Shown here in pieces: positions 1 through 64,000 of a stretch of 64,000 nucleotides of DNA. The notes beneath the pieces are model-generated. The model did no database searches. It saw nothing but the letters and a program-made list of their open reading frames with translations, and was not told the origin of the DNA. The translations under genes and the position numbers were made by a program. Source of the stretch: Veillonella denticariosi JCM 15641 (GTDB lineage Bacteria > Bacillota > Negativicutes > Veillonellales > Veillonellaceae); contig NZ_PPDB01000001.1 in assembly GCF_002959855.1 (NCBI RefSeq), forward strand, positions 124,001-188,000. Reading direction: 5' to 3'. Each line of letters begins with the position of its first letter. The stretch's first letter is position 1.

Positions 1-1
1 T

Positions 2-109
2 GTGCTTAGATTTCCTTTCGGATTAATTGCCGGGTTCATTTACTATAAAACAGGAAAGCTAGCGTACCCTATTTTATTACATTTAATATATAATGCAATG
101 CTTGTTTGA
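2..109 (+). CDS. C-terminal end of a CPBP-family intramembrane protease (partial)
   Basis: Only the last 35 codons lie in the window. The frame open from base 2 reads a hydrophobic tail with the motif H-L-I-Y-N-A close to the end, which is the last conserved His/Asn box of CPBP (CAAX/Abi) intramembrane metalloproteases, here followed by only four residues. CPBP proteases often accompany peptide-antibiotic or modified-peptide loci, where they process or give immunity to the peptide. The gene is followed within 40 bases by a small membrane protein, an ABC exporter and a radical SAM enzyme on the same strand, so it probably belongs to that unit. The identity rests on one short motif. Confidence 0.6.
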   Translation: MLRFPFGLIAGFIYYKTGKLAYPILLHLIYNAMLV

Positions 110-148
110 TGTAAAATGGTAATTATTAATGATTCAAGGAGGCCGATT

Positions 149-565
149 ATGAAAAAATATGTTTTTATATTGTCTCTTGTATATCTTCTCAGTATATTTG
201 CCCTTACGGTATATACTGATCAATTTAATGGATTATCTGTTTTGGGTATCCTTGCAGCTCAAATTCTTATTTCGATTATTCTTTTGTTTCTTTTCAGAAA
301 TCAAGCAAAACAACATTTGAAGACATTGGCAGGACTTAATATTGCTTTTTTTGCAGTATATAGCTTTTTACAGAATTTCTTTATCTTAACAGGCAGCAGA
401 CTTGAAACAATTCTGGCAAATAGTAATTTTATAAACAGTAATAATGTAACCGTACAAGCTAACAATCCAATAGAAGATACTATTACCGGCATCGTTATTT
501 TCGCGATTTTACATTGGTTTGTTACCTATCGATTAAGTAGAGCAAAGAAAGATGAAACGGTTTAG
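149..565 (+). CDS. small integral membrane protein of the peptide-modification-like locus
   Basis: 138 residues. An earlier in-frame ATG exists at 116, but the ATG at 149 is preceded by AAGGAGG at ideal distance, so I chose it. The product is almost entirely hydrophobic with about four predicted membrane segments (roughly residues 4-22, 30-50, 62-85 and 112-130). I recognise no family. It overlaps the following ABC transporter gene by 14 bases, which implies translational coupling and a shared role, for example an accessory subunit of the exporter or an immunity protein. The function is not assignable from sequence. Confidence 0.65.
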   Translation: MKKYVFILSLVYLLSIFALTVYTDQFNGLSVLGILAAQILISIILLFLFRNQAKQHLKTLAGLNIAFFAVYSFLQNFFILTGSRLETILANSNFINSNNVTVQANNPIEDTITGIVIFAILHWFVTYRLSRAKKDETV

Positions 566-2285
566 CTTACTCTTTCAAAAACCGTTAATGGCGATAAGTT
601 CATTAACGCTAGCCATCCTTTATGCAATCGCGTTGCCGGCATTAGCGCTGTTAATACAATGGATTACTAATACTTTGGTTGAAAAACAGGAAATCAGTTC
701 CGCTCAGGTAATGATATCTTTAGGATTTGCAGTGGCTGTTCTTGGCATATCGGCTTTATATGTATATGTAAAGGATCGATTGATAAATTCTATAATACGA
801 ATGGAAAAGAACCGTATTTTTACAGAAGTATTTAGTAAGAATATAAGTGATTTCCGTAAGAATAATACATCCGTTTATACATCTGTTCTCAATCAAGATA
901 TTTATATTATTGAAGATGATTATTTTGAGACCCTGTATAGTATTGTCGGTGGCATAGCTACAGTTATTGCTGCATTTGTTATTATGTGGTTTATATACTA
1001 TAAAATTATCTTTATTATGCTAGGGTTAGTTATAGCAGGCTTGATCATCCCCAACTTACTAGGCACTAAGATGGGGAAGTATAAGAACGAATATCTCGTC
1101 AGTTTTGGACAGTTTAATGGTGTTATAAAAGATTATTTTAATGCTTTTGAAGTCATCAAGGCTTATCGTGTATTGGTAAATGTTATAAATTCGTTTGGCC
1201 GATATAATAATGCACTTGAAAGTAAAAGACTGAAAAGTAAGTTGTTCGAAGATATTGTTTTGGTTGTTTCTAATTTTGCCGCATTTATGTTGAGCTTGGC
1301 AATGTTTCTCATATGTGCCTATTACGTGAGTATAAATGAAATACGTGTGGGCGATATGGTTGCCGTTGTGCAGCTTTCCAACAGTATTATGAGCCCTATT
1401 ATGATGATATTGTTGTCATTGGGGCGTGTCATTTCGGCAAAAAAAGTATGGAATAATATCGATGAGATCAAGTTGCGAAAATCTGGTGTTCATGATATTG
1501 ATATCGATAAACTACATGATACCGATCAGATTCAATTCAGTAAAAGCATAGAATTTAAAGATGTCAGTTTTGCTTATCCGGGAAAAGAACAGAATACACT
1601 TCAAGATATCAATATAGTATTCGAGAAAGGTAAAAAGTACGCAATTGTAGGCATGTCCGGAAGTGGGAAAACAACTTTATTAAAGATGATTTTGCGTTAT
1701 TTTGACAACTACTCAGGCTCTATATTTATTGATGGATACGAATACAGTAAAATTGATGATGAATCCGTGTATGATAATATCACATATATGCAGCAGCATA
1801 GTGTGATGTTCAATGATACGTTGGAATACAATTTGACGTTGGGTAACACGGTTTCCGATAACTTATTGGATCAGGCTATTGATAAGGCAAATCTAAGAAA
1901 GACCGTTGATAAATTAGCTAAAGGACTTAAAACGATTGTTCAGGAGAACGGAATTAATTTCTCCGGTGGAGAGAAAAAGCGTATTGAAATATGCAGAGCG
2001 CTTTTAAAGAAATCGGATATTGTTATAGTTGATGAGTTCTCGTTCGGACTCGACAATCTTACTGCTAAAATATTGGAACGAGAGCTGGTGGGACTTGATG
2101 CAACGGTTATTAATGTTACGCACTTCTTGGACGAAGATATCTTGAGATTATATGATGAAATTATTGTATTAGAGGACGGTAGCATTCGAGAAGTCGGATG
2201 TTTTGATGAATTGTACGATAATGGGTCTTTATTCTACCGACTAATAGAAAAAGGAGGAGAAGTGAATGAGCAACATGCTTCATGA
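552..2285 (+). CDS. ABC transporter, fused permease and ATPase (exporter type)
   Basis: 577 residues with a six-helix transmembrane domain in about 1-310 and a nucleotide-binding domain in about 340-570. Visible motifs are the Walker A loop G-M-S-G-S-G-K-T-T near residue 367, the ABC signature F-S-G-G-E near 470, Walker B I-V-I-V-D-E near 490 and the switch His in V-T-H-F. This is the half-size type IV exporter arrangement that works as a homodimer. There is no N-terminal C39 peptidase domain, so leader cleavage would need another enzyme, such as the CPBP protease upstream. The start overlaps the preceding gene and the 3' end overlaps the radical SAM gene by 20 bases. A likely role is export of a modified peptide, inferred from context only. 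Confidence 0.9.
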   Translation: MKRFSLLFQKPLMAISSLTLAILYAIALPALALLIQWITNTLVEKQEISSAQVMISLGFAVAVLGISALYVYVKDRLINSIIRMEKNRIFTEVFSKNISDFRKNNTSVYTSVLNQDIYIIEDDYFETLYSIVGGIATVIAAFVIMWFIYYKIIFIMLGLVIAGLIIPNLLGTKMGKYKNEYLVSFGQFNGVIKDYFNAFEVIKAYRVLVNVINSFGRYNNALESKRLKSKLFEDIVLVVSNFAAFMLSLAMFLICAYYVSINEIRVGDMVAVVQLSNSIMSPIMMILLSLGRVISAKKVWNNIDEIKLRKSGVHDIDIDKLHDTDQIQFSKSIEFKDVSFAYPGKEQNTLQDINIVFEKGKKYAIVGMSGSGKTTLLKMILRYFDNYSGSIFIDGYEYSKIDDESVYDNITYMQQHSVMFNDTLEYNLTLGNTVSDNLLDQAIDKANLRKTVDKLAKGLKTIVQENGINFSGGEKKRIEICRALLKKSDIVIVDEFSFGLDNLTAKILERELVGLDATVINVTHFLDEDILRLYDEIIVLEDGSIREVGCFDELYDNGSLFYRLIEKGGEVNEQHAS

Positions 2286-3501
2286 TAGGACTTATTTATT
2301 TAATGTCAAAGGTGTAAACATCATTGGCAATGGTGATAATGGTGCAATAATCGGTCTGGATGACGAGGGATTAAATTTTATTGATAAAATTAAACAGGGC
2401 AAGCTCGGTGAATGTAGTCTAAGTGATAAAGAGAAACAGATTATGACGGCTTTGAATGAGCTCGGTTATTTTACGAGATCTGCCGGCAACTTGGATACTG
2501 CCTATCTCCACGTGACAGATCGATGTAATTTAAGCTGTGTTGGGTGTTATTCTTTCATAGAAAATCGTAACTCACAAAAGGATTTATCTACTGAAGAATT
2601 ATTAAATATTGTCGATCAACTGGCGGAATGTGGTGTCAAAGGAATAACCATATCCGGTGGGGAACCTTTTTTGAGAACCGATATGCCACAAATACTCGAA
2701 CGCATTAAGAAGCATAATATGTATGCTGCCGCGATTACAAACGGTACAATGGACTGGGATCGGGTTAAAGAAGCCCTTCCGTACCTTGATGTTTTGAATG
2801 TATCGGTGGACGGATATAATAGGGAAACACGGTTTATCAGAAATGACGGTATAATGGATAAGGTATTGGATTTCGTTGAACATTTCAAAGATTCTATCTC
2901 TGTCAATCTAGTGTTTACTTTGCACAAGAAAAATGTTGAATATATGAAAGAATATATTCAACTTGCAAACGAATTAAATGTATCCTCTAATTTTAGTATA
3001 TTCTCAGTAGACCCGTACGATGAAACGTTTTCCGGCTTCGTTTTAGATGAAAGTGATCTTGGTAAAATTTCAAAGTTCGTTAATGACGTAGAGGGTGTTT
3101 ACATTGAAGATAGTGTTATTAACGGACAGAGTGACGGTCTTGACGGATTAGGATGCAAAGTCGGTTGTGGCCTAGGGTGCGGTATAGTCAGTGTTGCCGC
3201 TAATGGAGATGTTTTTCCTTGTCATATGCTACATAAAGAGGAGATGAAATTGGGCAGTCTTAAGACTGATTCTTTGAAGAATATTCTTAAGAGTAAAGAA
3301 GCAAAGTGGTCCGGAATAACGGTAGATGATATTTCAGACTGCAGTGACTGTGAATATAAATATATGTGTGGCGGCGGCTGTCGCGGCAGATCCTATTTAT
3401 ATCACAAAGCTTTAGAGCACAAAGATCCGTTCTGTACATTGACAAAACTATACTTGAATAAACGCACAAAGATTTTTGAACAGATTGCTCAGCAAGGATA
3501 A
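2266..3501 (+). CDS. radical SAM/SPASM-domain peptide-modifying enzyme
   Basis: 411 residues. The radical SAM cluster motif C-x3-C-x2-C is at C87, C91 and C94, followed by the G-G-E-P motif (S-G-G-E-P-F) that binds S-adenosylmethionine. The C-terminal part, from about residue 295, holds a cysteine-rich SPASM domain (C-G-L-G-C-G, F-P-C-H, C-S-D-C, Y-M-C-G-G-G-C and a final F-C) expected to ligate auxiliary 4Fe-4S clusters. Residues 1-75 form a small domain that could be a PqqD-like leader-binding element, which is a guess. Such enzymes usually crosslink or epimerise ribosomal peptides. Together with the exporter and CPBP protease this suggests a RiPP locus, but I found no precursor peptide in the window. 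It could lie upstream of base 1. Confidence 0.88.
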   Translation: MSNMLHDRTYLFNVKGVNIIGNGDNGAIIGLDDEGLNFIDKIKQGKLGECSLSDKEKQIMTALNELGYFTRSAGNLDTAYLHVTDRCNLSCVGCYSFIENRNSQKDLSTEELLNIVDQLAECGVKGITISGGEPFLRTDMPQILERIKKHNMYAAAITNGTMDWDRVKEALPYLDVLNVSVDGYNRETRFIRNDGIMDKVLDFVEHFKDSISVNLVFTLHKKNVEYMKEYIQLANELNVSSNFSIFSVDPYDETFSGFVLDESDLGKISKFVNDVEGVYIEDSVINGQSDGLDGLGCKVGCGLGCGIVSVAANGDVFPCHMLHKEEMKLGSLKTDSLKNILKSKEAKWSGITVDDISDCSDCEYKYMCGGGCRGRSYLYHKALEHKDPFCTLTKLYLNKRTKIFEQIAQQG

Positions 3502-3538
3502 AAAAATTATGCAATGCATACATTTTATCAAAACTGAT

Positions 3539-3568
3539 TTGACAATTATTATATTTCCGCCCTATAAT
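3539..3568 (+). promoter_or_regulatory. predicted sigma-70 promoter for the ileS T-box leader
   Basis: TTGACA, an 18-base spacer and TATAAT. Both hexamers are perfect. Transcription would start near 3575, giving an untranslated leader of about 330 bases that matches the T-box element downstream. Confidence 0.8.
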
Positions 3569-3589
3569 TATCTAGTATATAAGAATATT

Positions 3590-3890
3590 GCGTTGAAAAA
3601 GACGGCACACATCGGAAGGGTTTAGTAGAGACCGAACTCATGGGCTGAAAGGTTTGGAAATCCGGATGTATGCGGATCACTTTGGAGCAAGCGGCATTGC
3701 CGCCGGTGAACACCGTTATATGTTTAAGTGGCTTTCACTAAGTGTGATGAGTTGCGTCTTATGTGTTACAATCATGCGCAAGCGTGATGTGATAATTGCA
3801 GAAGTGCGGTGGCGCAAGCTTTCACAGAAGGTCAGTAGGGTGGTACCACGGATATGACGTCCGTCCCTTCGGGGACGGGCGATTTTTTTA
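3590..3890 (+). promoter_or_regulatory. T-box leader riboswitch controlling ileS (tRNA-Ile)
   Basis: The leader ends with a near-consensus T-box sequence at 3837-3851 (AGGGTGGTACCACGG), which pairs with the uncharged tRNA acceptor end and forms the antiterminator. Upstream is a Stem I region with an AGTAGAGA 5' side, a GGGCTGAAAGG apical part and the typical GGATCACTTTGGAGC 3' side. The triplet ATC at 3676-3678, followed by a purine, is a good specifier codon for isoleucine, consistent with the ileS gene downstream. Uncharged tRNA-Ile would stabilise the antiterminator and allow ileS transcription. The specifier position is my reading by analogy to other T-boxes, not a folded model. Confidence 0.92.
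3861..3889 (+). terminator. T-box regulated intrinsic terminator
   Basis: The stem CCGTCCC / GGGACGG closes a TTCG loop and is followed by GCGA and a run of seven T. Its 5' arm lies just after the T-box sequence, so the antiterminator and terminator are mutually exclusive, as in other T-box leaders. Confidence 0.92.
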
Positions 3891-3907
3891 TGTAAAAGGA
3901 GCACATC

Positions 3908-6742
3908 ATGGATTACGGTAAGACGTTACATTTGCCTGAAACAGAATTCCCGATGCGCGGCAATTTGCCGAAACGGGAACCGGAAATTTTGAAATTCTGG
4001 AAAGATCACAAAATATATGAAAAACGCTTGGAATTGCGTAAGGGTGCGAAATCGTTCATCCTGCACGACGGACCTCCATATGCGAACGGTAAATTGCATA
4101 TCGGTCATGCCCTCAACAAGACGTTGAAGGATATCGTTATGAAATACAAAACGATGACCGGTCATTATACACGTTATATTCCGGGCTGGGATACGCACGG
4201 CTTGCCTATCGAGCATGCGGTTATTAAGAATACGGGCCTTAACCGTCATGAAATGGCGCCATTGGATTTGCGCAACAAATGTAAGGAATATGCATTAGAA
4301 TGCGTAGAAACACAAAAACAGGATTTTATTCGTTTCGGTGTATTAGGCGAATGGGACCGTCCGTATTTGACATTGCGCCCTGAGTTCGAAGTAAAACAGA
4401 TTGGCATCTTCGGCGAAATGGCAAAAAGCGGCCATATTTACAAAGGTCTTAAAACCGTATACTGGTGTACACACTGTGAAACCGCATTAGCGGAGGCGGA
4501 AATCGAATACGCTGAGAAAAAATCCTTCTCCATCTACGTAAAATTCCCTTATGTATCCGAGAAAAAGGTGACATTGCCGGCCGGGGTTGATCCGAAACAA
4601 GCATTCGCTGTTATCTGGACAACAACTCCTTGGACAATGCCTGCCAACGTAGCAATCTCCGTTAATCCTGAACTTGAATACGGCTGGGTAAAAGCAGGCG
4701 ATGAATACTACTTGATGGCTACGGAACTCGTTGATTCTGCAATGAAAGACATCGGTATCGAAGACTATGAAATTGTAAATCGTTTCTCCGGTGCCGATTT
4801 GGAATTGGCTGAGTTCAAACATCCGTTCGTAGAACGTAAATCCACTGTATTATGCGGTGACCATGTAACGCTTGAAGCTGGTACCGGTTGCGTTCATACG
4901 GCGCCTGCACACGGTGAAGACGACTTTAACATCGTTCAACGTTACAACAAAGAGGGCAAAACAGAGCTTCCTATCGTGTCTCTCGTGAATGAAACTGGTA
5001 ATTACACGAAACAAGTGGATGACAACCGTTATGGCGATACCGAGTTCCCGTTGGCGGGCGTGGAAATTCACGATGCAGAGGTGCCTGTTATTAAAATTCT
5101 GGCGCATAATAATGCATTGCTTCACAAATCCAGCTTGCGTCATCAATACGCTCACTGCTGGCGTTGTAAAAATCCTGTAATCTACCGTGCAACGGAACAG
5201 TGGTTCTCCTCCGTTGACGGCTACCGTCAACAGGCGCTTGATGCTATCGATAATCAGGTGCAATGGATCCCTAAATGGGGTCACGACCGCATCTTCAACA
5301 TGGTTCGCGACCGCGGTGACTGGGTAATTTCCCGTCAACGTATCTGGGGTGTGCCGATTCCTATTTATTATTGTGAAAGCTGCGGTGAACATATCATCAA
5401 CGATGATACCATTAAGGCTTTACAGGAAAAGGTCGCGGTAGAAGGTTCCGATGCATGGTGGGCACATAGTGCTAAAGAATTGTTACCGGAAGGCTTCAAA
5501 TGTCCTCATTGCGGTCATGATGAATTCAAAAAAGAAACGGACATCATGGACGTATGGTTCGACTCCGGTTCTTCCTGGGCGGGCGTACTTGAAGTCAATG
5601 ATCTTGATGTACCATGTGCTATGTACCTTGAAGGCTCCGACCAACATCGCGGCTGGTTCAACTCTTCCCTGTTGACGGCTGTGGCAACAACCGGAAAAGC
5701 TCCGTACAATTCCGTATTGACTCACGGCTTCGTCGTGGACGGCGAAGGTCGCAAGATGTCCAAATCCGTAGGGAATACGGTAGCGCCTAGTGATATCATC
5801 GACGTATACGGCGCAGACGTTATGCGTTTGTGGGTATCCTCCGCGGATTATCAGGCGGACGTGCGCCTCTCCAAAGATATCGTAAAACAGTTATCTGAAG
5901 TGTACCGTAAGATTCGTAACACATTCCGTTTCTTATTGGGCAACTTGGATGACTTCAATCCTAACACTGATAAAGTGGCGTATGCGGATATGTCCGAATT
6001 CGATAAATGGGCATTATTGCGCTTGGAAGAAGTGCGTCAAAAGGTTACAGACGCATATGAAAACTATGAATTCCACATGTTGTATCATGCAATCCATAAC
6101 TTCTGTACAGTAGACTTGAGCTCCATCTATCTGGATGTGATGAAGGATACGATGTATGCTGAAAGCCAGAATGATGTAGCTCGTCGCTCCGCTCAAACGG
6201 CTATGTATGAGATCCTGAAAACTCTCGTGGCTATGGTGGCACCGGTGCTTTCTTTCACAGCGGAAGAAGTTTGGAAATATATGCCTAAAGAAGACGGCAT
6301 GCCTGAATCTGTTATGCTCATCGATTGGCCGCAAGGTCATGCGGATCATTTCAATCAGGCATTAGCGGATAAATGGAGTCAATTATTAGACTTGCGTACA
6401 TCGATTCAAAAAGCATTGGAAACCGCGCGTCAAGACAAAACAATCGGTCATCCATTAGATGCAGCCATCACAGTATACGCTGAAGGTGCTGCTTTCGATG
6501 CATTGCATGCACTTGGTGAAGAAGGTTTGGCTAAACTTGTCATCGTATCCGAAGCGCACATCGTAAACGGCGCTGCACCGGCTGAGGCTGTAAAAGACGA
6601 AGAAACCGGCGTTGCTACCGTTGTTGTCGCATCGGGTCTTGAAAAATGCGAACGCTGCTGGATCCATCGCGATACGGTAGGTCAGGACAGTGAACATCCT
6701 ACATTATGCCACCGTTGCGCCGAGGTAGTAATAAATATATAA
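3908..6742 (+). CDS. ileS: isoleucyl-tRNA synthetase
   Basis: 944 residues, the normal length for bacterial IleRS. It charges tRNA-Ile with isoleucine in the cytoplasm. The class I signature H-I-G-H is at residues 64-67 (after P-P-Y-A-N-G) and K-M-S-K-S near 616-620. Between them is the CP1 editing domain with W-T-T-T-P-W-T-M-P. The C-terminus carries the zinc-binding cysteines C-x2-C ... C-x2-C (C-E-R-C and C-H-R-C). An AAAGGAG site precedes the ATG. Expression should be controlled by the upstream T-box. Nothing unusual is seen. Confidence 0.98.
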   Translation: MDYGKTLHLPETEFPMRGNLPKREPEILKFWKDHKIYEKRLELRKGAKSFILHDGPPYANGKLHIGHALNKTLKDIVMKYKTMTGHYTRYIPGWDTHGLPIEHAVIKNTGLNRHEMAPLDLRNKCKEYALECVETQKQDFIRFGVLGEWDRPYLTLRPEFEVKQIGIFGEMAKSGHIYKGLKTVYWCTHCETALAEAEIEYAEKKSFSIYVKFPYVSEKKVTLPAGVDPKQAFAVIWTTTPWTMPANVAISVNPELEYGWVKAGDEYYLMATELVDSAMKDIGIEDYEIVNRFSGADLELAEFKHPFVERKSTVLCGDHVTLEAGTGCVHTAPAHGEDDFNIVQRYNKEGKTELPIVSLVNETGNYTKQVDDNRYGDTEFPLAGVEIHDAEVPVIKILAHNNALLHKSSLRHQYAHCWRCKNPVIYRATEQWFSSVDGYRQQALDAIDNQVQWIPKWGHDRIFNMVRDRGDWVISRQRIWGVPIPIYYCESCGEHIINDDTIKALQEKVAVEGSDAWWAHSAKELLPEGFKCPHCGHDEFKKETDIMDVWFDSGSSWAGVLEVNDLDVPCAMYLEGSDQHRGWFNSSLLTAVATTGKAPYNSVLTHGFVVDGEGRKMSKSVGNTVAPSDIIDVYGADVMRLWVSSADYQADVRLSKDIVKQLSEVYRKIRNTFRFLLGNLDDFNPNTDKVAYADMSEFDKWALLRLEEVRQKVTDAYENYEFHMLYHAIHNFCTVDLSSIYLDVMKDTMYAESQNDVARRSAQTAMYEILKTLVAMVAPVLSFTAEEVWKYMPKEDGMPESVMLIDWPQGHADHFNQALADKWSQLLDLRTSIQKALETARQDKTIGHPLDAAITVYAEGAAFDALHALGEEGLAKLVIVSEAHIVNGAAPAEAVKDEETGVATVVVASGLEKCERCWIHRDTVGQDSEHPTLCHRCAEVVINI

Positions 6743-6843
6743 TATTTAGTGAATATAAAGTTGGAAATAATTGTATTTATCTGATATGTTAGTTATAGTG
6801 TTTTTATCAAATCAATTTGATTATAATATTGAACGTTTTAAGA

Positions 6844-6849
6844 TATAAT
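6844..6849 (+). promoter_or_regulatory. possible -10 element for the small gene after ileS
   Basis: A perfect TATAAT lies about 35-50 bases before the small gene. I see no good -35 at the right distance. A near-palindrome (ATCAAATCAATTTGAT) sits about 35 bases further upstream and could be an operator. Weak evidence. Confidence 0.35.
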
Positions 6850-6878
6850 AATCATATAGAGTAACGGTTTCATTATTT

Positions 6879-7121
6879 TTGAATGGAGGGCTCAACTATG
6901 TCCATGGCAAAAAAATAGAGAAAAAATTATTGGATAAAGAAGAAAAGCGTGCTAATGAATTATTAGACGAGTTAGATATGGATAAAAAAGATGATTCCGA
7001 TATTGCAGTGAATGTAGAAACCGGTAATAAGTTCTATGATCGATTATTGAAAAAAGAGACAAAACGAATGTATGAACAAGAAGAGGAATTAGGTATAAAA
7101 CCTAATTCAGACAAAAAATAA
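6879..7121 (+). CDS. small charged protein; start region carries an A7 frameshift site
   Basis: The open frame from TTG at 6879 gives 80 residues rich in Lys, Glu and Asp, predicted largely helical, with no family I recognise. The start is odd. The GGAGGG ribosome site at 6885-6890 lies inside this frame and points instead to ATG 6898 (or 6904), which is in another frame and stops after six codons at 6916. That ATG frame contains the heptamer A AAA AAA at 6909-6915, and a -1 shift there would join M-S-M-A-K-K to the long frame at I-E-K-K-L-L-D-K. So the true product may begin at 6898 and need slippage, or the A7 run may be a phase-variable or miscounted A8. Confidence 0.6.
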   Translation: MNGGLNYVHGKKIEKKLLDKEEKRANELLDELDMDKKDDSDIAVNVETGNKFYDRLLKKETKRMYEQEEELGIKPNSDKK

Positions 7122-7191
7122 ATTAAAGAACAGTCGTATATAAAATGATTATTTTGTAATACTCACATACAGATGGTTTGTTTTATAGCTT

Positions 7192-7227
7192 TAGCAGTGG
7201 TTACATCAGTAGCCACTGCTATTTTTA
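7192..7227 (+). terminator. intrinsic terminator, probably bidirectional
   Basis: The stem TAGCAGTGG / CCACTGCTA is followed by ATTTTTATTA. It sits between two converging genes, whose 3' ends at 7121 and 7228 face each other, and could serve both. Confidence 0.75.
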
Positions 7228-9648
7228 TTACTGCAAATCTTTAGGAACTCTCAGTTGTTTCCAATTATCCAGTTCCGGTATTTCCAGCGTATTAATGGTT
7301 TTTTGAATCCAATAGTTTAACGATATTTCGTTATCGAAGTAGTGCTCAAATAGATATGCGTTTCCAGGGGTATTCTGTTGTTCACCGTTTTCGTCGATGT
7401 GATGGCGTACGGATTCTTTCAGATACAGCTGCACTCTGAACAGATGAGCGGAATTGCCGCGAAAGATGAAGTACGACGGTCCGATGAAGTCGTGCGTGCG
7501 GATGTTGATTTGCTTATACTGTTTATCGTTGAGGCCTTGCAGTGCTGTTTGAATCATGGCGCCGGCGTCATCGTATTCTTCGAGCAGAAACGGTTCCTGA
7601 TCCACATCAAGCACATAATGCCAAGTCGGTTGCGATTTTTCGCTTTCAAGGGCCCACTCGTCGGATAATGCGGCTATGGTGCGATCTTCATAGATCGTGT
7701 GTAGAAGTGTCCGCACCGATTCGATATCCAGCACGGCCTTATAGGTGATTTCCTGACCTTCCGTTTCGGTATAACCGTATAATCGTACCTGGTACTTGTT
7801 ATTCGGGAGAGGCTGTGCCTCCAGTTTATTGAGATTGCGGAGCGTATTCGGAATGGACAGGAAATGATTGTAAAAGCTGAGCATCATGCGTTGATGTTTC
7901 TGTAATGCTGTCTCAATCGTATTCCAATCGTATAATGTGGTCTCCCAGGGATTATCATCCGTATCAACGGCAAGGCGTGCTCCGAATTGCGGCCATGCTG
8001 CGGGGGCCGGACGTGCGGGCGACACGGATTCCGTGTAACCTTCCCTATAGTGCCAATGTCCGTCAATTTCTTCAAAGGTCTGCAGGCGATCCGCCGCTTC
8101 ATCATCGACGGGAAAACTCCGCATTTCTTCATCGCAATTGGCCTTGTGGGACAGGATGTACTGATGGGAGCTTTCATAATAATGAACGGCCATATCAAGA
8201 TCAGGGGTGCCTGTAACATATCCTTTTTCATAAGCGTAGCCAAGGGCGACACGCGTCAAGGCGCGGGTAATGTCGTAAAAAAGAACGCGATCCTCTTTTT
8301 CAAGGGCGCGGGTTTCCTCCTCCAAGACGCGCAGCAATGACTGGACGGCGAATCGGGTATTTTGCGAAACGCCCAATCCATGCAGCCGTATATAGGCTAT
8401 GTAGGGCAGGGCGAATATGAACCGGTCCTTTGTGGCCGCCGTATGGGTTAAATCCGCAATGAGCCCCCAGTCCAACGGCAGATGTCCTATGTGAAAAATA
8501 TATCCGAAGGCCGCCTGCAGCGCCGCATAGCCGGCATCGTTGAAATTTTTTGTGGCGGCTTTTCGATAGAGTCCTATGGCTTTAATCGGGTCATAGGGAA
8601 TCGTGGCGCGCAAATTCTGTATATCATAGAAATGGTAATAATAGTCCGCCAATTCGGCGATGCACTCCGGTTGTCCCAAAGCGACACCCTTCGTAAACCA
8701 TGTGAAAGCATCTTCGTAGCGGCCGTTTTCGTGACAGTCGAGACCCGTATAGAGCATCATCGTCGGATTTCCCAGCTCCGCAGCGGTTCGTGCAACACGC
8801 CGTGCATTGTCATGGTCACCTTCGTCGATGTAAATATTCCTGAGATTGCCCTGAAACATGGCCAGTTTATTATCTAAGGCCTTGTTGAACCAAAACTTCG
8901 CCGCATTCAGTGCTTTTGTATGCAATGCTTTGTCCGTCACGGTTCCTTGCAGCGCCGCGATACCGTCCTGAATATTGCGACTCTGAAAGACCCGCTGTAA
9001 TCGATTAGACCACTTTGAATCTGTGGGCTCCAGTAATGTTCTGGCCGCATCGATACGCCGGTCATCGCGCCAGAAAAATACGTTGCCGATGATGTACTGG
9101 CAGTACGCGTCGCCTTGCTGGGCGTACTCGTATACGATGTTGAAAGCATCATCAAAAGACAGCTCTATATCCTTTTTTACCGTAGGTGTGACAGAGCCGG
9201 CAATGCGCAATGTCTGTAAGGTACCGATAGGACTATGTCGGCGAATGCTGTCGTGAAGGCATTGGTATGTACGCATGTTGTCTTCAGGAAATCCGGACTC
9301 CTCCCATGTAAAGTGAGGACCTGCATAGACTCGAGCCAATAGGGCGTACGCATCACCGAGTTCGCGATTTTCCGGATTTTTTAACAGAATCGATAATTCC
9401 TGATCGATTTCAGCAGCTCCAGCAGCTTCAGCATTTTCACTAGTTTCAGCATTTTCAGTTGATCCGGTGGGGGCGGTATATGTTGCCACATCCCTGCGTA
9501 AGCCGTGATGTGTTGTATGGTTGTCGATACTTTGATTATTTACAATTAACTCTAAACGGCGTAAACCCTCTTGAGCTTGCTTTGGATCGTAAGACGTAAA
9601 AATCATGTGGAAGACCTCTTGCAGGCGGTCTGTGAAATATTGCCCCAT
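7228..9648 (-). CDS. large Sel1/TPR-like repeat protein of unknown function
   Basis: 806 residues from the ATG at 9648, chosen because AAAGGAG lies just before it. An upstream in-frame ATG at 9747 would run through a hairpin repeat. No signal peptide is seen, so it is probably cytoplasmic. The middle part (about residues 150-480) holds helical repeats resembling Sel1/TPR units, e.g. A-x4-Y-A-Q-Q-G-D-A-x-C-Q-Y and F-T-K-G-V-A-L-G-Q-P-E-C. A short low-complexity Ala/Glu/Thr/Ser linker is present near residues 80-100. The C-terminal 230 residues show no repeat and match nothing I know. Sel1-like proteins are scaffolds for protein-protein contacts, but the partner here is unknown. The gene stands alone. 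Confidence 0.8.
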   Translation of the reverse strand: MGQYFTDRLQEVFHMIFTSYDPKQAQEGLRRLELIVNNQSIDNHTTHHGLRRDVATYTAPTGSTENAETSENAEAAGAAEIDQELSILLKNPENRELGDAYALLARVYAGPHFTWEESGFPEDNMRTYQCLHDSIRRHSPIGTLQTLRIAGSVTPTVKKDIELSFDDAFNIVYEYAQQGDAYCQYIIGNVFFWRDDRRIDAARTLLEPTDSKWSNRLQRVFQSRNIQDGIAALQGTVTDKALHTKALNAAKFWFNKALDNKLAMFQGNLRNIYIDEGDHDNARRVARTAAELGNPTMMLYTGLDCHENGRYEDAFTWFTKGVALGQPECIAELADYYYHFYDIQNLRATIPYDPIKAIGLYRKAATKNFNDAGYAALQAAFGYIFHIGHLPLDWGLIADLTHTAATKDRFIFALPYIAYIRLHGLGVSQNTRFAVQSLLRVLEEETRALEKEDRVLFYDITRALTRVALGYAYEKGYVTGTPDLDMAVHYYESSHQYILSHKANCDEEMRSFPVDDEAADRLQTFEEIDGHWHYREGYTESVSPARPAPAAWPQFGARLAVDTDDNPWETTLYDWNTIETALQKHQRMMLSFYNHFLSIPNTLRNLNKLEAQPLPNNKYQVRLYGYTETEGQEITYKAVLDIESVRTLLHTIYEDRTIAALSDEWALESEKSQPTWHYVLDVDQEPFLLEEYDDAGAMIQTALQGLNDKQYKQINIRTHDFIGPSYFIFRGNSAHLFRVQLYLKESVRHHIDENGEQQNTPGNAYLFEHYFDNEISLNYWIQKTINTLEIPELDNWKQLRVPKDLQ

Positions 9649-9712
9649 AAGGACTCCTTTCGTTTTTAACATTTCATATTTATTATATACCGAATCCATT
9701 AGTGGCGGTAGA

Positions 9713-9787
9713 GTGATGGGGTCCTCTCTAAAAGCCTCCAAGGCCACCGCTACGCCGCCAAGTCGTTTTTAGAGAGAACCCCATCAC
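9713..9787 (-). repeat. hairpin repeat unit, copy 1 (minus orientation)
   Basis: Arms of about 20 bases, GTGATGGGGTCCTCTC on one side and GAGAGAACCCCATCAC on the other, enclose a 32-base loop. On the minus strand the loop reads CGACTTGGCGGCGTAGCGG then TGGCCTTGGAGGC. The loop matches that of the unit at 10094-10168 although the arms differ. It lies 65-140 bases upstream of the Sel1-like gene. Confidence 0.85.
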
Positions 9788-9852
9788 CACAAACCACGGT
9801 TGGGATTGCAGTAAATAATAAATATAAAATTTCTAAAGATCGTCGGGGAGAA

Positions 9853-9938
9853 GCGTGTTAGCGATACAAACAAAATAAACCTTTAGCGGACGTAGGTAGA
9901 TAGAAAAAAATAAAGGCACCTCTAAAAAAACGACTTGA
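9853..9938 (+). repeat. direct repeat, copy A
   Basis: A segment with GTTAGCGATACAAACAAA, AACCTTTAGCGG, GGTAGATAGAAAAA and AATAAAGGCACCTCT that recurs at about 10038-10123 with few differences. It ends in a truncated hairpin unit (CGACTTGACA). Confidence 0.85.
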
Positions 9939-10037
9939 CATACCATTTTTCTTCCTATACAAAACAATAACCCTATTTGCTGTAGTTTGTAAAAAAAATA
10001 AATCCTCGAGGAAAACGACTTGGCGGCTCCTAAAAAC

Positions 10038-10123
10038 GCGTTAGCGATACAAACAAAATAAACCTTTAGCGGTGGCCATAGGTAGATAGAAAAAATAAAG
10101 ACACCTCTTGAAAAATGACTTGG
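10038..10123 (+). repeat. direct repeat, copy B
   Basis: Second copy of the segment at 9853-9938. Here it runs into a complete hairpin unit rather than a truncated one. Confidence 0.85.
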
Positions 10124-10168
10124 CGCCGAAGGGGTGGCCTCGGAGGCTTTTCAAGAGGTGTCTTTATT
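10094..10168 (+). repeat. hairpin repeat unit, copy 2, and likely terminator of the upstream-facing glnH-like gene
   Basis: Perfect arms AATAAAGACACCTCTTG / CAAGAGGTGTCTTTATT plus AAAA/TTTT enclose GACTTGGCGCCGAAGG and GGTGGCCTCGGAGGC. On the minus strand the right arm is followed by T-rich sequence, so it can terminate the minus-strand gene ending at 10197. Confidence 0.85.
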
Positions 10169-10196
10169 GATAGCGTACTAAGCGCACGTTAAAGGG

Positions 10197-10979
10197 TTAT
10201 TTTTTTGTATAATCTCCGAACCATTTATCGTAGATTTTTTGGTATGTGCCGTCTTCTTTAAGTTCTTTGAGTGCTTTGTTAACAGCTTGTTGCAGTTCGG
10301 TGTTGCCTTTTTTCACGCCCAGTACGGTGCCCGGGGATTGTGTAGGTTCGCCTACGAGTTTAAGGTCTTTGTCGGCGCCTTGTTTCAGGTAGTACATGGC
10401 AACAGCGTTGTCGAGGATAGCACCGTCAATGGTGCCGGCTTTTAATTCCATGAAGATATTCGCATTGGAATCGATTTCTTTTACCGTCGTTCCCGGAATT
10501 TTATGCGCCATTTCTACAGGGATCGTACCGATCTGAACACCTACGGTTTTATTGGCTAATTCATCCATGTTGTGAATCGTGTCGTTGTCCTTGCGTACGA
10601 CCGTGATAAAGCCGCCCTGATCGAAGTATACGTCTGAGAATTCCAATGCTTTTTCCCGTTCCGGTGTCGCATTGATGCCTGCCGCAATCATGTCAATATC
10701 GCCGGACTGAACAGCCGGAATCAAAGCGTCGAAACCCATGGATTTGAATTCCATTTTCATGCCCAGTTTTTTAGCGATTGCTTCGGACAGATCAACATCG
10801 AAGCCCACATATTTATCGCCTTCCGTAAATTCAAACGGCGGGAACGTCGTCTCGGAACCTACGCGTAATACGCCCTCCTGTTGAGTCATTTTACCTTTTT
10901 CGCTGCCGCAACCGGCCAGAATTCCCATTGCCGCTACAGCTACGAGGGCGAGGGCAGTCAATTTTTTGAACTTGAACAT
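10197..10979 (-). CDS. amino-acid ABC transporter substrate-binding lipoprotein
   Basis: 260 residues. The N-terminus is a lipoprotein signal with lipobox L-A-G-C near residue 24, so the mature protein should be lipid-anchored. The remainder is a family 3 periplasmic binding protein: T-F-P-P-F-E-F near the start of the domain, Y-V-G-F-D-V-D-L, and D-M-I-A-A-G-I-N-A-T-P-E-R motif, typical of glutamine, arginine or cystine binders. No permease or ATPase is adjacent, so the partner subunits must be encoded elsewhere. AGGAGG precedes the start. The ligand cannot be told from sequence. Confidence 0.93.
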   Translation of the reverse strand: MFKFKKLTALALVAVAAMGILAGCGSEKGKMTQQEGVLRVGSETTFPPFEFTEGDKYVGFDVDLSEAIAKKLGMKMEFKSMGFDALIPAVQSGDIDMIAAGINATPEREKALEFSDVYFDQGGFITVVRKDNDTIHNMDELANKTVGVQIGTIPVEMAHKIPGTTVKEIDSNANIFMELKAGTIDGAILDNAVAMYYLKQGADKDLKLVGEPTQSPGTVLGVKKGNTELQQAVNKALKELKEDGTYQKIYDKWFGDYTKK

Positions 10980-11043
10980 AATATCCTCCTAAACCATGTC
11001 ATAAACGTCGGTTTCTACAAATCTGATTATATTGTACGGAATT

Positions 11044-11073
11044 TTGTAACAATAGGCAATAACATTGTATAAT
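11044..11073 (+). promoter_or_regulatory. predicted promoter for the M20 amidohydrolase/HAD pair
   Basis: TTGTAA, 18 bases, TATAAT. The -10 is perfect and the -35 is partial. It lies about 40 bases upstream of the ATG at 11110. Confidence 0.6.
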
Positions 11074-11109
11074 TAAAGGTATTAAATCACGATTTTTCAG
11101 GAGGTGCAT

Positions 11110-12291
11110 ATGTCCCGTATCGATACGTTCCGTTCCGCTTGTGAAAGCTTCGTGCAGGATGCTTTCACGATCAATTATACATTGGCGAAGAATCCGGAGA
11201 TTTCCGGCTGCGAGTTTGAGTCCGTTAAAACCATCGGCGCCGTTCTGGAAAAGCACGGCATTCCCGTTACCTATGAATTCTGCGATTTGCCGACCGCGTT
11301 TAAGGCGTCCGCTGTGAAAGTAGAGAACCCTCAGGGGCGTCTGGCGATTCTCTGTGAATACGACGCACTGCCTGAGGTGGGGCATGCGTGCGGCCATTGC
11401 GCCAGCGGGTCCATGAGCGTATTGGCGGCTCTAGCGTTACATAAAATGCAGGAGGACGGCGCGGCTTTCACCATGGATATCGATATTATCGGGACCCCTG
11501 ACGAGGAGGCGAAGGGGTGCAAGGTCGATATGTGCAATGCCGGCGTGTTCAAGGAATATGATTTGGCGATTATGGTGCATCTCGACGGAAAGGAAACACG
11601 GCCAAACTCGCAGTTTCTCGCCCTCGACTGCTTCCGTGCTCAGTTCCACGGCAAGCCGGCCCATGCGGCAGAGGAGCCCTGGAACGGCGTTAATGCGGTG
11701 AACGGTGTGCAGCTGGCGATTCACGCGATGGATATGCTGCGTCAACAGGTGCGGCCGGAGACGCGTATCGGTACATGGATTATCGCCGGCGGTACCGCAT
11801 CTAACGTGATTCCTCCGTTCGGTGAGCTGGAGGTGACGGTACGCCATACGGAGCGGGAGTACCTGAACGGTGTATCTCAACAGATTCAACAGATTTTTGA
11901 AGGGGCGGCGCTCTGTACGGGAACGACCGTGGATTATGCGTTTTACGGAAATTCCTATGACAGCATGAATCAGAATGAGCGGGGCACACATCTCATCGAA
12001 GAGGTGATGACGGAACTCGGCATTGATTTCGAACCGGGACCGGCCGATATCGGGGGCAGTTCGGATATCGGTAATGTGAGCTTTCAATGTGCGGCCTTTC
12101 ATCCGAAACTTCGCCTGGCCGGTGAAGAGAAGGTGTGCCACTCGAAAGAATTTGCAGCTGCCATGCTGGAGCCGACCATTGAAAAAACAATCCGCGACGG
12201 CGCCGGCATTATCGGCGGGACCTTGCTGCATGTGATGGATGAACCGCAGGTGATGACGGATATTGTAGCGGAGTTTAGGGAGGTCATATGA
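11110..12291 (+). CDS. M20-family amidohydrolase (AbgB/PM20D2-like)
   Basis: 393 residues from ATG 11110, which is preceded by CAGGAGG. A GTG at 11104 is too close to that site. The metal-binding box E-Y-D-A-L-P-E-V-G-H-A-C-G-H and T-P-D-E-E-A (catalytic and ligand Glu pair) identify a di-metal peptidase M20 of the aminoacylase/aminobenzoyl-glutamate hydrolase type. The lid domain has H-G-K-P-A-H-A-A. These enzymes cleave N-acyl amino acids or small dipeptides in the cytoplasm. The gene overlaps the HAD phosphatase by ATGA, so both are translated together. The substrate is unknown. Confidence 0.9.
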   Translation: MSRIDTFRSACESFVQDAFTINYTLAKNPEISGCEFESVKTIGAVLEKHGIPVTYEFCDLPTAFKASAVKVENPQGRLAILCEYDALPEVGHACGHCASGSMSVLAALALHKMQEDGAAFTMDIDIIGTPDEEAKGCKVDMCNAGVFKEYDLAIMVHLDGKETRPNSQFLALDCFRAQFHGKPAHAAEEPWNGVNAVNGVQLAIHAMDMLRQQVRPETRIGTWIIAGGTASNVIPPFGELEVTVRHTEREYLNGVSQQIQQIFEGAALCTGTTVDYAFYGNSYDSMNQNERGTHLIEEVMTELGIDFEPGPADIGGSSDIGNVSFQCAAFHPKLRLAGEEKVCHSKEFAAAMLEPTIEKTIRDGAGIIGGTLLHVMDEPQVMTDIVAEFREVI

Positions 12292-13379
12292 TTCACTCAG
12301 ACAATTTAACGGTTCAAAACTATATTGGCCTCACCGGTGACAAGCCGATCCGATTCATCGTTTCCGATGTGGACGGTACTTTGGTCAATGATGCGAAGAT
12401 AATCGACCCGGAGGTGGTGGATGCCGTTCGTGCCGCCCGTGAAAGCGGTATTCGCGTTGCTATCGCCAGCGGTCGGGCGTGGAATGAAATGCATAATGTT
12501 ATTGACGCATTGCCTTGTTTGCGGTACTTTATGTGTACCAACGGGGCGTACGTCATCGATAAGGATGAAAATAAAAACCTGTTTCATATCGCCTTTGATA
12601 AGAAGCAGGCGCTATATTTGCTGCGCAAACTTCTTGCGTATGGCGTGTACGTGGAGGCTTATGTGAAGGACGAAATCTTCGGCATGTATCCTCCGTCGCG
12701 ATGTATCACGCCTGAACGGTTAACCTCGTGCATTTGTGATCGTCGTGAGGAGTCGACTGACATAGTATCCGGCACATCGATAGACGGGAATCAATCCGTA
12801 TCCGTCGGAGTCAATCATAATTCGGTGAATGGAGGGTTGTCGGATTGCGAGACGGAGCAGTCTACGTTCTTTTTTCGTCCGAATATCCGCCCTTTCATCC
12901 TGGAGACCCGTACCATGGTTTGTGATTTGTTATCTCATATGGAATCCTTAGATGAAGGGCCAGAGAAAATCCAAATTTTCTACGGTGATGAACCGATGCG
13001 TCAGCGCATTTTACAGGACCTGCGTGACGACTATCAGGGATTGGCTCATGACGGAACGGGGCGGGAGCGCTTTTACGATGTGCTGCTGTCCAGTGAGGGC
13101 AATCTGGAATTCGTGTTGCCTCATACTACAAAAGGTACGGCTGTGGAGGCGTTGACACAGCACTGGAGCTTCAGTCCTGACGAGGTGATGACGATCGGCG
13201 ACAGTGAAAATGATCTGTCCATGTTGCGCTTTGCCGGAGCCGGCGTGGCCATGGGCAATGCAAATGCCGATATAAAAGAAGCGGCCCGCTATGAAACGAC
13301 GGATAATAACCACCACGGTGTGGAAAGAGCCATTTACTCGGCAATTGCATATAATGAGGCGTTTCATAAACCGCGATGA
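12288..13379 (+). CDS. Cof-type HAD-superfamily phosphatase
   Basis: 363 residues. Motif I is D-V-D-G-T-L-V (residues 27-33) with the nucleophilic and acid/base aspartates, and the C-terminal I-G-D-S-E-N-D binds magnesium, the hallmarks of Cof/YwpJ-like HAD hydrolases, which dephosphorylate sugar phosphates, FMN or similar compounds. It is about 90 residues longer than the usual 270. The extra length includes a Ser/Asn/Gly-rich, low-complexity stretch near residues 150-190 inside the cap domain. It is coupled to the M20 gene by a 4-base overlap. Confidence 0.88.
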   Translation: MIHSDNLTVQNYIGLTGDKPIRFIVSDVDGTLVNDAKIIDPEVVDAVRAARESGIRVAIASGRAWNEMHNVIDALPCLRYFMCTNGAYVIDKDENKNLFHIAFDKKQALYLLRKLLAYGVYVEAYVKDEIFGMYPPSRCITPERLTSCICDRREESTDIVSGTSIDGNQSVSVGVNHNSVNGGLSDCETEQSTFFFRPNIRPFILETRTMVCDLLSHMESLDEGPEKIQIFYGDEPMRQRILQDLRDDYQGLAHDGTGRERFYDVLLSSEGNLEFVLPHTTKGTAVEALTQHWSFSPDEVMTIGDSENDLSMLRFAGAGVAMGNANADIKEAARYETTDNNHHGVERAIYSAIAYNEAFHKPR

Positions 13380-13511
13380 AATGTGATGATTCGCGATCGT
13401 CACGGATAAATTGGTTTCCCCTAAATAATTGGTGTCTGCTCATCGGAATTAATTGTTTTGCGTAAGCGTTATAGGAACGGAAGGTAGAAGTTGACTGAAA
13501 GGAGGCTGCGC

Positions 13512-13748
13512 ATGGGAAAAATAAAATTCCATATTGATGATACCTGTGTCAAATGCGGTGCCTGTGCTGTAGACTGCCCTGTTCAGTGCATAACGGAAGG
13601 TGCTGTCAAGTTTATCATTGGCAAGGGTTGTATCTCCTGCGGGGACTGTTATTCCATCTGTCCCGTAGGCGCCGTCAAGATGGTAAAATCGGATTCCGTT
13701 AAGATGGTAAGACTTAAGGAAGATGCAAAAGAAGATGGTAGAGATTAA
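13512..13748 (+). CDS. 2[4Fe-4S] ferredoxin
   Basis: 78 residues from ATG 13512, chosen because AAAGGAGG precedes it. Two C-x2-C-x2-C-x3-C-P motifs (C-V-K-C-G-A-C-A-V-D-C-P and C-I-S-C-G-D-C-Y-S-I-C-P) bind two 4Fe-4S clusters, as in clostridial ferredoxins. It carries low-potential electrons in the cytoplasm. The C-terminal 25 residues are a charged tail beyond the usual 55-residue core. No redox partner is next to it. Confidence 0.93.
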   Translation: MGKIKFHIDDTCVKCGACAVDCPVQCITEGAVKFIIGKGCISCGDCYSICPVGAVKMVKSDSVKMVRLKEDAKEDGRD

Positions 13749-14033
13749 ATGCTAACTGGTAACTGCCGGCATTTAATACCGGTGATTAGTTACTGGATGT
13801 TAATTCTTATACTACATAGAATTGGTAATTAGAATGGGTAATGGAATAATCCGAACGTTTAAAAGTTTCGTGAAACTTTCATACGGAACATGTAGAGGCG
13901 AAAAGGCGCCTATGGTATAATAAACTGTAATGAAAACAGGCATTTGTCTGATAAACTCACTTTCGTACAGAAATGTATAACCTATAGAAATCAGTGAATT
14001 TACTTTCACAAATAGATGCATACGGAGGAAGGC
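13749..14033. promoter_or_regulatory. guaA upstream region with extended -10 promoter and hairpins
   Basis: 285 bases without a gene. TGGTATAAT at 13913-13921 is an extended -10 element, giving a leader of about 105 bases. Upstream are inverted repeats GTAACT-N-CCGG ... CCGG-N-AGTTAC (about 13760-13795), AAAGTTTC/GAAACTTT (13862-13879) and AGGCG/CGCCT (about 13895-13910). I looked for a purine riboswitch core and did not find one. Confidence 0.5.
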
Positions 14034-15569
14034 ATGGAAAATAAGGAATTTGTTATTGTTGTTGATTTTGGCGGCCAGTACAATCAGCTGATCGCGCGCC
14101 GCGTTCGTGAAAATCACGTATACTGCGAAGTATATCCATACAACAAGGCATTGGGAAAAATTAAGGAACTGAAACCGCAAGGGATTATCTTTACGGGCGG
14201 ACCTAACAGCGTGTACGAAGAAAATTCCCCGAAAATCGATAAAGAGATTTTTGAACTCGGTATTCCTGTCCTAGGCATGTGCTACGGTATGCAATTTATG
14301 GCACATACATTGGGTGGCGAAGTTAAATCTGCGGACAACCGTGAATTCGGCAAAACACCTACTAAAGTGGACACTACATCTCCATTGTTCAAAGGCTTGG
14401 AAGAAGACCAAGTTGTTTGGATGTCCCATGTTGACTATGTAGCAAAGGTTCCTGAAGGCTTTGAAATTGTTGCACATACTAAGGATTGCCCTGTGGCATC
14501 CATGCAAAATACAGAACGCAAACTATATGCTATGCAATACCATGCAGAAGTATTGCACACTGAACATGGTAAAGAAATGCTTCACAACTTCCTGTACGAA
14601 GTATGTGGTTTCACAGGCACATGGACAATGGCAAACTATGCAAAAACTGCTATTGAAGACATCCGTAACACTGTAGGCGATGGCAAAGTATTATTGGCAT
14701 TGTCCGGCGGTGTAGACAGCTCCGTTGCGGCAGCACTTATCTCTAAAGCTGTAGGCGACCAATTGACTTGTATCTTTGTTGACCATGGTTTAATGCGTAA
14801 AAACGAAGGCGATGAAGTTGAAGCAGCTTTCAAAGATTCCGGCATGCATTTCATCCGTGTCGATGCAGAAAAACGTTTCTTAGATAAATTAGCCGGTCTT
14901 GAAGATCCAGAAGCGAAGCGTAAAGCTATCGGTGAAGAATTTATCCGCGTATTTGAAGACGAAGGCCGTAAAATCGGTTCCGTTGACTTCTTAGCGCAAG
15001 GTACAATCTACCCTGACGTTATCGAGTCCGGTACCGGTGAAGCGGAAGTTATCAAATCTCACCACAACGTAGGCGGCTTGCCTGCAGTTGTAGACTTTAA
15101 AGGCCTTATCGAACCATTGCGCAACCTCTTCAAAGACGAAGTACGTGAACTCGGTTCTGAATTAGGTTTGGCTGATTACCTCGTATGGCGTCAACCATTC
15201 CCGGGACCCGGCCTTGCTATCCGTGTAATGGGCGATATTACAAAGGAAAAACTCGATATTCTGCGTGATGCGGATGCCATTTTCCGTGAAGAAATCGCGA
15301 AAGCCGGACTTGATCGCAGCATCAATCAGTACTTTGCCGTATTAACATCCACACGTACCGTAGGCGTTATGGGTGACTTCCGTACATACGATTATACATT
15401 GGCATTGCGTGGCGTAACGACAACAGACTTCATGACCGCTGACTGGGCACGCATCCCTTACGACGTATTGGATACAATCTCCCGTCGTATCGTAAACGAA
15501 GTACAACACATCAACCGCATCGTGTACGATATTACATCTAAACCACCTGCTACAATTGAGTGGGAATAA
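14034..15569 (+). CDS. guaA: GMP synthase (glutamine-hydrolysing)
   Basis: 511 residues from ATG 14034, preceded by GGAGGAAGGC. An upstream in-frame ATG at 14016 lacks a site. The class I glutamine amidotransferase domain shows G-M-C-Y-G-M-Q with the catalytic Cys, and Y-H-A-E for the triad. The ATP pyrophosphatase P-loop L-S-G-G-V-D-S-S follows, and the protein ends P-P-A-T-I-E-W-E as in other GuaA. It converts XMP to GMP using glutamine and ATP. The AT-rich defence island begins right behind it; the 3' end of guaA is a known insertion site for genomic islands in several bacteria. Confidence 0.98.
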
Positions 15570-15680
15570 TAAGAAATATTGATTTTAAATTCATTAACTA
15601 AACTTTTGAGTAATATTTACTTTAACTGAAAGGTAAAAGAATAGGTTTGAAAGGGAGAGTTTTGGATTTAAAGAGTGCAT

Positions 15681-15713
15681 AAAAGCCTCCCATCATTTTG
15701 GTGGGAGGCTTTT
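15681..15713 (+). terminator. guaA intrinsic terminator
   Basis: The perfect stem AAAAGCCTCCCA / TGGGAGGCTTTT with a CATTTTGG-type loop lies 110 bases after guaA and separates it from the CBASS operon. Confidence 0.85.
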
Positions 15714-15763
15714 GTACAGAAGTGAGTAATAAAATGTAATTTAGTTATTTGGTGTTATAACAA

Positions 15764-15794
15764 TTGAAAGAATTTTTGTGATTTTTTTTATTAT
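15764..15794 (+). promoter_or_regulatory. possible promoter of the CBASS operon
   Basis: TTGAAA, 19 bases, TATTAT, about 40 bases upstream of the first gene. The spacing is long, so this is a weak call. Confidence 0.35.
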
Positions 15795-15834
15795 GTTAAA
15801 GTTAGGCGAAAAAATATGAAAAGAGGAGTATAGT

Positions 15835-17223
15835 ATGGGAGGAAAAGAAGCTTCACGAGGCTTTTTGTATCAAGCATTTGCATCCGTTCTTGAAGCACTG
15901 TGTCAAAAGAATTGGGATAAAATTTATATTGAATTTGAGTCTGAAAAGGATAAGGTTGATATTGCATTAGAAAAAGAGAATAGGATTTTCAAAAGCATTC
16001 AGGTAAAATCGACAATAAATACCTTTACTAAACATTCGCTAAGCACATGGTTACAAGCTCTTATTAGTGATGATGTGGGTTCGAGTGAGTTTGAGTTGTT
16101 TCTAATAGGGCAATGTGATAATGATGCTATTGCATTTATCAATTCAATAGATAAATTTCAACGCAATAACTTGGATAAGAAAACACAAAATTCATTGAAA
16201 GGATTTAATACCGATATCATACAAGGTAGAAAAATAAAATTTAAATGCCACTCTTTTGATATTGATACATTGGAAGCAAAAGTTAGAGATTCTTTACTTA
16301 AATATATTTCAAATAAAAATAAAAGACTGACTTTTGATCAAATTAGCTTCATTGCTTCTGCTACTGTACATGATCAAATAATTTCTTCAACAAATGGTAG
16401 AGGGATTGATAGAGATACATTTGATGAGGCGTTGGAAAAGCGTATTTTTATGGTGGCTGATGAGTGTTCTCCTAAAAGAATATCTATCAGTGTTCAAAGC
16501 TTTACACGTGGAACCGTGATATTGGAAGATATTACGCAATGTTTGTCCTTAATAGAGAGGTTTGAAGGGCGTAATCTGAAAAGTGAATATGATTGGAATA
16601 ATGATATTTATCCCATACTGAGAGACTTTTTGCTTGAAAATACTAACGATAAGGATGCCTATCAAATATATTTAGATACACATTTATCGTTAGCTTTTGC
16701 TGCGGGGAGAGTTCTTGATAGCAAATCAGGTGTTAATATATTTCCAATGCAAAAGACCGCAACAAATGGTATTGAATTATGGGATGTAAAACAATCAGCT
16801 CAGCGAAATTATTCGAATTGGGATATTTCACATGAAATATTTGATAAATCCCAACTGGATTCTGTATTAATACTAAATGTTACTCACCCTATTTATAATG
16901 ATGTGGTTAGATATATTAAAGAAAAAAATCTATCAGTTAGACGTATCATAAATTGTACGCCTAACAAAGTTGGTGCCACAAACTTTTCAATAGAAGATGG
17001 AAACCATGCAGCGAATCTTGCTAATTCTGTTTGTAGTGCTATAGCAGAAAGGTCTATTGAAGAACGACGAGCAACGCTACATATTTTTGCTGCTGCGCCA
17101 AGTGCATTTATGTTTTTTTTAGGACAAAACTCACGTGGATTTGGTAAATGCGTTTTGTATGAATATGATTATGAACAACGAGGTTCTTGCTCATATTCAA
17201 AATCAATAAGTTTCATAAAGTAA
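15835..17223 (+). CDS. cap4: CBASS effector: DUF4297-type nuclease fused to SAVED domain (Cap4-like)
   Basis: 462 residues. Residues 1-120 look like the DUF4297 PD-(D/E)xK nuclease of Cap4: G-F-x-Y-Q near the start, then D42 and the Q56-V-K58-S core expected to bind metal. The C-terminal half (about 270-462) resembles a SAVED sensor domain, with the characteristic late segment L-H-I-F-A-A-A-P-S-A-F-M-F-F-L-G-Q and a final strand ending in Y-S. In known Cap4 proteins a cyclic oligonucleotide made by the CD-NTase binds SAVED and switches on indiscriminate double-stranded DNA cleavage, killing the phage-infected cell. It is first in a tightly packed operon with the nucleotidyltransferase and Cap2/Cap3. 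Domain calls rest on motif reading. Confidence 0.85.
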   Translation: MGGKEASRGFLYQAFASVLEALCQKNWDKIYIEFESEKDKVDIALEKENRIFKSIQVKSTINTFTKHSLSTWLQALISDDVGSSEFELFLIGQCDNDAIAFINSIDKFQRNNLDKKTQNSLKGFNTDIIQGRKIKFKCHSFDIDTLEAKVRDSLLKYISNKNKRLTFDQISFIASATVHDQIISSTNGRGIDRDTFDEALEKRIFMVADECSPKRISISVQSFTRGTVILEDITQCLSLIERFEGRNLKSEYDWNNDIYPILRDFLLENTNDKDAYQIYLDTHLSLAFAAGRVLDSKSGVNIFPMQKTATNGIELWDVKQSAQRNYSNWDISHEIFDKSQLDSVLILNVTHPIYNDVVRYIKEKNLSVRRIINCTPNKVGATNFSIEDGNHAANLANSVCSAIAERSIEERRATLHIFAAAPSAFMFFLGQNSRGFGKCVLYEYDYEQRGSCSYSKSISFIK

Positions 17224-17236
17224 AGGAGAAGTATTT

Positions 17237-18346
17237 ATGTCTATTGTGCCGTCATATTTTAAAGACTTTTTATCTAATATCCGTTTGTCTGAAAATCAAG
17301 TGAATGACTTGAAAACAGGACATACAACGTTAAGAAAAAGATTGGAAGAAGACGAAGCATTATCGAATATTATTGTTAGCACATTTTTGCAGGGGAGCTA
17401 TCGACGTTCTACAGCTGTCAAACCTAAAAATGGGAACAAATCCGATGTTGATATTATTGTTGTAACAAAGTTAGACTCTGAAGAATATACGCCAGAAGAA
17501 GCATTAAATATATTTGTACCTTTTTTAGACAAGTACTACAAAGATAAGTATAGACTCCAAGGCAGATCAATAGGTATAAGTTTAAGTTATGTTGACTTGG
17601 ATATTGTACTTACCTCCGCCCCAAGCAAAAGTGAAATAGGAATATTGCAAGATAGAGCCATTATTTCTGAATATACAATTGAAGAATTTCAGCAAAATTT
17701 GCTTACAAAATCGTTAGATAATGTTTTGGTTGAAAGTACCTATAATATATTTTGTAAATCGGATAGCGAATTGCAATGGAAATCTGATCCACTTCTAATT
17801 CCTGATCGTGAAGTTGAAGAATGGGATAAAACACATCCGCTTGAGCAAATTCGATGGACAATTGAGAAAAACAAGAACTGTAATACACACTATATAAATG
17901 TTGTTAAGGCATTAAAATGGTGGCGTAAGATACAGTGTCCAGATATAAAACATCCAAAGAGCTATCCATTTGAGCATTTTATTGGTGACTGCTGTCCGGA
18001 TGGTATAACTAGTGTAGCGGAGGGTATAGTGTTAACTCTTGAAAATATTGTTTCTCAATATCTTATTAAACCTTTCTTGGCTGATAGAGGTGTACCTGAA
18101 CATGATGTTTTTGCAAGAATTACAAACGACGAATACGCTGATTTTTATGATACAGTTTGCGGTGCTGCTAAAATTGCTCGTGAAGCTTTTGATTGTGAAG
18201 AATTATATGATAGTGTTTGCAAATGGAGAGAGTTATTTGGTACTGAATTCCCCCCTGCTCCAGAACCTACAAAATCTAATTCTTCAACAGGTTTTTCAAC
18301 TCGTACTGAAAAGTCAATAGCTATTCCAGAAGGAAGATTCGCATAA
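17237..18346 (+). CDS. CBASS cGAS/DncV-like nucleotidyltransferase (CD-NTase)
   Basis: 369 residues, start preceded by AAAGGAG. The nucleotidyltransferase core is clear: L-Q-G-S-Y at 51-55, S-D-V-D with D70 and D72, and a third acid in V-D-L-D (D120/D122). This is the fold that makes cyclic di- or trinucleotide second messengers after phage infection. Pairing with a SAVED effector suggests a cyclic trinucleotide product, an inference from characterised CdnD/Cap4 systems. The protein ends in ...G-R-F-A, a small C-terminal residue of the kind that Cap2 conjugates to targets in type II CBASS. It stops directly against the next start codon. Confidence 0.93.
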   Translation: MSIVPSYFKDFLSNIRLSENQVNDLKTGHTTLRKRLEEDEALSNIIVSTFLQGSYRRSTAVKPKNGNKSDVDIIVVTKLDSEEYTPEEALNIFVPFLDKYYKDKYRLQGRSIGISLSYVDLDIVLTSAPSKSEIGILQDRAIISEYTIEEFQQNLLTKSLDNVLVESTYNIFCKSDSELQWKSDPLLIPDREVEEWDKTHPLEQIRWTIEKNKNCNTHYINVVKALKWWRKIQCPDIKHPKSYPFEHFIGDCCPDGITSVAEGIVLTLENIVSQYLIKPFLADRGVPEHDVFARITNDEYADFYDTVCGAAKIAREAFDCEELYDSVCKWRELFGTEFPPAPEPTKSNSSTGFSTRTEKSIAIPEGRFA

Positions 18347-20170
18347 ATGGAAAGAATACAGATTCCTGATAAATTAAAACAGGCTCGAAGAGCTTTGGAT
18401 TCGTTATCACAGGTTAAAATATTAGATGATTGGAATTTTGATAATGAATTAAAAGTTTGGTTTTTACATTTAGGCATATCAATTAAATATGAAACATCTT
18501 ATTTTCCTCAATTGTCCCAGTGGTATGTTATAGCAGAAGATAAATATCCAAAGGGTAAAATTAAGATATATCCTGATGTAGAAAATAGTATTAATGTGAC
18601 ATTATATCATCAAGCTAATAACTCAGAATTGGAAAAGAATGGTCTGTGGAGAAAAGGAGCATTGTGTTTGGAGAGAAACACAATATCTGGTTTTCAAGGA
18701 GAGCCTTATAGTGTTGATGAACGATTGATATACCATGTAAGTAGGGCAATAATTTGGCTTGAGTTAGCGGCACAAAATAAATTAGTATTAGATAATGAGC
18801 TGTTTGAATTGCCTGAGTTTAGTTTGACTTATGTGTCTGAAATGCAATTTGTTTTTTCTGAAGACTGTGTTACTTTTATGCAATGGCAAAGTACTGATTG
18901 TAGATATGGAATCGCAGAATTAGATGTTTACAAAAACAAGCCATCTGTGTATTATGTAAAGTATTTTAAATCATTAAATGGCAATATAGTGCACTATACA
19001 AAATGGGGGAGCTATCTTTCTAAAACGAATATATCCCCGTCAATTAATGCTCCGTGGATACTTTTGGAGCATCTTCCAGTAATTAATGAATGGCAAGCTC
19101 CAGAAACTTTGGATGAGTTAATAACTGTTTGTAATAGTCAACAGATTGATGTTATGAATATATTGGAACAGGTTGTATCAAAGATTAGGGATGGGAAACA
19201 TCATTTACTACTACTTGGCTTTCCAATTCCGAGAGTTTTTGGAGGTGAGACCGAAAGTATTTTTTGGATGGCTATGTATTTACCAGTTTTATCATATGGT
19301 GAAAAGACAGCAAATGGATTCCGAACTAATCACAAAGGATGGTGGTTTCGTGATAAAAGAGACGTTTTAACACGAAAGATGAAATTGGAATGGATTATTT
19401 CAGAAAACTGGAATCAACAAGAAATATTGCAGAGAGGGAAATTGAACGACCTTTTACTTAGAAAAAAGATATTGCTTCTTGGAGCAGGTTGTATCGGCGC
19501 ATCAGTAGCAGAAATACTTGTACGGGCAGGACTATACAACCTTACTATTGCAGATTCTGACATATTTGAAATCGGAAATTTGTCACGTCATGTTCTTAAT
19601 ATAAGTAATATTGGAGAACTTAAAGAACAATCATTGAGCGATTATCTTAATTCCTTAAATCCACATGCAAACATTGAAGTAATTAAAGATATCCTTACAA
19701 TTGATGAAGAATATAAAACAAATATTGATCTAGATAAATACGATATAATTATTGACTGCACAGGAGAACATAATGTTCTTGATATTTTTGAAAAAGTTGT
19801 TTTTACAAAAAGTCATATCATAACCTCTGTATCTGTAGGTTTGGGAGCAAAGCATTTATATATAGCGCTAATGAGTGGCAATTCTTTTAGTTTTGATTCG
19901 TTTTATGAGTTGATTTCGCCATATATACAAAAAGAAAGAGAATTATTTGATGATTACAACTTACCAAGGAATGGAATTGGTTGTTGGCACCCTACATTTC
20001 CTGGAAGAAGTGATGATATCTGGCTTGCAGCTTCTACAGCAGTAAAGGCAATCGAAAATTATATTGTTTTTAAACCAGAGAAGACTCTTTCAGTTGTTTA
20101 TGAACAAAAAGAAAATAATGGGATTTTTGAGGGGTATATATTGGTAGAAAAAAGGAAGATAGATAATTAA
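18347..20170 (+). CDS. cap2: CBASS Cap2: fused E2-E1 ubiquitin-transfer-like enzyme
   Basis: 607 residues beginning immediately after the CD-NTase stop. The N-terminal part (about 1-160) is E2-like with a likely catalytic Cys107 in A-L-C-L-E-R. From about residue 365 there is a ThiF/E1 adenylation domain: L-L-L-G-A-G-C-I-G-A-S-V nucleotide-binding loop, D-S-D-x-F-E-x-x-N-L-S-R-H, and a candidate E1 catalytic Cys546 in G-I-G-C-W. In studied systems Cap2 attaches the CD-NTase C-terminus to a target and primes second-messenger synthesis. It overlaps Cap3 by one base. The call is firm as a type II CBASS component; the catalytic cysteines are placed by analogy. Confidence 0.9.
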   Translation: MERIQIPDKLKQARRALDSLSQVKILDDWNFDNELKVWFLHLGISIKYETSYFPQLSQWYVIAEDKYPKGKIKIYPDVENSINVTLYHQANNSELEKNGLWRKGALCLERNTISGFQGEPYSVDERLIYHVSRAIIWLELAAQNKLVLDNELFELPEFSLTYVSEMQFVFSEDCVTFMQWQSTDCRYGIAELDVYKNKPSVYYVKYFKSLNGNIVHYTKWGSYLSKTNISPSINAPWILLEHLPVINEWQAPETLDELITVCNSQQIDVMNILEQVVSKIRDGKHHLLLLGFPIPRVFGGETESIFWMAMYLPVLSYGEKTANGFRTNHKGWWFRDKRDVLTRKMKLEWIISENWNQQEILQRGKLNDLLLRKKILLLGAGCIGASVAEILVRAGLYNLTIADSDIFEIGNLSRHVLNISNIGELKEQSLSDYLNSLNPHANIEVIKDILTIDEEYKTNIDLDKYDIIIDCTGEHNVLDIFEKVVFTKSHIITSVSVGLGAKHLYIALMSGNSFSFDSFYELISPYIQKERELFDDYNLPRNGIGCWHPTFPGRSDDIWLAASTAVKAIENYIVFKPEKTLSVVYEQKENNGIFEGYILVEKRKIDN

Positions 20171-20640
20171 TGATCTTTAAAGATAAGAGTCAAACATATA
20201 ATATATATTTGGGAAAAGAAATATATAAACAAATGATTGGTTATTGTAATGAATCCAATCCTTATGAAACGGGAGGTGTGTTAATAGGAAATTACTCACA
20301 TAATCAAATGATAGCAGATATTTTACAGATAACACCAGCACCTAAGAACTCTCAACACTCAAAATATAATTTTCGTAGGAGCTCAAGCGGATTAAAAGAG
20401 CTTTTAGATTCAGTATGGAATCAAGGTTTATATTATTTAGGGGAATGGCATTATCATCCGAATGCTTCGGCTGACCCCAGTGATATTGATTTAAAACAAA
20501 TGTTTACCCTGTCCAGGAACAATGATTTAAAATGTCCTGAACCGATATTGATAATTATTGGAGGGGATGAAAGAAATTGGCAGATCTCAGCTAGTGTCTT
20601 TTTTAATAAAAGCTATGTACGTTTAGAATTAGTAGAATAA
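20170..20640 (+). CDS. cap3: CBASS Cap3: JAMM/MPN isopeptidase
   Basis: 156 residues. The JAMM metalloprotease motif is intact: E38-T-G-G-V-L-I-G upstream, then W-H-Y-H-P-N-A-S-A-D-P-S-D-I-D, giving the H-x-H-x7-S-x2-D zinc ligands. Cap3 cleaves the conjugate that Cap2 makes, tuning CD-NTase activity. Its start overlaps the cap2 stop. This completes a type II CBASS operon with gene order effector, CD-NTase, Cap2, Cap3. Confidence 0.92.
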   Translation: MIFKDKSQTYNIYLGKEIYKQMIGYCNESNPYETGGVLIGNYSHNQMIADILQITPAPKNSQHSKYNFRRSSSGLKELLDSVWNQGLYYLGEWHYHPNASADPSDIDLKQMFTLSRNNDLKCPEPILIIIGGDERNWQISASVFFNKSYVRLELVE

Positions 20641-21052
20641 TCAGAGTTCACATCTAAGAGGAAGGAAAAATGTTTGGATAGAAACTTAAAAAATATTTAA
20701 GACATCGACGCAAATTAAATTAAACATGACATATGGTAGAATTTAAGTGTTTTTTATATTGAAATTATGGGATAGGTGTAAATAAAAGTTTTGAAAATAT
20801 TTTTTTTGTTCTGGGGAGCTTTGTATGAAGATTGAAGGTAGGTAGTCGTAATATTTAATGCAAAGATGAAGGTATTAGTTTTTATAGAGGGGAGGACTCT
20901 ATGGATGATGCTCAATAAACAAATCTACTAAGGTCACATGTAGAAAATTTGAACTTGCTGCATAGAGAATTAACTAGAAGATAAGGGTTATTTTAATCTA
21001 TAAAAGAGATAAATAGATATCTTCATTATTATTTTGAGGAGAAGTCATTTTG
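20641..21052 (+). other. AT-rich gap with no intact gene; possible coding debris
   Basis: 412 bases between the CBASS operon and the next module. A short frame near 20920-20985 reads N-L-L-R-S-H-V-E-N-L-N-L-L-H-R-E-L-T-R-R before a stop, and is preceded by an ATG frame that stops after five codons (20901). This looks like a remnant of a helical, perhaps DNA-binding or transposase, protein, but it is too short to name. No terminator hairpin is obvious after cap3. Confidence 0.4.
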
Positions 21053-22492
21053 ATGGAGCGAATTAAACTATCAAAGCATATAAAAAAAGGCGATACATTA
21101 TATACACCTTATACCAATCCAGAAGGGCTTGGAGCCAAGTTAAGTTTATCGAGTTGGTCTAAAAATTGGCTTCCAGAATATTTATGGATTGGACTAATTA
21201 TTCATAAATATGGGAGAAAAATAGGCTTAGAGAAAATTAATAATATTATTTATGAATTAAATTCACACTCAATATGTATTCCTCAGTTTTCCAAAATACA
21301 TGAGTTAGAGCAAGAACAAAGAGAGTATTTTTGGTCTATTATTTTAAACCATGTGGATCGTAATGTATTGGCTCCATTTACAATTGTTGCGACACCAGAT
21401 GTAGATGATGTTTTCTATAATTTCTTTTTTGATTATTCAATAAATATTGATGATAGTATTTCTGAACTTTTCTCGATAATAGAAAAATGTAGTACATTTC
21501 ATGATGAACTTACAACAGATATATGTTTTTCGGTGAATTGGTTCTATATAAAGAATGGGAGATTAAAAATTTCAAGTAAATTAGATCTGTTGCCACAAGC
21601 GTTGACTACTTATTACAAATATAATCATTCTGATGAAAAAATGAGGATATATAGGCCTGCAATAAGGGCAACATTTCAAGGAGTAAGTAGTATTGATAGT
21701 AGTAAAATATTTTCAAAAATGATATGGGAAAAATTGGCAGAAATACTGGAATGTAATCCTTTAGTGATAGTATGGAATGGAAATGAAGAAATGAAACTCT
21801 TTGAAAAAATATCAAAAGTTATTGATTATATTGCCGCTACTAATGATAATAAAAAGATGGATGAAAAATATGCAGTTGTAATGGGGATTACTTGCTATAT
21901 ATATAAAATTTATAAAGAAATATCAGAGAAGAAACTTCAAAATGATATAAGTGGAAGAATACTATTTAGAACTATGACGGAGAGTTATATAAATTTAAAA
22001 TATATTATGTTGCAAGAAGAAGAAATTCCTGATGTGTATGACAGATTTAAAGCTTACGGAATAGGAAAGTATAAGCTTGTTATGGCTAAGCTGAGAGAAA
22101 GTAAATACTCTGTTTCAGATGATGCACAGCTTCATCTAAAAATGATGGAACTTCTTGTTAATGAGGATATGGATGAGGCATTTGTTGATACTAGTTTTGG
22201 ATATTTTGATAAAACACAAATAAACAAAAAATTTATTTCATGTGATGAACAAATGCTGTACGAGATTTATTATGAATATGGAACGAATTTTACACATGGT
22301 TTTTGGGGAGCAATAAGAGAATCTTCAATGCTTTTATGTGACAATCCAACCCACAATTATCATATGATTCCTGATTATAATGCCGAACAAAAATTAAGAA
22401 GTGTACAAGATGATTGTGATATGCTTTTGAAGAAATTGTTTGAACTTATTTCAGGATATATTGAGCTTCCTGATTTCTATTATGCTAATTAA
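21053..22492 (+). CDS. unknown protein, C-terminal half DUF5677-like
   Basis: 479 residues from ATG 21053 with GAGGAGAAG about 10 bases before. An adjacent TTG at 21050 is a less likely start. No signal peptide is seen. The helical C-terminal half resembles DUF5677 in the pattern R-x-L-F-R-T-x-x-E-S-Y-I-N-L-K-Y-I and later N-F-T-H-G-F-W-G-A-I-R, where a His close to the end is typical. The N-terminal 150 residues are a separate helical region that I do not recognise. I found no nuclease, ATPase or HEPN R-x4-6-H motif. It is followed after 21 bases by another orphan gene, so they probably act together. Placement right behind CBASS in an AT-rich island suggests a defence role, which is inference. 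Confidence 0.72.
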   Translation: MERIKLSKHIKKGDTLYTPYTNPEGLGAKLSLSSWSKNWLPEYLWIGLIIHKYGRKIGLEKINNIIYELNSHSICIPQFSKIHELEQEQREYFWSIILNHVDRNVLAPFTIVATPDVDDVFYNFFFDYSINIDDSISELFSIIEKCSTFHDELTTDICFSVNWFYIKNGRLKISSKLDLLPQALTTYYKYNHSDEKMRIYRPAIRATFQGVSSIDSSKIFSKMIWEKLAEILECNPLVIVWNGNEEMKLFEKISKVIDYIAATNDNKKMDEKYAVVMGITCYIYKIYKEISEKKLQNDISGRILFRTMTESYINLKYIMLQEEEIPDVYDRFKAYGIGKYKLVMAKLRESKYSVSDDAQLHLKMMELLVNEDMDEAFVDTSFGYFDKTQINKKFISCDEQMLYEIYYEYGTNFTHGFWGAIRESSMLLCDNPTHNYHMIPDYNAEQKLRSVQDDCDMLLKKLFELISGYIELPDFYYAN

Positions 22493-22513
22493 GTGTAGAA
22501 GGGAGAAATTAGG

Positions 22514-23596
22514 TTGATTGAAACAAAACCCTTAAAGAAAATAATGAATGAATATCTTTCCGTTCTTGAAAAATATGAAGATAAAATTGATTGCTTTACA
22601 CAAGACGATATTAAGAGATTGATAGGTGAAGTCCGCTTGTTTTGGTATCGTCAGAAACGTTATGTATGCTATTTTCTTTCAAATATTGATAAAGAGGATT
22701 ATGTAACATATTTATCAGGTGCTGTAAGATTGGATATAAGTAATTCTGGTCACAAAGAGTATATTATTGTAAAAGGATGTAGGTTAATAAATGATCCATT
22801 CATGAAGATGTCGACTTTTTACCGTGGAACAGATAATGAAATAAATTTTGAAACAGTAAATAGATATCTGAAGGATTGCTTTTTTGATATGCTTGTGCTT
22901 TTACGTGAGTATTCTGAAGATTTTTTTGTGATTCCGTTAGAAACAATAACTATTACTGAAAGTACTGAATATTATGAGGCACTTAATGATGCTGCGAACC
23001 AAATGCTATTGTTATTGTTTTCTAAGCCATATGGCTCTATTGAAGAAATGAAAAATGATAACTCTTCATATGAGGACTTAGAGCGTCATTTACACGGCTG
23101 GATAAAAGAACGGATAGTTTTTGATTCACTTGAAGATAGTAAATTGTCAATAGAAGAAAAGTGTAAAAAAGCTCTCAAAATGGGGGGGAAGTATATTCCT
23201 TCCATGGAGTCGATGAGTGTGGCTGATCTATTTTATATCTTGATTAGTCAACATTGCATGGGGGCGATCGCAACATTTAATTGCATGCAAAACTTAAAAA
23301 TTATTCCATATATTAGGAATGATATTGCTTTTCAATATTTCGATTTGCTTTTTCATTCAAGTATAAATGATAAATTTGATATGTCCGATTATTTGAAAGT
23401 ATTTGTGCCTTATATATTGCAAAAAACATTTGACTTTTCTAAATGGGATTATGCAGAAGTAAAGCAAAAAATGGGTGAAGGTAGTCTTACTGATTATATT
23501 CTTGAGAACATAGTAATTGAAGAAGCTGGTTATCCAAAAATTTCTGATATAGTTGACAAAGCAAATGATTATATAGAAAAACTAAAAATGAATTAA
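22514..23596 (+). CDS. unknown 360-residue protein paired with the DUF5677-like gene
   Basis: 360 residues with a TTG start behind GGGAGAAA. It is soluble and mostly helical, with aromatic-rich stretches (V-R-L-F-W-Y-R-Q-K-R-Y). The first 150 residues include several predicted strands (G-A-V-R-L-D-I, Y-I-I-V-K-G-C-R-L-I). The rest is helical. I recognise no family, catalytic motif or membrane segment. Spacing of 21 bases to the upstream gene implies one transcript. Codon use and AT content match the island, not the flanking core genes. Confidence 0.7.
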   Translation: MIETKPLKKIMNEYLSVLEKYEDKIDCFTQDDIKRLIGEVRLFWYRQKRYVCYFLSNIDKEDYVTYLSGAVRLDISNSGHKEYIIVKGCRLINDPFMKMSTFYRGTDNEINFETVNRYLKDCFFDMLVLLREYSEDFFVIPLETITITESTEYYEALNDAANQMLLLLFSKPYGSIEEMKNDNSSYEDLERHLHGWIKERIVFDSLEDSKLSIEEKCKKALKMGGKYIPSMESMSVADLFYILISQHCMGAIATFNCMQNLKIIPYIRNDIAFQYFDLLFHSSINDKFDMSDYLKVFVPYILQKTFDFSKWDYAEVKQKMGEGSLTDYILENIVIEEAGYPKISDIVDKANDYIEKLKMN

Positions 23597-23698
23597 TTGT
23601 AAAGGAATAGGGTAACTGAATTTTGGGATTTCGTTCCTCTTGAACTAGTAAGTCTATGTCGTTATGTATTGTATATTAATTTGTAAAAACGAGGTTCT

Positions 23699-24109
23699 AT
23701 GAGAACGATAAAATCTTTTAGCGAGCATCTCCAATATTCTCTCCATGATGCAAGAGTACAGAAAATAGAATACGCAGATGATAATTTGATCCTTACTTTT
23801 GAGTACATTTTTTCTTATGAGAACGGTGCTGAACAAACTCATAAGGCTCAAGTCGTGTTTGAGACGTGTGATATAGATTTTTTTGAAATTCTCGTGTTTA
23901 ATAATACAATACTAGATACTTTCACAGGTAAAAGAATTGAGTTACCCCAGTATCAACAGGATTATAGTGAAAGTGAATTTGAGGTCATTACGGAGACCTA
24001 TAATTGGGGACACGCTGTATTCCAGGGGTGGTTATGGACCAAAGGGAATCCAGTACACTGTATAATGAACATATACTTTAAAGGTGATATGGTATATGTA
24101 GTTAAATGA
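23699..24109 (+). CDS. small immunity-like protein
   Basis: 136 residues, rich in aromatic and acidic residues and predicted mostly beta, beginning M-R-T-I-K-S-F-S-E-H-L-Q-Y-S-L-H-D-A. The L-H-D-A turn followed by alternating strands is reminiscent of small immunity proteins of polymorphic toxin systems, but I cannot name the family. The ribosome site is poor (ACGAGGTTCT). It is followed by a decayed ORF and another small gene, a typical picture for an orphan immunity cluster. Confidence 0.6.
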   Translation: MRTIKSFSEHLQYSLHDARVQKIEYADDNLILTFEYIFSYENGAEQTHKAQVVFETCDIDFFEILVFNNTILDTFTGKRIELPQYQQDYSESEFEVITETYNWGHAVFQGWLWTKGNPVHCIMNIYFKGDMVYVVK

Positions 24110-24119
24110 GGCGTAAAAT

Positions 24120-24299
24120 GAGGAATATCTTGGTATCAACTTTATTGATGGTGAAGATGTCATCTTTGATAAGTAAATAGGAGCTAATGCGTTGCCACTT
24201 TATGAAACTGTAGATTATTCGGCTCTACAAGCAGGTACAGAGTTCTTTATCATGGAAGGTGCCAATATTGTTATGGGAACAAGGATATGGAGACTATAA
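24120..24299 (+). pseudogene. remnant of a small gene with an in-frame stop
   Basis: One frame reads E-E-Y-L-G-I-N-F-I-D-G-E-D-V-I-F-D-K, a TAA at 24174-24176, then I-G-A-N-A-L-P-L-Y-E-T-V-D-Y-S-A-L and onwards to a stop at 24297. The frame is otherwise clean and looks like the C-terminal half of a protein, without a start codon or ribosome site. The 3' end overlaps the next gene by 13 bases. It is probably a truncated immunity-like gene; the identity is unknown. Confidence 0.5.
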
Positions 24300-24796
24300 A
24301 AGAATTTTTAGATAGTAACATATATTTAGATATTATAAAAGAACTAGGTGTTGACAACTTTAATCAAGACCTACAGAGTGTTGAAATAGAAGAAGTAAAA
24401 AATCGATTGAAACAAAGACAATTCTTATTAGAAGGGTTTAATTGTAAGGTGCTTTCAGATAAAGAGATGGTGCAGTTTTACAAGCAAATGATAGAAGAAT
24501 ATCGAAAAGATATTATCATTTGGAGTAAGAAGTTTTGGCAATATAGTGATGTTACTATTGAGGCGTATCCTGATGGTGAATTTCCTATAGGTGAGGAAAT
24601 ATCTGAAGATGACAAATCAACTACAATTGAAATAGGAAAATATTCTATAACGAGTGTTGGTTTGTATATAATTGAATTTGATCTTTTGAAGAATCATCAA
24701 GAAATATTAGCTGACTATTATAAAAGAATAGCTATTCCTCGGGCCGCAAAATATGCAAAAGACTTGATAGCATTTTATCAAGAGGTTTTTACTTAA
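24287..24796 (+). CDS. small unknown protein in the immunity-like cluster
   Basis: 169 residues, acidic, predicted mainly helical with a central beta portion (V-T-I-E-A-Y-P-D-G-E-F-P-I-G). I recognise no family. Its start lies within the tail of the decayed ORF before it, a sign that both once formed an operon or that the region was rearranged. The ribosome site (AACAAGG) is weak. It is closed by a clear terminator. Confidence 0.6.
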   Translation: METIKEFLDSNIYLDIIKELGVDNFNQDLQSVEIEEVKNRLKQRQFLLEGFNCKVLSDKEMVQFYKQMIEEYRKDIIIWSKKFWQYSDVTIEAYPDGEFPIGEEISEDDKSTTIEIGKYSITSVGLYIIEFDLLKNHQEILADYYKRIAIPRAAKYAKDLIAFYQEVFT

Positions 24797-24816
24797 GATA
24801 TTTAAATATAATAATT

Positions 24817-24850
24817 AAGCCAACAGAGTATATCCTCTGTTGGCTTTTTT
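24817..24850 (+). terminator. intrinsic terminator closing the immunity-like cluster
   Basis: AAGCCAACAGAG / CTCTGTTGGCTT stem with TATATC loop and a run of T. Confidence 0.88.
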
Positions 24851-24948
24851 AGCGTTATAAGTTGTTTTCAAAGCAATAGTTTTATCCGCTGAGGTCCATT
24901 ATATGCAAAGTTTATAAAATATATTGAAGAATAATTGGAGGAAATAAA

Positions 24949-25242
24949 ATGGCAAAAACATTAGTGGCGTATTTTAGCGCCACTGGAATAACAAAGAACA
25001 TAGCGGAGCTGCAGCTAAAGCAGATATTTATAAGATTAAGCCTACAGTTCCATATACTGAGGCAGATCTTAACTAGATGGATATAGCACCAACGATTATT
25101 AATACATTCCTTGAAAGTTATGATTTCTCAGGAAAGAAGATTGTTCTATTTGCAGCGTCTGGCGGCAGCGGCTTTGGAAATGCGGTTACGGAACTAAAAT
25201 CTTCCACACCAGGTGCCGATATTATTGAGGGTGCGCTTTATT
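24949..25242 (+). pseudogene. decayed flavodoxin gene
   Basis: A good ribosome site (GGAGGAAATAAA) leads to M-A-K-T-L-V-A-Y-F-S-A-T-G-I-T-K-N, the FMN phosphate-binding loop of a flavodoxin. The frame is then lost near 24998-25010. The sequence continues in another frame as A-D-I-Y-K-I-K-P-T-V-P-Y-T-E-A-D-L-N, hits a TAG at 25074, and jumps to [19 protein letters not shown] with [12 protein letters not shown], the later half of the same fold. The middle (around the W-W-Y loop) is missing. So there is at least one frameshift, one stop and one internal deletion. Confidence 0.85.
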
Positions 25243-25281
25243 TATTTTATGTATTCCCTTTCTTATATATTCTATTTCTAT

Positions 25282-26382
25282 TTATATGGATTCTTTTACC
25301 TGCTTGATACCCTTATCGGTCAGCGCATATCGTCCTTCCGTTACATAGAGCAAACCGCGTTTCTTGAGATTGGCCGCAGCCTGATATGTATAGTCCGCCG
25401 TCCAGTTCAGATGTTCATGGATGGTGCCGATACCGTTTTCAACGGGCGCAACAGGCGTGTTCATATGTGTATAGATATGGCACAACATCATCGTTTCCCG
25501 ATAGTGGCGACGCAGATGGCGTTGCCGACGGTATGTGGCGATATAACCGGTCTTAGGCGTAGCGATGACGGCGATAATCAGGCCCATGCCGATGGTGGTG
25601 GCGATGGACCCTGCAATGGATACATCCATGGTGAAAGCAATCTCCGTGCCGATGACGGCACAGGCGATACCGATGAGAATACTGCCTATGAGCATGGCTT
25701 TCACGGAGTCGGTCCATAAATAGGCAATAACCGCAGGACCGATCATAAGTCCTATAACGAGGATTGCGCCGACCGCCTGGAATGATGCCACTACGGTGAG
25801 GGAGACCATGGTCATCAATACATAGTGGATAAGAATCGGTGTAAATCCGAAAAGCCCGGCCAATAGGGAATCGAAGGTGGATATTTTCAGTTCCTTGTAG
25901 AACAGAATGACCAGCAATAGATTGATCGTGGCCACTGAGAGCGAAATCCATAGCGATACGGGACCTAAATCAGTTCCGTTCACGATGAATCTGTCGAAAG
26001 GCGCAAACGCGATTTCCCCGAGCAATGCCGTATCTACGTCAAGGTGAGCGTTTCCGCTGTAGAGGCTCACCAGAATGATGGCGCCCGAAAAGAGCAGGGG
26101 AAAGATGATGCCGATAGACGCGTCTTCGTTGACGAGGTGTGTATTATGAATCATTTCTATGAGCCATACAGTTCCGACCCCGACGAGCGTAGCCCCTACG
26201 AGCAGGAACGGCGAATTCAAGTCCTTCGTCATGAAGAAGGCCAGTACAATGCCTAAGAAAACGGTGTGCGTAATGGCGTCGGCCATCATAGACATGCGGC
26301 GCAGTACCAGAAAGACACCGGGCACGGCGCAGGTGATGGAGACCGCCATAGCGATGAGTAAAATCTCGGTGTGAGCTGTCAT
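25282..26382 (-). CDS. metal ABC transporter permease with C-terminal winged-helix-like domain (TroD-like)
   Basis: 366 residues. About eight membrane helices in residues 1-285 match the ABC-3 family permeases for Mn, Zn or Fe. Residues about 295-366 form an extra soluble domain with an H-x3[24 protein letters not shown] helix and a following wing ([13 protein letters not shown]), resembling a DtxR/MarR winged helix. That could sense metal or tune transport; it is not proven to bind DNA. It is last in the operon and overlaps the previous permease gene by 4 bases. Confidence 0.88.
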
Positions 26383-27344
26383 AGGGTACCTCCTATATTG
26401 TCGCTTTCAGGGGTTGTTGTGACCGAATCTGATGGCATCATTTTTTTAGCGGGCGGGACCGACATGGATTTTAATGCGTATTTCGTCTGACGAACGCGGC
26501 GCAGTTGCCATAGGAGACCTCTGTTCGGTGCGAACAGCAGACTGAGTAACACTAAAATCGACAGGATGACGATAATCGCAGGCCCTGTAGGTAATTTGGG
26601 AATAATCGTGCTCCACAATGTACCGCCGATAGCGGAAAGCATGCCGAATACGCCGGCCAATATACACATGGTTCCCAGTTTATCTGTCCATTGACGGGCG
26701 CCAACAGCCGGTGCGATGAGGAGAGAACTGATCAAAATGGCTCCGACAGATTGAATCCCGATAATGATGGTCATGATGAGCAACGCTCTATATAAAATGA
26801 GGGTAAAGGTAACGGGGATCTGCAAGGTTTTTGCATACTCCAAATCGAAGGAAATGAGTTTCAGTTCCTTCCAAAACAAAGCGGTCAAAATCATGATGAT
26901 AATCGCCGCAATGGATGTAATATATACATCGCGGGCCAAGATGGTCGCCGCCTGTCCGAATATGAATTTTGAAAGCCCCGCCTGACCCGCATTGTTGAGG
27001 CTTTGGATATAGGTGAGCAGCACCATGCCGAAGCCGAAAAATGCGGATAGAATGGTCGCCAACGCACCGTCGAATTTAATTTTACTGTTTTCAACGGTAA
27101 TCGTGATGAGCCATGCGGCGGCAATCGAGGAGAGGGCGGCCCCCGTGATGAGCACCTCTATATCCTTGATGCCCGTCAGCAAAAAGGCGAGTACTACGCC
27201 CGGTAATGCCGCGTGAGATAAGCCGTCGCCGATGAGACTTTCCTTGCGAAGTACCGCAAAGGTGCCTGCGATGCCGCTGGCAAGACCCAATAGAGCGGTG
27301 CCGAGCAATACCATCTGCGTCGTATAGGAATGGAGAATCGTCAT
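26379..27344 (-). CDS. metal ABC transporter permease (TroC-like)
   Basis: 321 residues, about eight to nine transmembrane helices of the ABC-3 family, with the conserved G-D-G-L-S-H-A-A-L-P-G loop that contacts the ATPase and Q-S-V-G-A-I-L-I-S-S-L-L-I-A-P. The C-terminal 40 residues are a polar tail. Two different permeases in one operon suggest a heterodimeric channel as in TroABCD or MntABCD. It overlaps the ATPase gene by 4 bases and the second permease by 4 bases. Confidence 0.9.
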   Translation of the reverse strand: MTILHSYTTQMVLLGTALLGLASGIAGTFAVLRKESLIGDGLSHAALPGVVLAFLLTGIKDIEVLITGAALSSIAAAWLITITVENSKIKFDGALATILSAFFGFGMVLLTYIQSLNNAGQAGLSKFIFGQAATILARDVYITSIAAIIIMILTALFWKELKLISFDLEYAKTLQIPVTFTLILYRALLIMTIIIGIQSVGAILISSLLIAPAVGARQWTDKLGTMCILAGVFGMLSAIGGTLWSTIIPKLPTGPAIIVILSILVLLSLLFAPNRGLLWQLRRVRQTKYALKSMSVPPAKKMMPSDSVTTTPESDNIGGTL

Positions 27345-28072
27345 AGAATTCCTCCTGTACCATAGGTACGCTCGATCGCTTCCTGAGTGAATGTGTCCGC
27401 TACAGGACCGTAAGCGACGGTTTGTTTATTAACCAGTGTGACCCAATCAAAGTATTGGGGTACCGTATTAAGGTCGTGGTGGACGACGATAACCGTTTTA
27501 CCGCGAGCTTTCATCTCCTGTAATAATGTGATGATAGCACGTTCCGTCGTCTTATCGACGCCTTTGAACGGTTCATCCATGAGATAAATATCCGCCTCCT
27601 GTACGAGGGCGCGAGCTAAAAAGACTCGTTGCTGCTGTCCGCCGGAGAGCTGACGGATTTGTCTGTCTACATAATCGGTCATGCCCATCTTATCGATCAT
27701 GGACAAAGCTAATTCCTTGTCCTGTTTTGTAGGGCGTTTGAACCAGCCCAGATGACCGTAGCGGCCCATGAGGACCACATCTAACACGGTGGTGGGAAAA
27801 TCCCAGTCAACGCTGCCGCTTTGCGGTACATAGGCGATCTTTTTGTAATCATTTTTATTGACCGCCAGGTGATGGTCAATGTAAAATTTGACGCTGCCCG
27901 AAATGACTGTCAGCAGACCCAGCATGGCTTTTAATAATGTGGACTTACCGGCTCCGTTGGGACCAACGATAGCCGCCAGTGAACCGATAGGGACCTTCAT
28001 ATCCACGTCCCACAACACGGGTTTTGTCGTGTAGGCGACGGTCATATCTTCAACTTCTACGGCCCATTCCAT
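27341..28072 (-). CDS. metal ABC transporter ATP-binding protein (TroB-like)
   Basis: 243 residues. Walker A G-P-N-G-A-G-K-S-T, Q-loop, signature L-S-G-G-Q-Q-Q-R, Walker B I-Y-L-M-D-E-P and the switch V-H-H-D are all intact. It energises import through the two permeases that follow. The ribosome site AAGGAGG is strong. A 120-base spacer carrying two direct repeats separates it from the binding-protein gene. Confidence 0.95.
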   Translation of the reverse strand: MEWAVEVEDMTVAYTTKPVLWDVDMKVPIGSLAAIVGPNGAGKSTLLKAMLGLLTVISGSVKFYIDHHLAVNKNDYKKIAYVPQSGSVDWDFPTTVLDVVLMGRYGHLGWFKRPTKQDKELALSMIDKMGMTDYVDRQIRQLSGGQQQRVFLARALVQEADIYLMDEPFKGVDKTTERAIITLLQEMKARGKTVIVVHHDLNTVPQYFDWVTLVNKQTVAYGPVADTFTQEAIERTYGTGGIL

Positions 28073-28103
28073 ATATGCCTCCTTGTTATATATTTTTTTG
28101 TAT

Positions 28104-28180
28104 CGACTTCGTGCTCTATTTTAGCAGGTCTTAATATACATATCTGCAGCACCGACTTCGTGCTCTAATTAACAGGTCTT
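28104..28180 (-). repeat. pair of 28-29-base direct repeats between binding-protein and ATPase genes
   Basis: CGACTTCGTGCTCTA followed by TTTTAGCAGGTCTT at 28104-28132 recurs at 28153-28180 with small changes (ATTAACAGGTCTT). Spacing start to start is 49 bases. Function unknown; a transcript-level role such as a processing or regulator site is possible. Confidence 0.8.
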
Positions 28181-28192
28181 GAATTAGCATTT

Positions 28193-29131
28193 TTATTTAA
28201 GTGCCTTCGCAATGGTATCGATGTTGGCTTTTACCATGCCGATATATGTGCCGCCTTCAGTTCCTTCAGAGCCGAGGGAATCGGAATACAGTTCGCCGCC
28301 GATGGATACGTCCCAGCCTTTAGCCTTGCAGGCTTCCTGAACGGCCTCAATCGTTTTATGCGGTACCGATGACTCCACGAAGATGGCTTTGATTTTGTGG
28401 TCGACGATGAATTGGACGAGCTCGTTCATATCCTGCGTGCCGGCTTCCGTAGCGGTGCTTACGCCCTGTAAACCTTTGACTTCGAATCCGTAGGCCCGTG
28501 CAAAGTATTGGAATGCATCGTGCGCCGTTACGAGAACGCGGGACTCTTTAGGAATGGATTCGGCCTGTGTTTTAATGTAGGCATCCGCCTCATCTAACTT
28601 GGTGAGGTAGGATTCATAACGTTTCTGAAAGTTTTCCTTATGTGCAGGATCGGCTTTGGACAAACCTTCATAGACCGCTTTTGCGGCCAATTTCCAATTG
28701 GCTACGTCAAACCAGATGTGCGGATCCTTTGTGGATACTCCGTCCTCTTCGAAATCAAGCAGTGTGGCAGGATCGATGGCGTCGGATACGCGAATGGTCG
28801 CTTTGTTCTGCTTTGCCAAATTATCAAAGATGGAGCCCATTTTCCCTTCCAGGTGAACGCCGTTATATACGACAACATCCGCTTTTGACATGGTCGTCAC
28901 ATCACCTGCGCTGGCCTGATAGAGATGAGGGTCGACGCCGGGGCCCATGAGTCCTTGAACGGAAACATCATCGCCGCCGATTTCTTTCACCAAGTCCGTC
29001 AACATCGTCGTAGTTGCCACGACCTGGAGTTTCTTTTGCCCGTCCCGGGCGGTGTCCTTTCCGCAGCCGATCAGAGCCAGCATCATGACGGTTAACGATA
29101 GAGCGATTAATACAAGTCGATTGAATTTCAT
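28193..29131 (-). CDS. metal-binding lipoprotein of the TroA/ZnuA type
   Basis: 312 residues from ATG 29131, chosen for the GGGAGG site; a longer frame would start in the upstream terminator. The lipobox is L-I-G-C with Cys23. The cluster A-I binding-protein metal ligands are visible as H69 (D-P-H-L-Y), H138 (D-P-H-I-W), H204 (T-A-H-D-A-F) and D284 (Y-S-D-S-L-G). Three His and one Asp is the TroA/zinc-type set; manganese-specific PsaA-like proteins have Glu at the third position. Therefore Zn, or Zn and Mn, is more likely than strictly Mn. It is the first large gene of the operon. Confidence 0.92.
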   Translation of the reverse strand: MKFNRLVLIALSLTVMMLALIGCGKDTARDGQKKLQVVATTTMLTDLVKEIGGDDVSVQGLMGPGVDPHLYQASAGDVTTMSKADVVVYNGVHLEGKMGSIFDNLAKQNKATIRVSDAIDPATLLDFEEDGVSTKDPHIWFDVANWKLAAKAVYEGLSKADPAHKENFQKRYESYLTKLDEADAYIKTQAESIPKESRVLVTAHDAFQYFARAYGFEVKGLQGVSTATEAGTQDMNELVQFIVDHKIKAIFVESSVPHKTIEAVQEACKAKGWDVSIGGELYSDSLGSEGTEGGTYIGMVKANIDTIAKALK

Positions 29132-29160
29132 AATAAACCTCCCGTGTAAAAAAAATACAG

Positions 29161-29188
29161 AAAAATAGCCGCTACCAACGTAGCGGCT
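29161..29188 (-). terminator. leader terminator in front of the metal transporter operon
   Basis: On the minus strand AGCCGCTAC - GTTG - GTAGCGGCT is followed by ATTTTT. It stands between the 31-codon ORF and the binding-protein gene, inside the operon. A second hairpin (GGCAGA / TCTGCC) directly precedes it. This arrangement allows attenuation of the transporter genes. Confidence 0.85.
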
Positions 29189-29228
29189 GGGGCAGATCTG
29201 TCGTACTTCTGCCGAGGTCATGAGTTCT

Positions 29229-29324
29229 TTAGTGTATGAATGATTGCAACTGGTCCGGCCCGATGAGGGCTATAATACCGAGTATCATCATGACCTTCAT
29301 TTGAATACGCTTTCTACGTTTCAT
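29229..29324 (-). CDS. 31-residue leader peptide or small membrane protein
   Basis: The ATG is preceded by AAGGAGG at good spacing, the best ribosome site in this operon. The product starts M-K-R-R-K-R-I-Q-M-K, continues with a hydrophobic core (V-M-M-I-L-G-I-I-A-L-I-G) and ends P-D-Q-L-Q-S-F-I-H. It could be a small membrane protein or a leader peptide whose translation controls the downstream terminator hairpin. It is too short to compare with families. Confidence 0.6.
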   Translation of the reverse strand: MKRRKRIQMKVMMILGIIALIGPDQLQSFIH

Positions 29325-29353
29325 GAAGAACCTCCTTGTTTATTTTTTATGTT

Positions 29354-29372
29354 ACACATCGACATGATGTGT
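29354..29372. promoter_or_regulatory. palindrome in the metal operon promoter region, possible operator
   Basis: ACACATC-GACAT-GATGTGT, a perfect 7-base dyad located just downstream of the predicted promoter and upstream of the leader ORF. It is suited to a dimeric metalloregulator; no regulator gene is adjacent. Confidence 0.45.
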
Positions 29373-29398
29373 GATGGCCGATCGATTACTTTAATTAG

Positions 29399-29427
29399 AC
29401 TATATCATAAATGAGATTAAATCTCAA
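29399..29427 (-). promoter_or_regulatory. predicted promoter of the metal transporter operon
   Basis: On the minus strand TTGAGA, 17 bases, TATAGT. The -35 is part of a perfect palindrome GAGATTTAATCTC, which could be a second operator. Confidence 0.7.
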
Positions 29428-29515
29428 TAAGAAAAATGATTAATTTCTTCATTTCTTCATATTAATTTAGTATGATAATATCCATAGATTAAGAGAACCA
29501 AGGAGGACTTATATC

Positions 29516-29899
29516 ATGAATAGAATTATTCGCTATACCGCTGCGGCTGTACTTGCGGCATCATTCGGGATGTTTGGAAATTATACGGCAAACGCGGCGG
29601 GTTTTATTTCACCCCCTAAGGAGGTTACCATCGTAAAACCTGAAATGCCTGAGATCCCTCAGACAGCTAAGGTGGCACCGAATATGAGGGTCCGATTTTT
29701 GATTGATAAACAGGGCGCCGTGAAGAAAGTGTTCGTGGAACAGTCTTCCGGTTATGCACCGGTCGATGAGGCTGTGAAAGATGCCATTATGAAATGGAAA
29801 TTTACACCTGCTATCGGCAACGATAAGAAACCGCATGAATCTATTATCGGTATGACGATTACATTACCTAAGAAGGTTGTAGGTCAATCTGCTAAATAA
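29516..29899 (+). CDS. secreted TonB-C-domain-like protein 1
   Basis: 127 residues. A signal peptide (residues 1-27, cleavage after N-A-A) is followed by a domain reading M-R-V-R-F-L-I-D-K-Q-G-A-V-K-K-V-F-V-E-Q-S-S-G, D-E-A-V-K-D-A and W-K-F-T-P-A, the core pattern of TonB C-terminal domains. No membrane anchor or Pro-rich spacer is present, so it is not a full TonB. It is probably periplasmic. AAGGAGG precedes it. A second, similar gene follows after 11 bases, suggesting tandem duplication. Confidence 0.85.
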   Translation: MNRIIRYTAAAVLAASFGMFGNYTANAAGFISPPKEVTIVKPEMPEIPQTAKVAPNMRVRFLIDKQGAVKKVFVEQSSGYAPVDEAVKDAIMKWKFTPAIGNDKKPHESIIGMTITLPKKVVGQSAK

Positions 29900-29910
29900 G
29901 GAGAATGATG

Positions 29911-30258
29911 ATGAACAAAGTGTTGCGTTGTATAACATTAAGTGCATTGGTCGCTGCCGGTTCCGTGACGGCGGCCCTGGCTGCGCCGTATGAACCGCCT
30001 GTAGCTGTGTCTACACCGGCTGTTGATCCGGGGGTTTTTGGTGCTTATGCCGGCAACGCGCGTGGCGTTGATGTACAGTTTACTATTGAAGAAAACGGTT
30101 CCGTAGATGATGTGAAATTACTTACGTCCAGCGGTGATGCCGCGGTGGATGCGTCTATTGTGGGCGCTGTATCCTCTTGGCAGTTTAAGCCTGCCTCTGA
30201 TTCCAACGGGAAACCGGTAGCATCTTCTAAAACTGAATTTATTGATTTTAAAAAATAA
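29911..30258 (+). CDS. secreted TonB-C-domain-like protein 2
   Basis: 115 residues from the third of three consecutive ATGs, the one best spaced from AAGGAG. A signal peptide ends near A-L-A-A. The mature part carries the same TonB-C pattern: V-D-V-Q-F-T-I-E-E-N-G-S-V-D-D-V, T-S-S-G-D-A-A-V-D, W-Q-F-K-P-A. It is clearly a paralogue of the preceding protein though diverged. Probably periplasmic; the role is unknown. Confidence 0.85.
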   Translation: MNKVLRCITLSALVAAGSVTAALAAPYEPPVAVSTPAVDPGVFGAYAGNARGVDVQFTIEENGSVDDVKLLTSSGDAAVDASIVGAVSSWQFKPASDSNGKPVASSKTEFIDFKK

Positions 30259-30270
30259 GATACGGTTTGA

Positions 30271-30306
30271 AGACACCTTCACATAGTTGTGAGGGTGTCT
30301 TTTTCT
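30271..30306 (+). terminator. terminator after the TonB-C-like pair
   Basis: AGACACC-TTCACA ... TGTGAG-GGTGTCT followed by TTTTTC. Confidence 0.85.
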
Positions 30307-30477
30307 TTGTATGACTGTTCATATTAATTCTTGGTCTATTAGGGATAGGATAAAACGTGTATTATGTGTAAAAAATTCACAAATTATAAATTTGTACCCG
30401 TAGCTACTGAAAATCACTTTCAAAATGATATAATAAAAATATAGTCATAAACGAGTGAGCCCCTGGAGGTATAAATT

Positions 30478-32094
30478 ATGAATCCCTTAAAACAAGAACT
30501 GGATATTAATAACGAGCGGTATAGAATTATCGTGTCCGTGAAAGAGGATTATCTGGACGGTAAATTGTCCCTGAAGGACGGGAATCGTATTCTGAAAGAA
30601 AAATTAGGTACCTGCACGCCTGATGAGTTTGCTTACGCGGAGCAAAGTTTAAAGGGCGTATATAAGGATGAGGAAATCCTCGATAAGATGGATGATCTGC
30701 TGAATCTGTTTGATGGCGTACTGATGCGCGCTGAGAATGAATATCCTGAAAATCATCCGTTGTGGGTGTATTTGGAGGAGATCAACGCCGTTGAAAAGGT
30801 GGCTGTCGAGGCTGATGAATTGTTGAAGCAGGATAAATTTATCAAGAATCCGTGGCTTGGCGTTTTTGATTCGCTTGCTCAATGGCGAACTCATTTATCC
30901 CGTAAGCAGAATCAGCTGTATCCGATGCTGGAGGATCATGGATTTGATCGTCCTACACGCATCATGTGGACATTTGACGATGCGGTGCGCGATGCGATTT
31001 CCGCATCCTATGCTTTGCTTCGCGAAGATAAATATGATGAGTTCCTGGTCTCTGTACCGGAGACATTGTCTAAATTACGTGATTTGAACTCCAAAGAATT
31101 GGAAGTATTATTACCTACATCTTTTAAGTTATTGAGCGATGAAGAATTTGTGCGCATGAGCAAGAATGACCATGAAATCGGTTATGCTATCATTAAGACT
31201 CCGGATCTTTACGTGGTACCGGGCATCAACGATTCGGCGTTGCAGTTGAATCAAAGCGGCTCTACTCGGGACGGTGCTGTATCCAATGAATTTCTGAATG
31301 ATTTGGCAGGTCTATTGTCTAAATACGTAGGCCCTGTGGGTGGTGCACCCGTCGGTAAGGAGGCAGTGCTCGATGTGGCTACAGGAAAGTTGACATTGGA
31401 TCAAATCAATTTAATTTTCCGTCATTTGCCTGTAGATTTATCCTATGTGGATGAAAACGAACTTGTTAAATTTTACAGTGATACGGCTCATCGCATTTTC
31501 CCGCGCAGTGCCAATGTTATCGGCCGAGAGGTGAAGAACTGTCATCCTGCAAAATCCGTGCATATCGTGGAGGAAATCGTTGAAAAGTTCCGTTCCGGTG
31601 AACAAAGTCAGGCTGAGTTCTGGATCAATAAACCGGGTTTGTTTATCTATGTTATTTATACCGCTGTGCGTGATGAAAACGGCAAGTTCCGCGGTGTTTT
31701 GGAAATGATGCAGGACTGCACGCATATTCGCGAACTGGAAGGTTCCCGCACATTGTTGACATGGGATCAGGCTGATTATGTAGGTGATGGCGGCTCGGAA
31801 AAATCCTTGGCGTTAAAAGCGGCGGAATCGGTGGCAGAAGAACCGTTGGCAGTCGATGCGGGCGGATACGTTCACATCGATGAGAAAACGACATTGTCCA
31901 AGCTGATCAAACATTCTCCGGATGTGGTGGACTATTTGGTTTCCTTGAATCCTAAATTTGAAAAATTGAAAACCCCTATGGTGAAAGTCATGGCGAAGGT
32001 GGCGACCGTTAAAATGATTGCGGAACAACGCGGAGATTTTGATGTGAACGACCTGATTGCCAAACTAAATGCATTTATCAATAATAATAGTTGA
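30478..32094 (+). CDS. DUF438 - PAS - DUF1858 domain protein
   Basis: 538 residues. Residues about 10-85 match DUF438 (K-E-x-L-G-T-C-T-P-D-E-F-A-Y-A-E-Q). A PAS-like domain lies at about 300-420, with L-P-V-D-L-S-Y-V-D-E-N-x-L-V-K-F-Y-S and I-G-R-E-V-K-N-C-H-P. Residues about 465-535 match DUF1858 (T-T-L-S-K-L-I-K-H-S-P-D-V-V-D-Y-L). This domain set is common in anaerobes and is thought to sense redox or bind heme or metal, without an output domain. GGAGG precedes the start and TATAAT lies at 30429-30434. Confidence 0.88.
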   Translation: MNPLKQELDINNERYRIIVSVKEDYLDGKLSLKDGNRILKEKLGTCTPDEFAYAEQSLKGVYKDEEILDKMDDLLNLFDGVLMRAENEYPENHPLWVYLEEINAVEKVAVEADELLKQDKFIKNPWLGVFDSLAQWRTHLSRKQNQLYPMLEDHGFDRPTRIMWTFDDAVRDAISASYALLREDKYDEFLVSVPETLSKLRDLNSKELEVLLPTSFKLLSDEEFVRMSKNDHEIGYAIIKTPDLYVVPGINDSALQLNQSGSTRDGAVSNEFLNDLAGLLSKYVGPVGGAPVGKEAVLDVATGKLTLDQINLIFRHLPVDLSYVDENELVKFYSDTAHRIFPRSANVIGREVKNCHPAKSVHIVEEIVEKFRSGEQSQAEFWINKPGLFIYVIYTAVRDENGKFRGVLEMMQDCTHIRELEGSRTLLTWDQADYVGDGGSEKSLALKAAESVAEEPLAVDAGGYVHIDEKTTLSKLIKHSPDVVDYLVSLNPKFEKLKTPMVKVMAKVATVKMIAEQRGDFDVNDLIAKLNAFINNNS

Positions 32095-32119
32095 CATTTC
32101 GTATTTCCTATATTGTATA
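32091..32119 (+). promoter_or_regulatory. predicted promoter upstream of pckA
   Basis: TTGACA, 17 bases, TGTATA. The -35 overlaps the stop codon of the DUF438 gene. The leader to the chosen pckA start would be about 260 bases and includes an imperfect inverted repeat around GTACCGTACTATC. Confidence 0.65.
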
Positions 32120-32385
32120 TGTATAGGATGTACCGTACTATCGGGAGCGTATGGTATATCCTGGTTACAGCCACATGTTGGTGTAAGTACTGGCCTGCGG
32201 CTGTTGCCGGTTTAATTATGTTGCACTAATTAATAGTAAATACACAATATTAAGGGCGCGCTGGTTGTTTTATGTATACAAACTTGATAGAAAAGGGTAA
32301 AATAAGTATTAATGAGAGTATTGGCTATTTTCATACTTTCACAGATGAAATCATGTATATATTAAAAGGTGAGGATTTAGATATT

Positions 32386-34014
32386 ATGTCGACGAGACGC
32401 GTTTGGAAACAAAGTGAAATCAAAACAAACCCATTATTTTCGAAGTTACGCAGTACGATTGAAACCGCATTTTATGGAAATAATGTAGAACCGGTTACCT
32501 CTGTGGCACAAGCGTATCAGCTGGCCTCTGAAGAACCGGGTGTCATCGTCCTCGATATGCCTGTACATAAACCGCTGGAGCAGGGCTTACCGGCCGATGC
32601 GAAGGTGCTCGTTACGAATGATGGCAAGACGACGGGGCGTTATGCAAAGGCTCGTCGCATCATCGGTGATGAAGGTATTGATGAAATCGAACTTGCCAAT
32701 ATTGCGCGCGACGCCGTGTATGACAGTCGCGGTAAGGAATGGATTGCCGCACAGGTTATCGTCGGCCTCGACAAGAAATTTACCGCTCGTGCTCACTTGA
32801 TGATTCCGAAGGATCATGCATCCATTTTATATTCCTGGGTGATGAATTTTAAATTTTTTGATGCCGCTGTAAAAGAATTTTATAATGAAAGCGAAGACAT
32901 TCCGGAAGGGGATATCTATATTTACTCCGACCCTGATTATGTGGTTCCCGGTCATCCGGGCGGGCTTGCGATTTTTGATCCTGCTCATAACTGCGCGATG
33001 ATTCTCGGCATGCGTTATTTCGGGGAACATAAAAAAGGCACCCTTACATTGGCGTGGTCCTTGGCGAATCGCTTCGGTTATGTCGCCTGTCATGGCGGTA
33101 TGAAGCGCTATAACCTGGACGGCGGTAAGACGTATACCATCGGCGTGTTCGGTCTGTCCGGTTCCGGTAAATCCACGTTGACCCATGAAAAACACAATGG
33201 CCGTTATGATATTTCCATTTTGCATGACGATGCGTATATCATTAATACGAAGGATTTGAGCTCGATTGCGATGGAGCCTACGTATTTCGATAAAATGCAG
33301 GATTATCCTGTAGAACATCCGGCGAATGAATTCCTGTTAACCTTGCAGAATGTAGGGGTGACGATGGATGAAGAGGGTCGCAAGGTCGTATTGGCTGAGG
33401 ATGTGCGCAATAACAACGGTCGTGCCATTAAATCTCAATTCTGGACGGATAATCGCGTAAATTATGTAGGTGAACCTGTCAATGCCATCGTATGGCTTAT
33501 GAAGGATAAAACATTGCCGCCGATTCTTAAAATATCCGACCCTGTGTTGGCGTCCACCATGGGGGCGACGTTGGCGACGCGTCGTTCTACGGCTGAAAAA
33601 CTTGACGCACATGTGGATCCGGATGCACTCGTTATCGAACCGTATGCAAATCCGTTCCGTACCTATCCGTTGGTTCGTGATTATGAAAGCTACAAAAAAC
33701 TCTTTAAAGAGTGTGGCGTAGACTGCTTTATCATGAACACGGGATTCTTCCTGGAAAAGAAAATTCCTAAGGAAGTGACGTTGAATTTATTGGAACAATT
33801 GGTAGAAGGCAATTTGGACTTTAAACCGTTCGGTGCGTATGAAAATCTTTCCTATGTCGAGATACCGGGCTTTGAACCGCCATTTGAGGTGCGTGAATAC
33901 CACCATCAGTTACATCAGGCTTTTGAGTTCCGTTATGACTATGTGGAAAAACTCATCGGTTATAAGAACGAATTACCGGAAGAAGTTATGAATGTACTTA
34001 AAACATTAATGTAA
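32386..34014 (+). CDS. pckA: phosphoenolpyruvate carboxykinase (ATP)-like
   Basis: 542 residues from ATG 32386, which follows AAAGGTGAGG and gives M-S-T-R-R-V-W-K-Q-S, the N-terminal length expected for this family. The frame stays open up to an ATG at 32272 that lacks a ribosome site. The kinase P-loop is G-L-S-G-S-G-K-S-T at about 256-264, followed by H-D-D-A-Y-I-I (metal-binding kinase-2 motif). It interconverts oxaloacetate and PEP, gluconeogenic in lactate-fed Veillonella-type metabolism. It belongs to the divergent ATP-type branch of anaerobes. Confidence 0.9.
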   Translation: MSTRRVWKQSEIKTNPLFSKLRSTIETAFYGNNVEPVTSVAQAYQLASEEPGVIVLDMPVHKPLEQGLPADAKVLVTNDGKTTGRYAKARRIIGDEGIDEIELANIARDAVYDSRGKEWIAAQVIVGLDKKFTARAHLMIPKDHASILYSWVMNFKFFDAAVKEFYNESEDIPEGDIYIYSDPDYVVPGHPGGLAIFDPAHNCAMILGMRYFGEHKKGTLTLAWSLANRFGYVACHGGMKRYNLDGGKTYTIGVFGLSGSGKSTLTHEKHNGRYDISILHDDAYIINTKDLSSIAMEPTYFDKMQDYPVEHPANEFLLTLQNVGVTMDEEGRKVVLAEDVRNNNGRAIKSQFWTDNRVNYVGEPVNAIVWLMKDKTLPPILKISDPVLASTMGATLATRRSTAEKLDAHVDPDALVIEPYANPFRTYPLVRDYESYKKLFKECGVDCFIMNTGFFLEKKIPKEVTLNLLEQLVEGNLDFKPFGAYENLSYVEIPGFEPPFEVREYHHQLHQAFEFRYDYVEKLIGYKNELPEEVMNVLKTLM

Positions 34015-34020
34015 TAATAA

Positions 34021-34075
34021 AAGAAGGGCTGTATCGGCTGCGAATGTATCGCAGCCGGTGCGGTCCTTCTTATTA
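34021..34075 (+). terminator. pckA terminator
   Basis: Outer arms AAGAAGG / CCTTCTT and inner arms CGGCTGCGA / TCGCAGCCG, followed by TATTATTGTTT. Confidence 0.85.
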
Positions 34076-34137
34076 TTGTTTATATATCCATATTATATAT
34101 TCATATGCCCCAAAGTTATAGCATTGTATATGCATAC

Positions 34138-34200
34138 CAAAACGATATCATCACATACCTAAAAGATATTATCACATATTAAAACTATATTATTTTACAT
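34138..34200 (+). repeat. three 21-base tandem repeats upstream of cooS
   Basis: The units CAAAACGATATCATCACATAC, CTAAAAGATATTATCACATAT and TAAAACTATATTATTTTACAT follow each other without gaps. The exact 21-base period is two helical turns, the geometry for side-by-side protein binding on one DNA face. Confidence 0.75.
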
Positions 34201-34213
34201 AATGAATATGGCA

Positions 34214-34247
34214 AAGTTAATTCCTTTATATTAATGGGAATTAACTT
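34214..34247. repeat. perfect inverted repeat in the cooS upstream region
   Basis: AAGTTAATTCC / GGAATTAACTT separated by 12 bases. No T-run follows, so it is more likely an operator or RNA structure than a terminator. Confidence 0.7.
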
Positions 34248-34347
34248 ATTCACGAATTTATGAATATAAGCTGAATAAAGTAATGTAAAAACATTGTTGT
34301 TATCGGATTTATAAATGTATATGTGAAAAAATTTTCTCAAAATATAA

Positions 34348-34376
34348 TTGACAAATGTCCGTGCAGAAAATATACT
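34348..34376 (+). promoter_or_regulatory. predicted strong promoter for cooS
   Basis: TTGACA, 17 bases, TATACT. Confidence 0.8.
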
Positions 34377-34510
34377 TATAGTGAATTAAAACATATCTAT
34401 GAGATAGGTTTTAAAGCCCATGATTATGGTAGTATTAACTATGAATTGTGGTGAGGATTGTGTTCCTTATTGTTAATGCTTGGCCTATGTAGGTCACAAG
34501 GAGGTTTACT

Positions 34511-36733
34511 ATGAGTAAAGATGCAGAAAATAAAAATGCCCATAAACATCAACATTGTCATTGTGGGGGGCATCATCACGGACATGATCATGAAGACCAT
34601 CATGACCATAATCATACGGACGACCATGAACATGGCCATCAGCATAAGCATGGTCAAACTCATGATGATAATCATGACCACGACCATGACGACCATAGTC
34701 ATGACCATGAACACGATCATAACCATGCCAAAGCTTTACCTACGGATAAATGGGTGCCGCATACCCATGAGCCGGGGGTGCCTCATGAACATGGTGTAAA
34801 CGATTATTTGAAAGCCGTTGCGGAGTATCGCAAAACATGGCCTACAAAACAGGATGTAATTGAACAGACTCCGGATCCGGCGGTTCGTGAAATGATTCTT
34901 CGCATGGAACAAATCGGTTGTGACACGGTTTTTGACCGTTTTGATAAACAGCAGCCTCAATGTGCTTTCGGTATTGCCGGTGTTTGCTGTCGCGTATGCT
35001 TTATGGGTCCTTGTAAGATTACGCCTAAGAGCCCTCGCGGTGTCTGCGGTGCGGATGCGGATCTTATCGTTGCCCGTAACATGACCCGTGCCGCTGCAGG
35101 CGGGTTGACTCAACATGGTGCACATGCGCGCGAAATTCTGATTTCTCTGAAAGCGGCTGCTAACGGTGAATTGGATATTCCTATTTTAGGAGAAGAGAAA
35201 ATCCGTACCGTATGTAAGGCGTTCAACATTCCTGAGGAGGGGCGCCCGTTAAATGACGTCGCCAATGATTTGGCGGATGTGTTGCTGGAAGACTTGAGCC
35301 GTGCTCTTCCGGGTGAATATAAAACGATTACGGCGATGGCACCTGCTGAACGTCGTGAAGTCTGGAAAAATTTGGATATCTTACCTATTTCCGCGTACAA
35401 TGAAGCCTTTGATGCATATCATCGCACCTGTGTCGGTACAGATGGCGACTGGGAAAGCAACATGAAGCAATTCTTGCGTTGCGGACTGGCTTTCACATTT
35501 ACCGGTGTAGTGGCGGCGGATATCGCTACGGATGCGTTGTTCGGTCAAGGCGGCCGTCGTACGTCCAAGGTTAATATCGGAGCTCTAAAAAAAGGTTATG
35601 TAAATATCGCCGTACATGGTCATTTGCCGACGCTGGTATCTCAGATCTGTACGATCGGTGCATCTGAAGAATATCAGGAAAAAGCTAAGGCTATCGGTGC
35701 AAAAGGCATTCAGTTTTACGGTATCTGCTGCTCCGGTTTGTCCAGCATGTATCGGTATGAAAATGTTATTCCGTTGTGTAATGCTATCGGGGCAGAGCTC
35801 GTGCTCGGTACGGGCGCACTCGACTGTTGGGTAGCGGATGTACAGGATGTGTACCCTGCTATCATGGACGTGGCGCGTTGTTTTAATACAAAGGTGATTA
35901 CCACATCCGATGCGGCCCGTCTGCCGGGCGCGGAACATATCGGCTATGATCACCATCATACGAATTTGGCGGAAACGAAAGAGTTGGCACGGAAAATTTT
36001 GGATCGTGCTCTTGAAGCCCATGAATTGCGTAAAGGCATGCCGGTATTTATTCCTCCATACGAAATTACGGCTGAGGTCGGTTTCTCTCCGGAATCCACG
36101 GTTAAACATTACGGTTCTTTCAAACCGTTGGCGGAGGCTTTAAAATCCGGTAAGGTTCGCGGTATCGTCAATGTAGTCGGTTGTTCAAACCCTCGTGTTA
36201 TTTATGAAAAAGCGACCGTTGATATCGTTGATGAACTCATTAAAAACGGCTGTATCATTTTAACGAACGGTTGCGCATCATTCCCGTTGATGAAGCTAGG
36301 CTATTGTAATACAGATGCTATTAAGAAATGTAGCCCTGCGTTGCAGGAATTTCTAGGTGATGATCAACCGCCGGTATGGCATGTCGGTGAATGCGTGGAT
36401 AATGCCCGTTCATCGGGTATCTTCGGCGGTATCGCCGCTGAGCTGGGCCTTAATTTGCCGCAGTTGCCGTTTGCCATGTCCAGTCCTGAATGGTCCAATG
36501 AAAAAGGTATCGATGCGTCTCTCGGCTTCCGCTTGATGGGTATCAACTCCTATCATTGCGTTGAACCGCCTACACAAGGCTCCGATGCCGTTACAAAATG
36601 GCTCAAAGAGGATACTAAAGACATCTTAGGCTCTGTTATGTATGTAAATACCGATCCTAAGAAGGTTGCTGAAAAAATCTTGGCGGATATCGATGACAAA
36701 CGTGCCGCTTTAGGTTGGGTAGCAGTAAAATAG
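34511..36733 (+). CDS. cooS: anaerobic carbon monoxide dehydrogenase catalytic subunit with His-rich N-terminal extension
   Basis: 740 residues, about 100 longer than usual CooS. Residues 11-72 contain 28 histidines interspersed with Asp, Glu, Asn and Gly, followed by four more to residue 94. From about 120 onward it is a normal Ni-CODH: D- and B-cluster cysteines C151, C159, C160, C163, C168 and C179, then C-cluster elements V-H-G-H, G-I-C-C-S-G, L-D-C-W, G-C-S-N-P-R, N-G-C-A-S-F and G-E-C-V-D-N. It oxidises CO to CO2 with a Ni-4Fe-5S centre in the cytoplasm. The His-rich part resembles nickel-storage tails of CooJ or HypB. No cooC, cooF or cooJ gene is adjacent, so the extension may supply nickel handling in cis. 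CAAGGAGG precedes the ATG. Confidence 0.95.
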   Translation: MSKDAENKNAHKHQHCHCGGHHHGHDHEDHHDHNHTDDHEHGHQHKHGQTHDDNHDHDHDDHSHDHEHDHNHAKALPTDKWVPHTHEPGVPHEHGVNDYLKAVAEYRKTWPTKQDVIEQTPDPAVREMILRMEQIGCDTVFDRFDKQQPQCAFGIAGVCCRVCFMGPCKITPKSPRGVCGADADLIVARNMTRAAAGGLTQHGAHAREILISLKAAANGELDIPILGEEKIRTVCKAFNIPEEGRPLNDVANDLADVLLEDLSRALPGEYKTITAMAPAERREVWKNLDILPISAYNEAFDAYHRTCVGTDGDWESNMKQFLRCGLAFTFTGVVAADIATDALFGQGGRRTSKVNIGALKKGYVNIAVHGHLPTLVSQICTIGASEEYQEKAKAIGAKGIQFYGICCSGLSSMYRYENVIPLCNAIGAELVLGTGALDCWVADVQDVYPAIMDVARCFNTKVITTSDAARLPGAEHIGYDHHHTNLAETKELARKILDRALEAHELRKGMPVFIPPYEITAEVGFSPESTVKHYGSFKPLAEALKSGKVRGIVNVVGCSNPRVIYEKATVDIVDELIKNGCIILTNGCASFPLMKLGYCNTDAIKKCSPALQEFLGDDQPPVWHVGECVDNARSSGIFGGIAAELGLNLPQLPFAMSSPEWSNEKGIDASLGFRLMGINSYHCVEPPTQGSDAVTKWLKEDTKDILGSVMYVNTDPKKVAEKILADIDDKRAALGWVAVK

Positions 36734-36772
36734 TTTATCTGTTTAATGAATTATAATTTGTAGTTGAGTATA

Positions 36773-36830
36773 AAAACACCCTCTATCGTTTTTGTAGTTA
36801 TTGTAACTATTAGACTATAGAGGGTGTTTT
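36773..36830. terminator. bidirectional terminator between cooS and the MBL gene
   Basis: AAAACACCCTCTAT / ATAGAGGGTGTTTT arms (14 bases, perfect) around a 30-base loop, with A-rich and T-rich flanks on both sides. Confidence 0.85.
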
Positions 36831-36905
36831 CTATTATTTGTAGATAGATAATATTTAGTATTGTTGTGTTAGTTTTCGATTAAAGTATCAATTGTTTTAC
36901 GGATA

Positions 36906-37691
36906 TTATAATATAATAGTTTCGCCATCCTCGGGGACTGCTACATGGTTTTCAATGTTAGTACCCTTGATAAATTTATGTACATCCTTACGGCTTGTTG
37001 CTGTATGATTAACTGTATCCATGTGAACAGCGATGATTTTAGCCTCTGGTTTGCGTACCACCATGCGGCCAATATCTTTTGTACCCATAATAATACTATC
37101 TTCAAAGCCTAAAATTTGAGCATATCCCGTGTTCATAATAATAACGTTAGGGTCAAAACGAAGAAGTGCCTTCTCTACATCACTTGTCCAAACTGTATCA
37201 CCTACAAGGTAAACTGTTGGCTCGTCTTGTGCTTCAAAAATAACACCCATCGCATCACCTGCTAATGGTGCGAGAATTGGGTTTGCATACATTTCTACAG
37301 TACCATGAGAGCCACCTGTTTTTCTTAATGTGATACCATTAAACTCTAGACCTTCAAAAATGATGCGTACATCATTAAAGCCTTGTGACGTAATAAGTTC
37401 TTTGTCCGCTGTATTTTGTACAAAAATAGGAAGTGATTTTGGAATAGATTTAATTGCCGTATCATCCCAATGATCGAGATGTGTATGTGTAACTACTGCT
37501 GCAGTTATATCGCTTAATAGATTGTCTATTGATACAGGCAAATCAACCATAGGCATTCTCTGTTGATAGTTAAATGTTCCTTCAAAGCCAGGATAAGTAT
37601 CTTTTGGTGCTAAGAATGGATCAATAAGGAATGTTGTGTTTTTTATTGTTAATTTTCCCGTTGCATTTCGAATGTGAGTATATTGAGTCAT
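36906..37691 (-). CDS. metallo-beta-lactamase-fold hydrolase (UlaG-like)
   Basis: 261 residues. T-H-T-H-L-D-H-W-D supplies the H-x-H-x-D-H metal motif, and G-D-T-V-W and the C-terminal V-H-M-D-T further ligands, as in UlaG-like MBL hydrolases, which act on lactones or phosphodiesters. The substrate is unknown. It is divergent from a TetR gene with a palindrome between them, so it is probably repressed by that TetR. Codon use is more AT-rich than in the neighbouring cooS, hinting at recent acquisition of the pair. Confidence 0.9.
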   Translation of the reverse strand: MTQYTHIRNATGKLTIKNTTFLIDPFLAPKDTYPGFEGTFNYQQRMPMVDLPVSIDNLLSDITAAVVTHTHLDHWDDTAIKSIPKSLPIFVQNTADKELITSQGFNDVRIIFEGLEFNGITLRKTGGSHGTVEMYANPILAPLAGDAMGVIFEAQDEPTVYLVGDTVWTSDVEKALLRFDPNVIIMNTGYAQILGFEDSIIMGTKDIGRMVVRKPEAKIIAVHMDTVNHTATSRKDVHKFIKGTNIENHVAVPEDGETIIL

Positions 37692-37813
37692 GGTTATCTC
37701 CTTAATTGAATTACTATTGATTTAATTGAATAGATTACTATTTGTAATCTCTAGAATTAGTGTACCTTGTTTTGTTATACTAGTCTCAACAATAATTAAC
37801 ACTCTGTTTATTA

Positions 37814-37840
37814 ATAGACACATTGTATAAAAGTGTCTAT
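37814..37840. promoter_or_regulatory. likely TetR operator
   Basis: ATAGACAC-11 bases-GTGTCTAT, a perfect 8-base dyad 12 bases before the TetR start and in the divergent intergenic region. Confidence 0.7.
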
Positions 37841-37852
37841 ATTGGAGGTTTT

Positions 37853-38452
37853 ATGATAACTCGAAAAGAAATGACACGTATGTTGTTAAAAGAAGGGTTG
37901 CTTGGCTGTCTAGAGAACCATTCTTTTGAGTCTGTAACAGTAACATTGTTGTGTAAAACGTCAGGTATAACTCGTTCCACTTTTTATTTACACTATAGTA
38001 ATATTATGGAAATTGTTGATGATTTAGTGGATGATGCAATCGCTTATTCAAACTCAGGAATGGTAGATAATAATAATTTACAAACTATAGCTAAAACCTT
38101 ATCAGCTGCTTCTGATTCTGTTTCATTGAGAGAAGCATACGATTCTATTTTTGATAGACTGCCGTTATGTCAGCGTATTATACGACATAAAAAGTATTTA
38201 CCCTTATTTTTAGATGAACAAATTTCAGAATATGTATTACAACGTATTATACGGCGTGAAAAAGATCGGCAAGGGCTCGTTATGGCAGAAGCACTTGGGG
38301 TTTCATTTGATGTGGGCGTATCTATTTTTTTATTTTTAGTACACGGACTATATGCCGTTAATAAAGAATACAAGTGGTCTCAAAGCGATGAGTGGTTAGA
38401 AGCTCAGAAAATTATTTTTGAACTCGTTTATCGTGGTTTACAAAGTAAATAG
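37853..38452 (+). CDS. TetR-family transcriptional regulator
   Basis: 199 residues from ATG 37853, chosen for the GGAGG at 37843-37847; the frame is open further upstream but that would overlap the operator. The N-terminal helix-turn-helix is clear: S-F-E-S-V-T-V-T-L-L-C-K-T-S-G-I-T-R-S-T-F-type, followed by Y-L-H-Y-S-N. The C-terminal part is a helical ligand-binding domain. It probably controls the divergent MBL hydrolase and itself. Confidence 0.88.
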   Translation: MITRKEMTRMLLKEGLLGCLENHSFESVTVTLLCKTSGITRSTFYLHYSNIMEIVDDLVDDAIAYSNSGMVDNNNLQTIAKTLSAASDSVSLREAYDSIFDRLPLCQRIIRHKKYLPLFLDEQISEYVLQRIIRREKDRQGLVMAEALGVSFDVGVSIFLFLVHGLYAVNKEYKWSQSDEWLEAQKIIFELVYRGLQSK

Positions 38453-38501
38453 TCTTCATATTCGCTTATGTTTTAGTATTCTGTGAAGTTTTTATACAAC
38501 G

Positions 38502-38530
38502 AAAAAAGACTCCATACGGAGTCTTTTTCA
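38502..38530 (+). terminator. TetR gene terminator
   Basis: AAAAAAGACTCC-ATAC-GGAGTCTTTTT, perfect stem. Confidence 0.85.
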
Positions 38531-38566
38531 TGTAAGGGGAGTGTTAGTATTAATATCAAATGACTC

Positions 38567-38688
38567 GATGTATTTAAACAAGTAGTAGGTTTGGGGTTAG
38601 TATTACTTGTCGGGAGATAAATACATCTAAAGTAACCAGGGAATTGTTACCTTCATCTATCACTTGACATCATTATAATACTCAAGTG
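38567..38688. other. cluster of nested inverted repeats, candidate structured RNA or operator region
   Basis: In the gene-free stretch 38531-38909 there are three successive dyads: GATGTATTTA/TAAATACATC (38567-38627) enclosing ACAAGTA/TACTTGT; AAGTAACC/GTTACCTT-like (38630-38652); and CACTTGA/TCAAGTG (38661-38688), the last framing a TATAAT. No ORF is present on either strand. Confidence 0.55.
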
Positions 38689-38785
38689 AAATGAACAGGA
38701 AATGAAGATATTTTAGAAATTCCTTTGAAAATTTTTCATATTTCTTTCATATTTAATAAAAAATGAGGATAAATTTTAATCATTG

Positions 38786-38815
38786 TTGATAAATGGTATC
38801 TTCTTTTGGTATTAT
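38786..38815 (+). promoter_or_regulatory. predicted promoter of the small secreted protein
   Basis: TTGATA, 18 bases, TATTAT. Confidence 0.55.
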
Positions 38816-38909
38816 ATAGAAAGGGGAAAGTTGTATACTTTATAAAGGGTTGATCAACTTTAATCTTTTATAAAATATACGGTTTATGTAGCAAGAGAGG
38901 AGCAGTCAT

Positions 38910-39272
38910 ATGAGGAAAATATTTACCATATTGTCCCTTTTGTGGCTACTCAGTACAGACGGAACCGCTTTGGCGACGGAATGGTACTATGTGGGACCTG
39001 ATGCATCGGGCAATCAACTGTTCATTGACAATGACAGTGTGCAAAAGAGTAAGTATGATGCATTATTATGGTTGCGCGTCAATGAGCTGAGTGGTGATGA
39101 ATTGCGGTATAAGGTGTATATAAGCCGATATAATCATACGATGGAGACGATTACGGTAGATGCTTATATGTCTGACGGCACTCCTTATCAGAACGTAAAT
39201 TATAATGAGGACCCTGAGCCTATTGAAGGCAACACAAACGGTCAAGCCATTTATAATCTATTATGGAATTAA
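38910..39272 (+). CDS. small secreted protein, surface-adhesin-E-like
   Basis: 120 residues with a signal peptide (cleavage likely after A-L-A near residue 22). The mature part reads E-W-Y-Y-V-G-P-D, F-I-D-N-D-S-V-Q-K, L-W-L-R-V-N-E-L, a pattern seen in small periplasmic proteins of the surface-adhesin E/CNP1-like type. It is probably periplasmic; the function is unknown. GAGAGGAG precedes the ATG and a terminator follows, so it is monocistronic. Confidence 0.75.
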   Translation: MRKIFTILSLLWLLSTDGTALATEWYYVGPDASGNQLFIDNDSVQKSKYDALLWLRVNELSGDELRYKVYISRYNHTMETITVDAYMSDGTPYQNVNYNEDPEPIEGNTNGQAIYNLLWN

Positions 39273-39289
39273 ATGTATATTATGAATAA

Positions 39290-39327
39290 AAGGACCATCT
39301 AGCACAGCAAACTAGATGGTCCTTTTT
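39290..39327. terminator. bidirectional terminator
   Basis: AAGGACCATCTAG / CTAGATGGTCCTT with CACAGCAAA loop and T-rich end; it lies between convergent genes. Confidence 0.85.
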
Positions 39328-39410
39328 ATATATGTAAATAATTTATAAACCTGGTTGTATACCGTTTAATCATCAGTGGCTTATAGGACAGTTTTGTTCT
39401 GCAAGTCTCA

Positions 39411-40439
39411 TCAGGATTGAACGGATGTCCTGCCTAAGCCCAAATCCTGAATCATTTGAAGGTCGTCTTTTGGTGAACGGCCGCCGGTTGTCAGATAACC
39501 GCCTACCATGATACCGTTCAGACCGCCCTTCAATGCATAGGCCTGTAAGTCACGCAGATTGACTTCGCGACCGCCGGCGGTACGAATCAAAGCCTTCGGC
39601 AAGATAAATCTGAATATTGCAAAGGTACGCAGGATTTCAAGCGGAGGCAACGCCTCGTTGCTTTCAAATGGAGTGCCTTTAACAGGATTTAAAATATTTA
39701 ATGGCACGGAATCAATGCTTAAACGCTTAAGTTCATATGCCATTTCTACGCGTTGTTCCAGAGTCTCGTTGAGACCGAGGATGCCGCCGGAGCAGACGCG
39801 GATGCCCGCTTTTTGAGCGTTGTCGATTGTGCTCATTTTATCTTGATATGAGTGAGTGCTGCAGATATCAGGGAAGTGGCTTGGTGCTGTTTCGATATTG
39901 GAGTGGTATCGTGTAACACCGACTTCTTTTAATTTGACAGCTTGTTCGTAGCTCAATAGACCGAGTGAACAGCAGATTTCAAGGCCTACCTCATTTTTGA
40001 TACGATCCAGAATATGTATGATCTGTTCAAATTCGTTAGGATTATTTGTGTTGCGTCCGCTCGTTACGATGGAGAAGCGGATAGCGCCGGCCTCTTTAGC
40101 CTTGCGTGCCGCATCGAGAAGGCTTTTTTCATCCATAAACGGATATTCCTGAACACCTGTGTTGTGGTGTGCCGATTGAGCACAGAATTTACAGTTTTCA
40201 GGACATTTACCGGAGCGTGCATTAACAATGGCGCATACATCAACGGAATTGTCATTGAAATGTTGGCGTATCTTATCGGCCATGGCGAGCAGAATCATCG
40301 TATCATCGTCTGAGGTGTGAATCAGCTCGATGGCTTCCGCCTTTGTGATTTCACCGCCGTTTATGATGCGGTTTGCAATGGTAAGAATTTTTTCGTATGC
40401 TCCCACTTGGGATGGTTGTTGATCTATAGGCAATGCCAT
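39411..40439 (-). CDS. bioB: biotin synthase
   Basis: 342 residues from ATG 40439, chosen because AGGAGG precedes it. The radical SAM motif C-x3-C-x2-C is C79, C83 and C86 (G-K-C-P-E-N-C-K-F-C-A-Q-S). Later G-L-N-E and the R-T-A-G-G-R-E motif near residue 280 complete the BioB pattern. It inserts sulfur into dethiobiotin. It stands alone, with a BirA-type operator overlapping its promoter, so expression should fall when biotin is ample. Confidence 0.96.
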   Translation of the reverse strand: MALPIDQQPSQVGAYEKILTIANRIINGGEITKAEAIELIHTSDDDTMILLAMADKIRQHFNDNSVDVCAIVNARSGKCPENCKFCAQSAHHNTGVQEYPFMDEKSLLDAARKAKEAGAIRFSIVTSGRNTNNPNEFEQIIHILDRIKNEVGLEICCSLGLLSYEQAVKLKEVGVTRYHSNIETAPSHFPDICSTHSYQDKMSTIDNAQKAGIRVCSGGILGLNETLEQRVEMAYELKRLSIDSVPLNILNPVKGTPFESNEALPPLEILRTFAIFRFILPKALIRTAGGREVNLRDLQAYALKGGLNGIMVGGYLTTGGRSPKDDLQMIQDLGLGRTSVQS

Positions 40440-40496
40440 ACTAGCCTCCTGATATATTGTTAACCTGTTTTTAATCATAAAATATTGACAATTTGA

Positions 40497-40525
40497 TTGT
40501 AAACTTTCACAGATGTATTTGTCAA
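40497..40525 (-). promoter_or_regulatory. bioB promoter
   Basis: On the minus strand TTGACA, 17 bases, TTACAA. The -35 lies inside the BirA-type dyad. Confidence 0.65.
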
Positions 40526-40549
40526 CTTTATTAAAGGTGGAGTTAACAA
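40519..40549. promoter_or_regulatory. BirA-type biotin operator
   Basis: TTGTCAAC-15 bases-GTTAACAA matches the known BirA dyad (TTGTNAAC, 14-16 bases, GTTNACAA). It covers the -35 of bioB. A lone half-site TTGTTAACC is also present at 40458-40466. Confidence 0.8.
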
Positions 40550-40685
40550 ATATACGAGGATATATTCGTGGATATAGGGGAATTGATAGTTATTTCTAAC
40601 TAATATCCATCGTTTTATAGTATAATAAAATATTGTAAATATGTAATTTCTAACTAATAATACTGATACAAAGGAGTGGATATAG

Positions 40686-41957
40686 ATGCAGCCGTTTCGA
40701 TTTATACACTGTGGTGATCTGCATTTAGGCGCACCCTTTCAATATGCGACAGGTATGAGTCGTACCGTTGATCGCATGGTGAGTGAAGCGACGTATACCG
40801 CCTTTAACAATATTGTGGATACAGCGATTGATGAACAGGTTCACGCCGTCGTTATTGCCGGCGATATTTATAATAGCGAAGATCATAATCTGGAGGCGCA
40901 GGTGCGATTTGTGCGTGCCCTTTACAGATTGGCGGAGCATCGCATTCCCGTGTACATGGTGCAGGGAAATCATGATCCTGCTGAAAGTTGGCAGGCACAA
41001 CTGCAAATGCCGAATAATGTGCATGTGTTTTCCGATACGCAGGTACAACGCTTTCCGCTGCTCGTCAATAATATAGAAATCGGCGGTGTTTACGGTATCA
41101 GCTGCGGGCATGGTAATGAAGGCGATAATTTTGCTGCTCAGTATCGTGCGTTTGAACGGGATGAATTTTCTCTCGCCGTTATGCATGGTACGGTGGGATC
41201 CAGTAAAGGAGCGGAGAATCATAATGTAACCGGTCCGTGCAGCTTAGGTGATCTGGCGGAGGCTGCCATGGATTACTGGGCGCTCGGTCATATCCATAAA
41301 GCACAGGTGCTCAATGAAGAGCCGATGGTCGTGTATGCGGGCAATCCGCAGGGGCTGCATCGTAAAGAGGTGGGGCCGAAGGGCTGTTATCTGGTGTCCG
41401 TATCGCATAACGGTCATTGTGATTTGCGTTTCATCGATACCTGCGCCATTCGTTTTGAAGAGATCAGAATCGATATCGCAGGCATGCAGAATGAAGCTGA
41501 TTTCATGGAAATCCTGCGCCGTAAGAAAGATAATTTACGGAAACAGTATAAGAAACCGATTTTATTATCTATTGTGTTGACCGGTACGGGTCCGCTACAT
41601 CGTCTTTGCGCTCAGGAGTCGATACGCAAGTTGTGGCTTGAGGAGTCGCAAGGGGAAGAGCACGGAAAATCCATTTTCGTCATGCCGTACCGCATGATTC
41701 CGAGTACGCGGCCGGCCGTTAATTTAGCGCAGCGCCGTATGTTATCCGATGTGGTCGGTGATTACTTGCGCGCCTATGACGATATGGTATCTGCCGGCGG
41801 TGTCGGCGAGGCGCAGCGTATCATGGCAGAACGTCCTGAATTTAAACGGTTGGGACCTTATGCGGAACTCCTGACTGATGAATTGTTGCAGCGGGCTTTA
41901 AAACGCTGTGAATTGGAAGGTGTTACGGTGTTGATGGGGGCTAACGATGAACATTAA
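40686..41957 (+). CDS. SbcD/YhaO-like metallophosphoesterase DNA repair exonuclease
   Basis: 423 residues. Phosphoesterase motifs: H-C-G-D-L-H-L-G near the N-terminus, A-G-D-I-Y-N, G-N-H-D, and later W-A-L-G-H-I-H-K. This is the Mre11-like nuclease fold. It overlaps the following ATPase gene by 11 bases, as expected for a nuclease/ATPase (YhaO-YhaN or SbcD-SbcC) pair working on DNA ends. The C-terminal 90 residues are unlike the core and may bind the partner. Confidence 0.9.
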   Translation: MQPFRFIHCGDLHLGAPFQYATGMSRTVDRMVSEATYTAFNNIVDTAIDEQVHAVVIAGDIYNSEDHNLEAQVRFVRALYRLAEHRIPVYMVQGNHDPAESWQAQLQMPNNVHVFSDTQVQRFPLLVNNIEIGGVYGISCGHGNEGDNFAAQYRAFERDEFSLAVMHGTVGSSKGAENHNVTGPCSLGDLAEAAMDYWALGHIHKAQVLNEEPMVVYAGNPQGLHRKEVGPKGCYLVSVSHNGHCDLRFIDTCAIRFEEIRIDIAGMQNEADFMEILRRKKDNLRKQYKKPILLSIVLTGTGPLHRLCAQESIRKLWLEESQGEEHGKSIFVMPYRMIPSTRPAVNLAQRRMLSDVVGDYLRAYDDMVSAGGVGEAQRIMAERPEFKRLGPYAELLTDELLQRALKRCELEGVTVLMGANDEH

Positions 41958-44823
41958 ACGCATACGATTTGATGAATTTGGCCCGTATCGGGACTGGTCG
42001 CTTACGGCAGGCTCCAATGGGGTTCAGCTTTTATACGGTCCGAATGAAAGTGGTAAAACATCTCTTTTGGAGGGCATGCGCACACTGCTTTTCGGTGGTA
42101 CGCATAAAACGTACGGGCCCATGAATGGTTCTGTTGATATAGAACGGGACGGTGAAAGCTATTATATCGGCCGTAAGGGCAAAGAATTGAGCTTTTACAG
42201 CCCGGGAAATCCGGCCATTCATGAGGAGCCGTCCCAATATTGGTGGCATGGCATCGATAAGAATACATACAACCGCATATTCGCACTGACCCTTGATGAT
42301 CTGCAAGGCCTCGATGTATTGCGCGAGGTAGAGGTGCGTTCCCGATTCTTCGGTGCCGAGGGGGGCGAGAACTTAGGCTCTGCCGTAAAGAATGTGGAAA
42401 AAGGCGCCACCGATTTGCTGGTTGCGTCCTCAAACGGCAAGCGTCGCATCAATGTTCTGATGGATGAACTGAAAGAAAACCGTCAGAAATTAAGTCGGTT
42501 GTCTCAGCATGAAGCCCAATATGTAGCCTTGGAACGGGAGTTTCACAGCACGGAACAGACCGAGGCGGAACTGCAGAGTCAGTTGCAGGAGTGGAAGGAT
42601 TATCGGGACGGTATTGATGTGGTATTGCGGGCGTGGGATACATATAGACGCAGCGAAGAAGCGCGTATGCATATGCAGCAATATAACAGCGATTTGGCGC
42701 TCAGCCGGGATGAGTTCCTGAGCATTGATGAAGATATCAGACGGGCTCGGGAAAATATGAAGTTATGGCAGGAAAAGGAAGCGTCCTTGATGCCGGAGAA
42801 CTTCAGCCCGGACAGCCCTTTCGGTATTTACGGGCAAGATATTGAAAATCTTATCCATCAAGGGGCTAAATGGGAACAATTGCGCAGCGAATGTGAAGAA
42901 GGGGATACATACATCCGGAAGGTCAAGGAGCAGCTTGAATTTTCCCGTACCCTATATTCCACATGGCGCGATGATGAGCCTATGCCGGATACGGTCAACT
43001 GGGTTGAAGGCGAACGATTGACAAGCCGATTGCGTACGGCTAAAGACCAGCTGTTACACTGGCAGGACCGCAAGCCGTCTGAAGTCGGTGACGCATCAGC
43101 GCATCTGGAACATCAATCGACATCAGATGACGGTGATGAAAATGCTGTAAAGAGAGAAGCCTTGGAAGCTGAATTACAACGTATTCTGGCGGATATGGAT
43201 CTCGTAGATGAAAAGCTTGAAGAATATGATGGCGAATTACAGCAGACACAATTGCCGAAGTGGTTGCAACGCATCGGCGGCATCGGAGCCGTCGTGGGCG
43301 TTTTGCTTGTCCTGGTCGGCCTGGTGGCGTTGGAATCCGTCTTATATACCGTGGGCGGCTTTGTGCTGATTCTTTTATCGATGGGGCTGTTCTGGTATGC
43401 ATCGACGATGCGTCATAACGGAAGTACGGATACATCTAAGCTGAATTATCAGCTGGAGCTGTTATCATCCCGTAAATCCGATGTAGAGCATCAGCTGGAT
43501 GCGCTGGACCAGGTGGCAAGCTCCAGAGAGCAGGCCGGAGCCAGTTCTTCGGCTGCTGCGTCATTGGATAGATGGTCTCAGGAAGGCCTCACGTTACAAT
43601 CCATATATGACGAAGCTTATAATGCATGGCAAAACTGGTTACCGCAGGGGGCCGCTAAAAGTTTAAGTGAAGATGATTTCTTCGGACTCAAGCAGGAGTA
43701 CGATCAATATCAGGAGCAGCTGCGAACCATTGAAGGCTATGAAAAACGGCTGGAGGAACACAAGGAAGGATTGCGCCTTATTGAAGACCAGGCCATGACT
43801 TTGTGGTATAACCTCGGCGTAGAGGCCCCCGTGTCTCCGACGGAGTTGAAGCGCATATATAATCAGTATAAGAACTTTCAGCAAAATAAAATCCGTTGGG
43901 AGCAAAAGGAAGAGCAGCGCAAGAGTTTCCGTAACGAATATGATAACTGGCATCGCAAGGAAAAGGAACTGCTGTTGCGTCAGAAAGAGTTGCTGCATAA
44001 GGCGGGCGTGGACAGTTCCAATGAATACCGTCAGCATCTCATCGATGAGGATCAGTATAAACAGTGGCAGACTATTTATAAACAAAGTCAGGTACAGCTC
44101 GATTTGTTGGCGCCTGATGCGGAAAATAAAGATTTATTTTACCGTCGTCTGCATGAAGGTAATAAGGAAAACTGGCTTGATGAATTGGCTCACTCGGAAC
44201 GGGAAATGACGTCCATCGAGGAAAAATTGGCCAATCTCTATGAAAAGAGAGGACAAATTGTAGAATCCATGCGGGCGCTCGGCTCCGATCAGGAGCAACA
44301 TCAGGCGTTACAGGAACGCCAGGAGCTACAGAGTCAGTTGGAGGATGCCCTGGAAGACTGGGCTACGCAGGTTCTCATCAGTCATTGCATGGAACGGGCA
44401 CAGCAGTCGTATGAGCAGGAAAAACAGCCTCATATGCTGGAATTGGCATCGTCCTATGTGGAGCGTCTGACGGGCGGTAAATATACGATTGATATGATGG
44501 GAATCAACGACGGCATAGCACTGGTTAATACGAAGGGTGAACGATTGGAACTGAAATTCTGGTCCAGCGGCCTCGGAGATCAGGTGTATCTGGCGTTGCG
44601 ACTTGCGTTGGCAAAGGGTTTTTCCTATCAGGTGGAGGCGTTGCCGATTATTCTTGATGATATTCTGGTTCGCTTTGATGAATCACGTCAGAAAAAGGCT
44701 TTGGAATTACTGGCCGATATCGGTGCGGATCAACAGATTTGGCTCTTTACGTGTCAACGCAGCGTGTATGATATGGCGCAATCCGTTACGGGTATCGATT
44801 ATCACCAACTGCGCAAAGCGTAA
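41947..44823 (+). CDS. YhaN-like SMC-type AAA ATPase
   Basis: 958 residues. Walker A G-P-N-E-S-G-K-T-S is at 31-39. The C-terminus has the ABC-type signature W-S-S-G-L-G-D-Q and Walker B I-I-L-D-D. The middle is long coiled coil (about 170-420 and 500-800) interrupted by two hydrophobic helices near residues 440-490, a known feature of YhaN compared with SbcC. So the protein may be membrane-tethered. Together with the upstream nuclease it should process DNA ends. It has no zinc hook C-x2-C that I can see. Confidence 0.9.
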   Translation: MNIKRIRFDEFGPYRDWSLTAGSNGVQLLYGPNESGKTSLLEGMRTLLFGGTHKTYGPMNGSVDIERDGESYYIGRKGKELSFYSPGNPAIHEEPSQYWWHGIDKNTYNRIFALTLDDLQGLDVLREVEVRSRFFGAEGGENLGSAVKNVEKGATDLLVASSNGKRRINVLMDELKENRQKLSRLSQHEAQYVALEREFHSTEQTEAELQSQLQEWKDYRDGIDVVLRAWDTYRRSEEARMHMQQYNSDLALSRDEFLSIDEDIRRARENMKLWQEKEASLMPENFSPDSPFGIYGQDIENLIHQGAKWEQLRSECEEGDTYIRKVKEQLEFSRTLYSTWRDDEPMPDTVNWVEGERLTSRLRTAKDQLLHWQDRKPSEVGDASAHLEHQSTSDDGDENAVKREALEAELQRILADMDLVDEKLEEYDGELQQTQLPKWLQRIGGIGAVVGVLLVLVGLVALESVLYTVGGFVLILLSMGLFWYASTMRHNGSTDTSKLNYQLELLSSRKSDVEHQLDALDQVASSREQAGASSSAAASLDRWSQEGLTLQSIYDEAYNAWQNWLPQGAAKSLSEDDFFGLKQEYDQYQEQLRTIEGYEKRLEEHKEGLRLIEDQAMTLWYNLGVEAPVSPTELKRIYNQYKNFQQNKIRWEQKEEQRKSFRNEYDNWHRKEKELLLRQKELLHKAGVDSSNEYRQHLIDEDQYKQWQTIYKQSQVQLDLLAPDAENKDLFYRRLHEGNKENWLDELAHSEREMTSIEEKLANLYEKRGQIVESMRALGSDQEQHQALQERQELQSQLEDALEDWATQVLISHCMERAQQSYEQEKQPHMLELASSYVERLTGGKYTIDMMGINDGIALVNTKGERLELKFWSSGLGDQVYLALRLALAKGFSYQVEALPIILDDILVRFDESRQKKALELLADIGADQQIWLFTCQRSVYDMAQSVTGIDYHQLRKA

Positions 44824-44987
44824 GTATCTGATTTAGTGTAATATATTGAGCAGTAATTATAAATTAATTTGTAAGGGAACTTTCACAAAATTGAAAGTTA
44901 TATCGGAGTGTAACCGAAGTAATAGTTTTGGATGGATGCCTGTGCTAGTATATAGACAATACAGCGAAACAGAAGGGGGATGAATAC

Positions 44988-46031
44988 TTGAATACAACAT
45001 ACTTGGATATGATTCAGGGTAAAAATCCGGGGGTAACACCTGTGTGGTATATGCGGCAGGCAGGCCGTAGTCAAGCGGAATATCGCAAGATAAAAGAGAA
45101 ATATACATTGTTTGAAATCACAAAGGAGCCGGAGTTATGCGCTCGTGTTACGGAACTACCCGTGCGTGAATACGGCGTTGATGCGGCAATCCTTTATAAA
45201 GACATCATGAGTCCCATGGTGGGCATGAATATTCATGTGGATATCAAGCCCGGGGTGGGGCCCGTATTCTCTACGCCGATTCAATCGATGGCGGATGTGG
45301 AACGCCTCGCTCCGTTCGATCCGGCGAAGGTGGACTATATTGCGAAAACCATCAGGTTGCTCACAACGGGCATGCTTGATGTGCCGCTCATCGGCTTCTG
45401 CGGGGCTCCGTTCACAATTGCGTCATATCTCATAGAGGGCGGACCGACGAAGAATTATAATAAAACGCGGGGCATGCTCATCGGTGCCCCTCAGGTGTGG
45501 GATGCGCTCATGACAAAGCTGGCAGATATGTCTATTGTGTATCTGTCTATGCAGGCCGATGCGGGCGCCGATGCATTGCAGATTTTCGACTCCTGGGTCG
45601 GTGCCGTCAATGCGGAGCAGTATAAACAGGGTATTTATCCGCATGTGGAACGTATTATCAAGGCTGTGAAAGCAAAGTATCCCAGCTTACCGATTGCCAT
45701 GAACGGCGTCGGAACGGATCATCTCGTATCGATCTGGTCTCATTTGCCGCTGGATGTCATCGCTTTTGACTGGCGCAGCTGTATCAATATGGCTTATGAG
45801 CGGGGCGTAACACAAACGATTCAGGGAAATCTGGATCCTGCGTATCTATATGCCGATGAAAAGACATTGGCTCGTGAAGTGGATCGTATTTTGCTGGACG
45901 GTATCCGATACGGTCGCCATATCTTTAATTTAGGACATGGTGTATTCCCTGAAGCGGACCCGAAAAAACTGCATTGGCTAACGGACTATGTGCATGAACG
46001 CAGCCGGGAATTGTGGGCGCAAGAGGGATGA
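44988..46031 (+). CDS. hemE: uroporphyrinogen decarboxylase
   Basis: 347 residues with a TTG start behind AGAAGGGGG. The N-terminal W-Y-M-R-Q-A-G-R-S box and the later G-F-C-G-A-P-F-T and H-G-V motifs are diagnostic. It decarboxylates uroporphyrinogen III to coproporphyrinogen III. It is first of a four-gene heme operon with 4-base overlap to hemH, and lies upstream of the nitrate reductase region that needs heme. Confidence 0.96.
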   Translation: MNTTYLDMIQGKNPGVTPVWYMRQAGRSQAEYRKIKEKYTLFEITKEPELCARVTELPVREYGVDAAILYKDIMSPMVGMNIHVDIKPGVGPVFSTPIQSMADVERLAPFDPAKVDYIAKTIRLLTTGMLDVPLIGFCGAPFTIASYLIEGGPTKNYNKTRGMLIGAPQVWDALMTKLADMSIVYLSMQADAGADALQIFDSWVGAVNAEQYKQGIYPHVERIIKAVKAKYPSLPIAMNGVGTDHLVSIWSHLPLDVIAFDWRSCINMAYERGVTQTIQGNLDPAYLYADEKTLAREVDRILLDGIRYGRHIFNLGHGVFPEADPKKLHWLTDYVHERSRELWAQEG

Positions 46032-46954
46032 CGGATATTGTGAAAGATGCAAAACAAGTGGGAGTGTTATTTTTGTCGTATGGCAGCCCGTCTGATAGGA
46101 GGGATTTGATTCCGTATATGACGAACATTCGACGGGGGTGCACTCCGACAGACTGTGAAGTACAGAATTTGGTAAATCGTTATGAGGTTATAGGGCAGTG
46201 GACAGATCAGTCGCTGTCGACGATGGCGAAACGGCAATGTCATGTATTACAGGATTTGTTGCCGTCAGTACCGACAGCAATCGGTTATCTTCACATGCAG
46301 CCCTCTATCGGTGATGCTGTTGCGGATTTGGTAAAATGCGGTGTCAGTCATATCGTAGCTATTGTGACGGCGCCGTTTTATTCGGCTCTCGGAACGGGTG
46401 CTTATGAGCAACGGGTCGATGCGGCGGTATCGGAATATCCTCACGTAACGAGTGAATTTATTCGGCACTGGTGGGACCAGCCGGCATTCATTGATTATTG
46501 GATGACAGCTATTCAGGGATATTTACAATCCCATAAATTTGATAAAGCTGAGACGACAGTTGTTTTCAGTGCTCATAGCGTACCGGTGGTGGATGCTGTG
46601 AGTGCCGATGGTTATGCGGACAGCCTTCGTGCTGGTGCAGAACGGATTGCCCAGCGGCTGGGACTTCCTCACCAGTCTCTGGCGTGGCAGAGTGCGGGTT
46701 CACACGGACAATGGCTGGGACCGACGGTGCAGGATGCCATTGAAGAGGCCGTACAGAACGGTTTTAGACATATCGTGTTCGTACCGTTCGGCTTTGTGAG
46801 CAATCATGTGGAAGTGTTGTATGATAATGATATAGAGTGCAGAGGCTTTGTCGAGGCCGGCGGCGCCCGATATGGACGCGTTCCGATGCCCGATGATGAT
46901 GTGCGCTTTATACGAGCTATGGCTGATGCTATAACAGAAAGGATTCGTTTGTGA
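46028..46954 (+). CDS. hemH: ferrochelatase (coproporphyrin ferrochelatase, CpfC-type by context)
   Basis: 308 residues from ATG 46028, overlapping the hemE stop (ATGA). Visible landmarks are L-F-L-S-Y-G-S-P near the start, V-F-S-A-H-S-V-P with the catalytic His, and a late Asp/Glu cluster. It inserts Fe(II) into the porphyrin. Because hemQ is in the same operon, the substrate is probably coproporphyrin III, as in other Firmicutes. It overlaps hemY by GTGA. Confidence 0.92.
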   Translation: MTDIVKDAKQVGVLFLSYGSPSDRRDLIPYMTNIRRGCTPTDCEVQNLVNRYEVIGQWTDQSLSTMAKRQCHVLQDLLPSVPTAIGYLHMQPSIGDAVADLVKCGVSHIVAIVTAPFYSALGTGAYEQRVDAAVSEYPHVTSEFIRHWWDQPAFIDYWMTAIQGYLQSHKFDKAETTVVFSAHSVPVVDAVSADGYADSLRAGAERIAQRLGLPHQSLAWQSAGSHGQWLGPTVQDAIEEAVQNGFRHIVFVPFGFVSNHVEVLYDNDIECRGFVEAGGARYGRVPMPDDDVRFIRAMADAITERIRL

Positions 46955-48576
46955 AAGTAATAATCATCGGCGGTGGACTTACGGGGTTGACAGCGGCTTA
47001 CTATTTAGGTCATGCTAAGCCGGAATGGAATATAGAACTGTATGAACAGGCGTCGCGATTTGGCGGCAAAATTCAAACTGAGCACGTAGATGATTTTGTA
47101 GTCGAACTGGGACCCGATTCCTATTTGGGGCGCAAGACGGAAATGACGGACCTCGTGTATGATTTGGGATTGGGGGATACCTTGGTGTCCAATGAAACGG
47201 GGCAGGCTTATGTCTATGATGAGGGCCGCATTCATCCTATTCCGGGCGGATCTATCATGGGGATTCCTACGGAAATTATGCCCTTTGTGAAAGCCGGTCT
47301 TATTTCGTGGCCCGGGAAATTGAGGGCCGGATTGGATTATTTCAAAAAGCCTTATCCGCTTGATGTAAATGGCGATGTGTCTATCGGTCATTTCTTCAAG
47401 TATCACTTGGGACAGGAGATGATGGATAAGCTTATCGAGCCTTTATTGGCGGGCATTTACGGTGGAGATATCTACAAGATAAGCCTTCTGTCTACGTTCC
47501 CTCACTTTATTCAGGTGGAACAAAAATACGGAAACATGGTCAAAGGAATGATGGCTGCAAAGATGAGTCACTCCAAGGCGGGCGTTACGAAGGCTGTTAA
47601 GGGGGCCGTTGCGGAAGGCGATGTGCCTCGCGCCGGCAAGAGTGCCATGACGGACAGTCAATACGCGAAGTATCAGTCCGCTAAGACGTCGGCGCATCAG
47701 TCGGCGATAGAGGCCCGTAAAGGCACCGCCGTTCAATCGGGTATGTTCCGTCAGTTGACGGGCGGTCTTGAAAGCGTTATTACCGCCATTGTTGAGGCTA
47801 TGCCCGGCAATGTGAAATTACATAATAATACGTTTGTTGATGATATTCAACGGAATAGCGACAGATATGAGCTACATGTAATGGAACGAAGTGGCTGTGA
47901 GTGTTTACATACGGATATAGGTTCATCCTCATTCTTATCCCCTTCTGAAATTCTGGGGGATGGAGCGCAGGGCGTTAATCGGAGTCGAAATGTTGCTGCG
48001 GATGCGTTGATTATTTGTACACCGCCCGCTGCTTACAAACAATGGTTCGGGGATGATTCCGGATTTGACTATCTGCGCTCCATGGAGCAGTCCAGCTGTG
48101 CCATTGCCATCATGGCTTTTGATAAAGCCACATTTGACGGTGAATTGAAAGGTTCGGGACTCCTAATTACCCGAAAAACAGATACACCGCTTACGGCATG
48201 TACTATTTTGAATCAGAAGTGGCCGCAGACGACGCCGGATGATAAAATCGTGCTGCGCGTCTTTATCGGAAAGCCCGGCAATGATATGGTGGAACGATTA
48301 AGCGATAATGAGCTTTCAGAATTGGCCGTTACGGAAATCCGACGCATTATGAGTTTTTCAGCTACACCTGAATGGGTAAAAATCAATCGTCTTATTCATT
48401 GCATGCCTCAATATAATGTGGGGCACCGTGCTGGTATTACAGCCGTTCGAGCACATGTGGCTCGGAATTATCCGAATTTATATCTCATCGGCACACCATT
48501 TGACGGTATCGGTATCCCGGATGGCGTGAAACAGGCGAAGGAACTCGTACAGCGTATCAGTGAAGAAATAGTCTGA
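46951..48576 (+). CDS. hemY: coproporphyrinogen/protoporphyrinogen oxidase (HemY/CgoX)
   Basis: 541 residues with a GTG start. The FAD-binding motif G-G-G-L-T-G-L-T-A-A-Y is at the N-terminus and the flavin amine-oxidase G-T-P-F-D-G-I-G-I-P-D-G near the end. It oxidises coproporphyrinogen III (in the coproporphyrin-dependent route) using oxygen or another acceptor. It is about 70 residues longer than usual: a polar Ala/Lys/Ser-rich insertion occupies about residues 205-262 and another about 310-345. The insertions are in frame and free of stops. Confidence 0.92.
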   Translation: MKVIIIGGGLTGLTAAYYLGHAKPEWNIELYEQASRFGGKIQTEHVDDFVVELGPDSYLGRKTEMTDLVYDLGLGDTLVSNETGQAYVYDEGRIHPIPGGSIMGIPTEIMPFVKAGLISWPGKLRAGLDYFKKPYPLDVNGDVSIGHFFKYHLGQEMMDKLIEPLLAGIYGGDIYKISLLSTFPHFIQVEQKYGNMVKGMMAAKMSHSKAGVTKAVKGAVAEGDVPRAGKSAMTDSQYAKYQSAKTSAHQSAIEARKGTAVQSGMFRQLTGGLESVITAIVEAMPGNVKLHNNTFVDDIQRNSDRYELHVMERSGCECLHTDIGSSSFLSPSEILGDGAQGVNRSRNVAADALIICTPPAAYKQWFGDDSGFDYLRSMEQSSCAIAIMAFDKATFDGELKGSGLLITRKTDTPLTACTILNQKWPQTTPDDKIVLRVFIGKPGNDMVERLSDNELSELAVTEIRRIMSFSATPEWVKINRLIHCMPQYNVGHRAGITAVRAHVARNYPNLYLIGTPFDGIGIPDGVKQAKELVQRISEEIV

Positions 48577-48621
48577 TATTTATATTTAGTTTGAATTATG
48601 TATTCGATAGGAGTGATTATA

Positions 48622-49353
48622 ATGGGTAAAGCAATCCCTACGGTAGAAGGTTGGCATAGTCAACATATGGTATTCACCATGGATTTCAGTGCGTGGAACT
48701 GCTTCACGGCAGATGAAAAAGCGGCGGCTCGCAACGAGTTAAAAGCATTTTTATCGGGCCTTGAAGAAAAACATCAGGCGAAGGAAGGCAGTTATGCGTT
48801 CTATGATGTAAACGGTGCTAAAGGTGATCTGATTTTATGGGTGTTGGGACCGTCTCTGGAGTATTTGGCACAGGTGGAACGCGCATTCCGTCGTCTTGCC
48901 ATTGCGAGCGTATTGGTACAGACGTATTCGTACACCTCCGTGACTGAAGTGAGCACTTACGTTAAGGATAAACTCGATACGGAAGAGGTTAATCAGAAAC
49001 TATATCCTCATGTGCCGCGTGATAAATATATCTGCTTTTACAATATGAGCAAAAAACGCGAAGGTGCCGATAACTGGTTCATGTTGCCGCCTCGTGATCG
49101 CGGTGCTTTGATGAAAGCTCATGGCGAACTCGGGAAAACATATTTAGATGTATTGTCCGAATTCACCACCGGCGGCTGTGGTCTTGATGACTGGGAATGG
49201 GGCATCACCATCTTCAGCAATGACGATGTGAAATTCAAAAAAATCGTGTACGATATGCGCTTTGAAGAAGCGAGTGCACGATATGGCATCTTCAGCGATT
49301 TCTACGTTGGAACTATTATTGACGACGCGCTATTTGAAGAAATATTCCAATAA
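48622..49353 (+). CDS. hemQ: coproheme decarboxylase (HemQ/ChdC)
   Basis: 243 residues from ATG 48622, chosen for the AGGAGTG site. Chlorite-dismutase family features are present: Y-P-H-V-P-R-D-K-Y-I-C-F-Y-N-M-S-K-K-R, N-W-F-M-L-P and a late F-Y-V-G. It removes two carboxyls from coproheme to give heme b, the final step of the coproporphyrin-dependent pathway. Together hemE-hemH-hemY-hemQ cover uroporphyrinogen III to heme. Confidence 0.94.
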   Translation: MGKAIPTVEGWHSQHMVFTMDFSAWNCFTADEKAAARNELKAFLSGLEEKHQAKEGSYAFYDVNGAKGDLILWVLGPSLEYLAQVERAFRRLAIASVLVQTYSYTSVTEVSTYVKDKLDTEEVNQKLYPHVPRDKYICFYNMSKKREGADNWFMLPPRDRGALMKAHGELGKTYLDVLSEFTTGGCGLDDWEWGITIFSNDDVKFKKIVYDMRFEEASARYGIFSDFYVGTIIDDALFEEIFQ

Positions 49354-49410
49354 TATACGGTAGATAAAGTATTCCCTATTATTGACGATGTATTGTCGAA
49401 GAAATCTTTG

Positions 49411-49451
49411 GATAATGAAAAAGGACTGCAACGCAGTCCTTTTTCATTATC
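49411..49451. terminator. long perfect palindrome, terminator of the heme operon
   Basis: GATAATGAAAAAGGACTGC - AAC - GCAGTCCTTTTTCATTATC, 19 bases perfectly paired with an A-rich 5' and T-rich 3' side. It works in either direction and could also stop narK transcripts. Confidence 0.88.
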
Positions 49452-49483
49452 TTCCTTCATCTCGCTGAAGGATATATTTTTAT

Positions 49484-49573
49484 AAAAGAGAACCTCGCAA
49501 CGATCCGACTTGCGAGGTCAAAGCCTTTGGCCGTAGACCTAATAAGCTTGGAGGAGTGTTGCGGGGTCCTTTT
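49484..49573 (+). repeat. hairpin repeat unit, divergent copy 3
   Basis: Arms AAAAGAGAACCTCGCAAC and GTTGCGGGGTCCTTTT pair with G-U allowance around a loop reading GACTTGCGAGGTC, GCCTTTGGCCG and GCTTGGAGGAG. The loop start GACTTG and the AGAGAACC / GGGGTCCT arm parts match the unit at 9713-9787. Confidence 0.6.
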
Positions 49574-49646
49574 ATCATTTAATTTATCGATGTGAATTAT
49601 ATTTTACAGTACGGTATTAGTGTGTATAAATTTTTTGTTTAAAAAA

Positions 49647-50984
49647 TTATACATTCATATTTGCCGACTTGCGTACATAGAACCAGTAGCAGACAGCTAC
49701 GGTCACGATGTTGAAGGCGAGCAATACGGCAAAGGCCGGATGGATATTGCCGAATGTGGAATATACGAAACCGAAAATCTTAGGTGTAACGAAGGCACCG
49801 TATGCAGCTACGGCCGCTACAAATCCTGTAATAAGTGAGGATAGCAATGGATTGCCGAATACATGCGGAATCATACGGAAGGTTGCGCCGGTTGCAAAAC
49901 CGCAACATACGAAGGTCAATACGGACATTGCAAAGAAAAATGGAAAATTGTGGATATCTACACCGACTGCGATTAATGCCGTCGTAGTGCATAGGCCGAT
50001 GAGGCTGATGAATGTAACTTTTGTACCGCTGTTGATCTTATCAGCGAGCCAGCCGCCGACAGGACGAAGTGCACCTGCTACGAGCGGGCCTACGAATGCA
50101 ATCGATGCGAATGGAATTTCAGGGAACTCTTTACCTACTAAGAGTCCAAGCGCTGCGGCATAACCGGAGAAAGCACCGAAGGAACATGTGTAAAGTAAAG
50201 TCAAAGCCCAAGTATGTTTATTACCGAAAATCTGTACGAGATTTTTAGGGTTCGGTTTATCTAGCGGCAAGTTATCCATGAAACGTGTCATGAGTGCAAG
50301 GATAATTACGAGCGGTACAATCCACATGAAAGCCGCATTGGCAAGGTATACCGCATTGCCTTTAATGATAGCCGGTGTCACTCCGAAAATATTACCCAAT
50401 GCAGCGGAGCCCATAGCGAATGGAGCCAAGAAGTAGATTACGGAAATACCGAGGTTACCGATACCGCCATTGATACCGAGGGCGGTACCCTTTTCTGATT
50501 TAGGAAAGAAGTTGCCGATGTACGCCATGGAGGACGAGAAGTTGGCGCCCGCTAAACCGATAAGAGCGGTTAAAATCATGAATGTGGTATAGGATGTCGT
50601 CGTATCCTGAACGGCAAAGCCGAGCCATACAACAGGAACCAATAAGATAAGTGTGGAGAAGAATGTCCAGTTTTTACCGCCCACCAACGCCGGCATATAG
50701 GTGTACACAAATCGTAAGGTAGCACCTACGAGACCAGGAAAGGCCGCTAATGTGAACAACTGATCCGTTGTAAAGTTAAATCCCGCGCTGTTCAGCTGTG
50801 CGGCGATGGTAGACCATAGATACCATACGCAAAATGATAAGGTTAGGGCGATAGTGGAGATAACCAGGTTTTGTTTCGCGATTTTCTTACCAAATTTCTC
50901 CCAGAACTCAGGGTTCTCCGGTTGCCAGTTTGCCACGATTTCACTGCGGCTAGCGCCTACTTGAGGCATTTTTAGTTCGCTCAT
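49647..50984 (-). CDS. narK: nitrate/nitrite transporter of the MFS (NarK type)
   Basis: 445 residues from ATG 50984, preceded by AAGGAGAAG. Twelve predicted membrane helices with the nitrate signature G-L-A-G-A-N-F-S-S-S-M-A-Y-I-G and a second Gly-rich motif near G-F-A-T-G-A-T-F-R-M-I-P. It takes up nitrate and/or exports nitrite across the inner membrane for the nitrate reductase encoded next door. It is divergent from the Crp/Fnr gene. Confidence 0.93.
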   Translation of the reverse strand: MSELKMPQVGASRSEIVANWQPENPEFWEKFGKKIAKQNLVISTIALTLSFCVWYLWSTIAAQLNSAGFNFTTDQLFTLAAFPGLVGATLRFVYTYMPALVGGKNWTFFSTLILLVPVVWLGFAVQDTTTSYTTFMILTALIGLAGANFSSSMAYIGNFFPKSEKGTALGINGGIGNLGISVIYFLAPFAMGSAALGNIFGVTPAIIKGNAVYLANAAFMWIVPLVIILALMTRFMDNLPLDKPNPKNLVQIFGNKHTWALTLLYTCSFGAFSGYAAALGLLVGKEFPEIPFASIAFVGPLVAGALRPVGGWLADKINSGTKVTFISLIGLCTTTALIAVGVDIHNFPFFFAMSVLTFVCCGFATGATFRMIPHVFGNPLLSSLITGFVAAVAAYGAFVTPKIFGFVYSTFGNIHPAFAVLLAFNIVTVAVCYWFYVRKSANMNV

Positions 50985-51287
50985 AATGAACTTCTCCTTG
51001 CTATAACAACTACACAGTTTGATGAATGCCAATTCAATAAAGTACTCTCTTTCAGAATAGAATTACGTTATAATTATTGTATCATCTTTAATAACATGTG
51101 CTTTAAATCACACACATATTATATAGTGTAGAATATACTATGAATGTGATATAAAACATACATATATTTAAATTAATAAGTTATAATAATTTTAAGTGTA
51201 CTTGAATGTATACGGATTATGTACTTTTACGAAGGATGAATTAGTTTTTCTAATGATTTATGTTGAAAGTACGTAGGCGGTGATAGT
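50985..51287. promoter_or_regulatory. divergent narK / Crp-Fnr regulatory region with Crp/Fnr palindrome
   Basis: 303 bases, very AT-rich. TGTGC-TTTAAA-TCACA at 51097-51112 is a near-perfect Crp-type dyad (consensus TGTGA-N6-TCACA). It is about 110 bases before the narK start and 175 before the regulator start, so it could serve both. I could not fix clear promoters. Confidence 0.65.
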
Positions 51288-51974
51288 ATGGATCGTAATC
51301 TAATTGACAAATTGCTTGCTTTGCCGGGGGATGAAGTACATCTAAAAAAAGGTGACTTTCTCTTCCATGAGGGAGATAGGGCTGAATACTTTTATATTGT
51401 TTTAAAAGGTAGATTCAGTATAAAAAAGTTTGAGGCCAGCGGGCATATATTTGCTCTGCGTCTTGTAGGTCCTGATAATGTAATTGGCGAGATTCCTCTC
51501 TATGAGGAGAATACAAAAACATACGTGTTTAATGCGATTGCACGAGAACCAAGTTCTGTGTATTGCATACGTTATGATGTGTTGGAGTCGGCTATTGCAA
51601 AGGACCATTCGTTAGCGATTGCGATGATGAAGATCTATACATTACATATGCGCCGCCAGCAGGCGAAGTACCGCGATTTGCTTTTATACGGCAAGAAGGG
51701 TGCTTTTTATTCTACCCTGTTACGTTTAGCCAATAGTTATGGCATTAAGCGTGAGGACGGTATCTTTATAGATATTGCCTTGACTAATCAAGAGCTGGCC
51801 GAATTTGCTGCCACATCAAGAGAAAGTTTAAATCGCATGCTCAGTGAGTTACGAAGACTAGGCTATGTAGCCTACGACAAACACCATCTGGTTATCTGTG
51901 ACTTTGATGCATTAATCGGATTGCTTGATTTGGATGTCGATGCTATCGACCCGAACATCAGTAACATCGAATAA
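51288..51974 (+). CDS. Crp/Fnr-family transcriptional regulator, likely of nitrate respiration
   Basis: 228 residues. The N-terminal cyclic-nucleotide-binding-like domain is clear (G-D-F-L-F-H-E-G-D-R-A-E-Y-F-Y-I-V-L-K-G). The C-terminal winged helix includes L-T-N-Q-E-L-A-E-F-A-A-T-S-R-E-S-L-N-R. It lacks the Fnr N-terminal cysteine cluster, so it is not an Fe-S oxygen sensor of the Fnr type; the ligand may be heme/NO or a nucleotide. Its position between narK and narG suggests it controls both. Confidence 0.9.
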   Translation: MDRNLIDKLLALPGDEVHLKKGDFLFHEGDRAEYFYIVLKGRFSIKKFEASGHIFALRLVGPDNVIGEIPLYEENTKTYVFNAIAREPSSVYCIRYDVLESAIAKDHSLAIAMMKIYTLHMRRQQAKYRDLLLYGKKGAFYSTLLRLANSYGIKREDGIFIDIALTNQELAEFAATSRESLNRMLSELRRLGYVAYDKHHLVICDFDALIGLLDLDVDAIDPNISNIE

Positions 51975-51985
51975 TTGGCTTTTCT

Positions 51986-52021
51986 CCCTTGTGTCGGCAT
52001 GCCTGGCACAAGGGATTTTTT
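51986..52021 (+). terminator. terminator between regulator and narG, possible attenuator
   Basis: CCCTTGTG / CACAAGGG arms around a 13-base loop, followed by ATTTTTT. Only 23 bases remain before narG and I see no promoter in them, so narG may depend on read-through. Confidence 0.8.
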
Positions 52022-52044
52022 GTAGTTTTGAAGGAGGACATGAG

Positions 52045-55000
52045 ATGAGCCTGTTGTCTCAAAAGTTTAAGTTTCTTCGCAAGAAGGACGTGTCTTCAAG
52101 CGGTCATCAGATTACAGAGGATGGTGGTCGTGAGTGGGAAAATTTTTATCGAGACCGTTGGTCCTACGATAAAGTAGTCCGTACGACGCATGGTGTGAAT
52201 TGTACCGGTTCCTGCAGCTGGAATATTTACGTTAAGAATGGTGTGGTGGCGTGGGAGAATCAGGCTGTCGATTATCCTGAAACGCCGGATGATATGCCTG
52301 ATTATGAACCGCGTGGATGCCCTCGCGGTGCGACATTCTCCTGGTATCTCTACAGCCCGTTGCGCGTAAAATATCCGTATGTGCGCGGTGAATTGGTTGA
52401 GCTTTGGAGAGAAGCGAAAAAGAATGCCAAGAATCCGATCGAAGCTTGGAAATCCATCGTAGAGGATCCAGAAAAGGCCAGAAAATATAAGTCTGCCCGT
52501 GGTATGGGCGGCTTTGTGCGTTCCACATGGGAGGAAGCGACAGAGATTACCGCCGCATCCCTATTATATACAGCAAAAACATACGGTCCTGACCGCAATG
52601 CGGGCTTTTCCGTAATTCCGGCGATGTCCATGTTGTCCTATGCGGCAGGTGCCCGTTTTCTTAACTTAATGGGTGGTACTCCATTATCATTCTATGACTG
52701 GTATGCCGATTTGCCGCCTTCCAGTCCACAAGTTTGGGGTGAACAGACTGATACGCCTGAATCCGGTGACTGGTATAATGCGGGTTATATTATGACTTGG
52801 GGATCCAATGTTCCATTGACTCGTACGCCTGATGCTCACTTCTTGACAGAGGTTCGCTATAAAGGTACGAAGGTTGTGTCCGTATCCCCTGACTATGCGG
52901 AATCTACGACGTCCTCCGATGCATGGCTCAATGTGAAAGCCGGCACTGATGCGGCTCTTGCTATGGCAATGGGGCATGTTATCTTAAAAGAATATTACAT
53001 CGATAAAGAGACGCCATACTTTAAGGAGTATGCAAAAGAGTTCACAGACATGCCGTTCCTCGTGCGCGTTGAAGAAATCAACGGCAACGTACAACCGGGC
53101 CGCTTCTTGAATGCGAAGGACTTAGGTCGTCAAGAGGAAGGCGCAGACTTCCAGATGGTACTGATCGATGAAACGACTAAAGAAATCGTTGTTCCGAACG
53201 GTACAATGGGTGATCGTCATACCCATCCTGAAAAATGGAACTTGCGTCTTGAAAACCGTGATACGGGGGCAAAAATCGACCCTCAATTATCCGTGTTTGA
53301 CCAACGCGAGGACGTTACCATCGTTAAATTGCCATACTTTGGTGACGAAGCACATGAAGGTATTATTGAACGTGCTATTCCTACCATTACGGTACAAACT
53401 GTAGATGGTCCGGTAAAAGTAACTACCGTATACGATCTCATCCTTGCTAACTACGGTATCGACCGCGGTATCGGCGGTGAAGTAGCGACAAGTTATACTG
53501 ATGACACTCCTTACACACCGGCGTGGCAGGAAAAAATCACAGGCGTAAAAGCTGATATCGCTATTGCTACGGCTCGTGAATTTGCCGATAATGCGGAAAA
53601 AACGAAAGGCCGTTCCATGATTATCATGGGAGGCGGTATCAATCACTGGTATCATGCTGACATTATTTACCGCACAATCTTGAATCTTATCATGTTCTGC
53701 GGCACAGAAGGTGTTAACGGCGGCGGCTGGGCTCACTACGTAGGACAGGAAAAATTGCGTCCTGTTGAAGGGTGGGGCGGTATTATGACTGCTAATGACT
53801 GGAGCAAGGCACCCCGTTTGCAAAATGGCACATCCTGGTTCTACTTTGCTACGGAACAATATCGTTCCGACTGCATTGATTTAGCGGATCGTGTATCTAA
53901 ATTAGCTAAGCCTCGCTACCGTCACCCCGGTGACTATAATGTGTTGGCCGCTCGTTTAGGCTGGTTGCCGTCGTATCCTACTTTCAACAAAGGCAGTCAA
54001 CAATTGATTAACGATGCTCGTGCGGCCGGTGCCGGTACAGAATCTGAAATCAACCAATATGTGGCTCAATCATTGAAAAATAAAGAATTACAATTCTGCG
54101 TAGAAGATCCGGCGGCTAAAGAGAACCATCCACGCAATTTATTTGTTTGGCGTGCGAACCTTATCGGTTCCTCCTCTAAAGGCCACGAGTATTTCTTGAA
54201 ACATTTACTGGGCACTAAAAATGCGGTATTGGAAGACGATGATTCTCCTACACGTCCGGAAGAAATTAAATGGCGTGAAGCCGATGGGGCGGGTAAACTC
54301 GATCTTTTAATCGATATCGACTTCCGCATGGCATCTACAGGTCTGTATTCGGATATCGTATTCCCGGCGGCCACATGGTATGAAAAGGAAGACTTATCCT
54401 CTACGGACATGCATCCATACGTACACGTATTCCAGGCTGCTGTTGATTGCGCATGGGAAACTAAATCCGACTGGGATACATTCCGTGCTCTTGCTGAAAC
54501 CGTATCTCGCGTGGCGAAAGAGTCTGGTTTTACGGAATACGAAGATATCGTAGCGGTGCCTCTTGGTCATGACAGCCCCGGTGAAGTGGCACAACCGGAA
54601 GGTAAGGTGCTCGACTGGAGTAAAGGAGAATGTGAGCCGATTCCCGGCAAAACAATGCCGAACCTCGTTCATGTAAAACGCGATTACGGTCAAATCTTTG
54701 AAAAATTCATCGCATTGGGGCCTAATATTGAAAACAAGATGGGGGCTCACGGTATGGCGTGGGACGTTTCCGATGAATACAAGACGTTGTACGATCAAAA
54801 TGGTACAATCGACAATCCTGAATTCGTTTCTCATGGTCGTCCAAGTATCTATGAATGTAAAGAAGCTTGTAATGCAGTGTTGACATTGTCATCCTGTACA
54901 AACGGTAAACTCGCTGTTCGCTCCTGGAAGGCGATGGAAGAAAAAACAGGTCTTTCCGGTCTGGAAAAGAATGCAAAGGGTCGTGAACAGGAAAAAATTA

Positions 55001-55722
55001 CCTTTGATGATATGGTTCGCCAACCACGCTTTATCATCAGTTCTGTAACAAGTACCGGTAAGAACGATAAAAATCGTCGTTATTCTCCATTTACAACGTC
55101 TACGGAGGACAAGGTGCCATTCCGTACCGTAACCGGTCGACAATCCTTCTATTGCGATCATGAAATGATGCGCGATTACGGTGAAGCCATGGCATTGTAT
55201 AAACCTGTACTATCCTATAAACCTGTTCAAAAGGATTATTCCATTGAAGGTATACCGGAGATCACGTTGAAATACTTAACACCGCATCACAAGTGGTCTA
55301 CGCATAGTATGTATTTTGATAGTCAACAGATGTTGACATTGTTCCGTGGCGGTCAAACCATTTGGCTCAACGAAGATGATGCGGCTGAAATCGGTGTAAA
55401 AGATAATGACTGGGTGGAAGCTTTCAACAAAAACGGTGTAGTAGCGGCTCGAGCAGTCGTATCACCTCGTATTCCTCGCGGTATTTCTTATATGCATCAT
55501 TCCCAAGACCGTCATATCAACGTTCCCGGTACACAAGTCAAGAAAGATCGTCGTGGTGGTACGCACAATGCACCAACACATATTCACATGAAACCGACAC
55601 ACATGATCGGCGGTTATGGTCAATTGAGCTATGGCTTTAACTACTATGGTCCGACCGGTAACCAACGTGATATGACAATTGTGGCTCGTAAATTGAAGGA
55701 GGTGGATTGGCTTGAAGATTAA
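52045..55722 (+). CDS. narG: respiratory nitrate reductase alpha subunit
   Basis: 1225 residues from ATG 52045, preceded by GAAGGAGG. The FS0 cluster ligands are visible as H-G-V-N-C-T-G-S-C-S-W with a later G-C-P-R-G. This is a membrane-bound NarG with Mo-bisMGD, reducing nitrate to nitrite on the cytoplasmic side. Length matches other NarG (about 1200-1250). The TTG start of narH overlaps its 3' end. Confidence 0.97.
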   Translation: MSLLSQKFKFLRKKDVSSSGHQITEDGGREWENFYRDRWSYDKVVRTTHGVNCTGSCSWNIYVKNGVVAWENQAVDYPETPDDMPDYEPRGCPRGATFSWYLYSPLRVKYPYVRGELVELWREAKKNAKNPIEAWKSIVEDPEKARKYKSARGMGGFVRSTWEEATEITAASLLYTAKTYGPDRNAGFSVIPAMSMLSYAAGARFLNLMGGTPLSFYDWYADLPPSSPQVWGEQTDTPESGDWYNAGYIMTWGSNVPLTRTPDAHFLTEVRYKGTKVVSVSPDYAESTTSSDAWLNVKAGTDAALAMAMGHVILKEYYIDKETPYFKEYAKEFTDMPFLVRVEEINGNVQPGRFLNAKDLGRQEEGADFQMVLIDETTKEIVVPNGTMGDRHTHPEKWNLRLENRDTGAKIDPQLSVFDQREDVTIVKLPYFGDEAHEGIIERAIPTITVQTVDGPVKVTTVYDLILANYGIDRGIGGEVATSYTDDTPYTPAWQEKITGVKADIAIATAREFADNAEKTKGRSMIIMGGGINHWYHADIIYRTILNLIMFCGTEGVNGGGWAHYVGQEKLRPVEGWGGIMTANDWSKAPRLQNGTSWFYFATEQYRSDCIDLADRVSKLAKPRYRHPGDYNVLAARLGWLPSYPTFNKGSQQLINDARAAGAGTESEINQYVAQSLKNKELQFCVEDPAAKENHPRNLFVWRANLIGSSSKGHEYFLKHLLGTKNAVLEDDDSPTRPEEIKWREADGAGKLDLLIDIDFRMASTGLYSDIVFPAATWYEKEDLSSTDMHPYVHVFQAAVDCAWETKSDWDTFRALAETVSRVAKESGFTEYEDIVAVPLGHDSPGEVAQPEGKVLDWSKGECEPIPGKTMPNLVHVKRDYGQIFEKFIALGPNIENKMGAHGMAWDVSDEYKTLYDQNGTIDNPEFVSHGRPSIYECKEACNAVLTLSSCTNGKLAVRSWKAMEEKTGLSGLEKNAKGREQEKITFDDMVRQPRFIISSVTSTGKNDKNRRYSPFTTSTEDKVPFRTVTGRQSFYCDHEMMRDYGEAMALYKPVLSYKPVQKDYSIEGIPEITLKYLTPHHKWSTHSMYFDSQQMLTLFRGGQTIWLNEDDAAEIGVKDNDWVEAFNKNGVVAARAVVSPRIPRGISYMHHSQDRHINVPGTQVKKDRRGGTHNAPTHIHMKPTHMIGGYGQLSYGFNYYGPTGNQRDMTIVARKLKEVDWLED

Positions 55723-57145
55723 AGCTCAAGTATCCATGGTCCTAAATTTGGACAAGTGTCTAGGCTGTCACACATGCTCCATCACTTGTAAAAATACGTG
55801 GACGAACCGCGAAGGCGCGGAATATATGTACTTTAATAACGTGGAAACCCGCCCTGGCGTAGGGTATCCGCGTAATTGGGAAAATCAGGAGAAATGGAAA
55901 GGCGGCTGGATTATCGACAAGAGCGGTAAGCTGGCACTTTCTACAGGCTCTAAAGGGTCTCGTCTGATGAAGTTGTTCTATCATCCTGAACAACCTGAAT
56001 TGAAGGATTATTTTGAGCCGTGGACATATGACTATGAAACATTGATTCACTCTGGTCGTAAAAATAATCAACCGGTGGCGCGCCCCCGTTCCCTTGTTAC
56101 AAAACAGAAAATGGAAGTTACCTGGGGTCCGAACTGGGATGATGATTTGGCCGGTGGCCATCATGCTCGTGAAGACGTAAATCTCACGAAAATGGGCGAA
56201 GATATCGTATTTGATTACGAGGAAGTGTTCATGCGCTACTTGCCGCGTCTTTGTAATCACTGCCTGAATCCTTCCTGTGTGGCTGCATGTCCGTCCGGCG
56301 CTATTTACAAGCGCGATGAAGATGGTGTCGTTCTCGTATCGCAAGACGTATGTCGCGGTTGGAGACATTGTGTTCCATCCTGTCCATACAAAAAAATCTT
56401 TTATAACTGGGAAACAAACAAAGCTGAAAAATGTGTATTCTGTTATCCACGTCTGGAAAACGGTCTGCCTCAGATCTGTGCGGAAACATGCGTTGGACGT
56501 ATGCGTTATGTGGGCGTTGTGCTGTATGATATGGATAAGGTGGAAGAAATGGCATCTACAAGGGATGAACAGGATATCTATCAAAATACGGTGGATTTGA
56601 TCTTGGACCCTCATGATCCTGAGATTATTAAAGCTGCTCGCGCAGAAGGTATTTCCGAAGCATTCCTGAAGGCAGCTCAGAAGTCCCCTGTGTACAAGCT
56701 GGTAAAAGAATGGGGCGTAGCATTGCCATTGCATCCTGAGTATCGTACATTGCCGATGGTTTGGTATGTGCCACCGCTCAGCCCGATTTTGCAACGTGTT
56801 ACATCCGATGTATACTTGCCGGATGCACATGAAATGCGCGTGCCTGTACAATATCTGGCGAATATGTTTACCGCGGGCAATACGGAAATTTTGGCCCGTG
56901 TATTACAACGCATTCTCGATATGCGCGAATACATGCGCCGTCGTGAAATCGAAGCGGAACCTATTGCTCATGAGGTGGATCTTACGGAAGAGCAGATGTA
57001 TGCTATGTATAAATTGTTGGCATTGTCCAAATACAATGACCGCTTTGTCATTCCGTCCGATGTCAAGGTATCCCGAGAAGGTCGCTTAGAAATGCAGCAA
57101 CACCGTGGTTTTGCATGCCTGACAGGGGGTTGTCATAATGGATGA
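55712..57145 (+). CDS. narH: respiratory nitrate reductase beta subunit
   Basis: 477 residues with a TTG start behind GAAGGAGG. Four ferredoxin-like Cys groups are present: C-L-G-C-H-T-C-S-I-T-C, C-N-H-C-L-N-P-S-C-V-A-A-C-P, C-R-G-W-R-H-C-V-P-S-C-P (Trp replacing a Cys, typical of the 3Fe-4S cluster) and C-V-F-C with C-A-E-T-C. It transfers electrons from NarI to NarG. Confidence 0.97.
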   Translation: MKIKAQVSMVLNLDKCLGCHTCSITCKNTWTNREGAEYMYFNNVETRPGVGYPRNWENQEKWKGGWIIDKSGKLALSTGSKGSRLMKLFYHPEQPELKDYFEPWTYDYETLIHSGRKNNQPVARPRSLVTKQKMEVTWGPNWDDDLAGGHHAREDVNLTKMGEDIVFDYEEVFMRYLPRLCNHCLNPSCVAACPSGAIYKRDEDGVVLVSQDVCRGWRHCVPSCPYKKIFYNWETNKAEKCVFCYPRLENGLPQICAETCVGRMRYVGVVLYDMDKVEEMASTRDEQDIYQNTVDLILDPHDPEIIKAARAEGISEAFLKAAQKSPVYKLVKEWGVALPLHPEYRTLPMVWYVPPLSPILQRVTSDVYLPDAHEMRVPVQYLANMFTAGNTEILARVLQRILDMREYMRRREIEAEPIAHEVDLTEEQMYAMYKLLALSKYNDRFVIPSDVKVSREGRLEMQQHRGFACLTGGCHNG

Positions 57146-57662
57146 TGCACAAAAAATAGCTTTAATTGCTTCTTTTTTGCTTCGCTATCCCGATGAAACC
57201 TGGTATAACGAACTAGGCGAATGGAGGGAGGATGCCCGATCCGTTGAGCATCCTCAACTTCGCCAGGGGTTGTTGGAGTTCTTCGATTATATTGAGGAAT
57301 CGGACCGCAAGGCTTTTGAAGATCAATATGTGCGGACCTTTGACTTCAGCCGGAATACGACGATGTATCTGTCGTCCTACGAGGTGCAAGGTACAGGGGA
57401 ACAGGCGGAAGAACTTGTTAAATACAAAGCTTTTTTCCTCGAAAACGGTTTTGATTTGCCAAAGGAAATGCCCGATTACATCCCGGCTATTTTAGAACTT
57501 TGCGCCGTTATCGAACCGGATAAAGCGCGTGAAGTATATGATTACTGCAAGCCGAAATTAGAGTATATTCGGGAGCGATTGATTGAAGCAAAACTGACCT
57601 ATGCTTTCTTATTTGATATCATATTGTCGGTTGCGAACGGATTGGAGGACAGTGCACGATGA
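57138..57662 (+). CDS. narJ: nitrate reductase assembly chaperone
   Basis: 174 residues, overlapping narH and narI. The TorD/NarJ fold is suggested by L-L-R-Y-P-D-E-T-W near the start and the D-x2-P-x-Y-I pattern (P-D-Y-I-P-A-I-L-E-L). It delivers the Mo cofactor to NarG and is not part of the final enzyme. Confidence 0.93.
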   Translation: MDDAQKIALIASFLLRYPDETWYNELGEWREDARSVEHPQLRQGLLEFFDYIEESDRKAFEDQYVRTFDFSRNTTMYLSSYEVQGTGEQAEELVKYKAFFLENGFDLPKEMPDYIPAILELCAVIEPDKAREVYDYCKPKLEYIRERLIEAKLTYAFLFDIILSVANGLEDSAR

Positions 57663-58330
57663 ATCAATTTTTATGGGGCGCTTTGCCATATATTGCGTTT
57701 ACCTTCTTAATCGTAGGCACGCTTGTCCGTTTCTTTTATTTTGAAAGAAACTGGACTACAAAATCTAGTGAATTCTTAGAGAAAAAACAGCTGCGCATCG
57801 CAAATCCGTTGTTTCACTTTGGTTTGCTCTGCGTTATCGGTGGGCATATAGTGGGGGTATTGGTACCTAAAGCATGGACTGCCGCTATCGGTATTAATGA
57901 CCATATGTACCATGAAGGGGCGTTATATTTGGGGGCTGTAGCCGGTCTTATCTTCATCGTCGGGTTCTTACTCTTGATGAAGCGCCGTTTTACGGTTCCC
58001 GCAATGAAGGTCAACACATCTCGTCTTGATAAATGGTTATATCTGTTCTTGACTTTAGCTATCTTCAGCGGCATGGCGGGTACATTGCTCAATGCATCCG
58101 GCTTCTTTGATTATCGCGTATCCATCGGCCCTTGGTTCCGCAGCTTACTATCCTTTATGCCGGATCCGTCCCTGATGGAAGGTGTGCCGTTTATGTTCAA
58201 GTTCCATATGTTGGCGTGGATGGTTGTGGCGATTATCTTCCCGTTCAGCCGTCTGGTACACTGCTTGAGTGTTCCGCTCAACTACTTGACCCGTCCGTTT
58301 ATCGTTTATCGGAAACGGGATTACAAATAA
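57659..58330 (+). CDS. narI: nitrate reductase gamma subunit, cytochrome b
   Basis: 223 residues, five membrane helices. Heme ligand candidates are H53 and H63 in the N-terminal half and H183 and H201 in the C-terminal half, near the spacing of E. coli NarI. It oxidises menaquinol and passes electrons to NarH. It needs the heme made by the hemEHYQ operon nearby. Confidence 0.95.
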   Translation: MNQFLWGALPYIAFTFLIVGTLVRFFYFERNWTTKSSEFLEKKQLRIANPLFHFGLLCVIGGHIVGVLVPKAWTAAIGINDHMYHEGALYLGAVAGLIFIVGFLLLMKRRFTVPAMKVNTSRLDKWLYLFLTLAIFSGMAGTLLNASGFFDYRVSIGPWFRSLLSFMPDPSLMEGVPFMFKFHMLAWMVVAIIFPFSRLVHCLSVPLNYLTRPFIVYRKRDYK

Positions 58331-58392
58331 ATAATAGGATGATGTTTAATTTGTATGTTCCTATCTATGAATAGGGCACATCAATTTTTATT

Positions 58393-58448
58393 AAAGATCT
58401 TTATGATGATGAAAGCTCCGCTTTTGCCATTGTAAAGATCTTTTTTTA
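58393..58448 (+). terminator. narGHJI terminator
   Basis: AAAGATCTTT / AAAGATCTTT arms around a 30-base loop that itself holds GAAAGC-TCC-GCTTT; a T-run follows. Confidence 0.8.
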
Positions 58449-58487
58449 TTCATGAGTTATCCCTATAAGGCATGATTGATTGTAAGA

Positions 58488-58518
58488 TTGGCATATGAGT
58501 TTTCTTTACTCTTATAAT
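58488..58518 (+). promoter_or_regulatory. possible promoter of the SLH porin
   Basis: TTGGCA, 19 bases, TATAAT. The -10 is perfect, the spacing is long. Confidence 0.45.
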
Positions 58519-58623
58519 GAAAATTGTTATTATTTTGATGTTAAAGATGATAATGATTATATAAATCAATATTCATCGAATTTTCATGTTGTGTTATGCT
58601 AGTTCTTATTTATGAGGTTTATT

Positions 58624-59892
58624 ATGAAGAAACGTAAAATTACCGGTGCCTTTGCAGCGGTAGCCATGATTGGCGTGACGACGGCTTTTGCTGTTAATCC
58701 TTTTTCCGATGTGCCTTCTCACAGTTGGGCCTATCAAGCTGTTGATCAGTTAATGACAGCGGGTATCATTAACGGATATCCGGACGGTACTTTCAAAGGG
58801 CAAAATAATATTACCCGCTACGAAATGGCGCAGATGATTGCGAAGGGAATGGCCAATCAGGATCGCGCTAATGCGGAGCAGCAGGCGTTATTGAATCGTC
58901 TGGCGGATGAATTTTCCAATGAATTGAATACATTGGGCGTTCGTGTGGCAAAACTCGAAGACCGCGTCGGTAATGTGAAGGTGACAGGAGATGCGCGTAT
59001 CAATTACATCGGCAAAGAAGGCGGCGACGGGTACGATTATGAAGACAAGTTTACCACCCGTGTTCGATTGGGACTTGATGCAAAGGTCAACAAAAATACT
59101 TCGGTTAAAGCTCGTATCACGACAGGCTCTATTGAATTTGGCGATTCCTCCAAGACGGCACAAGCTAATTGGGATCTAGCCTATGTGGAACATAAATTTG
59201 GTAAAAATGTTATCGTCGATGCGAGCCGTTATACACAGAAATTCGGTAACGGTCTGATTTACTCCTCTAATTTTGACGGTGTCGGGGCTACAGCAAAACT
59301 CGGCAATGTTACGTTGAACGGCGCTTATGGTTATATGACAGCCGGACGTTTTGCGAAGGTGAGCAAGGATGATAATGGCGATGTGGGTTTGGTAAATGCC
59401 AAGGTTCAGGTCGGTAAACACCTCGATGTAGGCGGTATGCTTGCACATGTGGGAAATGCTAATGTGCGCATGGCTAACGGTAAGCGTAATAACGATTTTG
59501 ATAATGTTTACGGCTTTAATGCAAAATATAGCCTCGGGAAATTCGGCGTCGATGGAGAATGGGTGAAAGCATCCGGCCTTAGTGATTCCGATGTATGGAA
59601 CGTAGGTGTTAAATGGGGAGACTATAAGATTGACAAGAAAAACTCATGGATCGTTCGTTTAGATTACTTTGATCAGGCTAAAAATGCGCCGGTATTTAAA
59701 ACGCAAAAATACGAGTCCAATGATCTGCAGAAAAATAAGCGATTCGAGGGCTATAAAGCATGGCAATTAGGCGCATCTTATGCACCGGAAAAGAATGTCG
59801 GCATTAATGCTTTCTACGGTTTTCATGGAAAGACGCATGAGGGTAATAAAGTAAATGATTACTACCGTGCAGATCTCAACTTTAAATTTTAA
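58624..59892 (+). CDS. SLH-domain outer-membrane porin (OmpM type)
   Basis: 422 residues from ATG 58624, chosen for GAGG at good distance. Signal peptide about 1-24 (A-F-A), one SLH domain at about 27-80 (F-S-D-V-P-S-H-S-W-A-Y-Q-A-V-D-Q-L and N-I-T-R-Y-E-M-A-Q-M-I-A-K), then a coiled coil near 85-115, then a beta-barrel ending in a terminal Phe (N-F-K-F). In Negativicutes these proteins bridge peptidoglycan polyamines and the outer membrane. This is strong evidence for a diderm Firmicute. Confidence 0.94.
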   Translation: MKKRKITGAFAAVAMIGVTTAFAVNPFSDVPSHSWAYQAVDQLMTAGIINGYPDGTFKGQNNITRYEMAQMIAKGMANQDRANAEQQALLNRLADEFSNELNTLGVRVAKLEDRVGNVKVTGDARINYIGKEGGDGYDYEDKFTTRVRLGLDAKVNKNTSVKARITTGSIEFGDSSKTAQANWDLAYVEHKFGKNVIVDASRYTQKFGNGLIYSSNFDGVGATAKLGNVTLNGAYGYMTAGRFAKVSKDDNGDVGLVNAKVQVGKHLDVGGMLAHVGNANVRMANGKRNNDFDNVYGFNAKYSLGKFGVDGEWVKASGLSDSDVWNVGVKWGDYKIDKKNSWIVRLDYFDQAKNAPVFKTQKYESNDLQKNKRFEGYKAWQLGASYAPEKNVGINAFYGFHGKTHEGNKVNDYYRADLNFKF

Positions 59893-59937
59893 TTAGCGAT
59901 AAAACTGGAAATTAGAGGTAGATCCAGAGATAAAGTG

Positions 59938-59965
59938 TTTGTAACACAAGTATCAGTCGTATAAT
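59938..59965 (+). promoter_or_regulatory. predicted promoter of the cytochrome b-like gene
   Basis: TTTGTA, 16 bases, TATAAT. Confidence 0.55.
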
Positions 59966-59998
59966 AGTCTGTAGTGAGATGAAGAAACGAGGTTTATT

Positions 59999-60604
59999 AT
60001 GGCAGAAGTAGCTAAGAAAAAATTTAAGAGCAAGTATCATATTTTGTGGTGGGTTATTATTTTGTCCTTGATTTTTATGGGGATGGTGGAATACGGTTAT
60101 GTCTCCGGCGGGAGATCGTTTGGTAACTGGAAGGTTCATCTAGGTCTTGTACCGTATGTGACATGGCTTGTGATGACCTATATCGCGACGAAACCTAAAT
60201 GGTTCATTAAGCGGTATAATCCGGCGGAGATGTTCCAAATTCATCGAATTTTAGGGATTGTGACCGTGGTACTCGTATGTATTCACTGGTATGTGTATTT
60301 CCTTAAAGCCGTTAAATCTCCGTTGGGCTTCTGGGGCGGTTATGTTTCTACTGCATCTATGCTTATCGCATTGGTGTTCGGTATTTTATACTTGACCCCA
60401 TGGATCGGAAATATGGCAAAGTCCATATCCCGCAAAAAAGCGATCTGGATTCACCGTCTTAACCTCGTCGCCATCATAGCGGCGAATATTCATGTACACG
60501 GCTTCGGGCGCCTGTCTAAAATGGTACCGTTCATGCCTGTGTTCGATGTGTTAACTTATGCCTTAGTTATTTACTATATTTACTGGATGTTCAAACAAAA
60601 ATAA
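59999..60604 (+). CDS. ferric-reductase-like transmembrane heme protein
   Basis: 201 residues with about six membrane helices. Two histidine pairs lie on adjacent helices (F-Q-I-H-R-I-L-G ... C-I-H-W-Y and W-I-H-R-L-N ... N-I-H-V-H-G), the pattern of a ferric-reductase/NOX-type b-heme core. No flavin domain is attached. It probably relays electrons across the inner membrane. Partner unknown. It lies near the heme and nitrate genes, which may be coincidence. Confidence 0.85.
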   Translation: MAEVAKKKFKSKYHILWWVIILSLIFMGMVEYGYVSGGRSFGNWKVHLGLVPYVTWLVMTYIATKPKWFIKRYNPAEMFQIHRILGIVTVVLVCIHWYVYFLKAVKSPLGFWGGYVSTASMLIALVFGILYLTPWIGNMAKSISRKKAIWIHRLNLVAIIAANIHVHGFGRLSKMVPFMPVFDVLTYALVIYYIYWMFKQK

Positions 60605-60664
60605 TTGTGTTCCGTGAGTGTAGAGTCTGGAAACAATAAGGCTGAGCATTGCAAAAGAATATTC

Positions 60665-60743
60665 AAAGACCATCAGATACTGCTGGATGTCATTTTAAAG
60701 GTAAAACTTTAAATGTCGTATCAGCGGAACTGATGGTCTTTTT
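60665..60743 (+). terminator. terminator with large structured loop
   Basis: Outer arms AAAGACCATCAG / CTGATGGTCTTT, inner arms CATTTTAAAG / CTTTAAATG, followed by TTTTATG. Confidence 0.8.
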
Positions 60744-60752
60744 ATGTGCTTT

Positions 60753-60794
60753 ACGATACAATTAGTTTAGGTAACGATACTATAAGTTTAGGTT
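60753..60794 (+). repeat. two 21-base tandem repeats upstream of the MFS gene
   Basis: ACGATACAATTAGTTTAGGT(A) followed by ACGATACTATAAGTTTAGGT(T). The 21-base period and the position about 35 bases before the start suggest a tandem regulator-binding site. Confidence 0.7.
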
Positions 60795-60825
60795 ATGATT
60801 TATCGAATTGGAAAGAAGGACGCAT

Positions 60826-62019
60826 ATGGGTTCTGATTGGAAACGATTGATATATTTGATTTGCGCCATCCAAGTCGGCGCTGGAATAACCATTATAGGT
60901 ATTCTATCCTTTATACCGTTATTCCTGGTTGATTTGGGTCTCCATGATCAGGGTGAAGCCGCTATGTGGGCGGGAATTGTATCCGGTGTAACGCCTTGTA
61001 TGGTGGCTTTGAGTGCGCCGTTCTGGTCTCGAAAGGCTAATGAAATAGGACCGCGCAAGGTGATGCTTTTTATTCTCTTGACACTGACGGTCTCTGTAGG
61101 TGTATGCGGATTTACACAAACACCGCTGCAGCTATTGGCTCTTCGCACGTTGCAGGGGCTCGTAGGCGGTTATGTGCCTATAGGTCTTGCCATCATTATA
61201 TTGGTTACGCCGGAGGAGAAGGTGCCGTGGGCCATGGGGCTTTATCAGGCATCCATGGTAATGGGCCTTGTTTTCGGCCCCCTCATGGGCGGATTGGCGG
61301 CGGACTTGTTGGGGTATCGGGCTCCATTTTTCCTCTTTTCCGCCTTGTCGGGATTTTGCCTGTTGGGGGTGTATTTCCTAATGCCTAATTTGCAGTTTAC
61401 ACATAAGGTGGATGAGAAGGAATCACAGTTGTCGTTGATTAAATCATTTTTATCGATACCGGCCGTTCGGTTGCTGGTGGGTATGCAGTTTCTCTGTAAT
61501 TTCGGCATTACCGGCATAGGGCCGATTCTACCGCTTTACATCAAACATTATATGAATGTTAATGATGAGTATGTAGCGACTATTGTGGGGGTTATCATTT
61601 TCGGTGCCGGTATTTTCAGCGCTCTTGCATCCCTGTCCATCGGTCATTTCTCAAAACGTCTTTCCATGCCGAGAATTTTGCTGATGGCGACTTGTGCGGT
61701 AGGAGGATTTTTCGTATTGCAGTATATCGTGCCGAGCGTTTGGGCCTTGGGGACCTTTCGGGCTATTGCGGGTTTCTTTATGGGCTTTATTACGCCTATT
61801 GCGAATACCCTCATTTCTCAGGCCGTGCCCGTAGAGCGTAGGGGTATTGTCTTTGGCGCTGTATCCAGTGTGGCGATGATGGGGAATGTTCTGGGGCCGG
61901 TTATCAGCGGTATGATTGCACGTGGTTTCGGATATGGTGCGGTCTTTTGGAGTACGGCAGGCATTTTCTTTGTGGCTGCATTATTTATCTACCAAAATCT
62001 GATCCGTAAATCTATTTAG
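60826..62019 (+). CDS. major facilitator superfamily transporter, drug-efflux type
   Basis: 397 residues from ATG 60826; AGAAGGACG precedes it. Twelve helices, with a degenerate loop 2-3 motif (S-R-K-A-N-E-I-G-P-R-K) and motif C-like G-L-V-F-G-P-L-M-G-G. It resembles proton-coupled multidrug exporters. The substrate is unknown. A LysR gene follows in the same direction. Confidence 0.9.
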   Translation: MGSDWKRLIYLICAIQVGAGITIIGILSFIPLFLVDLGLHDQGEAAMWAGIVSGVTPCMVALSAPFWSRKANEIGPRKVMLFILLTLTVSVGVCGFTQTPLQLLALRTLQGLVGGYVPIGLAIIILVTPEEKVPWAMGLYQASMVMGLVFGPLMGGLAADLLGYRAPFFLFSALSGFCLLGVYFLMPNLQFTHKVDEKESQLSLIKSFLSIPAVRLLVGMQFLCNFGITGIGPILPLYIKHYMNVNDEYVATIVGVIIFGAGIFSALASLSIGHFSKRLSMPRILLMATCAVGGFFVLQYIVPSVWALGTFRAIAGFFMGFITPIANTLISQAVPVERRGIVFGAVSSVAMMGNVLGPVISGMIARGFGYGAVFWSTAGIFFVAALFIYQNLIRKSI

Positions 62020-62133
62020 TGCAATTGTTCAAGTTTTTTGATTTTCAAATCGCCGTTAAGTCGATGATTTATAAAGATGTATATGTAAATTTTTATTTTT
62101 GGTATAGACAGTTTGTAAAGAGTGAGTATCCTT

Positions 62134-63036
62134 ATGTTATTAAAACAGCTGGAGTATTTTGTGTCTGTCGTAGAGAATAACAGCTTTACCCAGGCCGCAA
62201 ATGAACAATATATTTCTCAGTCCGCCATATCGCAGCAGATCAAGGCTTTGGAAACGGGGTTGGGCGTGGAGTTGATTGTGCGTGAAAAACGCAGCTTTCA
62301 CCTGACACCGGCCGGGCAGTATCTGTATCGGACGGGCAAGAAACTGTTGGAGCGATTTCATGACATTACGGTGGAAACGACACGTATCGGTACAGATGCA
62401 AGGGTCAGTTTGCGCATCGGCTATTTAAATCGCTATAGCGGCGTAGTTTTGCAACAGACCGTCATCCGCATGGCGAAGTGTCATAAAAATCTCGATATCC
62501 GCATGTACAGCGGCAGTCACGAAGAATTGTACGGTATGCTACAGGATCGTCGCGTAGATGTTGTGTTTAATGATCAATGGCAGGTCCTGGCGGACATATA
62601 TGACACTCATCTCGTAGGGACCGCACGGTCTGTTATTGAGGTTCCGCAAGGGTACACGACAGCTGAAAGTATCGATATCAAACAGATCGATGATGTGCCG
62701 CTCATCCTGGTGTGTCGCGGTAAGTATACCCTCGGCGAGGAGGAACATTATCGAAAGGCTATCGGCTATAATGGTGCCTTTGCGTACGCCCGTACGTTGG
62801 AGGAGGCGAGATACCTGGTAGCCGGTAATCAAGGATTGCTGTTACTGGACTGTTTTGAGCGTTTGACGGAGCCGATGCAGGGCATAGAGCGTAAACAGGT
62901 GACCAATCATGGGCATGTCATAGAAAAACAGTATTTTTTCATATCCCAGTTAAATCAGACAAATACATATATTAATATATTCAGTGGTATGTTCAAACAC
63001 ATATTGGATGAACTATCCGTAGAAAAAAACCGTTAG
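62134..63036 (+). CDS. LysR-family transcriptional regulator
   Basis: 300 residues from ATG 62134. The N-terminal helix-turn-helix is typical (F-T-Q-A-A-N-E-Q-Y-I-S-Q-S-A-I-S-Q-Q-I-K) and the rest is the effector-binding domain. It may control the upstream MFS gene or the convergent LysE-type gene downstream. The ribosome site is poor. Confidence 0.92.
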   Translation: MLLKQLEYFVSVVENNSFTQAANEQYISQSAISQQIKALETGLGVELIVREKRSFHLTPAGQYLYRTGKKLLERFHDITVETTRIGTDARVSLRIGYLNRYSGVVLQQTVIRMAKCHKNLDIRMYSGSHEELYGMLQDRRVDVVFNDQWQVLADIYDTHLVGTARSVIEVPQGYTTAESIDIKQIDDVPLILVCRGKYTLGEEEHYRKAIGYNGAFAYARTLEEARYLVAGNQGLLLLDCFERLTEPMQGIERKQVTNHGHVIEKQYFFISQLNQTNTYINIFSGMFKHILDELSVEKNR

Positions 63037-63059
63037 CAATGAGGTGCTAACGGCTTTTA
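63030..63059 (+). terminator. LysR gene terminator
   Basis: CCGTTAGCA / TGCTAACGG, followed by CTTTTAT. The 5' arm overlaps the end of the coding region. Confidence 0.8.
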
Positions 63060-63093
63060 TATTAGTTCTAAGTTTTTATAGTTGTTTTAATAA

Positions 63094-63708
63094 TTAAAGT
63101 AATTCTAACAGCATATGGATTCCGTCGATGGCAAGTTTTATGCCGTACACGATGAGGATACTACCGCAAATACGGTTGATTATTGTCATATGTGAAAACT
63201 TTATTTTCTTTGATAACAGATGCATCGCCGTTGCGAGAGAGCCGAATCAGATCGGTGTCATGGTCAGGAATCCCGCAAAGAATTGATAAATACCTTCTCG
63301 CGGCAAGTTTGCCTGAAAAGCCCCCAACATCATGCTCGCATCGATGATGGCCTGTGGATTGCCCCAGGATACGACGAGTGCGGACATCATGATTTTCTTT
63401 ATGGGTACATTGGTATCTACATTGCGTATATCCGGCTCCGTATTGAACGTGGTATAGCCCATATAAGACACTAATACACCGCCTATAAGAAGGACGCCCA
63501 GCTTCAGCAAAGGCCAGATTTCAAGGAGTGCACCGATGCCGAAGAAGGCGGCTATACTGAGCGACATGTCAAAGACACCTACGATGAGAATCGTCAATAG
63601 GATACGTCTCACCGGCTGAACAAGAGCCGTATTGATGATGAATAAGTTTTGCATGCCTACCGGTGCAAAGGTGGCGAGACCGATGAGCAGCCCTTGTAAG
63701 AAATACAT
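63094..63708 (-). pseudogene. LysE-family exporter interrupted by one in-frame stop
   Basis: From ATG 63708 (after GAGAGGAGAG) the frame encodes a LysE/RhtB-type exporter: G-L-A-T-F-A-P-V-G-M-Q-N at the start and a helix with W-G-N-P-Q-A-I-I-D-A. A TGA at 63247-63249 ends it after 153 codons, but the same frame continues cleanly for 51 more codons (F-G-S-L-A-T-A-M-H-L-L ... I-L-I-V-Y-G-I-K-L-A), the C-terminal helix of the family. In relatives the stop position (before F-G-S-L) is usually Trp, so a TGG to TGA change would explain it. No frameshift is needed. Confidence 0.85.
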
Positions 63709-63762
63709 GTGATCTCTCCTCTCTCCTATAGATGTGATGGACTTATATAAATATAATAAAAA

Positions 63763-63829
63763 ATACCCCCTATAATCGACTTTAATCAGTACCTGCAAGG
63801 GTACATCTTTTAAGAGATTATAGGAGGTA
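63763..63829 (-). promoter_or_regulatory. structured leader upstream of the LysE-type gene
   Basis: Outer arms TACCCCCTATAATC / GATTATAGGAGGTA enclose an inner hairpin GTACC-TGCAAG-GGTAC. On the minus strand it is followed by TATTTTTTATT and lies about 55-120 bases before the start, so it could be a terminator-type attenuator or an unknown riboswitch. Confidence 0.55.
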
Positions 63830-63908
63830 TAACGTTCAGTTCCTATACATTAACTATACCATATGTCTGTTGTTGTTGACTAGATGGAGTTTGTTATTTG
63901 CTATAAAT

Positions 63909-64000
63909 TTACCATAAACCGATCATGTGCTGTGCCAAAAGGCTGACCGCCGTAATGGCGATCCAACAGCAGGCGCCCAACGCGAGGGCGGAACCGCCCG
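63909..64000 (-). CDS. C-terminal end of a membrane protein (partial)
   Basis: The minus-strand frame entering from the right edge reads hydrophobic residues A-L-A-L-G-A-C-C-W-I-A-I-T-A-V-S-L-L and ends A-Q-H-M-I-G-L-W before TAA. This is the last transmembrane helix of a membrane protein; a YeiH-type exporter is possible but not supported enough to name. Confidence 0.45.
   Translation of the reverse strand, partial: GGSALALGACCWIAITAVSLLAQHMIGLW

Follow-up and report, generated by a model that had tools for sequence, protein, structure and literature searches.

Two adjacent genes behind a CBASS operon of Veillonella denticariosi raise the question of whether they form a defence system, and whether such a system is a new one. 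We analysed them within a stretch of 64,000 nucleotides, here called the window. The original prediction had taken the pair for a candidate new defence system. The features concerned are listed below.

15835..20640, + strand: CBASS operon (SAVED effector termed endonuclease, CD-NTase, E1-E2, JAB), from PADLOC best matches
20972..21052, + strand: ditAB leader, with a ribosome-binding-like GAGGAG at 21036-21041
21053..22492, + strand: ditA, encoding the 479-residue DitA with DUF5677 in its C-terminal half; alternative TTG start at 21050
22514..23596, + strand: ditB, encoding the 360-residue DitB; TTG start

Both open reading frames, of 479 and 360 residues and 21 bases apart, were found where they had been predicted. 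The product of ditA has 479 residues from the ATG at 21053 and 480 from the TTG at 21050, and the TTG start of ditB is also present in the copy at locus L028. In 1000 mononucleotide shuffles of the region, stop-free runs reached at most 161 codons, versus 480 and 360 for ditA and ditB. Against the 81%-identical L028 copies, dN and dS were 0.095 and 0.46 for ditA, and 0.096 and 0.40 for ditB. Our results showed that purifying selection acts on both genes.

The identity of the pair was examined with the models of PADLOC-DB (version 2023). DitA matched model PDLC03826 with 592 bits (1.9e-178; residues 3-479 on model positions 2-480 of 486) and DitB matched PDLC03827 with 337 bits (2e-101; residues 2-359 on positions 4-359 of 361), near full length in both cases. 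DitA was the single PADLOC-DB family matched by the ditA product, and the ditB product had, besides DitB, a weak second family at 0.011. DitA and DitB are presumably the two proteins of Aditi, a system reportedly attributed to Millman et al. in 2022.

The DUF5677-like C-terminal half predicted for the first protein was confirmed by Pfam (PF18928, 3.6e-17, residues 274-432 of the 480-residue form). Among 14 named control genomes, the DUF5677 search matched one, E. coli, and the DitA model matched none, though that E. coli has a DUF5677 protein. DUF5677 was also present in 8 genomes of a 150-genome class sample, and five DUF5677 carriers within the 100-genome DitA search (G063, G081, G085, G093 and G094) gave no DitA match. 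This silence of the model in DUF5677-bearing genomes showed that the match in the window is DitA proper and not a generic DUF5677 protein.

The second protein had been described as an orphan, which holds for Pfam, where it has no significant family, but not for PADLOC, where it is DitB. NCBIfam and PHROGs gave nothing significant for either protein. A new, undescribed two-gene defence system would fit these empty searches and the defence neighbourhood. However, models of both proteins were already in PADLOC-DB in 2023 and were matched over nearly their full length, so the term undescribed is not supported, and we regard this explanation as very improbable. The window pair is very probably a divergent but clear copy of Aditi, with a predicted anti-phage role. 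Judged from its protein families, it is a putative defence system, but one that already has a name. Excerpts of published work place Aditi among listed defence systems with reference to earlier work (PMC10121019), list it in a 2026 review as a defence system with the mechanism "Unknown" (PMC12926258), and, in work on Streptococcus suis (PMC12813430), describe it as a recent discovery. A literature search by the gene names DitA and DitB found no paper on the Aditi system, and a search for DUF5677 returned, in excerpt, a paper on salmonellosis severity.

The occurrence of the two proteins was determined in several overlapping genome samples. DitA was found in 4 of 100 relatives (2 of them full length), in 3 of 398 genomes of a phylum sample, in 4 of 200 class genomes searched with our own alignment (3 full length), and in 1 of 10 genomes from the order of G357 and 2 of 21 from that of G480, the last two samples adding a single fragment. 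DitB was detected in 3 of the 398 genomes, twice at full length and both times adjoining DitA. Four plasmid records matched DitA, two of them across 80% or more of the protein, and one matched DitB (tblastn); phage records gave no DitA match, and a pattern scan of IMG/VR with DitA gave none. Aditi was present in 2 of the 14 genomes examined of the window's genus. This distribution appears rare and patchy, as for mobile defence genes.

Ten distinct full-length DitA loci were available (the window, L005, L006, L007, L014, L015, L016, L018, L019 and L028). DitB followed directly 3' of DitA on the same strand in nine of them, with a gap of -26 to +30 bases and an overlap of the two genes in 3 of the 9 pairs; DitB of L015 was supported at 1.5e-4 with 19% identity. 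The expected co-occurrence across genomes was thus observed. These counts leave out the DitA fragments of L003 and L020 (about 62-65 residues), L008 (47 residues), L004 and L023, two Rhodococcus plasmid records with 137 residues matched, and a DitB fragment with four stops (L013). The tenth locus, L019, holds an intact distant DitA (7363-8811, 25% identity) with no DitB adjoining and a dCTPase-family gene next to it. A distant DitA can therefore stand alone, and this one is perhaps a one-gene derivative of Aditi.

Mobile settings were found at two loci. The nearest relative of the window ditAB is at L028, where window 20972-23596 corresponds to 9642-12265 with 86.5% DNA identity (blastn) and both block limits are set by insertion-sequence ends. 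Its inverted ends, 62 bases long and 95% complementary, lie beside transposase genes, and the right one begins at the ditB stop codon. The L028 stretch 9559-14500, with ditAB between inverted repeat ends, resembles a composite transposon. In G012, which belongs to the window's genus, ditAB is not behind guaA but next to a tyrosine integrase and a TrwC relaxase.

Defence-rich neighbourhoods had been proposed as a mark of such a system. At L005, L006, L007, L018 and L019, 10 of 10 selected neighbouring proteins matched PADLOC families (C5 methyltransferase, Orf5/HEC-06, AbiE, type I restriction, PDC-S49, dCTPase, PDC-S25 and type II/IIG methyltransferase). The proteins scanned with PADLOC, here and at the guaA site described below, were picked from their first residues, mostly for defence-like looks, so these results are not rates. 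The L019 DitA stretch contains dCTPase and SIR2-like PDC-S25 defence genes. At L014, L015, L016 and L028, annotation, ORF starts and Pfam gave no known defence neighbour. The housekeeping-looking stretch around ditAB in L014 speaks against a constant island residence of Aditi. This L014 pair is on a 163-kb Clostridioides difficile plasmid record (NZ_CP149720.1 41807-59213) and is surrounded by rlmH and chromosome-like genes; the record may be a mislabelled chromosomal piece. Taken together, family match, pairing, mobile settings and some defence neighbours argue for the predicted two-gene defence module, but not for its novelty.

The pair had also been predicted to follow the CBASS operon directly. 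CBASS was confirmed upstream by the PADLOC best matches of its four proteins (PDLC00735, PDLC00822, PDLC00848 and PDLC00890), and its effector matched Pfam SAVED at 4.8e-43, with the Cap4 nuclease half below the cut-off (0.012). However, ditA starts 412 bases after the end of the JAB gene (20640) on the same strand, so ditAB is not packed into the operon. The AT-rich composition said to be common to the pair and the island was confirmed, the GC content being 0.28-0.32 over 20-25 kb and 0.32-0.34 over the CBASS part (16-20 kb), versus about 0.40-0.52 in the near flanks. A terminator-like site was looked for between the JAB gene and ditA, and none was seen. Promoter-like sites were fewer than expected from shuffles (43 versus a mean of 53.6), and we therefore propose no promoter. 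Rfam at gathering thresholds gave no match over 13.5-26 kb of the window.

The common strand, the 412-base distance, the similar low GC and the lack of a terminator-like site would suit a CBASS accessory module that functions only with the CBASS operon. In that case a constant association with the CBASS cyclase operon would be expected, but none of the four CBASS proteins had a match at the 9 other DitA loci (tblastn, E <= 0.01, in flanks of limited length, where a very distant CBASS would escape). Consistently, the nearest copy, at L028, stands alone and has only the leader of about 80 bases in common with the 5' flank of the window copy. An accessory role in CBASS is thus highly unlikely. 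The neighbouring CBASS with its SAVED effector and ditAB lie in the same insert and have a similarly low GC, but no common protein family. With Aditi, the window pair has in common two near full-length proteins, their order, their adjacency and a defence-bearing mobile region; no difference was shown, except that, by tblastn over the ten loci, the window copy alone adjoins CBASS. These results indicate that ditAB is independent of CBASS and is a self-contained mobile two-gene cassette.

The insert that carries both is limited by guaA (14016-15569) and by an ABC-transporter operon on the opposite strand from 25282 (names read from translations), and homology with relatives begins again on its right at about 25276-25291. 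At the right edge, 24949-25215 is the remnant of a broken gene that we take to be flavodoxin-like, starting with MAKTLVAYFSATG. The DNA 3' of guaA was sought in 13 other genomes of the genus, and the window block of 15.72-23.66 kb was not found behind guaA in any of them (blastn). All 10 genomes compared (L044-L053) had other contents at the site of window 15570-25280, read as far as the transporter or the end of the available DNA; L056 provided 203 bases only, and L054 and L055 matched at the guaA end only. Among the proteins scanned, which left out G008, defence-family genes (PADLOC) were present behind guaA in 4 of these 10 genomes, one of them weak. They were a C5 methyltransferase with a methyl-directed AspBHI-type nuclease in G012, a type IIG restriction-modification enzyme in G002, the candidate system PDC-S28 in G007, and weak matches to AAA ATPases such as GajA and PtuA in G009. 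For three of the ten proteins scanned (from G006, G009 and G013), neither library gave a match at 1e-5. In G003, G010 and G011 no large cassette was seen, and the site held small genes and acetyltransferase-like genes, with transport genes in addition in G003 (read from sequence).

A second partial guaA 3' end of 70 bases (79%) was observed 3.2 kb downstream in G013 (L045 3177-3246), the kind of trace expected from an element integrated at guaA. In excerpts of published work, guaA is an island integration site in other bacteria. Our results showed that the site 3' of guaA varies in content across the genus and is defence-bearing. Because genomes of the same genus bear other contents there, it is probably a hotspot in which CBASS and Aditi are separate cargo.

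Two small ORFs within 23699-24796 (136 and 169 residues, no significant family) were considered as further parts of Aditi and rejected. DNA matching these genes, at 23699 and 24287, recurs behind guaA in varying order in relatives without ditAB there, so both are residents of the guaA site, possibly immunity-like ones.

Neither protein was predicted to have a known catalytic motif. This was true for the motifs scanned: Walker A was absent from DitA and DitB, and none of the HEPN, HD and PD-(D/E)xK-like patterns was common to the whole family, the sole scanned pattern common to it being H434-x2-H437 in DitA. However, the DUF5677 half carries a conserved polar constellation. When ten DitA sequences were aligned with five further DUF5677 proteins, R306, E310, Y407 and H415 were invariant in all 15, and S or T occupied position 411 throughout. 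R306-x3-E310 and S/T411-x3-H415 are thereby kept in the DUF5677 half of DitA, and the proteins outside Aditi have the same R-x3-E and Y-x3-S/T-x3-H in the domain. In contrast, C429, H434 and H437 of C429-x4-H434-x2-H437 were identical in 10 of 10 DitA, and this trio was present in none of the five other proteins, which have 284-321 residues versus 479 for DitA; one of them, L060, has a histidine aligned with H434. The conserved DUF5677 residues look like a functional site, or could be structural.

The HEPN ribonuclease motif is R-x4-6-H. A pattern of this type occurred in 8 of 10 DitA, with at best 4 of 10 sharing a start column, and in 0 of 9 DitB, and the residue five before H415 in DitA was G, A, D, L or T. 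A conserved HEPN motif was thus not found, although a relation at the level of the fold may exist.

Structure prediction of each protein yielded models but no significant fold match. The AlphaFold model of DitA had a pLDDT of 61.9 and a pTM of 0.47, with much of the DUF5677 half below 50; its fold search gave nothing usable and hardly covered the better-modelled N-terminal half, and no solved structure was found for DitA by sequence. The DitB model reached a pLDDT of 77.8 (residues 60-81 below 50) and yielded nothing in Foldseek searches of the PDB and the viral library at E <= 0.001. By sequence, DitB matched two UMP-CMP kinases at E 0.06-0.07, and its best VIA match (Z 7.2) was a designed repeat protein on residues 1-136. 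Four CDPS entries, TyrRS and PvcA aligned with about residues 57-311 (Z 3.6-4.7, rmsd 4.3-5.5, 160-178 residues aligned), where a Z below 8 may mean a common arrangement only. Together with the Foldseek CDPS matches 4q24 and 9i5m (probability 0.08), they would suit a Rossmann-like DitB enzyme, distantly like CDPS or class I aminoacyl-tRNA synthetases, that has DitA as its partner and charged tRNA or a nucleotide as its substrate. Given the low Z, the poorly modelled residues 60-81 and the lack of sequence support from Pfam, such an enzyme is improbable.

Between the window and L005-L007, dN was 0.49-0.51 for ditB and 0.27-0.29 for ditA. The faster change of ditB would fit a partner that faces the phage. 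The highest 19-residue hydropathy was 0.99 in DitA and 1.29 in DitB. The conserved DUF5677 residues, the dN rates and the hydropathy tentatively favour a soluble effector, DitA, with DitB as sensor or regulator, a mechanism that we hold with low confidence. DitB would sense the infection or restrain DitA. The DUF5677 half of DitA would be the effector through the cluster R306/E310/S-T411/H415, and a possible metal site of C429, H434 and H437 may take part in its action. The target would most likely be nucleic acid or nucleotide, and the effector would not act on the membrane.

A toxin-antitoxin-like pair, with DitA as toxin and DitB as antidote or guard, overlaps this mechanism and is compatible with membership in Aditi. 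Tight linkage, the gene overlaps and the mobile settings are consistent with it, but L019 keeps its distant DitA intact without an adjoining DitB, and both proteins are large; we consider it a rather unlikely explanation. For the favoured effector and sensor pair, a bolder and comparably doubtful version sees in the DUF5677 half an enzyme not yet recognised as such (R-x3-E ... Y-x3-S/T-x3-H and the DitA-only C-x4-H-x2-H) that, when signalled by DitB, would destroy or modify nucleic acid or nucleotides.

In conclusion, our results remove a false lead for a new defence system and place a copy of Aditi in this genus. The comparison also gives concrete DitA residues to mutate. If the enzyme reading of DitA is true, the DUF5677 family at large would become a source of effectors.
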